Of a DNA stretch of 36,248 bases, positions 1 to 36,248 are shown one piece after another. The stretch lies in IMG/VR virus record IMGVR_UViG_3300042544_003106, positions 1-36,248 of that record; one strand, written 5' to 3'. The position numbers and the translations under genes are program-made. Under the pieces are notes generated by a model. It saw nothing but the letters and a program-made list of their open reading frames with translations. It made no database searches and was not told where the DNA came from. Source of the stretch: a virus. Each line of letters opens with the position of its first letter. Positions within the stretch are counted from its first letter, which is position 1.

Positions 1-104
1 TGGGCTACGTCCACAGCACCCCGGAGGTCTTCGTCATGGCCCGCCGGGTCGAGGCGGATTGGCAGGACGACCGCCTCTGCGACTTGCAATTCACCGCCCC
101 CGCC
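1..104. repeat. Terminal repeat, copy at window start
   Basis: These 104 bases are identical to 36140-36243 at the other end of the window. One reading frame runs through the join without interruption, so the simplest reading is a circular genome of about 36,139 bp cut at an arbitrary point, with the overlap left by assembly. A true short terminal repeat, as in T7, is less likely because the repeat lies wholly inside a gene. Confidence 0.9.
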
Positions 105-257
105 GGCGACTGCTGGCACGTCTGGCTCCTCGCCGGCGACTTCCGCGCCGCCATGGCTTTCCTCCCCTACCCCTTGCCCTACGTCAGCTTCCACCGCCGC
201 GGCCGGCTCCGCGTCATGCCTCTTGACCGCGCCCTCCGCCTGACAAATTCACGGTAG
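1..257 (+). CDS. Hypothetical phage protein, 3' part of a gene that wraps around the end
   Basis: This is the C-terminal 85 codons of a gene whose ATG is at 36034. The joined protein is about 120 residues. It lies directly between the large terminase group and the portal group. It is a small soluble protein with no signal peptide or membrane segment. The C-terminal half is rich in aromatic and hydrophobic residues (CWHVWLLAGDF, then PYVSFHRRGRLRV). I do not recognise a family. Small proteins at this spot are common in portal-Bbp19 type podoviruses, but the function is unknown. Its TAG stop at 255-257 lies inside the late-promoter-like motif, so the stop and the next transcription start are fused. 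Confidence 0.75.
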   Translation, partial: GYVHSTPEVFVMARRVEADWQDDRLCDLQFTAPAGDCWHVWLLAGDFRAAMAFLPYPLPYVSFHRRGRLRVMPLDRALRLTNSR

Positions 258-259
258 AA
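241..259 (+). promoter_or_regulatory. Late promoter-like motif, copy 1
   Basis: The sequence TGACAAATTCACGGTAGAA is almost repeated at 20441-20459, and its core recurs at 4049-4066. All three copies precede a late gene group on the plus strand. This copy lies 33 bases before the small gene at 292 and overlaps the end of the previous gene. A TGACA box and a TAGAAC box are visible but only about 9-10 bases apart, which is too close for an ordinary sigma-70 promoter. It may need a phage or host activator. Confidence 0.6.
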
Positions 260-291
260 CCACCCCGGCCCGGCCCGCACCATGCCCGGCC

Positions 292-492
292 ATGGGAAGT
301 TCGCCGAAGCCGCCGCCACCCGCCCCTCCGCCGCCGCCCACTCCCACCGCGGGCGATGCCGCGGAAGGCGCCGACCGTCTGGCGGAAGACCTCCGCAAGC
401 GCCGCCGCACCACCGCCGGCAGCTTCCTCGCTGGCGAAACCAGCACCACCACCGGCGGAGGCACTCCCGGCGGCAAATCCTACCTCGGATGA
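292..492 (+). CDS. Small proline-rich protein preceding the portal
   Basis: This protein of 66 residues starts MGSSPKPPPPAPPPPP, continues with a basic patch (RKRRRT), and ends in a Gly/Thr-rich tail finishing in YLG. Short proteins of this design (poly-proline N-terminus, RRR patch, Gly/Thr-rich C-terminus) commonly sit just before the portal in podoviruses. Their role is not established, but a minor virion or head-assembly role is likely. Its TGA overlaps the portal ATG as ATGA at 489-492, so the two are probably translationally coupled. It is the first gene after the late promoter-like motif. A longer portal reading from 282 would cover the same DNA in another frame and looks non-coding there. 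Confidence 0.75.
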   Translation: MGSSPKPPPPAPPPPPTPTAGDAAEGADRLAEDLRKRRRTTAGSFLAGETSTTTGGGTPGGKSYLG

Positions 493-2171
493 CCGGCCAA
501 GACGTCATCAAGATCCGCGACGAGCTGCGGACGAAGCGCTCCCCCATGGAAGCGCATTGGAACGACCTCGCCGAGGTCTTCACCCCTTTTAAGCGCATCG
601 GCGGCACCCAGCCGGACGTCCTCCAGTCGGAGGCCATGTTCGACTCCACCCCGCGCCACTCCGCCGAGATCTTCGCCAATGGCCTCTGCGCCCTCATCGT
701 CCCGCGGGAGGAGAAATGGTTCGAGTTCCAGCCGCCCAAAGCACTCAAGAGCGATGACGATGCCGTCAAGTGGTACCGCCAGGCCAGCGAGGAAGCGATC
801 GAGTCCATGGACGCCTCGAACTTCTACGAGGAAATCCAGGAATCCCTGATCGAGAGCCCCGTCTTCGGCACCTGCTCCCTCTACTGCGGCGAGCTGGACG
901 ACCGCGGGGAGCTTTGCTTCCTCCACCAGCCCATCGGCTCCTACTACATCGGGGAAGATGCCAAAGGCCGCGTGAACGTCCACGTCCGCGACCTCTCTTA
1001 CACCGCCGACCAGGCCGCCGAGGAATACGGCAAGGACGCCCTCCCGCAAAAGATCGCCTCCAAGGTCGGCACCCCCGCCGGCATGACGGAGACCCACGCC
1101 TTCATCCACCTCGTCGCCAAGCGCCAAGGCCCGCCGGAGAAAGACGCCCCGGAATCCATGAAGCTCCCGTGGACCGACATCGTCGTCGCGGAAGAATCCA
1201 AGACCGTCGTCCGCCGCGGCGGGAACTACGAGTTCCCCTTCGCCGCCCACCGCTACCGCAAGTATGGAAAGAGCGTCTGGGGCTTCGGCCCCGGCTCCCT
1301 CGCCGCCGGGGATTCCCGTCAGCTTTCCTTCCTCAACGAGCTCGCCGACGTCGGCACCGAGAAAGCCGTCTTCCCGCCCCTCCTCGCCTCCGCCGCCCTC
1401 GAAGGCGAAGTCGCCCAAGGCGCGCTCGAGGTCACCTATTTCGACGAGAACAGCCCCGCCGGCCTCAACCAGGTCCGCGAACTCCACACCCAGGCCCGCT
1501 TCGACATCCTCCAGTGGCGCATGGAGGGCAAACAGAAGTCGGTCGAGCAAGCCTTCCACGTCGATCTTTTCAAGCTCTTCTCCCGCCGCGTCCAGGAGCA
1601 CGGCCCCCTCACCGCCACCGAGGCATCCCTCGTCGCCGGGGAGAAGCTCACCCAGTTCTCGCCCGTCTATGGCCGCATCATGAGCGAGATGATCGACAAC
1701 GTCCTCCAGCGCATCTTCGGCGTCCTCTTCCGCGCCGGCCGCTTCGGCACCCCGCCGCCCTCCGTCATGCAGGTCCTCAACGGCCGCGCCATGATCGCCA
1801 CCCCGGCCATCACCTACCGGAACCGCATCGCCCTGGCTCTCAAGGCGAAGGACAACGGAGCCCTCATCCAGTTCCTCGAGATGGTCCTGCCCGTCATGCA
1901 GACCTTCCCGCAGTTCGCCCAAGCCGTCTACAACGCCTTCGAGTCCCCGGTCATGATCCGCGAGCTGATCCGGAACACCGGCACCCCGGAGACCTGGATC
2001 TCCAGCGTCAAGGCCGTCGCCGAGAAAGAAGCCGCCCAAGCCGCCGCCGCCGCCCAGCAAGCCAAGCTCGAGCAGGCCAAGCTCGCCAGCGAGTCCGCCC
2101 GCAACCTCGGCGGCGCTCCGCCGCAACTCCTCGCCCAGGCGCAGGCCGCGGGCGGTGGGAATTTCCCATGA
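489..2171 (+). CDS. Head-tail connector (portal) protein
   Basis: This protein of 560 residues matches the T7 gp8/BPP-1 type head-tail connector family (Head-tail_con). It would form the dodecameric ring at the capsid vertex through which DNA is packaged and ejected. The N-terminus (MTGQDVIKIRDELRTKRSP, then HWNDLAEVFTPF) is the usual helical opening of this family. The C-terminus is an Ala/Gln-rich coiled segment ending in a Gly-rich tail, and the length is normal. I chose the ATG at 489 because it overlaps the previous stop as ATGA and because the frame upstream to 282 reads as Arg/His-rich shadow. It overlaps the next gene at 2168. Confidence 0.93.
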   Translation: MTGQDVIKIRDELRTKRSPMEAHWNDLAEVFTPFKRIGGTQPDVLQSEAMFDSTPRHSAEIFANGLCALIVPREEKWFEFQPPKALKSDDDAVKWYRQASEEAIESMDASNFYEEIQESLIESPVFGTCSLYCGELDDRGELCFLHQPIGSYYIGEDAKGRVNVHVRDLSYTADQAAEEYGKDALPQKIASKVGTPAGMTETHAFIHLVAKRQGPPEKDAPESMKLPWTDIVVAEESKTVVRRGGNYEFPFAAHRYRKYGKSVWGFGPGSLAAGDSRQLSFLNELADVGTEKAVFPPLLASAALEGEVAQGALEVTYFDENSPAGLNQVRELHTQARFDILQWRMEGKQKSVEQAFHVDLFKLFSRRVQEHGPLTATEASLVAGEKLTQFSPVYGRIMSEMIDNVLQRIFGVLFRAGRFGTPPPSVMQVLNGRAMIATPAITYRNRIALALKAKDNGALIQFLEMVLPVMQTFPQFAQAVYNAFESPVMIRELIRNTGTPETWISSVKAVAEKEAAQAAAAAQQAKLEQAKLASESARNLGGAPPQLLAQAQAAGGGNFP

Positions 2172-2467
2172 GTCACATCACCGACAAGCAGGACGCCGCC
2201 CGCGCCGCCGCCGCCGCGCGGAAGAAGGAAGACGACGAGGCCGCCGCCCTCATCGCCAAGCATTTCTCCACCCCGGAGGGCCGCGCCGTCCTCGAGCTTC
2301 TCTGTCGCCGCTTCGGCGTCCTCGGCCGCCGCTTCATCGCCAACGAGCGCGGGGAGGTCAATGCCATCAAGGCCGGCATCCGCGATGGCGAGGCCTCCGT
2401 CATCCTTTTCATCATTACCTGCCTTGCCAAGAGTGGGGAGAAATCGATTACCCTGCCGCTTTCATGA
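2168..2467 (+). CDS. Bbp19-like phage protein
   Basis: This small protein of 99 residues has an Ala/Lys-rich N-terminal helix followed by a compact domain (AVLELLCRRFGVL, then NAIKAGIRDGEASV). It resembles the Bbp19-like family of Bordetella phage BPP-1, which lies between portal and scaffold in many podoviruses. Members usually carry an R-x-V-L-x-x-L-L motif and a final G-x-R/E-G-x-x-S helix, both seen here. The role is not firmly known and is presumed to be head assembly. It is coupled on both sides by ATGA overlaps (2168-2171 and 2464-2467), so it sits inside a single translational unit from 292 to 2982. Confidence 0.8.
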   Translation: MSHITDKQDAARAAAAARKKEDDEAAALIAKHFSTPEGRAVLELLCRRFGVLGRRFIANERGEVNAIKAGIRDGEASVILFIITCLAKSGEKSITLPLS

Positions 2468-2982
2468 GCACCTACACCCGCGAGGGAAACAGCATCTTCT
2501 TCGGCCCGATCGGCACCCCGCCCGTCAAGGTCGCCGTCATCAACTCCAAGGGCTACCTCCAGCCCGCCAAGGGCATGGCCGACCACCGCGCCGCCATCGA
2601 GGCCTTCCTCGAGGCCGACCGCATCCCGGACGATGCACCCGCCGCCCACTTCAAGGTCGTCCACAACTTCGCCACCTTGGACTTCGCCAAGGAATTCGCG
2701 GCGGAGTTCAACGGCTCTATCATGGATGAACCGGGACCTGCTTTCCAAGTCAGCAACACCTTCCCGACCGAGCAATATGTGCGGCAGTTCAAACAGGTCG
2801 CCAAGGAATGGCTCGACATCAAGAGCAACGCGGACCCCGACGCCATCCCCCCCTGCCCGCCGGAAGACCCCGCCGCCGGCGACAAGACGCCCGCCGTCAT
2901 CGCCTGGTGGCACCGCTACCACCCGGCCGCCGCCGCGGAGCGCTACAAGGGCCGCAAGTTCGCCATGCCGGACGCGGAGTAA
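2464..2982 (+). CDS. Hypothetical head-region protein
   Basis: This protein of 172 residues is not recognised. It starts at an ATGA overlap with the Bbp19-like gene and ends 15 bases before the scaffold gene. The N-terminal half looks like beta strands (NSIFFGPIGTPPVKVAVINS) and the C-terminal part is acidic and proline-rich, ending in basic helices. There is no signal peptide or membrane segment. Its position between the Bbp19-like protein and the scaffold suggests a structural or assembly role, but that is inference only. Confidence 0.7.
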   Translation: MSTYTREGNSIFFGPIGTPPVKVAVINSKGYLQPAKGMADHRAAIEAFLEADRIPDDAPAAHFKVVHNFATLDFAKEFAAEFNGSIMDEPGPAFQVSNTFPTEQYVRQFKQVAKEWLDIKSNADPDAIPPCPPEDPAAGDKTPAVIAWWHRYHPAAAAERYKGRKFAMPDAE

Positions 2983-2997
2983 TTTCCCCACCACATC

Positions 2998-3978
2998 ATG
3001 ACCACCGAAGCCCCTGCCGCTCCACCCGTCGCCGCGGATCCCGCGGCACCCGCGCCCGCTCCGGCGGCCCCCTCCGCTCCACCCGCCGCCGCGCCCACCC
3101 CGGCCGGCAGCTTCCTCGGCGATGGCTCTTCAGCCGCGCCGACTTCACCCCCGCCCGCGGATCCCGGCAATTTCTTCGACCCCCGCTTCCAGGACGGCGG
3201 CAAGTTCAAGGAAGGCTGGGCGGAAGGCCTCAAGGCCAAGGGTCTCGAACGCCTCGCCAACAAGGCCGTCCTCGCCAAGGACGAAGGCACCTTCCTCCGC
3301 TCCCTCGACGAGGCCCTCGGCATGGTCGGCAAGAAGGCCATCCCCGGCTACCCCGGCCCCGAGGCCGACGAAGGCACCGTCGCCGAATTCCGCCGTGCCG
3401 CCGGCGTCCCGGACGAGCCCGCCGGCTACGAGTTGAAGCCCTCCGACGTCCCGCCCGGCGTCCTCTTTGACGAAACCGCCGCCGGGGAGTTCGCCCAGGT
3501 CATGCACCGGCACCACATCCCCGCCGCCGCGGCGAAAGAACTGGCCGCCATTCACATCAAGCAGGCCGCCGCCCAGAACAACCACGCCACCGACACCTTC
3601 GAGTCCACCATCAACTCCCTCGCCGAGAAATCCGCCGAGATCTTCGGCAAGGAGTGGGGCGAAGGCGCCGCCGATCGCCAGCAAGCGAACAAGGACTTCG
3701 TCAAGATGCGCGGCTTCGACACCAAGGACCCGCTCATCCGCGCCGCCCTCTCCCATCCGGAGATCGTCCGGGTGATCGACGAAGCCCGGCGCGCCCTCCG
3801 CGAGTCCCCGCTCCCCGGCGTGCCGAATGAAGTCTTCACCGGCTCCGGCTCCCCGCGCCAGCAGGCCTTCGCCATCATGCAGGCGGATCGGAACTGGAAG
3901 AAGGACCCCGCCAAGGTTTCCAAGATCCAGCAGCTCCACGCCCTCCAGGCCCAGCAGGAAACGCGCGGCAAAAAGTAA
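2998..3978 (+). CDS. Putative capsid scaffolding protein
   Basis: This protein of 326 residues has a 55-residue Ala/Pro low-complexity N-terminus, a helical, charged middle, and a basic, helical C-terminus ending in KK. That architecture and the position directly before the major capsid gene are typical of podoviral scaffolding proteins, which direct procapsid assembly and leave before DNA fills the head. The segment around GVPDEPAGYELKPSDVPPG is a common landmark in scaffold-like proteins of this group. The start follows CCACATC rather than a Shine-Dalgarno. A rho-independent terminator lies 35 bases after the stop and closes this transcription unit before the capsid. Confidence 0.8.
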   Translation: MTTEAPAAPPVAADPAAPAPAPAAPSAPPAAAPTPAGSFLGDGSSAAPTSPPPADPGNFFDPRFQDGGKFKEGWAEGLKAKGLERLANKAVLAKDEGTFLRSLDEALGMVGKKAIPGYPGPEADEGTVAEFRRAAGVPDEPAGYELKPSDVPPGVLFDETAAGEFAQVMHRHHIPAAAAKELAAIHIKQAAAQNNHATDTFESTINSLAEKSAEIFGKEWGEGAADRQQANKDFVKMRGFDTKDPLIRAALSHPEIVRVIDEARRALRESPLPGVPNEVFTGSGSPRQQAFAIMQADRNWKKDPAKVSKIQQLHALQAQQETRGKK

Positions 3979-4012
3979 CCTTCCAGGATAGATCGTATGG
4001 GTTCGATCGGGT

Positions 4013-4044
4013 GGCCGGTCCTTCGCAAGAGGGACCGGCCTTTT
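4013..4044 (+). terminator. Rho-independent terminator after the scaffold gene
   Basis: A perfect 9-bp stem (GGCCGGTCC / GGACCGGCC) with a 10-base loop is followed directly by TTTT. It separates the portal-scaffold unit from the capsid, whose own promoter-like motif starts five bases later. Confidence 0.85.
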
Positions 4045-4048
4045 CGTT

Positions 4049-4066
4049 TGCAAAATCACGGTAGAA
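4049..4066 (+). promoter_or_regulatory. Late promoter-like motif, copy 2 (capsid)
   Basis: TGCAAAATCACGGTAGAA shares the core CAAAATCACGGTAGAA with the copy at 20441 and differs at one core position from the copy at 241. It follows a terminator immediately, which is where a fresh start for strong capsid expression would be expected. It lies 177 bases before the capsid ATG, much further than the other two copies lie from their genes. Confidence 0.6.
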
Positions 4067-4243
4067 GCGCCCCCCACCGCGGGCGCATCCTGCCACCGCT
4101 GTCGATCAGGGATACTCCGCCATGGACCCCATGTGAAACGCCCCGGCCCTGCCGGTGAGGCGACCCCGTTCCGGGACACTCGCGAATGACCACGCGAACC
4201 GCGGCCCTCCGCCGCACTCCAGAACCACCACACCACCACCACC
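4067..4243 (+). promoter_or_regulatory. Structured 5' leader of the capsid mRNA
   Basis: This stretch of 177 bases has no convincing gene. Several hairpins can be drawn: GCGCCC/GGGCGC at 4067-4086, CCCG-TTC-CGGG near 4170, and CGCG/CGCG nearby. A five-codon ORF starts at 4121 and the last 30 bases are almost pure A and C (CCACACCACCACCACC). It has no Shine-Dalgarno. It could stabilise the mRNA or control capsid translation. No known riboswitch class was recognised. Confidence 0.45.
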
Positions 4244-5170
4244 ATGGCCTACGACTCTCTCATCCCGGACGGTTTCCCGTCCATCTACGCCGACGACTGG
4301 CGCATCCAGTTCCAGCAGCTCTCCAGCCGCCTCGCGCCCTTCGTCAACATCGACACCCTCCACGGCGAGGGCAAGCGCTACCAGCGCCTTCCCAAGCAGG
4401 AAAAGCGCGCTATCACCACCCGCTTCGGGGACACGAATCCGGCCGACATCAACGCGGAATACCGCTGGTGCTACGCCGCCTTCGCTGACTCCGCCCACAT
4501 CATCGACCGCCGCGAAGCCATGCAGCTCGGTGCCGTCGGCAGCCCGCACGATGCCATCATGCGTCTCCAGCTCGCCGCCGCCCGCCGCCACATGGACGAG
4601 GTGCTCATCGATGCTCTGGGCGCGTCCACCGCTTCCGGCAAGACCGGGTCCACCCCGATCTCCTACGCCTCCGAATGCGAAGAGATCGCCGTGAACTTCG
4701 TTGACTCCGGCAGCCCGGCCAATTCCGGCATGACCTTCGCCAAGCTCCTCGAGGTTTCCACCCTCTTCGGCCTGGGCGATGTCACCGGCCAGGACGTCGA
4801 AGGCGAATACAGCGCCTGCGTCGTCATGACCCACCGCCAGATCAAGAACCTCCTCCTCGAGGAAAAGATGACCTCCGCGGACTACGGCATGCGCCGCCTG
4901 CTCGACGGCCAAGTCGTCTCCTTCGCCGGCCTCGCCATCAAGGCCGTCACCCCGGACCTCCTGCCCTACAACGCCGGCACCGACGTCCGCACCTGCTACG
5001 CCTTCGTCCGGGACGCCGTCGCGTTCTGCCAGGCGGAGAGCCCCACCGCCTTCGTCGATGTCCTCCCGGGCAAGCGCCACGACGTCCAGCTCCGCACGGA
5101 GTGGGGCTGGGGTGCCGCCCGCCTGGATGGTGCCGGCGTCATCGGGATCCTCTGCGACGAGAGCCCCTAA
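4244..5170 (+). CDS. Major capsid protein
   Basis: This protein of 308 residues resembles the phage capsid family found in BPP-1-like podoviruses, which is presumed to have the HK97 fold. It forms the icosahedral shell. Visible landmarks are the N-terminal helix (DDWRIQFQQLSSRL), the charged loop KRYQRLPKQEKRAITTRFGD, a central helix beginning with MRLQLAAARRHMDEV, and a C-terminal beta region with RTEWGWGAARLDGAGV, which is a frequent ending of this family. It lies just after the scaffold and before a decoration-type protein, and has its own promoter-like motif, leader and downstream hairpin. That is consistent with very high independent expression. The ATG follows an A/C-rich stretch with no Shine-Dalgarno. 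Confidence 0.9.
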   Translation: MAYDSLIPDGFPSIYADDWRIQFQQLSSRLAPFVNIDTLHGEGKRYQRLPKQEKRAITTRFGDTNPADINAEYRWCYAAFADSAHIIDRREAMQLGAVGSPHDAIMRLQLAAARRHMDEVLIDALGASTASGKTGSTPISYASECEEIAVNFVDSGSPANSGMTFAKLLEVSTLFGLGDVTGQDVEGEYSACVVMTHRQIKNLLLEEKMTSADYGMRRLLDGQVVSFAGLAIKAVTPDLLPYNAGTDVRTCYAFVRDAVAFCQAESPTAFVDVLPGKRHDVQLRTEWGWGAARLDGAGVIGILCDESP

Positions 5171-5180
5171 CCACTTGACC

Positions 5181-5213
5181 GGCCGGGGCGGACCCTCCGC
5201 CCCGGCCTTCCTT
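5181..5213 (+). terminator. Strong hairpin after the capsid gene
   Basis: A perfect 12-bp stem (GGCCGGGGCGGA / TCCGCCCCGGCC, loop CCC) is followed by TTCCTTCT. It lies ten bases after the capsid stop and 24 bases before the next gene. It probably causes partial termination, or protects the 3' end of the capsid mRNA. Confidence 0.75.
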
Positions 5214-5237
5214 CTCACCGCCTAACTTTTCATCATC

Positions 5238-5702
5238 ATGCCTTCCACCAATTCCGTCCAATACACCGCCCAGCTCGCTGCCGCGGCCAACTACGCCGAC
5301 ACCATCGACGACAAGCGCCAGATCGAAGGCGGCATCCAGTATGCCTTCATCGACGTCGCCGTCGCCGCCAGTGCCACCGCCGCTGATACCGTCAACCTCA
5401 TCGAGCTGCCCGTCGGCTCCATCGTCTACCCGGAACTCTCCTTCATCGTCGTCACCGACGACATGAGCTCCGGCGCCGTGACGATCGACATCGGCGACAC
5501 CGACGTGGACCGCTACTGCGACGGCGCGAACTGCGCCAGCGTCGGCACCGTCCAGTTCCTCGCCCCGGCCATCCCCGACGGCTACACGAACCGCCACAAG
5601 ATCACCGAGGCCACCAAGCTCATCAAGGTGACCTACGCCACCCTCGCGGCCACTGTGGAGACCGGCGCTTACCGCGTCGTCCTCGCCTACAAGAGCCTCT
5701 GA
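5238..5702 (+). CDS. Putative head decoration or minor capsid protein
   Basis: This protein of 154 residues appears to be all-beta with no membrane segment. Alternating hydrophobic strands include VNLIELPVGSIVYPELSFIV, VTIDIGD, and a final VETGAYRVVLAYKSL. Proteins with the pattern PxGxxV-strand-TIDxGDTDxxDR follow the capsid gene in many podoviruses and are taken as decoration or head structural proteins, but I cannot name a family with certainty. It is bracketed by two strong hairpins (5181 and 5729), so its mRNA may be processed separately from its neighbours. The ATG follows TCATCATC with no Shine-Dalgarno. Confidence 0.7.
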   Translation: MPSTNSVQYTAQLAAAANYADTIDDKRQIEGGIQYAFIDVAVAASATAADTVNLIELPVGSIVYPELSFIVVTDDMSSGAVTIDIGDTDVDRYCDGANCASVGTVQFLAPAIPDGYTNRHKITEATKLIKVTYATLAATVETGAYRVVLAYKSL

Positions 5703-5728
5703 TCCGCCTGCCAACTGCTGACATCCCC

Positions 5729-5772
5729 GCGGGCGGCAGCGTGAACCTTCACGCCGCCGCCCGCTTTCCTTT
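5729..5772 (+). terminator. Long hairpin between head and tail genes
   Basis: The stem has two blocks, GCGGGCGGC/GCCGCCCGC and GCGTGAA/TTCACGC, with one mismatch between them, a two-base loop, and TTTCCTTT after it. It is the third hairpin in this area and separates the head genes from the tail genes. No promoter-like motif copy follows, so readthrough into the tail genes is probably needed. Confidence 0.8.
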
Positions 5773-5781
5773 CCGCCCGTC

Positions 5782-6420
5782 ATGACCACCGTCACCGCTC
5801 TCGCCAATCGCGCCCTCGCCCACCTCGGCGAAGCTGCCATCACGGACATCACGGACACCACCAGCACGCACGCCCGCGTCTGCAATGAGTTTGCCCAGCA
5901 GGTCATCGACGAGACCCTCCGCACCCACCGCTGGAACTGCGCCATCGCCCGCGCCACCCTCGCCGAGCTGACCGACGCGCCCAACCACGGCTTCGAGCAC
6001 GCCTTCCAGCTCCCCGCCGACTTCCTCCGCCTGCTCGAGGTGAATGGCGAGCAGTTCGACGGCTCCGACGAATACCTCGAAATCGAGGAAGGCCAGCGCC
6101 TCCTCACCAACCAGAGCGAGGCCAAGATCCGCTACGTCAAGCGCATCACCGTCCCGGAGTTCGATCCCCTCCTCGCCAAGGCCGTCGCCCTTGCCCTGGC
6201 CGTCGAGATCGCCGTCCCGCTTTCCGCCAATCTCCAGCTCCAAGGCCAGCTCGCCACCCTCCACGCCCGCGCCCTCTCCCAGGCCCGCAAGGTCGATGCC
6301 GTCGAGACCAGCTCCCGCGAGAACCGCCCCATGGCCCGCATCTTGAACAACTCCCCGCTCATCCGCGCCCGCGGCCGCCGCCGCGGCTACGATCCCGAGC
6401 GCTACGTCCTCCCCGAATAA
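5782..6420 (+). CDS. Tail tubular protein A-like adaptor
   Basis: This protein of 212 residues matches T7 gp11-type tail tubular protein A, the dodecameric adaptor that joins portal and nozzle. The N-terminus (LANRALAHLGEAAITDI) and the following helix with RVCNEFAQQVIDETLRTHRWNCA are the classic opening of this family. LPADFLRLLEV and SEAKIRYVKR form the central beta part, and the C-terminal third is helical with a basic tail. Length is typical. It is followed six bases later by the nozzle protein gene, as in T7-like and BPP-1-like genomes. Confidence 0.9.
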   Translation: MTTVTALANRALAHLGEAAITDITDTTSTHARVCNEFAQQVIDETLRTHRWNCAIARATLAELTDAPNHGFEHAFQLPADFLRLLEVNGEQFDGSDEYLEIEEGQRLLTNQSEAKIRYVKRITVPEFDPLLAKAVALALAVEIAVPLSANLQLQGQLATLHARALSQARKVDAVETSSRENRPMARILNNSPLIRARGRRRGYDPERYVLPE

Positions 6421-6426
6421 GCCGCC

Positions 6427-8910
6427 ATGCCTGAAATCATCGAGCGCCGCATCTCCTTCAATGGCGGGGAACTTTCCCCGTGGACCGACCCACGGCTGGA
6501 CCTGGAGAAATACCGGAACTCCTGCCGCACCTTGGAGAACTTCCGGCCCAACGTCTACGGCGGCGCCTTTTCCCGCGCCGGCACCGTCTTCATCGCGGAG
6601 CAGGACCACCCCGAAGGCATCGGCCGCGTTGTCCCTTTCGAGTTCAGCGCCACCACCAATCTCATCCTCCTCTTCACCGACGAGCTGATTCGCGTCTGGA
6701 CCACCGGGGCCACCCCCGCCATGCCCGTCGTGGACGCCTCCTCCACCGTCGGCACCTGGGGCAGCCTCCAGCCCTACACCGCCGGCCAGTATGTCGAAAA
6801 GACCGGCACCAATGCCGGCATCTACTACTGCCTCGTCTCCCACGGCTCCGTCACCTTCGCCACCGACCTCGCGGACGGAAACTGGGAACTCGCCACCGAG
6901 TTCAAAATCGCCACCCCCTACGCCGCCGCGGACCTCGCCGCCCTCCAGTTCGAGCAGCTCAACGACCGCATCTTCATCTCCCACCCCTCCTACGCCCCGC
7001 GCGTCCTTTCCCGCCTGGCGAATAACAAGTGGTCCCTCGAACTCCTTGCCCTGGAATACCCGCCCCTCCGCGACGAGAACATCACAGCCTCCACCATCGG
7101 GGCTTCCGCGGTCACCGGCCTCTCGATCACCCTCACCGCGTCCACCTCCACCTTCGCCGCCGGCCACGTCGGCTCCCGCTGGCTCATCACCCACCGCCGC
7201 GACGAGCCCTCGGTCGAGTTAGGCATCAAGACCGCCGTCACCGTCGGCACCGCTTCCGACGCCCTCTTCGTCCTTGGCGAATGGTCCTGCTCCCTCGTCG
7301 CGGCCGAAGGCACCAGCAACTGGAACGTCACCGCTGTCATCCAGCGCAGCACCGACAAGAGCACCTGGGAAACCATCCGCACCATCGCCGGCTCCCGGCT
7401 CGACCAGTCCGGCCTCATCACCGGCACGGAGATCGATCCGTGCTGGCTCCGCATCCTCAAGACCGTGGAGGACGGCACCCCGCCGACCAATGGCTCCTGG
7501 AAGCTCGAGGCGATCGATCCCGACCACCACGGCATCGTCGAGATCATCGGCTTCACCTCCGCCACCTCCGTCTCCGCCCAGGTCATCTTCGAGCTGGGTG
7601 CCACCGCCGCCACCACCAAGTGGAACGAGGCCGCCTGGAGCGACTTCCGCGGCTGGCCCCGCTCCGTCTGCATCCATGAGACCCGCCTCTTCTTCGGCGG
7701 GAATTCCGCCCAGCCACAGACCATCTGGGGCAGCGTCATCGATGACTTCGGGAACTTCCGCACCGGCAGCGATGACGACCTCGGCCTTGCCTTCACCCTC
7801 GCCGGCCAGAAGGCAAACGCCGTGCAGTGGCTGGTTTCCCAGGAGGCCCTCATCATCGGCACCTCCGGCGCCGAAGGTCCCATGGGATCCCGGGAGTCCG
7901 ACAAGGCCCTCACCCCCACCAATGCCAAGGCCGGCCGCTTCACCCAGACCGGCTCCGCCCACATCCGCGCCATCCCCGTCCAGGACGCCGTCATCTTCGT
8001 CCAGCGCTCCGGCCGCAAGGCCTGGGAGTTCGCCTTCGCTTTCGAGTCAGACGGCTACAAGGCCAACGACCTCACCCTCCTCGCCGAGCACGTCACCGAT
8101 GGCGGCATCACCGGCATCTCCCTCCAGCGGAATCCCGAGAGCGTCCTCTGGGCCGTCACTGGCGATGGCACCCTCCTCGGCCTCTCCTACGACCGCGCCC
8201 AATCCGTCGCCGGCTGGTGCCGCTACGTCACCGATGGCTTCTTCGAGTCCGTCGCCGTCGTCGGCGGAGCAGGCGAGGAGGACGAGATCTGGGTCACCGT
8301 CCGCCGCACCGTCGATGGGGACACCGTCCGCTACCTCGAGCGCTTCCAGCCCGACCGCATGCGCCTGCTGAAGGATGGCGATGCCGAGCAGATCGTCAGC
8401 GCCGACGCCGCCGTCATCTACGACTCTACCCCCGCCACCACCATCACCGGCCTCGACCACCTCGAGGGGGAAGAGGTCACCGTCCTCGCCGATGGCGCAC
8501 CCGTCGGCCTCCACACCGTCACCGGCGGGGAGATCACCCTCGACACCGCCGCCAGCGTCGTCATCGCCGGCCTACCCTTCACCGCCACCCTCGAGCCCAC
8601 CTTCCTCGAAACCGGCGACCCCGGCAGCTTGTCGAAGGTCGCGTGGAAGCGCATCCACCGCGTCCACATGGAACTCTGGAAATCCCTCGGCGCCGAGGTC
8701 ACCGCCGACGCCGGGGCGAACTGGGAGCGCGTCCAGTTCGCCGCCCAGGGCGTTTCCATGGACGAGGCCCTCCCCCTCTTCACCGGCTACAAGGACGCCC
8801 ACGTCACCAGCCGCAGCGAGCGCCAGGCCTCCGTGAAGATCCGCCAGACCCAGCCCCTCCCTCTCAATATCCTCTCGCTCCACATCCGCCACGAGATGAA
8901 CACCATCTGA
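6427..8910 (+). CDS. Tail tubular protein B-like nozzle
   Basis: This protein of 827 residues is related to T7 gp12, the hexameric nozzle at the tip of the short tail. The N-terminus is diagnostic of the group: ISFNGGELSPWTDPRLDLEK, then a CRTLENFRPNVYGG segment, then strands ending in ILLFTDELIRVW. The central half is beta-rich with many Thr/Ser/Gly repeats, and a GNSAQPQTIWGS segment is common in these proteins. It is longer than T7 gp12 but within the usual range for BPP-1-like nozzles. Codon use is uniform with its neighbours. Confidence 0.88.
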   Translation: MPEIIERRISFNGGELSPWTDPRLDLEKYRNSCRTLENFRPNVYGGAFSRAGTVFIAEQDHPEGIGRVVPFEFSATTNLILLFTDELIRVWTTGATPAMPVVDASSTVGTWGSLQPYTAGQYVEKTGTNAGIYYCLVSHGSVTFATDLADGNWELATEFKIATPYAAADLAALQFEQLNDRIFISHPSYAPRVLSRLANNKWSLELLALEYPPLRDENITASTIGASAVTGLSITLTASTSTFAAGHVGSRWLITHRRDEPSVELGIKTAVTVGTASDALFVLGEWSCSLVAAEGTSNWNVTAVIQRSTDKSTWETIRTIAGSRLDQSGLITGTEIDPCWLRILKTVEDGTPPTNGSWKLEAIDPDHHGIVEIIGFTSATSVSAQVIFELGATAATTKWNEAAWSDFRGWPRSVCIHETRLFFGGNSAQPQTIWGSVIDDFGNFRTGSDDDLGLAFTLAGQKANAVQWLVSQEALIIGTSGAEGPMGSRESDKALTPTNAKAGRFTQTGSAHIRAIPVQDAVIFVQRSGRKAWEFAFAFESDGYKANDLTLLAEHVTDGGITGISLQRNPESVLWAVTGDGTLLGLSYDRAQSVAGWCRYVTDGFFESVAVVGGAGEEDEIWVTVRRTVDGDTVRYLERFQPDRMRLLKDGDAEQIVSADAAVIYDSTPATTITGLDHLEGEEVTVLADGAPVGLHTVTGGEITLDTAASVVIAGLPFTATLEPTFLETGDPGSLSKVAWKRIHRVHMELWKSLGAEVTADAGANWERVQFAAQGVSMDEALPLFTGYKDAHVTSRSERQASVKIRQTQPLPLNILSLHIRHEMNTI

Positions 8911-8915
8911 ACAGC

Positions 8916-9374
8916 ATGAGCACCGCCCTCACCGATCCCGTCACCATCGACGAGTTCGAGGCCTCGCTCCTCGGCCACCCGCCCATGGACAGCCAGGTCT
9001 TCAACCACTTCCCGCCCGGCCTCTACGTCCGGGAGTGCCACTTCGCGGCCGGCACCCTCGGCACCTCCGTCATCCACAACGTCACCCACCCCTTCTTCCT
9101 CGCCCGCGGCACCGTCGAGGTGATCTCCGAGAACGAAGGCCCCGTCACCTACCGCGCCCCCCACTTCGGCTTCACCCTCCCCGGCACCCGCCGCGTCCTC
9201 CGCGCCCTGGAAGACACCGTCTGGATCACCGTCCACGCCAACCCCGACGACGGCCAGGACGTCGAATCCATCGTCCGCCGCGTCACCGCGGACCATAAGA
9301 ATCCGTTCCTACCACCGGGCACCGAGCCCGCCTGGAAACTCAACAACTCCACCCCCTTCCCCTTACTGCCATGA
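8916..9374 (+). CDS. Cupin-like phage protein
   Basis: This protein of 152 residues shows the pattern of a small double-stranded beta-helix (cupin/RmlC-like) domain: GLYVRECHFAAGTLGTSVIH, HPFFLARGTVEVIS, then FTLPGTRRVLRALED and a VWITVH strand. Cupin-like proteins of this type occur beside the nozzle and internal virion genes in many podoviruses. The function is unknown; a structural rather than enzymatic role is likely, but His residues sit where a cupin would hold metal. The start is six bases after the nozzle stop, and its TGA overlaps the next ATG. Confidence 0.7.
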   Translation: MSTALTDPVTIDEFEASLLGHPPMDSQVFNHFPPGLYVRECHFAAGTLGTSVIHNVTHPFFLARGTVEVISENEGPVTYRAPHFGFTLPGTRRVLRALEDTVWITVHANPDDGQDVESIVRRVTADHKNPFLPPGTEPAWKLNNSTPFPLLP

Positions 9375-9868
9375 GCATGTGGGTCATTGGTATCTCCACC
9401 GTCGTTTCCCTCGCCGGCACCGCCGTCTCCGTCTACGCCCAGAATCAGGCCGCCGACGCCGCGGAGACCACCGCCATGCTCAATGCCAACGAGCAGAAGA
9501 AGCAGGCCAACCGCGAGGCGGAAGTCGCCGCCGAGAACGCCCGCCGCGCGGAGCGCGAAAAGACCCGCTACCTCGCCAGCCAGCGCGCCCAGCTCGCCGC
9601 CTCCGGCCTCGCCATGGAGGGCACCCCCATCGCCGTCCTCGGCGATACCGCGCAGGCCCTCGAGCTTCAGATCCTCGACATGGGCAGCGAGGCCGCCAAC
9701 CGCATGCGCGCCCTCCGCCAAGGTGCCGCCCTCTCCGTCTACGAGGGCCAAGCCACCGCATCTTCCCTCCGCACCCAATCCATCGCCACCGGGCTTTCAG
9801 GCACCAGCTCCGCCATCATGAGCGGAGCCAAGGCCGGCGGGTTTCTAGCACCATCCTCCGAAAAGTAA
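9371..9868 (+). CDS. Putative internal virion protein (T7 gp14-like)
   Basis: This protein of 165 residues has an N-terminal hydrophobic segment (WVIGISTVVSLAGTAVSVYA) and then a long Ala/Glu/Arg-rich helix with coiled-coil character. This is the design of the small ejection protein that forms the outer-membrane part of the T7-type DNA channel. GLAMEGTPIAVLGDTA and the helix after it are typical of these proteins. It opens a block of three virion-ejection type genes (this one, 9873 and 11611), which matches the gp14-gp15-gp16 order of T7. Confidence 0.72.
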   Translation: MSMWVIGISTVVSLAGTAVSVYAQNQAADAAETTAMLNANEQKKQANREAEVAAENARRAEREKTRYLASQRAQLAASGLAMEGTPIAVLGDTAQALELQILDMGSEAANRMRALRQGAALSVYEGQATASSLRTQSIATGLSGTSSAIMSGAKAGGFLAPSSEK

Positions 9869-9872
9869 GACC

Positions 9873-11570
9873 ATGGATCCCGTACCCCGCATGAAGTTCA
9901 TCGATGCCGGCCCCATGGCCCCGCTCGGCAGCGCCCAGCCCGCCATCTCCCAGGCGAATGCCGCGGCCCGCCTTGGCCAGGCCATCTCCAGCATCGGCGA
10001 CAGGGGCTTCCAGATCGCCGAAAAGGTCCGGCGCACCACGGAGGCCGGCAAGATGTCCGCCTTCATGGCCAACCTCGACGAGGAAGCCAACCGCTTCTCC
10101 CTCGACCTCACCAAGCGCCCGGATCCCGAAGGCTGGGTCGATGACTGGGCTGCCCGTCAGGAAGACTTCAAGCGCCAGGCCTCCGACCTCGGCCTCTCCC
10201 GCGAAGCCCAGGCCGCCCTCGACATCGAACTCAACGACTGGAACTCCCAGCGCGGCATCCGCTTCGAGACCCAGGCCTTCACCCGCATGACCATGGAGGG
10301 AAAGGCCCGCATCTCCAACTCCATCCAATACCACGCCAGCCGGGGCGATGCCGATGGCGTCCGCCGCGAATCCTCCCGCATGCGCGAGGCCGGCTTCGAG
10401 GAATCCGAGATCGAGCAGGTCGAGCGCGAGGCCGATCGCATCGCCGCCGTCGCCGATGTCCAGCGCCAAGTCGCCGCGGATCCCGTCGGCATGCTGCCAA
10501 AGCTCCGCGACCCGGAATTCGTCAAGAACACCCCCGGCATCACCCTCGCCGATGCCGACCGCCTCGAGCAGCAGGCCCGCACCCTCCACCGCACCCAGAC
10601 CTACGACATCATCGAGCAGGCGAACAACGCCATGGCCGACGGCTCCATCTCCTCCCCGGAGCAGATCGACCAACGCTTCAAGGGCAAGGCCAGCCCCGCC
10701 CTCCTCGAGCGCATGAAGGCCGACCTGTCCGAGCGCAAGACCGCCGAAGAAACCGCCCGCCGCTCCACCCCGGAGTATGTCAACGAGGTCACCGGCTACG
10801 TCACCGCCCAGCTCGATTCCTACAATGCCGAGATGGACGACTTCGACGAAGTCTTCTACTCCCTCGACCGCTCCATCCGCACCCTTCCGGATGGCATCGA
10901 GAAAGCCCGCCTCACCGATCGCCTCGCCCGCGCCCGCAAGGGCCAGCTCGAAGAATGGACCGAGGCCGCCGACGAGACCCGCGCCAAGCTCCGCGACGCC
11001 TACAAAGGCGGAGCCTTCGGCGAAGGCACCTCCCGCAAGTCCGCCGCCGAAATCATGACCGCCGGCCTCCTCCAGGACCGCATCAAGCTCCAGGCCCGCG
11101 GCTTCTCCGCCGACCAGGCCGAGGACATCGCCACCCAGAAGGATTCCTACAAGGCCCTCCTCAAGTTCCGCGAACTCGCCAAGGAGGTGGAAGGCTTCGA
11201 CTACACCGAAGGCTTCGACAAGGACGCCTTCGACCTCCTCGCCGCGGGCAAGGCCGGCTTCATCGAATACCCCGACCCCGCCGGCATCGCCAAGGCCAAT
11301 GCCGCCTACGGCAAGGCCGTGAGCGAATTCGAGAAATGGCACAAGGTCCACCCCAAGGCCACCGAGGAACAGCGCGAGACCAAGTTCCGCCAGCTCCTCA
11401 GCCCCGAAGGCCTCAAGAAGTTCCAGTCCGCCATCCTCCCCCCCGCCGACTTCATCGACGTCCCGGAACCAAACTCCGCCGGCAAGTATGGCATGGACGG
11501 CAACGCCGGTCTCCCCGCCTGGGGCGATGGCTCCGGCGGCGACCTCCTCCCACCTCCTCCCGAACAATAA
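9873..11570 (+). CDS. Putative internal virion protein (T7 gp15-like)
   Basis: This protein of 565 residues is almost entirely helical and highly charged, with no signal peptide or membrane segment. Size, composition and place between a small hydrophobic ejection protein and a giant protein fit the middle ejection protein of short-tailed phages, which builds the periplasmic part of the DNA conduit. Segments such as ERLTRxxDPExWxxDW-type (here TKRPDPEGWVDDWAARQ) and an Ala/Asp-rich repeat region are common in such proteins. The C-terminus is Gly/Pro-rich. The assignment rests on context and composition rather than an active-site motif. Confidence 0.7.
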   Translation: MDPVPRMKFIDAGPMAPLGSAQPAISQANAAARLGQAISSIGDRGFQIAEKVRRTTEAGKMSAFMANLDEEANRFSLDLTKRPDPEGWVDDWAARQEDFKRQASDLGLSREAQAALDIELNDWNSQRGIRFETQAFTRMTMEGKARISNSIQYHASRGDADGVRRESSRMREAGFEESEIEQVEREADRIAAVADVQRQVAADPVGMLPKLRDPEFVKNTPGITLADADRLEQQARTLHRTQTYDIIEQANNAMADGSISSPEQIDQRFKGKASPALLERMKADLSERKTAEETARRSTPEYVNEVTGYVTAQLDSYNAEMDDFDEVFYSLDRSIRTLPDGIEKARLTDRLARARKGQLEEWTEAADETRAKLRDAYKGGAFGEGTSRKSAAEIMTAGLLQDRIKLQARGFSADQAEDIATQKDSYKALLKFRELAKEVEGFDYTEGFDKDAFDLLAAGKAGFIEYPDPAGIAKANAAYGKAVSEFEKWHKVHPKATEEQRETKFRQLLSPEGLKKFQSAILPPADFIDVPEPNSAGKYGMDGNAGLPAWGDGSGGDLLPPPPEQ

Positions 11571-11610
11571 CCGTTTTTCCCTGCTCACTGCTCACTGATC
11601 ACTCGGCACT

Positions 11611-14600
11611 ATGTATTCCCTCACCTCCGGCATCCCGCAGTCCGCCGCCAATCCCCTCATCGGCCTCCTCACCGGCGACGACGAGCGCCAGGCCAAGGAA
11701 AACGCCTGGCGTCTCAAGGCCACCGATGCCCTCGACCAGGCCGTCCTCGACTACGATGGCTTCATCAAGGGCAAGCCCGCCCCGCCCCTCGACTTCGCCG
11801 CGGACCCCGAGACCGCCCGCAAGCAGGGCATCGTCGCCAGCTACCTCCAGATCCAAGCCGGCGGCCGTCCCATCTCCACCGATCCCGTCCAGCTCTCCAT
11901 CCTCCGCGACCGCGTCGCCGACCAGCAGTTCTCCGGCCGCGGCAAGGGCGATGACCTCGCCTTCTACGGGGAGATCGAGAAGGAGACCATCGCCCGCAAG
12001 CAGACCCTCGACCTCGCCCATGAGATGCAGTCCGCCGCCACCACCGGCGCGCTTCTCCGCGAGACCTCAGATGCCGGCTTGGATTCCAAGTCTTTCCAAC
12101 TCTGGCGGGAAGAAGCCAAGACCAAGCCCGGCTACCAGCCCGGCATGGACTACGCCTACATGGAGGCCTGGCGCGACACCCAGAAGGCCCTCCGCCAGAA
12201 CGTCGAGCCCTACCTTGGCCCGCTCAAGCAAGTCTGGAACTCCATGCAGTCCGGCGGGGCCAACTGGTACGATGCCTGGGAACAAGTCCCCGCGGAAAAC
12301 CGCGAGCAGTTCATGGCCTCCCTCGCCATTCTGGCCCGCGCCCTCCCCGCCGACAAGCAACCCGCTTTCTGGAGCAACCTCACCACCCAAGCCCAGCGCG
12401 ACATCCAAGGCCAAGCCATCAACGTGATGGAAGGCTTGAGCACCGCCCTCGATGAAGGCGGAATGTTCAACTACCCACTCAATGACCCAGCCGAGACGCC
12501 GGAGCAAACAATCGCCAGAGAAGCCTCCACCGCGGAAAACCGCTCCCGCAAAAACTTCATCGCCGACGTCGAGCGAATCCGCAACGAGACCTACGACCCC
12601 GTCAAGGTCCTCAACCCCGACTCCGCCATCCTCCGCACCCTGGAGCGCGGAGCCTACGCCGTCCCCGGCGTTGTTGCCACCAGTGCCGTCGCCCTTGTCC
12701 CCTTCGCCGGCCCCGCCGCCACCTACTACCACATGGAGGAAAGCGCCTATCGCGACATGCGCCGGACCCTCATGGATGGCGGCATGTCAGATGCAGATGC
12801 CTCTGACACCGCCGAAGGCCTCGCCCCCATCATCGCCATCCCCCAGGCCCTCCTTGAGCGCATCGGAGCCGGAGCCCTGATCGGCAAGGTCCCCGGCCTC
12901 GAAAAGGTGCTCGCCGCCACCACCAACCGCATCACCTCCACCGCCGGCCGCTACGCCGCCCGCACCGCAGCCATTGCCGGCTTCGAGACCGCCATCGAGA
13001 ACACCCAGGACCTCATCCCCGCCCTCTTGCAGGATGCCGCCAGCGCCCTCGAGAAGGACATCCCCGGCGTCGTCTGGAAGAACGGCAAGGACGGCTTCTT
13101 CGACGGCTACTGGGAAAAGACCGCCACCACCGCCGTCGCCATCCTTCCCCTCGCCCTCATCGGCGGCGCCGGCGGCATCTCCGCCGAAGGCCGCGCCCGT
13201 GCCTTTGCCGAAGCTCCTGACCTCCACCTCCGCGTCCTCGGCATCTCTCCGGATGGCGTCGCCCGCATCCGCGAAGCCCAGTCCCAAGGCCGCTTCCAAG
13301 CCGAGCAGGCCATCGAGGCCGAACTCGCCACCCGCGATCCCCGCAGCGAGGACGCCATGGACGCTACCCAGGAACTCGCCGAGACCCTTCAAGCGGAAAA
13401 GCAAGCCGCCGCCGCCGCTTCCGACAACGGCATCATGCCCCGCGCCGTCCGCGGCACCGATGGCACCTGGACCCTCTACGACACCGCCACCGGCCGCGAG
13501 ATCGGCCAGGCCCCCGACTGGCAGCGCGCCGCCCAGCTCGCCACCACCCACGCCAATTTCTCCGCCGACCAGGACGCCGACCGCATCGCCCTCGTCTTCT
13601 CCACCTACCAAGCCGCCGAAGTCTCCGGCCAATGGGGCACCGACACCAACCGCCCCACCGAGATCAACCTCGACCTCGGCCGCCAGCTCACCGCCCAGCA
13701 AGCCGCCACCGAGTCCTCCAGCGCCCGCGAGCGCGTCGCCGCCCAGGAGCGCCTCATGGGAGGCGATGGCAGCGTCACCAACGTCGTCCTCGGCCAATCC
13801 CGCACCGAACTCGCCCAAGGCCAGCTCCGCACCGTCAACCGCATCCTCGAAGGCGGCAGCGTCCTCGACGTCTTCCACGAAGAAACCCACGGCTTCCGCC
13901 GCCAGGCCCACGCCCGCGGCATCCTCACCCGCGAGGACGACATCGCCTTCGTCACTGCCGTCAATACCGTCCTCCAAGGTCAGACCACCCGCGAAGGCCA
14001 GTCCCTCCAGCTCCTCCCCGACAACTTCGACACTCTTTCCGAGTCCGACCAGGAGACCGCCCTCGACGAAGCCATCTCCGCCATCGCCGAGGCCGAAGTC
14101 ATCCGCACCCGCAAGCCGGCGCAAGCCGGCCAAGAGGGGCGCGGGCGGCTCGCCCGCAGCCTCCCCGCCGGCCTCGTCAGCAACAACCTCTCCGCCCTCG
14201 CCCGCCTCCTCGGCGACCGCACCCTCGGCAAGTTCCGCAGCTTCATCAATGCCATCCGCGAATACTTCGGCCTCGCCATCGATCGCGCCGCCCAGATCCA
14301 GCGCGGCCTCGCCGACGGCACCCTGGACCAAGCCACCTACGAGGGATATTTGACCAAGCTCCTCGGCGTGGACGAGCAGATCGACTACGACCAGATGGCC
14401 CGCGATGCCGAGTCCGCTATCCTCGACGGGGCCGAACTCGCCCCGGCCATGGCCGGCGATCCGTTCAGCCTCGGCCGGCGCACCACCGTCACCCCGAACG
14501 CTTCCACCCGTGCCTTCCCCGGCGCGGAAGGTTCGCCCTCCGTCATCGGCCCGGCATCCTTCTCCATCCGCGCCCACCACGGCACCCCGCACAAGGTGGA

Positions 14601-17600
14601 CCGCTTCTCCACCGGGAAGATCGGCACCGGCGAAGGTGCCCAGGCCTACGGCTGGGGGCTGTATTTTGCGGAAGCGGAAGAAGTCGCCAAGGAATACCAA
14701 GGGATGCACGCCGATCCTCTTGAGAAGTCCGGCTATTACGACCGCAACATCGCCGCCCTCGACAATCACCTCCAGCGAGTTCCAACCGATGAATACGCCA
14801 AGGCGCAGCGGGACAACATGGCAGAGCAAAAACGCCAAGCCCAGCTTCGCTCCGGCAACCTCTACACCGTCACCCTCAAGCTCGAAGACGACCAGCTCCT
14901 CGACTGGGACAAGCCCTTGAGCGAGCAGCCGGAGGCCGTGCGGTCGGCACTGGCAAATTATCGTCCAAGCAGCATTCCAGAAGGCCGGACACTGGAAAGC
15001 ATGGACGGCAAATTTCTCTATCGGATGGCCCTTGGAGATTTGGCAGATTCAAGTGGACCTGATGCAGCAGCAAAAGCTGCTTCAGCATTGTTTGCATCCC
15101 GCGGCATCCGCGGCATCCGCTTCCTCGATGGCAACAGCCGCGGCAAAGCTGCCGCCAGCATTTTCCAACAAGAGGGCCGCTGGAACGTCATTTACAATGA
15201 CCCTGCCAACGGACTGGCAATCCGCACAGACACGTTTGACACTGAAGCGGAGGCCAAGGCATTGGTCGAAGCCCTGCCAGGCTCCTACAACTACGTCATC
15301 TTCGACGACGCCGACATCGAGATCCTCGAAGAGAACGGCCAACCGGTTACACTGACCAACCGATCCACCGACTCACCGGCATTCTCCCTCGGCTCCCGCC
15401 CCGGCCTCCCTCAAACCGCGGCCAACATCATCGCGCTTGCCAAGGAATTGGATCCGGAAGGATTCAAGACCGCCGCCGCCGATGCCGCTGCCTACGTCAA
15501 ACGCCGCGAGGCGGAAGGCATCCCGCTCGGGCCTGTTCTGGCCGGCGACCAGATCACGCTGGCCGCGCAGGGCGTGCTCGTCAAATTCGCCGACAAAGAC
15601 CCCCGTGCCATGGCCATGCTCGCCGGCTACGGCGCGGACCAGTTCTCCTTCTCCATCGCCCCCAGCCGGCTCCGCATCAAACCTCCGAAGGGCGTCACGG
15701 CCATCCGCACCGATAGCCTGCCGGTGTGGGACATCGAGCAGGACAAGGCGACCAGCCTGCCCAAAGTGCTGAACACCCCGGCCGCCCGCGCCAAGTTCTT
15801 CGCGCGGCTGGACGAGGCTCTCGAGTATCTGCGGGCAGACCCCGCGCGGATCACCACCGGCCCCGGCTGGGTCAAGTTCCTGCGGATGGCCGGCATCTAC
15901 GGCAAGGTCCCCATGCCTCCCAGCGGCCTGACGGAAATCATCAACGATCCGGCGGCCTACGTCGCCAAGCTCAACGGCGAGTATCACGGCGAGCGCACCA
16001 TCGACTCGACGCAGGAAAGCGCCCGGCAAGGCCTGGACGGAACCCGGGAAATGCGGGAGATCATCGGCGAAGGCCAGGCGCCAGCACCTTGGGCGGTCGC
16101 CCTGCATCACCTGTGGGGCGTCCTTTCGCGGATGTTGCCACCCCTCCAGCAGGAAGGCATGTGGTTGCGCTTGATCGCCCACCGGCCCGTGCTCGATGCC
16201 ATCCAGTCGTCGATTGACGGCACATTCGACATGGGTCTTGCCGATTGGGAGCAAGTCGTCAGCGCCGCGCGGGAGGAATCAGCACAAGACGCCGGCCAGG
16301 TCGGGAACAGCGCCACGGCCAACGCCAATTCGTTCTTCCTCATGCTCCGCAACCTCAACGGTCGCTGGCAGGACGCCGCGGATGTCTACGCGGCCCCGAC
16401 CTCCCGCGAGATGGGCCGGCGGTTCTGGGCGCTCGATGCTGGTGCCCTCGGCATCAAGAACAAGGTGCAGCGGTTCATCGGCCTTACCTTCGGCGTGCCC
16501 GGTGTCATCATGGACCGCTGGAAATTCGTGGAGTTCTGGCTGCCCACTGCCATGGAAGGCACCGGCGCGGAAACCACCTCCGACTTCTTCCGCTACGGCC
16601 AGAACACCCCTTCGGATCCCACCGGCATCTATGGCGTCTACGGTCAGGTGGATTCGGACAACCCGGCCTTGTCCCTGGCGATGTATGAGGCCTTCGAGGT
16701 GGTCCTCCAGGAAGCCATCAACAAGTCACCCGAACTCCAGTCCCACCTGGGCGACCACGCCAACCCGGGTGGCATGCACTGGCACGGCTGGAATGCGATC
16801 AAGAACGAAGCTGTCGGGCACAGTTCCCTCGACCTGACAAAGGATCTTCAACGCGCCTTTGGCGTTGCCATCACGGCCGAAGACGTCCACAATACCCTTC
16901 GCAATGGAAGCTACTTCACCGAAGGGGCCGAGACCCAGCAGTCCAACCTCAAAGTCACCCTCGAGCGCGGAAAAATTCGTCTCGAAAGGACCGGCATGGC
17001 CGGCGGACTTCAGCCAGGACCTGCCGGAATTCTCGGACAAGGAGCTGGCCGAAGCGCTGGCCGAAGCGGACAGCAAGCCGCGGAAGTAGCCCCCGCCTTC
17101 TCCCTCGGCTCCCGCCGCCTCGGCGTCCTCACCCAGGATTCCATCCGCCGCATCCAGAACCCACTCCGCCGCGCGCAGGCCATGGAGCGCGTCTCCCGCA
17201 AGCTCGAGGAACTCCGCCTCGAGGCCGAGCGCCTCGAACTCCTCTCCGGCACCAAGCGCCTCAAGCGCAGCCTCGCCCGCGAAGCCGCCATCCGCCAGGC
17301 CCTCCGCCGGGAGGAACTCGAAAACGAAGCCTGGGCACGCCACGCCGCCATCCTCTCCGATGACGACCTGACCAAGCTCCGCGGCCAGCCCCTCCACTCC
17401 TTCTTCGGCGATCCCTCCAGCCCCCTCCGCGGCCGGCTCATGAGCAAGACCGCCGCCGTCAAGAAGCACCCCGACCTCTTCACCCTCCACAATCCCGGCG
17501 ACTACGATGGCTCCGAGTCCGTCTCCCGCACCGTCTTCGGCGGAGACCTCGCCCCCGACCAAGCCGCGCAGGAAGCATTCGACGCCGGCCTCCTCCGCGA

Positions 17601-20379
17601 ACCCACCACCGATGCCCTCTGGCAGGCCCTCGAATCCGAGTCCCGCCACGTCGCCAGCATGAAGAAGGTCCTGGAATCCGCCAAGGCCGACCTCCGCGAA
17701 GCCCGCACCGTCGCCAAGGCCGAGACCAATGCCTGGCTCGCCACCCAGACCGACCAGCAGGCCGCCACCTACTCCCCCCGCCAGGAGATCCTCCGCAGCC
17801 TCGCCGCCCTGGATGCCATCCTCTCCTCCGTCCCCGCCGAGATCCGCGGCAAGGTCGGCGGCTGGGTCCAGGCCGCCCGCATCGCCGACCCCGATGCCGG
17901 CCTGCAGTTCCTCCGCGAGCGCCTCGCCAAGGTGGACGTCGAGCTGGAGAAATACCTCAAGTCCCAATACAACCTCGAATTCCTTGCCCTCCTCGACCGC
18001 GCCCGCCCCGAGAAGGACGAGGCCGGCAAGCGCCCCCGCGGCAAGATCGGCGCCGACGTCCACAGCCTCTTCGCCGACCTCCGCGAGGCCATGACCCTCA
18101 CCGCCGCCGAGACCGAGGCCGAGGCCACCCGGCTCGAGATCCTCGCCGAGCAGGAAGACCTCACCCCCGAGCAGCAGGCCCACGCTATGCTCCAAGCGAA
18201 CCTCGTCCGCCTCGTTGGCGACTGGCCCCGCGCCAGCGCCGCCCGCCGGGAAGCCGCCGTGCTCGAAGCCACCCGCGTCTTCGAATCCGGCTACATGGCC
18301 GAAAAGATCCGCATGTCCCGCCAGCGCGAAGACCGTGCCAAGAAGCGCACCAACCTCGCCGCCGCCACTGGCAAGGCCGGCACCCGCGAAGAACGCCGCG
18401 ACCGTGCCCAGCGCGACGAAGGCACCCGCACCGGCCGCGTCCTCAAGGCCGGCCTCTCCCTCATGTCCTTCGAGCAAGTCGTCCAGAAGGCCTTCGGCGA
18501 AGGCACCCCGGACGCCGAGGCCCTGGTCGATTGGGAACGCCGCGCCGCCCACGCCAAGGCGGATGCCCTCCAGAACAAGCTCGACCTCCTCGACGATCTC
18601 TTTGCCTCCCTCGCCGGCGGCAAGCTCAAAGGCGAACAGCTCCGCTTCGAAATGTCCAACGCCAAGGGCATCACCGCCACCGATGCCAAAGGCCGCGAGC
18701 ACACCTTCAGCCAGCTCGAGGCCATCACCGCCACCCTCATGTGGCGGCAGGAAGACGGCCGCCGCCACATGGAAGGCCACGTCGATGACCAAGGCGCACC
18801 CGCCGGGGAATGGAACTACACCCAGGACTTCGTCGATCAGCTCGAGGACCAGCTCACCGACAACGCCAAAGCCATCCGCCTCCACCTCGCCGCCCAATAC
18901 GGTGCCGAATACGAGCGCCTCAACAGCGTCTTCCGTCAGCTCTACGGCGTCTCCCTCCCCCGCCACGCCCACTACTCCCCCCTCACCGTCAAGCCCGCCC
19001 AGGCTGGCGCTGGCCAGACCCTCGACCCCGTCACCGGCTCCACCATGACCGGCGCAGGCCTCACCCCTGGCAGCCTCAAGACCCGCTCCCAGACCGCCAT
19101 CGCCGAGCCTGATTTCCGGGATGCCCTCCAGACCTACATCGGCCACTCCAAGCAGATGGAACACTGGATCGCCTACGCCCCCTTCGCCACCGAGGCCATG
19201 GCCCTCATCAATGCCCGCAACGTCGGCAACTCCGTCGAAGCCGCCGCCGGCAAGGAAACCCTCCAGACCCTCCGCGGCTGGCTCGACGTCTTCGCCCAGG
19301 GCGGCACCCGCGACGCCGCCGCCCACCTCGCCGCCAACCAACTCATGGGCCGCATGGTCGGCCGCGCCGCCGCCGTCGCCCTGGTCGGCCGCGTCTCCGT
19401 CCTCGCCATCCAGTCCACCCAGCTCGGCGCCGCCCTCGCCGAGATGCCCGCCGCCGCCTACATCACCCGCTTGGCCAAGCTCTTCGCCGGCCGCCTCGAC
19501 TGGGGTCCGGCCCTCCGCAGCGACTACATCCAGCGCCGCAAGGCCACCATGCCGCCCGTCGTCCAGCAGGCCCTCGAAGGTCTCAGCAGCTCCAAGCCCA
19601 GCCGCCTCAAATACCTCGCCCGCAAGATGGGGGAAACCATCTCCGGCGCGGATGCCATCTTCACCGCCGGCACCTACGCCATCGCCTACGACTACCACCT
19701 CAAGCAAGCCCAGCAGATCGGAGTGGCCGATCCCCACGCCTACGCCCGCCAGGCCGCCGAACGCTCCACCGATCGCGTCGCCCAGCCCGTCCGCCCCGGC
19801 ACCCGCTCCCTCTACGAGGTCACCGGCACCAATCCCGCCGTCCGCATCGTCTGGAGCTTCGCGTCGGATGCCCGGCAAAAGCTCATGCTTTCCGCCTACG
19901 CCCTCGGCTCCAAGAAGTCGAAGGGAGCCAAGGCCCGCGCCCTGGCCGTCACCTGGCTCGCCGGTGGCCTCGTCGCCTCCGTCATCCGCGCCACCATGCG
20001 GGACCTCCGCGATGACGATGACGACGAGTTCTTCGACGAAAAGAACTGGGATCCCAAGCGCCTCGCCCTCGCCTCCCTCACCGGCCCCTTCGGCGGCCTG
20101 CCCTTCCTCGGCGATGCGCTCGAGGCCACCGCCTTCGGCCTCGCCGGGGAATACCTCCCCGATGGCAACCTCTTCTCCAACGCCCCCAAGGCCGTCGAGC
20201 GCTCCGCCGATCTCCTCATGGGAGACCACCCCGAGGACCTCGAGGAAGCCGCCAAGGATGCCGAAACCATCCTCTCCGGCGCCGGTCTCTTCTCCGACTC
20301 CGCTGCCGCCACCGCCAGCTTCTCCCACCTCATCCGCGACCTCATCGCCATCGCCGAGAACTTCACCGGCACCGACTGA
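11611..20379 (+). CDS. Giant polyvalent virion protein with metallopeptidase-like and ADP-ribosyltransferase-like modules
   Basis: The open frame has 2,922 codons, a quarter of the genome. By size and place it is the largest ejection protein (T7 gp16 position), and its domain mix is that of phage polyvalent proteins injected with the DNA. Modules in order: a helical N-terminus with hydrophobic segments near 351 and 511; HEETH at 756-760; an ADP-ribosyltransferase-like module (HGTP 990-993, GWGLYFAE 1014-1021, YNYVIFDDAD from 1226); a second unnamed domain around MDRW 1634-1637; a charged coiled-coil region; and a C-terminal part with a hydrophobic segment near 2777 resembling large polyvalent-protein-associated domains such as LPD38. 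FSLG(S/R)R linkers occur at 952, 1258 and 1830. Codons about 1789-1826 appear to be read in the wrong frame (see 16971-17089), so the true product may be two proteins. Confidence 0.8.
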   Translation: MYSLTSGIPQSAANPLIGLLTGDDERQAKENAWRLKATDALDQAVLDYDGFIKGKPAPPLDFAADPETARKQGIVASYLQIQAGGRPISTDPVQLSILRDRVADQQFSGRGKGDDLAFYGEIEKETIARKQTLDLAHEMQSAATTGALLRETSDAGLDSKSFQLWREEAKTKPGYQPGMDYAYMEAWRDTQKALRQNVEPYLGPLKQVWNSMQSGGANWYDAWEQVPAENREQFMASLAILARALPADKQPAFWSNLTTQAQRDIQGQAINVMEGLSTALDEGGMFNYPLNDPAETPEQTIAREASTAENRSRKNFIADVERIRNETYDPVKVLNPDSAILRTLERGAYAVPGVVATSAVALVPFAGPAATYYHMEESAYRDMRRTLMDGGMSDADASDTAEGLAPIIAIPQALLERIGAGALIGKVPGLEKVLAATTNRITSTAGRYAARTAAIAGFETAIENTQDLIPALLQDAASALEKDIPGVVWKNGKDGFFDGYWEKTATTAVAILPLALIGGAGGISAEGRARAFAEAPDLHLRVLGISPDGVARIREAQSQGRFQAEQAIEAELATRDPRSEDAMDATQELAETLQAEKQAAAAASDNGIMPRAVRGTDGTWTLYDTATGREIGQAPDWQRAAQLATTHANFSADQDADRIALVFSTYQAAEVSGQWGTDTNRPTEINLDLGRQLTAQQAATESSSARERVAAQERLMGGDGSVTNVVLGQSRTELAQGQLRTVNRILEGGSVLDVFHEETHGFRRQAHARGILTREDDIAFVTAVNTVLQGQTTREGQSLQLLPDNFDTLSESDQETALDEAISAIAEAEVIRTRKPAQAGQEGRGRLARSLPAGLVSNNLSALARLLGDRTLGKFRSFINAIREYFGLAIDRAAQIQRGLADGTLDQATYEGYLTKLLGVDEQIDYDQMARDAESAILDGAELAPAMAGDPFSLGRRTTVTPNASTRAFPGAEGSPSVIGPASFSIRAHHGTPHKVDRFSTGKIGTGEGAQAYGWGLYFAEAEEVAKEYQGMHADPLEKSGYYDRNIAALDNHLQRVPTDEYAKAQRDNMAEQKRQAQLRSGNLYTVTLKLEDDQLLDWDKPLSEQPEAVRSALANYRPSSIPEGRTLESMDGKFLYRMALGDLADSSGPDAAAKAASALFASRGIRGIRFLDGNSRGKAAASIFQQEGRWNVIYNDPANGLAIRTDTFDTEAEAKALVEALPGSYNYVIFDDADIEILEENGQPVTLTNRSTDSPAFSLGSRPGLPQTAANIIALAKELDPEGFKTAAADAAAYVKRREAEGIPLGPVLAGDQITLAAQGVLVKFADKDPRAMAMLAGYGADQFSFSIAPSRLRIKPPKGVTAIRTDSLPVWDIEQDKATSLPKVLNTPAARAKFFARLDEALEYLRADPARITTGPGWVKFLRMAGIYGKVPMPPSGLTEIINDPAAYVAKLNGEYHGERTIDSTQESARQGLDGTREMREIIGEGQAPAPWAVALHHLWGVLSRMLPPLQQEGMWLRLIAHRPVLDAIQSSIDGTFDMGLADWEQVVSAAREESAQDAGQVGNSATANANSFFLMLRNLNGRWQDAADVYAAPTSREMGRRFWALDAGALGIKNKVQRFIGLTFGVPGVIMDRWKFVEFWLPTAMEGTGAETTSDFFRYGQNTPSDPTGIYGVYGQVDSDNPALSLAMYEAFEVVLQEAINKSPELQSHLGDHANPGGMHWHGWNAIKNEAVGHSSLDLTKDLQRAFGVAITAEDVHNTLRNGSYFTEGAETQQSNLKVTLERGKIRLERTGMAGGLQPGPAGILGQGAGRSAGRSGQQAAEVAPAFSLGSRRLGVLTQDSIRRIQNPLRRAQAMERVSRKLEELRLEAERLELLSGTKRLKRSLAREAAIRQALRREELENEAWARHAAILSDDDLTKLRGQPLHSFFGDPSSPLRGRLMSKTAAVKKHPDLFTLHNPGDYDGSESVSRTVFGGDLAPDQAAQEAFDAGLLREPTTDALWQALESESRHVASMKKVLESAKADLREARTVAKAETNAWLATQTDQQAATYSPRQEILRSLAALDAILSSVPAEIRGKVGGWVQAARIADPDAGLQFLRERLAKVDVELEKYLKSQYNLEFLALLDRARPEKDEAGKRPRGKIGADVHSLFADLREAMTLTAAETEAEATRLEILAEQEDLTPEQQAHAMLQANLVRLVGDWPRASAARREAAVLEATRVFESGYMAEKIRMSRQREDRAKKRTNLAAATGKAGTREERRDRAQRDEGTRTGRVLKAGLSLMSFEQVVQKAFGEGTPDAEALVDWERRAAHAKADALQNKLDLLDDLFASLAGGKLKGEQLRFEMSNAKGITATDAKGREHTFSQLEAITATLMWRQEDGRRHMEGHVDDQGAPAGEWNYTQDFVDQLEDQLTDNAKAIRLHLAAQYGAEYERLNSVFRQLYGVSLPRHAHYSPLTVKPAQAGAGQTLDPVTGSTMTGAGLTPGSLKTRSQTAIAEPDFRDALQTYIGHSKQMEHWIAYAPFATEAMALINARNVGNSVEAAAGKETLQTLRGWLDVFAQGGTRDAAAHLAANQLMGRMVGRAAAVALVGRVSVLAIQSTQLGAALAEMPAAAYITRLAKLFAGRLDWGPALRSDYIQRRKATMPPVVQQALEGLSSSKPSRLKYLARKMGETISGADAIFTAGTYAIAYDYHLKQAQQIGVADPHAYARQAAERSTDRVAQPVRPGTRSLYEVTGTNPAVRIVWSFASDARQKLMLSAYALGSKKSKGAKARALAVTWLAGGLVASVIRATMRDLRDDDDDEFFDEKNWDPKRLALASLTGPFGGLPFLGDALEATAFGLAGEYLPDGNLFSNAPKAVERSADLLMGDHPEDLEEAAKDAETILSGAGLFSDSAAATASFSHLIRDLIAIAENFTGTD
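13876..13890 (+). other. HEETH metallopeptidase-like motif in the giant protein
   Basis: Residues 756-760 read HEETH, within SVLDVFHEETHGFRRQA. HExxH is the zinc-binding motif of zincin metallopeptidases, and the hydrophobic residues before it and the Gly after it fit that fold. Zincin domains are known in polyvalent proteins. A third zinc ligand is not obvious, so activity is not proven. Confidence 0.6.
14135..14160. repeat. REP-like palindromic repeat inside the giant gene, copy 1
   Basis: This 26-base element is identical to 20391-20416. Its core is the palindrome GCGGGCG-GCT-CGCCCGC (14141-14157). It is read in frame as EGRGRLARS within the giant protein. Just before it, GCAAGCCGGC is repeated twice in tandem (14111-14130). 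Confidence 0.8.
14560..15340 (+). other. ADP-ribosyltransferase-like module of the giant protein
   Basis: This module has the three usual landmarks of the ART-PolyVal group: an HGTP box, a G-x-GEGAQAYGWGLYFAE box, and a later strand with NYVIFDDADIEIL. Such domains transfer ADP-ribose from NAD+ to a target and would act in the host cytoplasm after injection. From about 14930 to 15380 base use is less GC-skewed than in the rest of the gene (many cat, gca, ttt, tat codons), which suggests the module came from elsewhere. Confidence 0.75.
16971..17089 (+). other. Segment of the giant gene whose real frame is +1, ending in TAG
   Basis: After the A5 run at 16971-16975 the annotated frame reads as low-GC3 nonsense (GPAGILGQGAGRSAGRSGQQ). 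The +1 frame has almost pure G/C third positions and a sensible acidic helix (DLPEFSDKELAEALAEADSK) that ends at TAG 17087-17089. The annotated frame becomes convincing again right after that, at APAFSLGSR. Either one A is extra, or ribosomes slip here, or a domain cassette with its own stop was fused in. If split, the second protein could start at ATG 17182. Confidence 0.7.
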
Positions 20380-20390
20380 CCAAAGCAAAC

Positions 20391-20416
20391 AGGGGCGCGG
20401 GCGGCTCGCCCGCAGC
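20391..20416. repeat. REP-like palindromic repeat after the giant gene, copy 2
   Basis: This copy is identical over 26 bases to 14135-14160 and lies 12 bases after the giant gene's stop. The palindrome is at 20397-20413. It could stabilise or end the transcript, but no T-run follows. Similar GCGGGCG...CGCCCGC elements are common dispersed repeats in some bacterial chromosomes, so a host origin is possible. Confidence 0.75.
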
Positions 20417-20440
20417 ATCCCCGTCCAGTCCCCTCCCCGC

Positions 20441-20459
20441 TGACAAAATCACGGTAGAA
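20441..20459 (+). promoter_or_regulatory. Late promoter-like motif, copy 3 (tail fibre)
   Basis: TGACAAAATCACGGTAGAA differs from the copy at 241 at a single base. It lies 34 bases before the fibre ATG. The leader after it also matches the leader after copy 1, including an extra upstream ATG (here at 20483, there at 282) about ten bases before the real start. Confidence 0.62.
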
Positions 20460-20493
20460 CCTCGCCCCCGCAAGCCCGCACCATGCCGGGCCA

Positions 20494-22539
20494 ATGGCGA
20501 TTTCTTCCCAAACCACCTCCGTCTCCTACACCGGGAACGCCTCCACCGTCACCCCCTACCCCGTCACCTTCCGCTATGACGAGGCCGCCTGGGTCACCGT
20601 GCAGGAGATCGACGAAGACGGCGCGGTCACCACCCTTGCCCTCGGCACCGACTACACCCTCACCGGCACCGGCTCCACCACCACCGGGAACGTCGTCACC
20701 TCCGGCGGGGCCATCCCTGCCACCAGCACTCTCCGCATCTCCCGGGACACCGCCCTCACCCAGACCGTCTCCCTCGCCGTCAATGGCGTCCTGCCTTCCT
20801 CCGTCATCGAGGCCGAGTTCGACAAGCTCACCATGGCGCAGCTCGACCAGAAGCGCCGCCAGGCCGCCGGCGATGCCCGTTCCCTCCGCGTCCCCGATGG
20901 CGAGACTGCCACCGAACTCCCCGCCGCCACCCTCCGCGCCGGCGAAGTCCTCTTCTTCAACGCCACCACCGGCGCCGTCGAGACCAAGACCCCCGACGAG
21001 ATCCTCGCCCTCTCCGGCGGCGCGCCCGACGGCATCGGCATCCCCGCCGGCGGCACCACCGGCCAGGCCCTCACCAAATCCAGCGGTACCGACTTCGACG
21101 TCGCCTGGACCGACACCGTCACCGCCGCCACCGTCATCCCCGTCCTCACCGCCAACGCCGCGTCAGCCCGCGCCGCCATCTCCGCCCCGAGCATCGCCGG
21201 AGCCGGCATCGTCGATTCCGCCGCCTTCCGCAGCGTCCTCGACCTTACCCCCTTCCAACGCTCCGGCGGGGCCGCCGCCATCCACGCCGCTCTCAAAGCC
21301 AACCGCTCTTGTGGCATCGCCGTCGTCGGCGACTCCACCGGCAACGGCACCGACGAATGGGTCTATCTCCTCGCTGACCACATCGCCGACCAGGCTCCCA
21401 GTCACAAGGTCGTCCACCGTGTCTGGTCCGGCTCCGCTTGGACCTCCACCACGATCCAGGATCCCGGCAACGGCGAACGCCGCTACAATCACCCCGCGAG
21501 CGGCGGACTGTCCGCCAGCTTCGGAGCGGCCGATCTTGTCCACGCCGGGCCTGATCTGGTCATCGAGGCGAAAATCAACGCGGCCAGCTACGTGGCGATG
21601 CTAGGCAAAACCATCGCCCAACAATGGGGCACCGTCCCGAACCGAAGTTGGAAATTGAGCATGGGCACCAACACGCTCTGGTTAAACTGGTATGAGGATG
21701 ACGGAACCACGCTCCGCGCCCCTGCCGTCTCGTCCGCCATCCCGTTTGTAAACGGCACGCCCATGTGGGTCCGCGTCTTCCTCGACGTGGACAACGGATC
21801 GAGCCAATACGCCGTGACCTACTACTATTCGGCGGACGGCATCACATGGACCGCCGCAGGGACGGCAACCGGGGCAACCGGCGTGACGACCCTCAACCCG
21901 TCCACGGCTGACATCGAAATCCTTTCCTCCGCATTTACCAGCGGTTCGGTGAGTGCCCTTGTCATCCGCAGCTCTTTGACCGGCCCGAGCGAGAATAACA
22001 TCGCCATCGACAACGCGTGGCGTGGAGCGGTAAGCAACGACGAGTTGACTCTAACGGGTGATCCGGTCTTGAGGATCGACAACATGAGTGTCACCGGCTG
22101 GGCCAGCTCGAACGCCACCCAGGCCCAACTCAACAACATCGACCATCACGGGACGCTGTTAGCTTTCATATCCCTAAGTCACAACGAGGGATTTGCAGGC
22201 GGACCAGTGGGCCGGACCTGGACCAATGGCATCAAGGCCATCGCCGACATCCTGCAAGCCCGCTGTCCGATGGCCCAAATAGTCATCGTCGGGCAAAACC
22301 CGGAAGCCGTGTTCTCGACCATCGACCAATATCAGGTGGACGGCCACGCACTCCGCATCGCCCAGCTTGCCAGTTTCGCCGCCAAGGAAGGCTACGGTTT
22401 CCTCAATTTCTTCCAGGCATTCCACGACAGTGGCAGCGCCATCCTCGACCTTGTCCCGGACGGCATCCACCCCGCCGGAGCAGGAACGGCCCTTATGGTC
22501 GATACCGCGGCCGACGGCTACGACCAAGCCCGATTCTGA
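20494..22539 (+). CDS. Tail fibre or tailspike with SGNH hydrolase domain
   Basis: This protein of 681 residues binds and probably modifies the host surface. The N-terminal 165 residues resemble the T7 tail-fibre attachment region (SYTGNASTVTPYPVTFRYDE, then SVIEAEFDKLTMAQLDQKRR). The C-terminal part carries SGNH hydrolase blocks: GDST with the nucleophile Ser281, N564 in SHNEG, and the Asp-His pair D656/H659 in DGIHP. Residues about 335-530 sit between blocks I and III and look like an inserted beta-sandwich carbohydrate-binding domain (YYYSADGITWTAAG). Such enzymes usually remove acetyl groups from surface glycans. Base composition shifts from about 21540 onward, suggesting an exchanged receptor-binding module. 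The start at 20494 is preferred over 20483, which is out of frame. Confidence 0.85.
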   Translation: MAISSQTTSVSYTGNASTVTPYPVTFRYDEAAWVTVQEIDEDGAVTTLALGTDYTLTGTGSTTTGNVVTSGGAIPATSTLRISRDTALTQTVSLAVNGVLPSSVIEAEFDKLTMAQLDQKRRQAAGDARSLRVPDGETATELPAATLRAGEVLFFNATTGAVETKTPDEILALSGGAPDGIGIPAGGTTGQALTKSSGTDFDVAWTDTVTAATVIPVLTANAASARAAISAPSIAGAGIVDSAAFRSVLDLTPFQRSGGAAAIHAALKANRSCGIAVVGDSTGNGTDEWVYLLADHIADQAPSHKVVHRVWSGSAWTSTTIQDPGNGERRYNHPASGGLSASFGAADLVHAGPDLVIEAKINAASYVAMLGKTIAQQWGTVPNRSWKLSMGTNTLWLNWYEDDGTTLRAPAVSSAIPFVNGTPMWVRVFLDVDNGSSQYAVTYYYSADGITWTAAGTATGATGVTTLNPSTADIEILSSAFTSGSVSALVIRSSLTGPSENNIAIDNAWRGAVSNDELTLTGDPVLRIDNMSVTGWASSNATQAQLNNIDHHGTLLAFISLSHNEGFAGGPVGRTWTNGIKAIADILQARCPMAQIVIVGQNPEAVFSTIDQYQVDGHALRIAQLASFAAKEGYGFLNFFQAFHDSGSAILDLVPDGIHPAGAGTALMVDTAADGYDQARF

Positions 22540-22558
22540 CCCCACCACCAAAACCACC

Positions 22559-22888
22559 ATGAACATCCTCAACCTCGACGGCTCCGGCGCTGGCACCAGC
22601 GACGTCCTGCCCATGATCCCCGGCAAGCGCTACGTCTTCAGCTACTCGCTGTATGACGGTACCCCGCCGGCCGCCTACACCCTCACCCCTTCGGAGTTCC
22701 TGCCCTCGCCGCTGCAACAATACCCCATCCAGCTTGTCCCCGGCACCACCGTCGCATTCTCCGCCACCTCCGCCACCGGCGGCCGCGTCGAGTTCCCCGC
22801 GTCGATCTCCGGCTTCCGCTTCACCGTCACCAGCTCCGCCCCGAACAGCGCTGTCGGCCTCTACTACAACCTCGTCCCCATCGACTGA
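22559..22888 (+). CDS. Small beta-rich protein after the tail fibre
   Basis: This protein of 109 residues starts 20 bases after the fibre gene, behind an A/C-rich leader (CCACCACCAAAACCACC). It lacks a signal peptide and membrane segments and seems to be a single beta-sandwich (KRYVFSYSLYDG, VEFPASISGFRFTVTS). I do not recognise a family. Similar small genes after a fibre often encode a fibre tip, chaperone or capsid-stabilising protein. That is inference from position only. Confidence 0.65.
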   Translation: MNILNLDGSGAGTSDVLPMIPGKRYVFSYSLYDGTPPAAYTLTPSEFLPSPLQQYPIQLVPGTTVAFSATSATGGRVEFPASISGFRFTVTSSAPNSAVGLYYNLVPID

Positions 22889-22892
22889 CCCC

Positions 22893-23315
22893 GTGAAGCG
22901 CCTCCCGCTTCACCACCTCCACCGGCTCCGCCGCAAACTCCGCCGCGCCATGTTCCGCTTCCCTCCGGTCGATCCCGCACTCCGCGCCCTCGAGGAATGG
23001 ACCGGCCACCGGCAGCCCCGCAGCCCCATGAAGACGCTTCGCGCCCTCGCCATCGCCGCCGTCCTCCTCGCCTGCGTCCTCTGGACCATGGTCTCCTGCA
23101 CCGTCACCACGGTGACCACGCGCACCACCAGCGCCAAGGGCCACATCGTCGAGACCGTCACCGTCACCAAGTCCGCGGATCCCGCCGCCCTCCAGCTCGC
23201 CGGCACCGTCGCCACCGCCTACGCCCCGCCCCGCGCCCGCCTTGTCCGCCAGGAGAAGTCCGGCCCCATCACCCCGCAGGAAATCGCCCACCGCTGGCAG
23301 CCCGTCGCGCCATGA
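22893..23315 (+). CDS. Membrane-anchored or lipoprotein-like protein in the lysis cassette
   Basis: From GTG 22893 the product is 140 residues; alternatives are ATG 22950 (121) and ATG 23028 (95). I prefer 22893 because it lies four bases after the previous stop and coding bias holds from there. A strong hydrophobic segment (LRALAIAAVLLACVLWTMV) follows a basic N-terminus and ends at a Cys. From 23028 it would read as a signal peptide with a weak lipobox. The rest is Thr/Val-rich and probably periplasmic. A spanin-like or lysis accessory role is possible from context. It overlaps the next gene as ATGA. Confidence 0.5.
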   Translation: MKRLPLHHLHRLRRKLRRAMFRFPPVDPALRALEEWTGHRQPRSPMKTLRALAIAAVLLACVLWTMVSCTVTTVTTRTTSAKGHIVETVTVTKSADPAALQLAGTVATAYAPPRARLVRQEKSGPITPQEIAHRWQPVAP

Positions 23316-23707
23316 CCCTCCCGCGCCACATCTTCCCGGATCCCCTCCGCGTCGAAATGCGCCACATGGCCAACGGCCGCCGCCTCTGGCAGCTCGACCA
23401 CCGCTTCCGCGCCGTCACCTCCCTCGGCATCATCGAGGCCCCCGCTGGCTTCATCACCGACCTCGCCAGCACCCCTCGCCTTCTCTGGACCGGCTTCTCC
23501 CCGTCCGACGAATACCTCCCCGCCGCCATCCCCCACGACTGGCTGTATTCCCGCGAGAACCACACCATCCCCCGCCGCCAGGCGGATGACCTCATGCTCG
23601 AGCTCATGCACCACCTCGGCATCCCCTGGCCCCGCCGCCACGCCGTCCATACCGCCGTCCGCCTTTTCGGCGCCCCCGGCTGGAAATCCCCCGCCCCCCT
23701 TTCCTGA
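23312..23707 (+). CDS. DUF1353 family protein
   Basis: This protein of 131 residues matches the DUF1353 pattern: a strand pair, then GFITDLASTPRLLW, a Pro/Gly turn, AAIPHDWLYS, and RRQADDLMLELM, ending in AVRLFGAPGW. DUF1353 proteins are common in tailed phages beside tail-fibre and lysis genes. Conserved Asp and His residues (TDLAS, HDWLY) suggest a metal site or hydrolase fold, but no activity is established. The start overlaps the previous stop (ATGA at 23312-23315) and the endolysin gene follows three bases after the stop. Confidence 0.85.
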   Translation: MTLPRHIFPDPLRVEMRHMANGRRLWQLDHRFRAVTSLGIIEAPAGFITDLASTPRLLWTGFSPSDEYLPAAIPHDWLYSRENHTIPRRQADDLMLELMHHLGIPWPRRHAVHTAVRLFGAPGWKSPAPLS

Positions 23708-23710
23708 GCC

Positions 23711-24352
23711 ATGAACCGCGACCTCTACCTCCAGCAAGCCGGCCTCAAATCCCTCGGCCACGACCCCGGCCCCATCGATGGCCTCATGGGTCCCCGCACC
23801 CGTGCTGCCCGCGCCGCCTGGGAGGCCTCGCTCGATCGCCCCGCGCCGATCCCTGCCGGCGAGTCCATCGCCCGCCTTCTCGTCCACCTCGCCATCGCCG
23901 ATCTCGGCCTCCAGGAGACCAGCAAGAACCAAGGACCCGGCATCGCCAAATACTGGGAAGCCACCTCCTACCCCGACGGCTACAAGAACCGCGAGCCCTA
24001 CTGTGCCGCCGCCGTCTGTTACTGGATCCGCGAAGCCTGCCACGGCCGCAAGGTCCCCTTCGACCTTCCCCGCAGCGCCCGCGCCTTCGACTTCCTCACC
24101 TGGCCCGGCCGCGAGCTCAACCAGGGCCTCACCTACCTCAACAAGAAAGCCGACCTCCTCCCCGGCGACATCGTCGTCTGGGAATTCTCCCACGTCTCCG
24201 TCCTCGAGCACGCCGCCACGAAGACCCAGAGCCACCTCCGCACCATCGACGCCAACACCAGCCCCGAGAGTGGAAACAACGAAGGCGGCGGCGTCTACCG
24301 CCGCACCCGCGACCGCACCCTTGCCCGCGGCATCGTCCGCATCACCGCCTGA
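23711..24352 (+). CDS. Endolysin with peptidoglycan-binding and CHAP/NlpC-like domains
   Basis: This protein of 213 residues starts with a PG_binding_1-like repeat (LKSLGHDPGPIDGLMGPRT), followed from about residue 55 by a cysteine peptidase/amidase domain. Catalytic candidates are Cys98 in PYCAAAVCYWI and His161 in WEFSHVSVLE, with an Asn/Asp strand (TIDANTSPES) completing the triad. It would cut the peptidoglycan at the end of infection. There is no signal peptide, so release through a holin is expected, and a holin-like gene follows at 24405. Confidence 0.85.
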   Translation: MNRDLYLQQAGLKSLGHDPGPIDGLMGPRTRAARAAWEASLDRPAPIPAGESIARLLVHLAIADLGLQETSKNQGPGIAKYWEATSYPDGYKNREPYCAAAVCYWIREACHGRKVPFDLPRSARAFDFLTWPGRELNQGLTYLNKKADLLPGDIVVWEFSHVSVLEHAATKTQSHLRTIDANTSPESGNNEGGGVYRRTRDRTLARGIVRITA

Positions 24353-24404
24353 CCCTTTCCCGTCACCTCACACCCACGCCACCACCACCCACGCCACCGC
24401 CCCC

Positions 24405-24692
24405 ATGAGCCAAGACGAACTCCACCGCCTCGCCAACGCCGACACCCCGGAGCCCATCCAAGTCCCCAACACCTGGCAAGGCCTCATCGTCTGGGCCCTT
24501 GCCCGTTTTGGAGTTGGCATCGCCGTCGCCGGCGTCTTCGGCTGGGGCATCGTCCACGTTTATTCGGACATGCGTGCCGACCGCGAGCAGCTCCTCGGCG
24601 CCTACAAGGACGCGATCCAGGTCATGCAGTCCGTCGCCCAGAAGCTCGAAGCCCAGACCGACGCCATCGAGGACCTCTCCCGCCGGCCTTGA
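24405..24692 (+). CDS. Putative holin
   Basis: This protein of 95 residues has a polar N-terminus, one strong transmembrane segment (GLIVWALARFGVGIAVAGVF, continuing to about residue 50) and a charged helical C-terminus with coiled-coil pattern (IQVMQSVAQKLEAQTDAIED). That is the layout of class III and BhlA/XhlA-like holins. Its place directly after the endolysin supports the call. It could also be an i-spanin. The 52-base gap before it is almost free of G and contains CACCCACGCCACC twice. Confidence 0.6.
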   Translation: MSQDELHRLANADTPEPIQVPNTWQGLIVWALARFGVGIAVAGVFGWGIVHVYSDMRADREQLLGAYKDAIQVMQSVAQKLEAQTDAIEDLSRRP

Positions 24693-24696
24693 CCAT

Positions 24697-24714
24697 TTTG
24701 TTGGCGTCAACAAA
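24697..24714. promoter_or_regulatory. Inverted repeat after the lysis genes
   Basis: A perfect palindrome, TTTGTTG-GCGT-CAACAAA, lies five bases after the holin stop in the otherwise non-coding 24693-24893. It may be a weak terminator for the lysis operon or an integrase/excisionase arm-binding site. A close second copy was not seen nearby. Confidence 0.4.
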
Positions 24715-24824
24715 TTGATCCTTTCGACCGTCGCCGCCACGCCTCTCCACGATGCGAACCAGGGCGGCGCTTTCATCGGAACCCCATCGGACATCCATGG
24801 CACAATCCTTGCCAAATCAACCAT

Positions 24825-24854
24825 TGGAGTCAGGTTCGATTCCTGTCGGGACTA
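24825..24854 (+). other. Candidate attP core resembling a tRNA 3' end
   Basis: The stretch TCAGG-TTCGATT-CCTGT is a near-perfect tRNA T-arm (four pairs plus one mismatch). It is followed by seven bases CGGGACT and an A, like the 3' acceptor strand and discriminator of a tRNA. No matching 5' half exists upstream, so this is not a full tRNA gene. It sits 40 bases beyond the end of the integrase gene. Temperate phages often carry such a 3' tRNA copy as attP and restore the host tRNA after integration. Confidence 0.5.
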
Positions 24855-24866
24855 CTTCCTTTAAGA

Positions 24867-24898
24867 CCTGACAAGGGCGAATTCCCCGTCAAATCAGG
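24867..24898 (-). terminator. Hairpin at the end of the integrase gene
   Basis: CCTGA and TCAGG form the outer stem and GACAAGGG/CCCCGTC pairs form the imperfect inner stem around CGAATT. It overlaps the integrase stop codon and may end leftward transcription or act as part of the attachment region. Confidence 0.4.
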
Positions 24899-26141
24899 CA
24901 CCCGCCGCCCGAGCGACCCCTTGCGCTCCACTGTCCAGCCCTCTGGAAATCGGATCAAATCGGATCATTCCCGGGCGCAGGCCAAACCACTCGGCACCCT
25001 CTTCCGAGGTCCGTGGATTATGGTAATGCCGGCGGAGCATGGTCTCCGATGTCCCCATCTCCTCGGCCACCTGGGGGAGGTTCCGAAGCACCGCATTCCG
25101 CATGGAACCGTAGGAGTGACGCAGCGCGTCTTGCGGCCAGCCGTCCTTGAAGACCACCTTGCCGAGTCGCAGCGTCTCCCCGGCTTCCGTCGGATTCACT
25201 CCGCACACCGCTCCCACCATCCCGGGACGGATCCCCGCCCACTCCAGCCAAGCCCGCGCCGCGGGTAGCAGAGGGATATGCCTCGGCGTGTTGATCTTCG
25301 AGACCTCGGCCGGCAGCCGGATCACGTTGAATTGCCAGTCGATCTCCTCACACCGCAACCCGCGTTTCCCTCGCCGCGTCTTCACCTTCCCCATCACTGG
25401 GGAAATCTCTTCCGGCCGCAACCCGCAGAACGCGCCCAGCACCACCCAGGGGCGCCACTCGACCCCTACCTTGGCCAGCACGGCCAGCACCTCGCCCGAC
25501 GTCAGGACGCGCCGCTCGCACGGCTCGAGATCGACCCGCGGCAGCTTCTCGGCCGGCGTCACTTCCTTCGGGAAAATCCCGTCGCGCACGCACCAGTTCC
25601 AGAAGGCCACCAGGTTGCCCCGGCATTCGTTTCGCGTCTTGCCGCTCCGCTCACCCACCCTGGCCTGCCACCAAGCCGTCAGATCGCCGTCCGTGACATC
25701 CGTGACGCTCCGGCCGGCGAACGCCTTGGCCAGTGCCTCCAGATCCCGCCGGACGTTCGACAAGTGCCTCGTCGCCCCGCCTTTCTGGGCCTCCTTGAAA
25801 TCCATGAACCGCTCGACGCTGGCCACAATCTCCGCCGACTTCCGCCGGCTCGCCAGAAAACCCAGCACCGCGGCCCGATCCGCTTCCGTGGAAAGCCGGT
25901 GGACCTCCTGCAGGTACCGCCGCGCGGCTGGGTCCAGCCCGCTCCACACCAGCCCCCCGGCATCGATCTCCCCCAGCTTCTTCCAAGCCGCCTCTTCCGC
26001 CGCTTTCTTCGTCGTCCGCGTCACATACCGCCACGGCTCGCCCTCCCGCTCCCTCCACCCGAATCGCCAGCCGTCCCCGTAGGGATAGACCGTCAGATGG
26101 GAATTCCCTCGACGAACGACCGATCTTTTTTTAGCGCTCAT
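24894..26141 (-). CDS. int: Tyrosine recombinase (phage integrase)
   Basis: This protein of 415 residues catalyses integration and excision of the phage. There is an N-terminal arm-binding-like part (VYPYGDGWRFGWRERE), a SAM-like core-binding domain around residues 95-185 and a catalytic domain after 205. Visible catalytic residues are Arg242 (CGLRPEEI), Lys282 in the beta-hairpin, Arg341-His342 (ALRHSYGS) and the nucleophile Tyr373 (RRHYHNP). The first His of the HxxR box is replaced by Asp338. I chose the ATG at 26141 because AGGGGGA lies seven bases upstream; the longer frame from 26192 is less likely. It is one of only two minus-strand genes and is divergent from the gene at 26158. Confidence 0.92.
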   Translation of the reverse strand: MSAKKRSVVRRGNSHLTVYPYGDGWRFGWREREGEPWRYVTRTTKKAAEEAAWKKLGEIDAGGLVWSGLDPAARRYLQEVHRLSTEADRAAVLGFLASRRKSAEIVASVERFMDFKEAQKGGATRHLSNVRRDLEALAKAFAGRSVTDVTDGDLTAWWQARVGERSGKTRNECRGNLVAFWNWCVRDGIFPKEVTPAEKLPRVDLEPCERRVLTSGEVLAVLAKVGVEWRPWVVLGAFCGLRPEEISPVMGKVKTRRGKRGLRCEEIDWQFNVIRLPAEVSKINTPRHIPLLPAARAWLEWAGIRPGMVGAVCGVNPTEAGETLRLGKVVFKDGWPQDALRHSYGSMRNAVLRNLPQVAEEMGTSETMLRRHYHNPRTSEEGAEWFGLRPGMIRFDPISRGLDSGAQGVARAAGA

Positions 26142-26157
26142 GACATTCCCCCTGGGT

Positions 26158-26424
26158 ATGAAAAAATTCTTCACTGTCTTCGGCGTTGCCACCTTGGCCC
26201 TTTACTTCACGGGCTTCCTCTCTTTTGGCTCCTGGCAAGCAGCAGGACTTTCCCTCGGAAGCCTCGCAATTCTTTCCCTCGGCCTCGGCCTCGCATTGAA
26301 CAGAGAGTCTTCCAAGCTCCGCAAACGAGCCAAGAATGACGGACGCAGCGTGACCTCGAACGAACACGACGGAATCCGTGTCTACCACCCGGACGGATCC
26401 CAGACGTTTCATCGTTATCGGTGA
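26158..26424 (+). CDS. Small two-span membrane protein between integrase and RHH genes
   Basis: This protein of 88 residues has two hydrophobic segments (FFTVFGVATLALYFTGFLSF and AAGLSLGSLAILSLGLGLAL) and a polar, basic C-terminus ending HPDGSQTFHRYR. An earlier in-frame ATG at 26140 overlaps the integrase start as CATG. Its codon use is less GC-biased than that of the late genes. Placed next to the lysogeny region and divergent from int, it could be expressed in the prophage and alter the cell envelope, for example superinfection exclusion. No family was recognised. Confidence 0.6.
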   Translation: MKKFFTVFGVATLALYFTGFLSFGSWQAAGLSLGSLAILSLGLGLALNRESSKLRKRAKNDGRSVTSNEHDGIRVYHPDGSQTFHRYR

Positions 26425-26546
26425 TAGCTCACGGAGCATCGCGCGGAACTTATTCTTTGTTAATAGTTTAAAAGAATTAAAAGCCAGAGTCGGTTTTTGA
26501 CTTTCTATCTAACAGGTTTCTGTTAGACTCCGGTAGGGGAATTGGA
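26425..26546. other. AT-rich gap between convergent genes
   Basis: These 122 bases have no gene and include one of the most AT-rich stretches in the window (26452-26490, runs such as GTTAATAGTTTAAAAGAATT). It ends in the 20-base palindrome at 26508. It lies between the end of the membrane protein gene and the end of the leftward RHH gene. A terminator, a protein-binding site or an integration-host-factor type bend are possible. Confidence 0.5.
26508..26527. promoter_or_regulatory. 20-base palindrome TCTAACAG-GTTT-CTGTTAGA
   Basis: This is a perfect 8-bp inverted repeat with a four-base spacer. It lies between the 3' ends of two convergent genes, so it may be a bidirectional terminator, although no T-run follows on the plus strand. 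Its symmetry also fits an operator. Confidence 0.5.
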
Positions 26547-26780
26547 TCACGCGGCGGGCGACCTCTTTGCTGAAAAGGATTCCGCCGTAGGCTTCGCGGC
26601 ATCCACCACCGCGCCCGGAATGTTCCAGTTGATCCGGCGGAGATCCTCAAACCCGATCTTCATCGCGAGCCGCATCACGTCGGCCTTGGATAGGCCGGTA
26701 AGACGCGCCGCTTCTTCGATTTTCGCTTCCAGATCCGGCTCGATCCGGATGGGAACTGGGCTGCTTTTGTCTTTGGCCAT
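26547..26780 (-). CDS. Ribbon-helix-helix DNA-binding protein (leftward)
   Basis: This protein of 77 residues has an Arc/MetJ/CopG-like RHH core: strand PVPIRIEPDLEAKIEEAAR, then LTGLSKADVMRLAMKIGFED. The start at 26780 gives the usual short N-terminus before the DNA-contacting strand. An upstream frame to 26858 lacks support and overlaps the operator. It is divergent from a second RHH gene (26858), with a perfect palindrome between them. In an Arc/Mnt-type arrangement one would be the lysogenic repressor and the other its antagonist. No Shine-Dalgarno is present. Confidence 0.8.
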   Translation of the reverse strand: MAKDKSSPVPIRIEPDLEAKIEEAARLTGLSKADVMRLAMKIGFEDLRRINWNIPGAVVDAAKPTAESFSAKRSPAA

Positions 26781-26830
26781 AGGGGAGTAAATCACTTTGT
26801 AGAGGATTGCGCTACATTTTTCTTGTGATC

Positions 26831-26847
26831 GTATACGAAACGTATAC
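26831..26847. promoter_or_regulatory. Operator palindrome GTATACG-AAA-CGTATAC
   Basis: This perfect 17-base inverted repeat lies in the 77-base gap between the two divergent RHH genes, eleven bases before the rightward start. RHH proteins bind such short palindromes as dimers of dimers. It overlaps probable -10 elements for both directions (TATAC on either strand). It is the obvious binding site for one or both proteins. Confidence 0.75.
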
Positions 26848-26857
26848 ATTTCCCTCA

Positions 26858-27064
26858 ATGAGCAAGCGCGCCCACGCCAACAAGCCCTCCACCGCCCCCG
26901 CCGATAAAGTCGTTCACCTCCGCATCCCGGGCGACCTCGACACCAAGGCCGCCGAAGTCGCCGCCAAGGTGAAGCTCAAGAAGCCCGACGCCATGCGCCT
27001 CGCGATGGACCGCGGCCTCGACATCCTCCGCGATCAACTTTCCAGCGCGGCACCCGCCGCCTGA
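26858..27064 (+). CDS. Ribbon-helix-helix DNA-binding protein (rightward)
   Basis: This protein of 68 residues has a basic, Pro/Ala-rich N-terminus, the RHH strand KVVHLRIPGDLDTKAAEVAA, then KVKLKKPDAMRLAMDRGLDIL. The second helix (DAMRLAMDRGLDIL) is closely similar to that of the leftward protein (DVMRLAMKIGFEDL), so the two are probably related. I chose ATG 26858; the frame upstream from 26807 runs through the operator. It heads the rightward early region and is the likely Cro-like or repressor partner in the switch. Confidence 0.8.
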   Translation: MSKRAHANKPSTAPADKVVHLRIPGDLDTKAAEVAAKVKLKKPDAMRLAMDRGLDILRDQLSSAAPAA

Positions 27065-27070
27065 CCCCTT

Positions 27071-27134
27071 TCACCCGGCCGGCCGTCGCGACCTGGGGAG
27101 GAACAGCGACGACGATTTCATCCCGGCCGGGTGA
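27071..27134 (+). ncRNA. Long nested hairpin before the early operon
   Basis: A perfect 12-bp inverted repeat (TCACCCGGCCGG / CCGGCCGGGTGA) encloses a second stem (CGTCGC / GCGACG) and an internal GGGGAGGA. It lies in the 107-base gap after the rightward RHH gene. It could be a terminator, an antiterminator-type loader or a small RNA. There is no T-run. Confidence 0.4.
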
Positions 27135-27171
27135 TCCCTCCTCCCCACCCAATCCCAACCCGTTCCTTCCC

Positions 27172-27474
27172 ATGAATCCAATCGAAGCATCGCTCCGCGC
27201 TCTTTCCCACAACACCGGGAACGCCCTGGCCGAACAAGACAAGCAGGCCACCGCACCGGCACCGATCCCCGCGCCCCCTGCCGTCCCGCTCCACCTCGGC
27301 CCCGCCTTCTTCAAGGACCTCGAAGCCGTCACCCTGCTCCTTGAGTGCGACCCCAAGCCCGTCTGGCTCCGCGCAGCCGCGTCGGAACTTGAGACCATGG
27401 CCAACTACCTCCGCACCGTGGCCGCCGCCCGCGAACAGGCCGCTGCCCGCGGCAACCAAGAGGCCCAGCCATGA
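27172..27474 (+). CDS. Hypothetical early protein
   Basis: This protein of 100 residues has an Ala/Pro-rich centre (APAPIPAPPAVP) followed by a helical C-terminus (FFKDLEAVTLLLECDPKPVW, then ELETMANYLRTVAA). It has no signal peptide or membrane segment. It opens a run of genes linked by ATGA overlaps that continues to 28287. No family was recognised. Confidence 0.65.
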   Translation: MNPIEASLRALSHNTGNALAEQDKQATAPAPIPAPPAVPLHLGPAFFKDLEAVTLLLECDPKPVWLRAAASELETMANYLRTVAAAREQAAARGNQEAQP

Positions 27475-27752
27475 ACCTCTCCCCCGCCGAGACCGAAGCC
27501 GTCAAGCGGGCCGCCGCCGCGGAGATCGCCGACCGCTTCTTCGCCGGCATCGACATCGACGAGCTGAACACGATGGAGCTTTCCACCTGCGCCTCCTTCC
27601 TCGGCATCCCCGTCGATCGCGCCGCCAAGCTCCTCCCCTACGTCGAAGTCGGTCCCCGCTCCCGCCGCGTCACCCTGGCCGACTACAAGGCCTACCTCGC
27701 CGAGAACACCCGCAACCAAGCAGCCAAGCGCAACCTCCCCAAATCCGCATGA
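27471..27752 (+). CDS. HTH excisionase-like protein
   Basis: This protein of 93 residues carries a MerR/AlpA-type helix-turn-helix pattern: MELSTCASFLGIPVDRAAKL, then a wing and recognition part VGPRSRRVTLADYKAYLAEN. That resembles phage excisionases (recombination directionality factors), which bend attachment-site DNA and steer the integrase to excision. Its early position, opposite to the leftward integrase gene, suits that job. A transcription regulator is the alternative. Its start overlaps the previous stop (ATGA). Confidence 0.6.
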   Translation: MNLSPAETEAVKRAAAAEIADRFFAGIDIDELNTMELSTCASFLGIPVDRAAKLLPYVEVGPRSRRVTLADYKAYLAENTRNQAAKRNLPKSA

Positions 27753-28096
27753 AAGCCCGCCGCCCTGTCTCCACCGTCACCGACTACCGCAAGGCCCCGC
27801 CCACTGCGGGGCCAGCCCGCACCACTGGAGCGCCCGCCGGCGCGACCAGGGGCGGCAGCGTCACCAGCACCGTGGACCGCCCGAACAACGCCGACGCCCA
27901 CGACCGCGAGGCCCGCGCCCTTGGCAAGCAGACCCTTATCGCCGCCGCGGAAGACCTCTGCCGCCGCATCCTCCCCGCCCGGCCGGCCTACAAGACCGAC
28001 GAAGGCCGGGAAGCCGCCTGGATCATGGGCCGCAAGGCTGCCCTCCTCCGCGAGATCCGCCGCCGCGGCCTCACCTCCAGCGACCGCATGCCATGA
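27749..28096 (+). CDS. Hypothetical early protein
   Basis: This protein of 115 residues has a disordered, Pro/Ala/Gly-rich N-terminal half (KAPPTAGPARTTGAPAGATR) and a helical, basic C-terminal half (TLIAAAEDLCRRILPARPAY, then GRKAALLREIRRRG). No family was recognised. It is coupled to both neighbours by ATGA overlaps. Confidence 0.65.
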   Translation: MKARRPVSTVTDYRKAPPTAGPARTTGAPAGATRGGSVTSTVDRPNNADAHDREARALGKQTLIAAAEDLCRRILPARPAYKTDEGREAAWIMGRKAALLREIRRRGLTSSDRMP

Positions 28097-28287
28097 GTGA
28101 CATCGAACTCTGGACCGATGCCGGCGCATGGCTCCCGCCCTCGCCCCGCTGCGTCCTCGCCACCGATGGCGAGACCCACTTCATCGCCACCTGGGACGGC
28201 CACGAATGGGCCAATGCCTGGACTGACGAACCGATCGACAGCGTCGTCACCCACTGGATGGAACTCCCTGAACCGCCTGAAGTATGA
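28093..28287 (+). CDS. DUF551-like small protein
   Basis: This protein of 64 residues ends in THWMELPEPPEV, close to the VTHWMPLPxPP ending of DUF551 phage proteins. The middle (VLATDGETHFIATWDGHEW) also fits that family's strand pattern. DUF551 members are found in early regions of many phages and have no known function. It is coupled to both neighbours by ATGA overlaps. Confidence 0.7.
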   Translation: MSDIELWTDAGAWLPPSPRCVLATDGETHFIATWDGHEWANAWTDEPIDSVVTHWMELPEPPEV

Positions 28288-28487
28288 AACTCCTCGCCTT
28301 CCTCGCCCTCTGCCTCGCCTCCGTTGCCCTGGTCGGCCTGTTCGCCTTCGCCATCGCCGGCATGCCCGGCTGGGCAATCGGATCCGGCTGCACCGTCGCC
28401 TGGTCCCTGCTCGTCGCGTCCCGCGAAACGGATGCCGCCCGCACCGATGCCGAATGGAACGACGCCCGCCGCCACCCGCGCCTCTGA
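28284..28487 (+). CDS. Small membrane protein
   Basis: This protein of 67 residues has two hydrophobic segments (FLALCLASVALVGLFAFAIA and GWAIGSGCTVAWSLLVA) and a charged C-terminus (DAARTDAEWNDARRHP). The start overlaps the previous stop as ATGA. It lies among soluble early genes. The function is unknown; inhibitors of host membrane processes or superinfection-exclusion proteins can look like this. Confidence 0.6.
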   Translation: MKLLAFLALCLASVALVGLFAFAIAGMPGWAIGSGCTVAWSLLVASRETDAARTDAEWNDARRHPRL

Positions 28488-28491
28488 TCCC

Positions 28492-28962
28492 ATGACGATC
28501 ATCCTCCCCATCCCCGACCGCCGCATCTCGCCGAACGCCCAGCGCGGCCAGTCGAAGTTCGCCGCATTCAAGAAGTCCCGGCTGATCAAGGTCCACCGAA
28601 CCCGAGCCCGCCTCCTCACCCTCGAGGCCATCGGCACCCTCTACCACGCCCAGGGCCGCCCCGTCCCCGCCTTCACCGGCTACACCCTCGCCCACTTCTT
28701 CCCCACCGCCGCCTGGCGGGATGACGACAACGCCGACGCCGCCTGCAAGGCCTACCGCGACGGCATCGCCGACGCCCTCGGCATGGATGACCGCCAGCTC
28801 CCCAAGCTCGCCCTCTCCACCCGCGACAAGGACGCCGATCGCCCGCGCGTCGAGATCACCCTCCACACCCTTTCCAGCTCCCCGCTTCCGCCGGCTCCTT
28901 CACGGGACAGCATGGTCGGCGGCAGCGGGACCCTTACCCCGAACCCGACCCGAACCCCATGA
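28492..28962 (+). CDS. RusA-like Holliday junction resolvase
   Basis: This protein of 156 residues shows the RusA-type core: an N-terminal strand with PIPDRRISPNAQRG, then WRDDDNADAACKAYRDGIAD followed by ALGMDDRQLPKLAL, which carries the acidic metal-binding residues of the family (D in DDN, D in MDD). The enzyme cuts branched DNA during replication and recombination so that it can be packaged. The C-terminal 30 residues (Ser/Pro/Thr-rich) look like an unstructured extension. The stop overlaps the next ATG. Confidence 0.75.
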   Translation: MTIILPIPDRRISPNAQRGQSKFAAFKKSRLIKVHRTRARLLTLEAIGTLYHAQGRPVPAFTGYTLAHFFPTAAWRDDDNADAACKAYRDGIADALGMDDRQLPKLALSTRDKDADRPRVEITLHTLSSSPLPPAPSRDSMVGGSGTLTPNPTRTP

Positions 28963-29243
28963 CCGCCACCACCATCACCCAGGCCCTTCACCGTGCCCGG
29001 AAAGCCAAGATCAACCGGCTCTCCGACCTCCTCGCCCTCATCCACCTGGCCGGCGTCAAGCACGCCACTGCCACCAACCTCGCGGCGGAGAGCGGAGTCA
29101 GCACCGCCGCCGCCACCCAGCTCATCGACAGGCTCGCCGACAGCGGCCTCGTCAACCGGCACCACGACACCCTCGACCGCCGCCTCGTCCTCACCGCCAT
29201 CACGGCCAAGGGCCGCGAACTCATCACCCCCTTCCTCCCGTGA
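28959..29243 (+). CDS. Winged-helix (MarR-like) protein 1
   Basis: This protein of 94 residues has the MarR-type order: helix (LSDLLALIHLAG), then HATATNLAAESGVSTAAATQ and LIDRLADSGLVNR, then the wing with RRLVLTAITAKGRELI. It is a compact DNA-binding protein without a ligand pocket extension. It is the first of four short winged-helix proteins in the early region. The start overlaps RusA's stop and the stop overlaps the next GTG. Confidence 0.8.
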   Translation: MTATTITQALHRARKAKINRLSDLLALIHLAGVKHATATNLAAESGVSTAAATQLIDRLADSGLVNRHHDTLDRRLVLTAITAKGRELITPFLP

Positions 29244-29524
29244 AACAGCTCATTTCTAACGCCACCAACTTCCTCCTCTCTCTCCCCGAGGGCAAAGAGG
29301 GAATCAAGCCCATCCCCATGGCGGAGATCGTCCTTTCCGTCGTCGAGCCCGTCTACCGCCTCGTCAACAACCAGATGGTCAGGGAGCCCATCCTCACCGA
29401 CTTCCGCTTCACCATCGACCGGGAGGGCCTCCAGTCCCTCATCGATGACCTTATGACCACCAAAAGCAACCTCGCCGAAATCGAGGACCGCTTCGACGGC
29501 ACCCAATTCAAACTCCCCATCTGA
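29240..29524 (+). CDS. Hypothetical early protein, GTG start
   Basis: This protein of 94 residues starts at GTG within a GTGA overlap with the winged-helix gene. It has a strand-rich middle (VVEPVYRLVNNQMVREPILT) and an acidic helical C-terminus (LIDDLMTTKSNLAEIEDRFD). No family was recognised. Its place between two winged-helix genes suggests a regulatory or DNA-related function, but nothing in the sequence shows one. Confidence 0.65.
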   Translation: MKQLISNATNFLLSLPEGKEGIKPIPMAEIVLSVVEPVYRLVNNQMVREPILTDFRFTIDREGLQSLIDDLMTTKSNLAEIEDRFDGTQFKLPI

Positions 29525-29526
29525 CC

Positions 29527-29835
29527 ATGCCCTCCCCCATCGCTCCCGCCCTCGCCAACAACCGCATCGGATTCGCCCGTCGCCTGATCGCGCGCTTCCG
29601 TCAGCAGAAACAGCCGCCCTTCGCCCGCTACGGCATCGTCCTCTCCGTCGCCGAATACGGCGAGCAGGGTGCCACCGCCGCCCAGATCGCCAAGGCCATG
29701 GGGGATCCCATCATCGGCGGATCCCTCCAAAAGATTGAGGAAACGGGACTGGTCCGCCGCGTCCACGACACCCGGCCGCTCCGCTTCGTCCTCACCGAGA
29801 CAGGTGCCCGCCTCGTCAAAGACCTGACCGCATGA
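29527..29835 (+). CDS. Winged-helix protein 2
   Basis: This protein of 102 residues begins with a basic, helical N-terminus (RLIARFRQQKQPP) and has the winged-helix series YGIVLSVAEYGEQGATAAQI, AKAMGDPIIGGSLQKIEETG, LVRRVHDTRPLRFVLTETGA. The wing is easy to see between the last two strands. It shares the overall form of the genes at 28959 and 29832, and its stop overlaps the start of the latter (ATGA). It probably binds DNA. Confidence 0.75.
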   Translation: MPSPIAPALANNRIGFARRLIARFRQQKQPPFARYGIVLSVAEYGEQGATAAQIAKAMGDPIIGGSLQKIEETGLVRRVHDTRPLRFVLTETGARLVKDLTA

Positions 29836-30233
29836 CCCCTGCCCGCACCCGAGACCAGCTCCGCCGCTTGCGCCACCGCATGCAGCACCTCGAGGACACC
29901 CTCGAGGACCAGATCGACGCCACCGTGGCCGATCCCTCCGCCTACTACGCCGCCGGCCTCCGCGATCTCCTCTCCGCCTCCATCCTCCACCTCCTCCACC
30001 AGGCTGGGAACGCCGGCCTCACCGTCGAGCAGATCCGGAACTCCATCCGCTGCGAACACCCTGCCGCCTTTGATGCCTTCCAGCGCCTCCACAAGGCCGG
30101 CCTCGTCACCGATCCCCAGCGCACCACCGGCCGCGGCCGTCCCTACCTCTGGACCATCCTCCCCGCCGGCACCGCCATCGTCACCACCCCGCCCCTCCGC
30201 TGCCTCAACGTCCAGCCCATCCTCCTCGCGTGA
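29832..30233 (+). CDS. Winged-helix protein 3
   Basis: This protein of 133 residues has an N-terminal coiled-coil helix (RRLRHRMQHLEDTLEDQIDA), probably for dimerisation. A winged-helix domain follows (SASILHLLHQAGNAGLTVEQ, then AAFDAFQRLHKAGLVTDPQ and the wing RGRPYLWTILPAGTAIV). Its stop overlaps a GTG start (GTGA at 30230-30233). The target is unknown. Confidence 0.75.
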   Translation: MTPARTRDQLRRLRHRMQHLEDTLEDQIDATVADPSAYYAAGLRDLLSASILHLLHQAGNAGLTVEQIRNSIRCEHPAAFDAFQRLHKAGLVTDPQRTTGRGRPYLWTILPAGTAIVTTPPLRCLNVQPILLA

Positions 30234-30838
30234 TCCCGGAACCCTCCAAGCGACCATTCACCCACCCGCTCCCCGCGGAGGCCCTCGCCTTCTTCGTCCA
30301 CCCGGATCCCCGGCACCTCTTCCACGTCGCCTTCCGCCACCCTTTCGATGGCACCGTCATCGCCGGCAGCGCCGTCGCCATCCGTTGCCGTGCCGGCCGC
30401 GGCATCGATCCCGCCGAATACCCCGCCCCGGAACCCGATGCCCTCCGCCGCATCGATGCCCTCCCCTGGGACCGCTTTACCCACGCCGCCACCCAGCCCA
30501 AGGCCTGGCGCGGCCTCGATGACCACCGCGGCACCCTCTACGGCGACCCGCTCCTCCCCGTCCACGTCCGCACCACCCAGGGCATCCAGATCGACCGCGT
30601 CACCAAGAACGTCCGCATCTGCGGCGCGCCCATCGTCCCCCTGTCCGTCCTCCAGCTTCTCGCCCGCCTCCCTCGCATCGAGATCTACACCGCCGGCTGC
30701 ACCCTCACCGGCCCCGTCCTCTTCCGCTTCTCCGGCGGCGAAGGCATCATCCCCCACTACGGCCTCGAGAGCGGCGCCCGCTTCGAACTCCTCAAGCCCC
30801 GCGACACCACCCACGACCTCGAAGGCTTCAAATTCTGA
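30230..30838 (+). CDS. Hypothetical early protein, GTG start
   Basis: This protein of 202 residues starts at GTG in a GTGA overlap. It is a mixed alpha-beta protein with strands such as FDGTVIAGSAVAIRCRAGRG and LTGPVLFRFSGGEGIIPHYG. It has no signal peptide or membrane segment. I do not recognise a family. The repeated strand-helix pattern and the ending with a Gly-rich strand could fit a clamp-like or nucleic-acid-binding fold, but that is a guess. It ends four bases before the replication gene. Confidence 0.6.
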   Translation: MIPEPSKRPFTHPLPAEALAFFVHPDPRHLFHVAFRHPFDGTVIAGSAVAIRCRAGRGIDPAEYPAPEPDALRRIDALPWDRFTHAATQPKAWRGLDDHRGTLYGDPLLPVHVRTTQGIQIDRVTKNVRICGAPIVPLSVLQLLARLPRIEIYTAGCTLTGPVLFRFSGGEGIIPHYGLESGARFELLKPRDTTHDLEGFKF

Positions 30839-30842
30839 ACCC

Positions 30843-31682
30843 ATGGAATTCCTCAACCTCCACGCCAGCATCCTCGACTCGCCCGAAGTCGTCGGTGCCG
30901 AGCCCATCGACCGCGCCACCTGGCTCATGCTCCTCCGCTACTGCATCGGCCAGGAGAACGGCGGCACCATCGCCGCCTGCCGGCCGTGGAAAGACCGCAA
31001 ATGGCAGCAGCTCGCCCGCGTCTCCCTCTCCGAAGTCAACCGCTCCGGCGACCTCTGGACCTGGCAAGGCGAAGACCTCCACGTCCGCCACTACCCCGTC
31101 TCCCAAGAAGCCGCCGTCCGCGCCAAGCGGGACATCGCCCGATCCAATGGACGTCGCGGTGGGAGACCCAAGGGAAACCCAGAGGAAACCGACGTTGGTT
31201 TCCCGTCGGTTCCCGAAGTCGAACCCAACCCGAACCCGTGCGAAAAGCGTAATGGAAGGGAAGGAAAGGAAAGGGAAGGAACAACGGTACAGCGCACGGG
31301 CGAGGAACCCGACATCCCCGCCCCAAAAGCCGCCGAGGCTCTCGTCGCCGCCTACGTCCGCAATGCCCCCACCCGGCCGGCCCTCGAAGCCGCCACCGAT
31401 TGCCTCCGCCGGCACCACACCAAGCTCGATCCCGCCATGGCCGCCGCGATCCTCGCCGGCACCCGCCTCGCCACCGCCTGCATGCGTGCCTGGCCGCCGG
31501 ACGAGCTGCTCGCCTACGGCCCCAGCGCTGAGACCTTCTTCGGAAATGACCTGTGGCGCCGCACCGCCGACGACTGGACCTCCCGCCGCGAGGCCAAGAA
31601 ACGCCTCGCCCCCACCACCATCGGCGGCAAGCCCGCCCTCACCGACCAAGAACGCGCCGCCCGCCTCGGCGGCAGAGCCTAA
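30843..31682 (+). CDS. Putative phage replication initiator or helicase-loading partner
   Basis: This protein of 279 residues has an N-terminal domain of winged-helix type that resembles phage replication proteins (LDSPEVVGAEPIDRATWLML, then a WKDRKWQQLARVSLSEV helix). A basic, Gly-rich linker follows (ARSNGRRGGRPKGNPEE) and then a helical C-terminal domain. That layout and the DnaC-like gene right after it are those of O/DnaD-like initiators that open the origin and hand the host helicase over. The linker is encoded by purine-rich repeats (31184-31290), a possible origin, as in phage lambda O. Confidence 0.65.
   Translation: MEFLNLHASILDSPEVVGAEPIDRATWLMLLRYCIGQENGGTIAACRPWKDRKWQQLARVSLSEVNRSGDLWTWQGEDLHVRHYPVSQEAAVRAKRDIARSNGRRGGRPKGNPEETDVGFPSVPEVEPNPNPCEKRNGREGKEREGTTVQRTGEEPDIPAPKAAEALVAAYVRNAPTRPALEAATDCLRRHHTKLDPAMAAAILAGTRLATACMRAWPPDELLAYGPSAETFFGNDLWRRTADDWTSRREAKKRLAPTTIGGKPALTDQERAARLGGRA
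31184..31290. other. Candidate replication origin within the initiator gene
   Basis: The stretch contains two overlapping inverted repeats, GGAAACC-GACGTT-GGTTTCC (31184-31203) and AACCGAC...GTCGGTT (31187-31211), and a purine-only run near 31255-31283 built of GGAAA/GGGAA repeats. It codes for the low-complexity linker of the initiator-like protein. Lambda-type phages keep ori in the same spot. No typical AT-rich unwinding stretch is adjacent. Confidence 0.45.
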
Positions 31683-31697
31683 GCCCCACCGAACCCC

Positions 31698-32441
31698 ATG
31701 ACCGCCACCACATCCCCGCCCAAATGCCCTTGCGGTGCCCCTGTCGATCCCGAACTCCTCGAGATCCGCACCTTCCTCCCCTCCCTGTCCCCGGACCTTT
31801 GCACCGCCTGCTACGACCTCGCCAGCCGCGAGGACGAAGCCCGCCTCCAGCGGGACATCGACGCCGCCGAGAACCGCCAGCGCCTCGCCCGGCTCGACGT
31901 CATCCCGCCCAAGATCCTCGCCACCGACCTCGCGCACCCCACCTTCAACAAGGCCCTCTTCCTTTCCTGCCAAGGCTGGACCCCGGAAAGCCGACGCTGG
32001 CTCGTCCTCCACGGCCCTCCTGGCTCCTGCAAGACCCGCATCGCCGGCACCGTCGCCAAGCGCCTGATCCTCGCCGGCCACGCTGTCACCTGGACCACCG
32101 CCGGCAAGCTCCAGGAAACCGTCGAGGAACTCCACTCCTACGCCAAGGCCGACGAAGCCCTCCGCGCCGCCGCCCGCTCTCGCCTCCGCGTCTGGAAAGA
32201 GTCCGGCATCCTCGTCCTCGACGACCTCGGCAAGAACACCTGGACCCCCTCGCTCGAGGCCAAGCTCTTCGAACTCATCGACCACCGCGAAACCCACTGG
32301 CTTCCCACCATCCTCACCTCCAACCGCCCCATTGCCCACCTCGTCGATGACATGAGCGCCGACCGCGGAGGCCCCATCATCGGCCGCATCCTCGAAGCCG
32401 CCCGCGGCTGGATCTTCGAGGCCAAAGCTATCCCAGCTTGA
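31698..32441 (+). CDS. DnaC-like helicase loader (AAA+ ATPase)
   Basis: This protein of 247 residues has a zinc-finger-like N-terminus (CPCG, then CTACY) followed by an AAA+ domain. Walker A is GPPGSCKT at residues 106-113 and Walker B is ILVLDDLG at 171-178. The sensor-like strand LPTILTSNRP (Asn in sensor I) and an Arg-rich C-terminus follow. These proteins deliver the host DnaB helicase to the phage origin. The gene follows the initiator-like gene directly, and no phage helicase or primase is present, so replication probably depends on the host replisome. Confidence 0.88.
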   Translation: MTATTSPPKCPCGAPVDPELLEIRTFLPSLSPDLCTACYDLASREDEARLQRDIDAAENRQRLARLDVIPPKILATDLAHPTFNKALFLSCQGWTPESRRWLVLHGPPGSCKTRIAGTVAKRLILAGHAVTWTTAGKLQETVEELHSYAKADEALRAAARSRLRVWKESGILVLDDLGKNTWTPSLEAKLFELIDHRETHWLPTILTSNRPIAHLVDDMSADRGGPIIGRILEAARGWIFEAKAIPA

Positions 32442-32466
32442 ACGCCACAATGGAGGCACCGAACGC

Positions 32467-32754
32467 ATGAGCACGAATCCACCAAAAGACGTTGTAGAGG
32501 TTGCCTCGCATGACTTGTTCGGCAGGTTGAGGCGAGATGAATACCCGGAATATTACGCCGGAATCTCTGAAAACGGAGGGGCAATATGGACCAGTGCCGC
32601 CAGTCACGCGACGATGATCTGGCACGAATCACTTCCGGCGACAGTGGCAACCATCCGGCAATCTCCGTGGCTCCGATCAATCAAGGGGCTGCGGTGGGAA
32701 ATCTCTCTGCCGAACAGAGAATTATCCCAACCCCCAAGTGTCGTTAACACCTAA
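32467..32754 (+). CDS. Low-GC accessory protein
   Basis: This protein of 95 residues is not recognised. Unlike most genes here it has a clear Shine-Dalgarno (GGAGG, about ten bases before the ATG) and mixed codon use with many A/T-ending codons. It contains a DLFGRLRRDEYPEYYAG segment and ends SVVNT. The last 18 bases match the end of the gene at 35841, which ends SVDNT. The composition and the shared tail suggest it arrived as a moron-type insertion after the loader gene. Confidence 0.65.
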   Translation: MSTNPPKDVVEVASHDLFGRLRRDEYPEYYAGISENGGAIWTSAASHATMIWHESLPATVATIRQSPWLRSIKGLRWEISLPNRELSQPPSVVNT

Positions 32755-32759
32755 CCCCT
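32736..32759. repeat. 24-base direct repeat, copy 1 (AAGTGTCG-T-TAACACC...)
   Basis: It matches 36038-36061 with one mismatch. Both copies span the stop codon of a low-GC accessory gene and continue five bases beyond it. The inner part is a near palindrome (GTGT-N5-ACAC). Confidence 0.8.
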
Positions 32760-32766
32760 CCCCGCC

Positions 32767-32910
32767 ATGACATTCAAAACCGTCGAATCCGTCCTCGCCG
32801 CCTTTGAACTTGCCGCCCGCCAGGCCGGGCATTCCCGCAACACCCGGCGCTCCTATCTCACCACCGTGGAAGAATTCACCACGATCATCCCCTTCCGCCG
32901 CACCGCCTGA
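32767..32910 (+). CDS. 47-residue fragment resembling a tyrosine-recombinase core-binding domain
   Basis: Thirteen bases after the previous gene, an ATG opens a 47-residue frame with good codon bias. The stretch TVESVLAAFELAARQAGHSR followed by NTRRSYLTTVEEF resembles the SAM-like N-terminal core-binding domain of integrases and integron-type recombinases (S-x-NT-x-x-x-Y). The catalytic domain is absent and a TGA follows. It could be a decayed integrase, a small DNA-binding protein made from one, or a chance likeness. Confidence 0.45.
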   Translation: MTFKTVESVLAAFELAARQAGHSRNTRRSYLTTVEEFTTIIPFRRTA

Positions 32911-32928
32911 CCTGATACCTTTCCCACC

Positions 32929-33306
32929 ATGGCCCCGCTCGATCTCCTCCTATCCATCCGCCGCGCCGGCCTGCCGGACGATGCCGCGCGCGTCCTCTTC
33001 GCCGTCGCCTCCGGCGTCTGCCGCTACGGGGCCATCCAGACATCCACCGGCCTCACCGAGTTCCAGACCCGCCGCATGCTGGCAAATCTCCGCGAGCGCG
33101 GGGCCATCCGCGTCGTCCTCTCCCCCAGCGCCGGCCATGGCCATGGTGCCGGCAAGCTCTCCATCTACTCCATCACCGCGGAAGGCATCGCCCTCGTCCG
33201 CAGCATCTTCGAGCAGCACCCGCCCGGCCACGCCCACCGCCGGCCGCCCGGTGCCCCGCTCCCGCTCCGCTTGAATGCCGCCGATGGCTTTTCATTCTTG
33301 GCATGA
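32929..33306 (+). CDS. Winged-helix protein 4
   Basis: This protein of 125 residues has the winged-helix order AARVLFAVASGVCRYGAIQT, GLTEFQTRRMLANLRERGAI, then a wing with a His/Gly-rich turn (SAGHGHGAGKLSIYSITAEG). The Pro/Arg-rich C-terminus looks unstructured. It lies right before the terminase small subunit, overlapping its start as ATGA at 33303-33306. It may control the packaging operon, but its position could be accidental. Confidence 0.72.
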   Translation: MAPLDLLLSIRRAGLPDDAARVLFAVASGVCRYGAIQTSTGLTEFQTRRMLANLRERGAIRVVLSPSAGHGHGAGKLSIYSITAEGIALVRSIFEQHPPGHAHRRPPGAPLPLRLNAADGFSFLA

Positions 33307-33767
33307 ATTCCCACCCGCCACTGCCCAAGGACCCGCGCGCCCAGCGCTTCGCCGACCTCCGCCTCCGCGGGGCCAGCCTCATCGATGCCTACCAGCAGGC
33401 CGGCTACAAATCCACCCGCACGTCTTCCAGCAATGCCAAGAAGCTCGAGAAGCGCCCCGACGTCCAGGCCTACCTCGACGCCATCCGGCACGCAAACGCC
33501 ACCGAGGCCCGCATCGATCGCGCCGCCCTCATTCGCTACTGCGAAGACATCCTCCTCACTCCTCTTAGCAAGATCGACGACTCCCACGTCCTCTGCCAGG
33601 AGTTCCGCGAGAACGAGGCCACCGGCGAGCGCGTTGTCAAGATGCCCGGCAAGCTCCTCGCCGCCAAGCAGCTCGCCGAACTCCACGGCTGGAACAAGCC
33701 GCAGGAAGTGAAAATCGAAGCCGGGGACAAACTCGCCGACATCATCCGGAGGGTCCGCATGCGATGA
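33303..33767 (+). CDS. terS: Terminase small subunit
   Basis: This protein of 154 residues has the typical TerS layout: an N-terminal HTH (QRFADLRLRGASLIDAYQQA, then STRTSSSNAKKLEKRPDVQA) that recognises phage DNA, a central helical oligomerisation part, and a C-terminal part with WNKPQEVKIEAGDKLADIIR. It resembles the Terminase_2/Nu1-type small subunits of BPP-1-like phages. Position 5' of the large subunit supports this. One small gene is inserted between the two subunits. Confidence 0.8.
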   Translation: MNSHPPLPKDPRAQRFADLRLRGASLIDAYQQAGYKSTRTSSSNAKKLEKRPDVQAYLDAIRHANATEARIDRAALIRYCEDILLTPLSKIDDSHVLCQEFRENEATGERVVKMPGKLLAAKQLAELHGWNKPQEVKIEAGDKLADIIRRVRMR

Positions 33768-33976
33768 CCAGAATTTGTCAACGGTGCGGCTTTGTCTTCA
33801 CTGCTGAAACCAGGCGGCGCTTTGTTTGTGACGATTGCAAACATACGGCCAAAATCGCGCGAGTGGAGAATCATAGGATGTATAGCCGCCGGTATTATTA
33901 CGCCTGCAAAGAAAGGAAGGCCGCCGCGTTTTCCGCATGGGTGGCCGACATCGAAAAAGAACTCTCAGGCCGATGA
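33764..33976 (+). CDS. Zinc-ribbon protein between the terminase subunits
   Basis: This protein of 70 residues carries two CxxC pairs (CQRCGFVFTAETRRRFVCDDC) followed by a basic, Tyr-rich helix (HRMYSRRYYYACKERK). The arrangement is like the zinc-ribbon N-terminus of HNH-type or homing endonucleases, but no HNH motif is present. Codon use is much lower in GC than in the terminase genes (ttt, aga, tat). It overlaps both subunits by ATGA and could have been left by an insertion, or could be a packaging accessory. Confidence 0.6.
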   Translation: MTRICQRCGFVFTAETRRRFVCDDCKHTAKIARVENHRMYSRRYYYACKERKAAAFSAWVADIEKELSGR

Positions 33977-35544
33977 CCGACCTCTCCCCCGCCGACCTCC
34001 TCGACCTCGACGCCAAGCTCGCCGATCCCGTCTGGCGGCTCTGCCACCTCTACGAGGTGAAGGACGCCAAAACCGGCCGCATGGTCCCCTTCGTCCCCAG
34101 CGGCGAGCAGCTCGACATCATCCACGCCGTCCACGTCCGCGGGGAGCGCGCTATCCTCATCCTCAAGGCCCGCCAGCTTGGCATGTCCACAGTCATCAAT
34201 CTGATCCTCGCCGACGAGGCCATCTGGTCGGAGGGATTCCAAGGCAGCATCGTGGACCAGACCCAAGGCGATGCCACCCTCAAGCTCCGCCACAAGGTCA
34301 AGGCCGCCTTCGAGTCGATGCCGGACCTCCTCAAGGAATCCTTCGAAGTGGTGAAGGCCAACGACTCCGAGTTCGCCGTCCGCATGAAGGGCGCCCGCGT
34401 CGATCAGACCTCCACCATCTTCGGCGGCATGAACGCCCGCGGCGGCACCAACCAGATGCTCCACATCTCCGAGTGGGGACCCATCCAGCACAAGGACCCC
34501 GTCCGCTCCGAGGAAATCATGACCGGCGCCCTCCCCTCCGCCAAGGAAGGCGTCGTCTTCATCGAGACCACCTGGATGGGCGGCAAGCGCGGCCACCTCT
34601 GGAACCTCACCGATCGCGCCATGACCACCCGGCCGGAGGACATGACCGTCGCCGACTTCCACCTCTACTTCTTCCCCTGGTGGCGGGATCCCGCCTATTC
34701 GCTCGAGGGGAATGCCGCTCAGATCGATGCCGAGACCACCGCCTACTTCATCACCAAGAGCGCGGAGACCGGCCACCTCTTCACCCCGGGCCAGCGCCTC
34801 TGGTATTACAAGGTCGCCCTGCCCAAGGGCCTCGCCCGCTTCGCCGAGTTCCCCACCACGCTCGACGAATGCTTCATGGCCCCTGTGCCCGGTGCCATCT
34901 TCGCCCGCTTCGTGGACAAGGCCAAGGCCGAGGGGCGCGTCATCAATTTCCCCTGGGACCGCTCCACCCTCGTCCACACCTCATGGGACCTCGGCAGCCC
35001 GAAGAACACCCGCACCGTCTACTTCCAGTTCGTCGGCCGCGAGATCCACATCATCGACCACGACACCGGCCTCGACCTCGAGCCCGCCGGCCGCGTTTCC
35101 CACATGCTCGGCAAGGGTTACAACCTTGGCACCCACTTTTTCCCCCACGATGCCGCCGCGCAGGAAAAGAGCGGCAAGAACTTCGAGCAGCAGATGCGCG
35201 AGGCCGGCCTCGAAAACATCCGCATCGTCCCCCGCTGCCGCGAAATCTGGCCCGGCATCAACAAGGCCGCCGAACTCTTCCCCCGCTGCGTCTTCCACAA
35301 GGACCGCTGCGCCGCCCTCCTCGAAAGCCTGGAGTGCTACCACACCAAGGAAGAGCGCACCAGCGGCCACCAGACCAGCATCCCCGTCCACGACTGGAGC
35401 AGCCACGATGCCGACGCCTTCCGCATGATGGCCGAGGCCATCCTCAACGGCCTCGCCAAAGGCCACGCCGAAATCATCCGCGACACCCGCCCCGCCAACC
35501 AACGCCAGACCAAAGCCTCCGCCGGCCGGTATACCAGGAGATGA
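33973..35544 (+). CDS. terL: Terminase large subunit
   Basis: This protein of 523 residues is the packaging motor and nuclease. The Walker A-like motif is KARQLGMS (Lys65, Ser72), the Walker B-like glutamate is in LHISEWG (Glu167), and the nuclease aspartate is in SWDLGSPKN (Asp339), followed by further acidic residues near the end (HDWSSHDADAFRM). The length is normal. I chose ATG 33973 because it overlaps the previous stop (ATGA) and the upstream frame is not convincing. It works with the small subunit (33303) and the portal (489). Confidence 0.92.
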   Translation: MTDLSPADLLDLDAKLADPVWRLCHLYEVKDAKTGRMVPFVPSGEQLDIIHAVHVRGERAILILKARQLGMSTVINLILADEAIWSEGFQGSIVDQTQGDATLKLRHKVKAAFESMPDLLKESFEVVKANDSEFAVRMKGARVDQTSTIFGGMNARGGTNQMLHISEWGPIQHKDPVRSEEIMTGALPSAKEGVVFIETTWMGGKRGHLWNLTDRAMTTRPEDMTVADFHLYFFPWWRDPAYSLEGNAAQIDAETTAYFITKSAETGHLFTPGQRLWYYKVALPKGLARFAEFPTTLDECFMAPVPGAIFARFVDKAKAEGRVINFPWDRSTLVHTSWDLGSPKNTRTVYFQFVGREIHIIDHDTGLDLEPAGRVSHMLGKGYNLGTHFFPHDAAAQEKSGKNFEQQMREAGLENIRIVPRCREIWPGINKAAELFPRCVFHKDRCAALLESLECYHTKEERTSGHQTSIPVHDWSSHDADAFRMMAEAILNGLAKGHAEIIRDTRPANQRQTKASAGRYTRR

Positions 35545-35556
35545 CCAAGCCACGCC

Positions 35557-35844
35557 ATGACTGAGTCCGATGCACCAAGCCCGCCCGATAAAATGCCACC
35601 CTCCGCGTGTTCTGCTTGCGGCGGGGACCCCTTCGCAATGCAAGCAGCCAAGGCCGCGTGGAACACGCTGGTCCGCGAGAACGAACGCCTGCGCGATGCC
35701 CGGGCAAAAGCAGAGAACGCCGCCTGTCTCCATGACTTGAAAATCGCCATGATGGAACAGGACATCGCCGTCATCCGCAAAATCATCACCAAAGGCGGAA
35801 CCTCTGCCGACATCCTCAAATTTTTAGACACTCCAGAAGCATGA
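35557..35844 (+). CDS. Hypothetical protein with zinc-like CxxC and coiled coil
   Basis: This protein of 95 residues has a Pro-rich N-terminus with SACSACGGD, then a long helix (NTLVRENERLRDARAKAENA) with coiled-coil pattern, and a short C-terminal domain. Codon use is mixed. It lies 12 bases after TerL and overlaps the next start as ATGA at 35841-35844. The function is unknown. It could assist packaging or be an accessory gene. Confidence 0.6.
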   Translation: MTESDAPSPPDKMPPSACSACGGDPFAMQAAKAAWNTLVRENERLRDARAKAENAACLHDLKIAMMEQDIAVIRKIITKGGTSADILKFLDTPEA

Positions 35845-36056
35845 CAACTGACCAGAAAACCATGGCCGCCGCCGATTGGGACAAGATCGAGCGGGAAACC
35901 GTCGAAAAGATCCGCTTGCTCAAGGCCGCCGTTCAAGGGCTGGAACCTGGCCCTGTCACCGAAAAGGTGTGCGCCGAACTGATCTTGCCGGCGCTATCCA
36001 TCCTCGCGCGATTTAACCAGTGCGTCACCGTAGATGAAAGTGTCGATAACACCTAA
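35841..36056 (+). CDS. Hypothetical protein with repeat-encoded C-terminus
   Basis: This protein of 71 residues is mainly helical (WDKIERETVEKIRLLKAAVQ, then CAELILPALSILARF). It ends in SVDNT, encoded by the direct repeat that also ends the gene at 32467. The next gene starts inside its last codons (36034-36056, 23 bases overlap). No family was recognised. Confidence 0.6.
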   Translation: MTTDQKTMAAADWDKIERETVEKIRLLKAAVQGLEPGPVTEKVCAELILPALSILARFNQCVTVDESVDNT

Positions 36057-36248
36057 CCCCTACCACCTCGCCGAGGCCTGGCACCGCCGCCTCGGCTGCC
36101 ACCTCACCTTCGCCGAGGTGATCGAGGCCCACGGCCAGATGGGCTACGTCCACAGCACCCCGGAGGTCTTCGTCATGGCCCGCCGGGTCGAGGCGGATTG
36201 GCAGGACGACCGCCTCTGCGACTTGCAATTCACCGCCCCCGCCCCCGC
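36034..36248 (+). CDS. Hypothetical phage protein, 5' part of a gene that wraps around
   Basis: From ATG 36034 the frame reads MKVSITPNPYHLAEAWHRRL and continues through the terminal repeat to the stop at 257 when the ends are joined (about 120 residues in total). Bases 36244-36248 differ from the start of the window and should not be trusted. The start overlaps the previous gene by 23 bases and lies inside the direct repeat. There is no recognisable domain. Confidence 0.7.
   Translation, partial: MKVSITPNPYHLAEAWHRRLGCHLTFAEVIEAHGQMGYVHSTPEVFVMARRVEADWQDDRLCDLQFTAPAP
36038..36061. repeat. 24-base direct repeat, copy 2 (AAGTGTCG-A-TAACACC...)
   Basis: It matches 32736-32759 with one mismatch. 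It spans the stop of the gene at 35841 and the first codons of the wrap-around gene. Flanking sequence shows no further similarity. Confidence 0.8.
36140..36243. repeat. Terminal repeat, copy at window end
   Basis: These bases are identical to 1-104. The last five bases of the window (36244-36248) depart from the expected sequence and produce a short GCCCCC repeat, as often seen at contig ends. Confidence 0.9.

What the first reader, a model, noticed from the sequence alone, without database searches (positions are those of the whole stretch)
11611..20379. A quarter of the genome is one mosaic polyvalent protein carrying peptidase-like and ADP-ribosyltransferase-like modules
The frame has 2,922 codons at the place of the largest ejection protein. 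It contains HEETH, a full ART-type set (HGTP, GWGLYFAE, YVIFDDAD), an unnamed domain around MDRW, coiled coils and a membrane-like C-terminus. Polyvalent proteins are known mainly from mobile elements and large phages. One in a 36-kb podovirus, apparently injected with the DNA, would be a compact toolkit for disabling host defences or reprogramming the host at entry. Domains are seen in the sequence; injection and targets are inferred.
Basis: partly seen in the sequence, partly recalled or inferred. Interest (0 to 1): 0.8.

Follow-up and report, generated by a model that had tools for sequence, protein, structure and literature searches.

The report
Phage ejection protein with swappable cassettes
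A small phage carries one giant protein, probably shot into the bacterium with its DNA, in which swappable enzyme cassettes (one an ADP-ribosyltransferase) sit between copies of a short signature peptide that is shared within a phage lineage and differs between lineages; what reads that peptide is unknown.

Summary
The 2,922-codon frame is real, is 24.2% of the record and lies at the T7 gp16 position. Residues 984-1257 are an ART-PolyVal-type ADP-ribosyltransferase (25 of 25 aligned sequences, window included, match the Pfam family; best structural match: ART region of the cyanophage A-4L pre-ejectosome). The parent idea (polyvalent proteins, zincin hub, ART) was published in 2017, so that part is ordinary. 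What looks new is the internal rule. Residues 952-1829 are an insertion with foreign codon usage. A relative from Verrucomicrobiaceae strain E54 lacks it: its two backbone halves meet at a single FSLG. In 58 of 61 family proteins the cassette region holds one or more copies of [FY]S[ILVM], far denser than elsewhere; alignment borders cluster at them. The peptide's exact form is a lineage trait, and copies are not DNA duplicates. Some other giant proteins use other peptides (LFQ, RFQP, F[ML]PA, RFAV) alike. I infer a recognition site, most likely for proteolytic release of cassettes; no cutting has been seen. The in-protein zincin cannot be the general reader: HExxH is kept in only 11 of 55 aligned relatives.

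The parts
11611..20379 (+). whole gene of the 2,922-aa polyvalent ejection protein
   Evidence: gp16 position by neighbours
11611..14463 (+). N-terminal backbone, residues 1-951, including the zincin-like region (about 600-951)
   Evidence: conserved in L005, L006, L015, L011 and L171
13876..13890 (+). HEETH, residues 756-760, zincin-type site
   Evidence: column aligned over 55 relatives, HExxH kept in 11
14464..14475 (+). junction peptide 1, FSLG (residue 952): start of the insertion, followed by a 32-residue spacer to residue 983
14560..14571 (+). junction peptide 2, FSIR (residue 984): start of the ART cassette
14560..15381 (+). ADP-ribosyltransferase cassette, residues 984-1257
   Evidence: Pfam ART-PolyVal 25 of 25 members, window included; AlphaFold pLDDT 86.8; VIA Z 11.0 to 9k3a_B
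15382..15393 (+). junction peptide 3, FSLG (residue 1258)
15382..15648 (+). short cassette of unknown kind, residues 1258-1346
   Evidence: between two junction peptides; no match in the 43 other proteins searched
15649..15660 (+). junction peptide 4, FSIA (residue 1347)
15649..17097 (+). MDRW cassette, residues 1347-1829, function unknown
   Evidence: same module in L005, L006, L105, L148; Pfam: nothing for the window at E<=1, one E 0.25 hit in one of five members
17098..17109 (+). junction peptide 5, FSLG (residue 1830): end of the insertion
17098..20376 (+). C-terminal backbone, residues 1830-2922
   Evidence: conserved family; residues 2341-2922 used as profile A3
9371..9868 (+). gp14-type internal virion protein
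   Evidence: phrog_418 E 1.7e-16; Pfam T7_gp14 E 0.0058, below cut-off
9873..11570 (+). 565-aa protein at the gp15 position
   Evidence: position only; no family found
20494..22539 (+). tail fibre
   Evidence: phrog_1640 at residues 1-115 and phrog_15641

Best explanation
It is a polyvalent ejection protein of a T7-like podovirus, probably of Verrucomicrobiota. Two conserved backbone parts (1-951 and 1830-2922) do the virion work; between them lies an array of exchangeable effector cassettes (here ART, an 89-residue piece and the MDRW module). SHOWN by sequence: cassettes are inserted at one socket; junctions carry a short peptide [FY]-S-[ILV]; its dialect (residue before it, F or Y, residue after it) is a trait of the phage lineage and applies to unrelated cassettes; copies are kept at protein level. 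INFERRED: the protein is packed in the head and ejected with the DNA; the ART then modifies host proteins. INFERRED, less sure: the junction peptide is a recognition site, most likely cut by a protease acting in trans (host enzyme or an unrecognised phage enzyme), which frees the cassettes during or after entry.
For: Density of [FY]S[ILVM] in the cassette region is 4.33 per 1,000 aa against 0.72-0.99 for the five permuted class orders there, 0.36 in the N and 0.75 in the C backbone (60 proteins). Pairwise alignment starts (n 1065) and ends (n 1433) fall within 10 aa of a motif in 36.6% and 39.1%, against 9.9% and 9.8% for random places; five control motifs give 1.0-8.5% for starts (alignments among relatives are not independent). 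L171 (strain E54) aligns as 38-960 to window 21-955 and 957-2049 to 1830-2920, meeting at one FSLG. Codon usage changes at about residues 960 and 1850. Serine codons of the copies are mixed (TCN and AGY) in 36 of 47 proteins with three or more motifs, 34.3 expected for independent codons. Pfam domains follow motifs in relatives: PRTase (below cut-off), RadC, LPD3, ART; ART, methyltransferase, DUF7178 after LFQ or MFQ in phage LS06-2018-MD07. Peptides flanking the ART agree within a protein more than after swapping partners, also outside this family (22 others: mean 15.73 against 10.27, permutation P about 0.0005). Information is confined to positions -1 to +3, in a G/S/T/N/D/P-rich stretch. 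Precedent for cutting: phage P1 DdrB, a polyvalent protein, is processed before packaging according to Iyer et al.. ART.
Against: No cleavage was seen; none of the data are biochemical. The zincin has HExxH in only 11 of 55 aligned relatives and is wholly lost in 14, of which all but two (L137, L097) have motifs. Peptidase S78, ClpP and S49 families were absent from 24 of 24 phage records. N4 vRNAP, a giant polyvalent ejection protein, is packaged unprocessed according to Iyer et al.. The A-4L ejection protein with its ART has no [FY]S[ILVM] at all. De novo over-represented tripeptides did not single out aromatic ones (12 of 42 proteins against 10 of 42), and the anchor test was modest (256 against 189.7 +- 23.6 for random segments, whose largest of 200 was 260). 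Dialect agreement within a protein is no greater than with close relatives, so it is shared descent as well as sharing within a chain. The window's own peptides around the ART score only 12 in the swap test. Three of 61 family members have no motif in the region as I cut it; one of these (L134) has one just outside. At least 10 of 232 motif hits lie inside the ART fold and are not junctions. Foldseek found no PDB hit at E<=0.001 for the ART model.
Confidence: 0.5

Rival explanations
1. Docking peptide: each [FY]S[ILV] binds a pocket of a partner (gp15-type tube, portal or the backbone) and spaces the cassettes for packing and threading; it is not cut.
For: Short hydrophobic core in a G/S/T/N/D/P-rich stretch; dialect is a lineage trait as expected for a co-evolving partner; none of three phage protease families found. 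In a T7 model gp16 segments stitch gp15 together (passage in PMC8954989).
Against: The peptide also sits at the single junction of the cassette-free protein, and in other giants the position is filled by unlike peptides such as LFQ, which a conserved tube pocket does not predict easily.
Confidence: 0.25
2. Recombination scar: the junction peptide is only the stretch at which cassettes recombine and has no reader.
For: Alignment borders cluster at it; foreign codon usage inside the insertion.
Against: Copies use mixed serine codons at the rate of independent codons, and one peptide dialect spans unrelated cassettes within a lineage, so amino acids rather than DNA are kept.
Confidence: 0.15
3. 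Self-processing polyprotein: the embedded zincin cuts the junctions, as proposed in general by Iyer et al. 2017.
For: Window has HEETH; the 2017 paper predicts zincin processing.
Against: HExxH kept in 11 of 55; wholly lost in 14, 12 of which keep motifs. Could hold only in lineages with an intact site, such as the window's.
Confidence: 0.1

Closest known systems
Polyvalent proteins of phages and conjugative elements (Iyer et al. 2017, PMC5512222)
   Same: Giant multidomain phage protein near virion genes, zincin-like and ART domains; relatives carry RadC, PRTase, LPD3
   Different: In the passages and sections I saw no repeated junction peptide is described; 'linker', 'boundar' and 'interdomain' occur 0 times, 'junction' only as Holliday junction. 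Here a lineage-specific peptide marks junctions and the zincin site is often lost
Anabaena phage A-4L ejection protein (A4L_27, PDB 9k3a chain B)
   Same: Podovirus of about 42 kb, gp16 position, ART-like fold near the C-terminus, solved in a pre-ejectosome
   Different: 1,717 aa; no [FY]S[ILVM] anywhere in it; its structure paper was not held
T7 gp16
   Same: Place in the genome after gp14- and gp15-position genes, before the tail fibre (T7 order recalled)
   Different: No family match links the two; no lytic transglycosylase among the matches listed for the giant
N4 virion RNA polymerase (gp50)
   Same: Giant ejected multidomain protein with an HExxH domain and flexible linkers (passages of PMC12633501)
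   Different: Carries an RNA polymerase; reported packaged unprocessed
VENN / pretoxin junctions of polymorphic toxins (recalled, no call)
   Same: A short peptide marks where effector modules are exchanged
   Different: There one C-terminal exchange point; here several junctions per protein

Membership tests
ART-PolyVal (Pfam PF18760) | profile match | tested here: inconclusive
   Window itself 20.8-22.7 bits, below the cut-off of 31.2; but 25 of 25 aligned members, window included, match at E<=0.01, best 3.7e-8
ART-PolyVal (Pfam PF18760) | ART fold | tested here: met
   AlphaFold pLDDT 86.8; VIA Z 11.0 to 9k3a_B, then tankyrase, MbcT, PARPs, ParT at Z 6.7-7.8, a range the tool calls middling and that also holds an unrelated FIS1 row; 29 hits E<=0.001 in BFVD, several named ART-PolyVal; Foldseek PDB none at E<=0.001
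ART-PolyVal (Pfam PF18760) | H-Y-D active site | tested here: met
   H990 and Y1018 in invariant columns of 25; third residue D1232 or D1233 in FDD, not settled
ART-PolyVal (Pfam PF18760) | NAD-dependent transfer | not testable with these tools
   no assay
Polyvalent protein | several unrelated enzymatic domains in one polypeptide of a mobile element | tested here: met
   zincin-type HEETH plus ART here; RadC, PRTase, LPD3 in relatives
Polyvalent protein | encoded beside virion genes and delivered on invasion | tested here: inconclusive
   beside virion genes: yes; delivery not testable here
Zincin-like metallopeptidase | HExxH in a zincin fold with a third ligand | tested here: inconclusive
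   HEETH at 756; no Pfam zincin match at E<=1; fold and third ligand not tested
T7 gp16-type ejection protein | position in the ejection block | tested here: met
T7 gp16-type ejection protein | presence in the virion | not testable with these tools
   no proteomics

The most novel reading that the evidence does not exclude
Phage ejection proteins are true polyproteins: lineage-specific cleavage sites separate exchangeable effector cassettes, cassettes that arrive by recombination acquire the recipient's site, and one protease (of the host or still unrecognised) releases a set of effectors from one injected chain. The same rule with other sites (LFQ, RFQP, F[ML]PA, RFAV) holds across polyvalent proteins, so the sites can be used to cut unknown giant phage proteins into their effectors in silico.
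Probability: 0.35. Interest if true: 0.85.

Novelty: new variant of a known kind. Interest (0 to 1): 0.62.

Why it matters
The 2017 paper proposed that giant polyvalent proteins are cut by their own zincins; no cutting sites were named in what I read of it. The junction peptide gives exact sites to look for by N-terminomics, gives a rule to find the borders of unknown effector domains (such as MDRW) in metagenomic phages, and argues against the embedded zincin as the general processing enzyme. A cassette-free relative lies in the assembly of a named strain, which may make an experimental host available.

Tried and rejected
Zincin as the general reader of the junctions: rejected, because HExxH is not kept in 44 of 55 aligned relatives and the site is wholly lost in 14, 12 of which keep motifs. 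Capsid-type proteases S78, ClpP, S49: none in 24 records; other protease families were not searched there. In the window, ten ORFs gave no protease family in Pfam; 2998-3978 has a weak PHROG 'protease' match (phrog_458, E 6.4e-5) below a better one of unknown function and I took it for the scaffold by position and composition, untested. DNA-level copying of the junction: not supported. De novo tripeptide search: not discriminating, 12 aromatic against 10 non-aromatic of 42. MDRW fold: the model from 5 sequences had pLDDT 46 and was not searched further; a likeness to DUF7178 or HhH-GPD proteins that I suspected was not tested. Solved relatives by sequence: none for the whole protein or the C-terminal profile, one chance-level hit at E 0.92 for the ART profile. 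GTDB scans: single-sequence query found nothing, closer profile A6 found 6 loci. Literature: ten searches listed no paper whose title or abstract start names such a junction peptide; one search listed nothing and nothing on phages. Of papers I saw: PMC5512222 abstract, passages and whole sections 9, 32, 34; passages only of PMC9503650, PMC12633501, PMC12810830, PMC8954989 and PMC10386132. The A-4L structure paper was not held. Limits: the motif was first seen in the window and the ART set and then tested on a family that includes some of those proteins; cassettes are defined by the motif itself except, which use independent borders. Rows dropped before counts: of 95 ORFs with the C-backbone 83 had 1,200 aa before it, and 60 remained after removing near-copies; 55 of the 60, those not cut at a contig start, entered the zincin alignment, the window not among them; 42 of 44 giants remained after removing near-copies and 38 of 42 had a recognisable ART end.

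Full report
WHAT IS THERE. The frame 11611-20379 is a real gene of 2,922 codons, 24.2% of the record. Upstream are portal (phrog_332), major head protein (phrog_3437), tail-tube genes (phrog_394, phrog_376) and a gp14-type internal virion protein (phrog_418, E 1.7e-16); downstream is a tail fibre. The giant therefore sits where T7 has gp16 (T7 order recalled). It matches no PHROG at E<=0.01, and in Pfam at E<=1 only ART-PolyVal and a DUF7880, both below their cut-offs.

THE ART. The alignment of 25 ART sequences, window included (A4), keeps H990, Y1018 and the surrounding motifs; 25 of 25 members match Pfam ART-PolyVal at E<=0.01. AlphaFold gives pLDDT 86.8. Foldseek against the PDB finds nothing at E<=0.001. 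The VIA second look puts cyanophage A4 pre-ejectosome chain 9k3a_B first (Z 11.0, rmsd 4.0, 147 residues), followed by tankyrase, MbcT, PARPs and ParT at Z 6.7-7.8, with an unrelated FIS1 row among them. BFVD gives 29 matches at E<=0.001, several named ART-PolyVal. The A4L_27 protein of Anabaena phage A-4L matches 9k3a_B over all 1,717 residues and again lies at the gp16 position. So an ART-like fold inside a podovirus ejection protein has a solved precedent; that protein has no [FY]S[ILVM].

A CASSETTE INSERTION. Codon preference of residues 1-950 and 1860-2922 is mostly like that of the structural genes, while about 960-1860 differs (60-codon scores -0.50 to 0.46 inside, 0.22 to 0.99 outside; only one outside window is below 0.5). 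Near relative L005 has the ART and the 89-residue piece replaced by a different short segment; L006 has neither. L171, from Verrucomicrobiaceae strain E54 (its title lacks 'MAG', so I take it for an isolate), lacks the whole insertion: its residues 38-960 match window 21-955, and 957-2049 match 1830-2920, meeting at one GDPFSLG. In the window FSLG stands at both ends of the insertion (952, 1830) and FS[LI] at the inner borders (984, 1258, 1347). The MDRW module occurs as a cassette in four other proteins at 61-99% identity.

A FAMILY-WIDE RULE. The C-backbone profile (A3) found 182 stretches, 80 kept as 79 loci; 60 non-redundant proteins, and from then on the window as well, were analysed. In the cassette region of the 60, [FY]S[ILVM] occurs 223 times (4.33 per 1,000 aa); permuted orders of the same classes 0.72-0.99; N backbone 0.36; C backbone 0.75. 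At least 10 of 232 hits in the 61 proteins are inside the ART. Information is confined to -1..+3. A last motif lies 380-620 aa before the C-profile in 47 of 61; 3 of 61 have none in the region as cut, of which L134 has one just outside. Alignment starts and ends fall within 10 aa of a motif in 36.6% and 39.1% against 9.9% and 9.8% for random places; control motifs 1.0-8.5% for starts; these alignments are among relatives and not independent. Known domains follow motifs: L100 PRTase (below cut-off) and RadC, L157 LPD3.

DIALECTS. Within a protein, motifs agree more than shuffled ones at -1 (0.339 against 0.180 +- 0.018), F/Y (0.698 against 0.499 +- 0.026) and +3 (0.427 against 0.238 +- 0.020). 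This is a lineage trait, not one of the single chain: relatives with C-backbone identity of 60% or more agree at non-homologous junctions about as well as a protein does with itself; agreement fades at 50-60% and more at 30-50%. At the ART junction and the last junction F or Y is the same in 23 of 27 proteins (shuffled mean 13.5, largest of 5,000 is 23; shared descent is not removed). Copies use TCN and AGY serine codons mixed in 36 of 47 proteins (34.3 expected), so they are not recent DNA copies. Some giant proteins outside the family show other peptides at such places: LFQ or MFQ (LS06-2018-MD07), RFQP (L025), F[ML]P (L039, L071), RFA[V] (L053); these were picked by eye. The systematic test: peptides on the two sides of the ART agree within a protein beyond swapped partners in 22 non-family proteins (15.73 against 10.27; score of 18 or more in 6 of 22) and 16 family proteins (19.19 against 15.30; 12 of 16), P about 0.0005 each by 2,000 permutations. 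The window itself scores only 12 there. Two broader tests were weak.

HOW IT MAY WORK. Iyer et al. 2017 predicted that zincins in polyvalent proteins cut them, and cite P1 DdrB as cut and N4 vRNAP as packaged uncut. In this family the zincin site is HExxH in 11, xExxH in 21, HExxE in 5, xExxE in 4 and lost in 14 of 55 aligned proteins (the window, HEETH, is not among the 55); mean motif numbers per protein are 3.4-4.3 in all five groups. The zincin is therefore not the general reader, though it may act in the window's lineage. None of three phage protease families is in 24 records. I prefer a protease acting in trans on the junctions, about 0.4 by itself, because one lineage-wide reader of a 4-5 residue site at the borders explains dialect, spacing and the single site in the empty socket; docking to an ejectosome partner is the main rival. 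Cutting has not been observed.

HOST. Six GTDB loci encode the C-backbone: five in Verrucomicrobiota assemblies (three records titled Akkermansiaceae, from two MAGs; strain E54; REEB449) and one in an Acidobacteriia MAG. The window's host is likely Verrucomicrobiota; this is inference from relatives.

VERDICT. Polyvalent ejection protein with an ART: a new member of a known kind. The lineage-specific junction peptide and cassette socket: a new variant that my ten literature searches did not show, and directly testable.

Noticed in passing
window 14136-14160 and 20392-20416: A perfect 25-base repeat that can form a hairpin occurs inside the zincin codons and again just after the stop codon of the giant; outside the window's own loci (L001, L002) an exact copy was found only in L004 (same phage) among 175 loci. 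L005 and L006 lack the extra residues it encodes.
   Followed up: partly
window 1-104 and 36140-36243: A 104-base perfect direct repeat at the record's ends: terminal repeat or assembly overlap of a circular or permuted genome.
   Followed up: no
L027, L116, L157 and others, zincin column: Zincin-type site replaced by RDFSQ, REFAQ and similar, or by HExxE and xExxE, in many relatives: perhaps pseudo-peptidases.
   Followed up: partly
L100 residues 1394-1480 and 1834-1891; L157 residues 1445-1552: PRTase (below cut-off), RadC and LPD3 cassettes in the same socket of related phages.
   Followed up: no
L053 residues 1368, 1547, 1715: Repeated FDPESPDIRF[AS]V at the end of successive modules; I recall similar NPDIRFS ends from many prophage proteins (recall, not tested).
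   Followed up: no
L008 4918-6078 (Sulfitobacter phage phiGT1): The same ART family in a 387-aa protein among head genes, without the junction peptide before it.
   Followed up: no

Follow-up and report, generated by a model that had tools for sequence, protein, structure and literature searches.

The DNA analyzed here is a 36,248-base virus record (the window), which encodes T7-like head-tail adaptor and tail proteins, a terminase, a DnaC-like loader and a tyrosine integrase. This gene content identifies it as probably a temperate podovirus, and its host probably belongs to the Verrucomicrobiota. The feature under study (26547-27064) comprises two short open reading frames (ORFs) that diverge across GTATACG-AAA-CGTATAC (26831-26847), in agreement with an earlier sequence-only reading that described a divergent pair of related RHH proteins around a perfect palindrome; the second-helix motifs it named, DVMRLAM and DAMRLAM, were both found. 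RHH-A (77 aa; 26547-26780, minus strand, conserved ATG at 26780) is a predicted lysogenic (CI/Mnt-like) repressor in a short form that lacks an S24 domain. RHH-B (68 aa; 26858-27064, plus strand, conserved ATG at 26858) groups in a clade with the B proteins of other loci and is the predicted Cro/Arc-like opponent, encoded by the first gene of the early operon. The tyrosine integrase (24894-26192, minus strand) matches phrog_1 (E = 3.4e-16) and is 52% identical over 445 aa to the integrase beside a related pair in the bacterial genome G265. Sequence inspection places a small predicted membrane protein (26140-26424, plus strand) between the integrase and RHH-A. Membrane-type ORFs occupy the same RHH-A/integrase gap in L001, G265 and G321, and the gene is a candidate for lysogenic conversion or superinfection functions. 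Downstream of B, the early operon includes a RusA-like resolvase (28492-28962, plus strand), with orthologs downstream of B in G265 (72%) and G321 (67%).

Membership of the two window proteins in the RHH superfamily is indicated indirectly, by way of their homologs. In Pfam scans, window RHH-A scored 18.3 bits against RHH_1, below the family cut-off of 20.5 bits, and window RHH-B gave no direct RHH_1 match; the cut-off is passed by homologs of each (21.7 bits for A of L076 and 25.6 bits for B of L083). Profiles of A and B align with one another over 44 columns (hhalign probability 98.5, E = 3.7e-15). AF2 monomer models display an extended N terminus followed by two helices, with pLDDT of about 63 and no confident Foldseek match, too weak a signal to be relied on. 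The strand-helix-helix sequence pattern, along with paired symmetric half-sites one helical turn apart, is shared with the CopG/MetJ/Arc superfamily (RHH_1), from which the pair would differ in serving phage immunity instead of plasmid copy control or metabolism. RHH antitoxins are similar in look, and weak NCBIfam matches, far below cut-offs, link window A to RelB-like proteins and L083 B to BrnA, as might be seen if A and B were antitoxins of toxin-antitoxin modules. We regard that explanation as highly improbable: no recognizable toxin family adjoins either gene, conservation of the pair does not extend to the ORF directly after B (27172-27474), and two such genes facing each other across common sites is not a toxin-antitoxin layout.

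The 17-bp palindrome constitutes a putative operator, O1 (GTATACGAAACGTATAC, center 26839), composed of two GTATAC half-sites 11 bp apart and ending 10 bp before the RHH-B ATG. GTATACN5GTATAC has a single occurrence in the window and is absent from all 100 dinucleotide shuffles. A second, weaker operator, O2 (GTAGAGGATTGCGCTAC; 26799-26815, center 26807), is predicted on the A side, 32 bp from O1 (center to center), and is degenerate in the window. For B, a -35-like TTGTGA (26823-26828, plus strand) and a -10-like TACATT (26845-26850, plus strand) are separated by a 16-bp spacer and form a putative promoter, PB, whose -10 hexamer overlaps the end of O1. The candidate -10 of the A promoter (PA), TTTACT (26786-26791, minus strand), lies 5 bp before the A start codon and is a weak match to consensus; -10-like hexamers are present 4-6 bp before A in several relatives too. 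An automated promoter scan returned none at its threshold. With no Shine-Dalgarno sequence evident upstream of B, and with a -10-like hexamer only a few bases ahead of each start codon, the A and B mRNAs may be leaderless. Where the sequence-only reading had posited a single operator overlapping both promoters, we instead find two sites, with O1 covering the B promoter and O2 on the A side. No further operator copies were detected in the eight sequences scanned. Use in plasmid partition was considered and rejected, as there are only two sites and no repeat array.

Searching for the pair elsewhere, as had been proposed, revealed the module in ten IMG/VR phage contigs, the window among them, and every one encodes an integrase. 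A protein search with A led to L001, where the upstream DNA encodes a relative of B on the opposite strand, with the palindrome ATATACGAAACGTATAT between. Independently of this protein search, a DNA search for TATACGAAACGTATA returned 48 contigs, among them L001 and L030, which encode the pair. Profile searches added L056, L057 and L058, and then L070, L071, L076 and L077. All of these carry homologs of RHH-A, and S24-fused homologs are present in L083 and L078. Cultured phages yielded no usefully scoring relatives of A or B, and neither a plasmid search nor an integrase-based search of viral contigs recovered any. The exact 17-mer is not diagnostic by itself: seven other IMG/VR contigs possess the palindrome with no RHH neighbors, which we attribute to chance, and the weight lies on the conserved context.

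We compared the geometry of this context at ten distinct loci: the window, L001, L030, L056, L070, L071 and L076, the two bacterial elements L083 and L078, which encode S24, and the chromosomal L119. The near-copies L057, L058 and L077 were excluded, and the ten loci are themselves related, such that the counts that follow are not fully independent. With B drawn rightward, the order is A start, O2, TTG, O1 and B start. The end of O1 lies 8-10 bp from the B-side gene start in nine of the ten loci and 22 bp from it in L119. A TTG begins 8-10 bp upstream of O1 at every locus (10/10; background, 0.105 per 3-bp window), and its position (TTGTGA-16-TACATT in the window, TTGCCA-16-TACAAT in L071) would place O1 in the spacer and -10 region of a promoter. 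The best O1-like second site is found 31-34 bp away in eight of ten loci, and is clear in L083 (GTAGTCAAAATGACTTC) and L078 (GTAGCAAGATTTGCTAC). The resulting signature, a divergent RHH pair with TTG, 17-bp palindrome and ATG in series and a second site 31-34 bp off, lets prophages be called and grouped by predicted immunity from sequence alone. In L030, an extra small ORF (2678-2881) is situated between O1 and RHH-B, and the O1 promoter there would drive this inserted ORF first.

When 24 RHH domains were placed in one tree, a single branch (support 98/97) separated every A protein from every B protein. A and B are homologous and form two old clades that span all the phages, which places the A/B split before the divergence of these phages. 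The suggestion that the switch was built by duplication is thus not borne out for this phage, and the tree speaks against a recent duplication as the origin of the pair. The A and B subtrees conflict with one another; for example, L030 and L076 have near-identical B proteins and dissimilar A proteins. This conflict indicates reassortment. The ten pair-bearing phage contigs look otherwise largely unrelated. When 36 window proteins were compared by tblastn with five relatives read in whole (G001-G005), the matches consisted of A and B, plus the integrase in G005 only, and the module therefore appears to move between otherwise different phages.

Similar divergent RHH pairs are also encoded in chromosomes outside recognizable prophages (L119/G539 and L051-L054), and such a module may thus not be a phage switch in every case. 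In L051-L054 (about 5700-6600), A-like RHH genes of Verrucomicrobiae are accompanied by divergent small RHH-like genes and a shared CTCAAGAAAAAA motif, and are located away from phage genes; these pairs are possibly a dispersed host regulator family. Chromosomal pairs of this kind, and the lack of additional operator copies in the eight scanned sequences, would be expected if A and B were a general, host-type autoregulatory RHH pair that phages acquired and that controls only itself or integrase and excision, not lysogeny. We consider this quite unlikely given that the module lies where integrase and early operon meet, in phages that otherwise differ, that O1 lies on the early promoter, that 10/10 viral records with the pair encode an integrase and that an S24 domain is fused to A in some homologs.

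These fusions came from a survey of 388 genomes of the phylum around G010, a Verrucomicrobiae metagenome-assembled genome. The pair with phage-type neighbors was found in two of them, G265 and G321, both from Verrucomicrobiota and both integrase-linked. Gene order in G265 is that of the window, with the integrase (52% identical to the window's), a small ORF, A and B in divergent orientation and RusA (72%); in G321, an integrase adjoining tRNA-Gly is followed by divergent A and B and by RusA (67%). The tRNA-Gly gene (C3, about 160109-160183; L090:17110-17184) is a likely attachment site. No capsid genes were recognized in the two elements, which look partial. In both genomes, A consists of an RHH-type domain and then Peptidase_S24 (Pfam E = 1.3e-11 and 6.9e-8); hinge motifs (GSVAAG/GGLAAG) and the motif G(H/R)SMEP are also present. 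A PDB sequence search with the S24 part gave weak signal-peptidase matches only, and the S24 call therefore draws on Pfam and these motifs.

Among 387 genomes of the order, G265 and G321 alone matched the RHH-S24 profile along its entire length; other S24 matches in those genomes mostly cover the C-terminal part only, and N termini were read for some of them. Queried against cultured phages, the A-S24 protein retrieved only repressors, the best match being of HTH type. The same S24 type is joined to HTH N termini in L095 and in Akkermansia phage Chambord, and these Verrucomicrobiota repressors differ from the G265 and G321 proteins in having HTH in place of RHH. S24 repressors are described as HTH proteins in a 2026 paper (PMC13148647), and full-text literature searches found no description of RHH-S24 proteins, an absence that is itself no proof of novelty. 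That one S24 type occurs with HTH (L095) and with RHH (G265 and G321) suggests that a different DNA-binding fold can be coupled to the half of a CI/LexA repressor that senses SOS. The S24 domain of the L095 repressor (3413-4384) shares 59% identity with its counterpart in the G265 RHH-S24 protein, and the divergent neighbor of this repressor is RHH-like in look, as though the two modules, HTH and RHH, had traded places. On the minus strand of L120 (G578), a possible third protein of the RHH-S24 kind faces a small RHH-like ORF across GTATAACTGA direct repeats.

We interpret the A and B region as a lysogeny control region, with A as prophage repressor and B as its Cro/Arc-like opponent, and assign this reading a probability of about 0.7. 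The strongest single argument for A as a lysogenic repressor is the LexA/CI-type S24 domain fused to it in two bacterial loci. The lysogeny switch put forward earlier thus survives in part: ten contigs, each with an integrase, share the pair in this orientation with the operator in this position, and S24 is present on A in two syntenic bacterial loci, but the single operator and the duplication origin are not supported. Counting against a switch are the weak promoter assignments, the absence of S24 from window A and the presence of MarR-type proteins that could share the repressor role.

The analysis itself establishes the genes, the two sites with their fixed geometry, the way O1 varies with the proteins, the integrase linkage and synteny, and the fusion of S24 to A in homologs; from these we infer DNA binding, the site preference of each protein, promoter strengths, leaderless mRNAs and the immunity function itself. 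On this model, RHH-A, encoded on the integrase side, would act as the prophage repressor by binding O1, which covers the spacer and -10 of PB, the early promoter; its occupancy of O1 would shut off RHH-B and the early/replication operon. Binding of A to the weaker O2 on the side of its own promoter, PA, would limit or tune its own synthesis. RHH-B, the first early product, would recognize the same or similar sites, repress A and moderate the early operon, as Cro or Arc do.

Contrary to the earlier assertion, A and B are not the only candidate repressors in the window, since a MarR-type protein is encoded at 28959-29243 (Pfam, 7e-9) and a weaker one at 29832-30233. Together with 32929-33306, these positions encode MarR-type and other winged-helix proteins of the early operon, which are possible extra regulators. 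CI/Cro-type HTH_3 proteins were detected in 0/10 viral records, which may be incomplete contigs (positive controls, 14/14), and Peptidase_S24 was likewise detected in 0/10 of these possibly incomplete records.

Phage P22 offers the closest precedent by layout. Its Mnt and Arc proteins both have the RHH fold and are divergently arranged. They are the repressors of the immI region (PMC2629481, PMC11016777), in which Mnt represses arc/ant and Arc inhibits mnt (PMC11016777). The window resembles immI in its two small divergent RHH repressors with operators between them, acting on both promoters, although here the sites are assigned by sequence only. In P22, however, this is a secondary immunity region that controls an antirepressor beside a separate C2/Cro switch, whereas here no C2/Cro-type protein was found, B heads the early operon, the pair adjoins the integrase and S24 is found on homologous A proteins. 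By analogy, A and B could control an antirepressor or accessory gene, as mnt/arc regulate ant and modulate the c2/cro region (PMC2629481, PMC11016777), with the main repressor being another, unrecognized protein; the MarR-type proteins of the window fit such a role. We judge this unlikely, because none of the ten viral records has an HTH_3 or S24 protein, B stands at the head of the early/replication side, no antirepressor is present among the Pfam matches scanned and A itself has a CI-type S24 domain in two homologous loci.

The lysogeny switch we favor shares with lambda CI/Cro and P22 C2/Cro a divergent repressor and Cro-like gene, several operators over both promoters (here by sequence), a repressor beside integration functions and an S24 autoprotease, here in two bacterial loci. 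It differs in having RHH in place of HTH, two recognizable operators and, in the window, an A protein lacking S24. Of the lambda-type features, HTH_3 CI/Cro proteins and a repressor S24 domain are absent from all ten viral records, S24 being confined to the G265 and G321 homologs; having no HTH, the module is not a CI/Cro family member. In the archaeal virus SSV1, the RHH protein F55 maintains lysogeny through repression of early genes and of the promoter of F55 itself (PMC5569661). F55 thus parallels A as an RHH protein in lysogeny maintenance (PMC5569661), but is a single RHH protein that acts at tandem-repeat operators, with no divergent RHH partner described there. The contrast with lambda-like phages that use HTH proteins had been offered as a novelty; P22 Mnt/Arc (PMC2629481, PMC11016777) and SSV1 F55 (PMC5569661) are precedents. 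The module resembles P22 immI in layout, lambda CI/Cro in its putative logic and SSV1 F55 in employing RHH for lysogeny.

The O1 variants of the different loci are fully or nearly two-fold symmetrical (GTATAC/GTATAC, ATATAC/GTATAT, GTATGC/GCATAC and GTAGTC/GACTAC). In the ten loci, the distance between operators tracks A distance (r = 0.51; partial 0.47, p = 0.0016) more closely than B distance (r = 0.35; partial 0.28, p = 0.049). A rule by which the operator follows A and not B would be too strong, as the association is stronger for A and weakly present for B also. Pairs of loci with a common operator and one differing protein offer a ready-made way to tell which protein reads the DNA. L083 and L119 have common half-sites, A proteins about 60% identical and B proteins about 24% identical; in L001 and L070, B is similar (about 72%), the operators differ and A is less similar (about 61%). 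Of the putative contact residues in the A strand, the third is R or K if the operator starts with G and A if it starts with A, a match that is suggestive only, with few lineages represented.

On balance, we lean toward a broader proposal, held with less assurance than the lysogeny reading itself: a family of Verrucomicrobiota phage switches in which the CI-like and Cro-like proteins are both RHH, operator specificities evolve as immunity groups (GTATAC, ATATAC, GTATGC, GTAGTC) along with the DNA-contacting strand of A, and some repressors are self-cleaving RHH-S24 proteins. Descriptions of Verrucomicrobiota phage immunity regions are largely absent from the literature, as far as we found. Elsewhere in the window, positions 11611-20379 form a single ORF of 2922 aa, flanked by internal virion/tail genes and a tail fiber gene, which probably encodes a giant internal virion protein.
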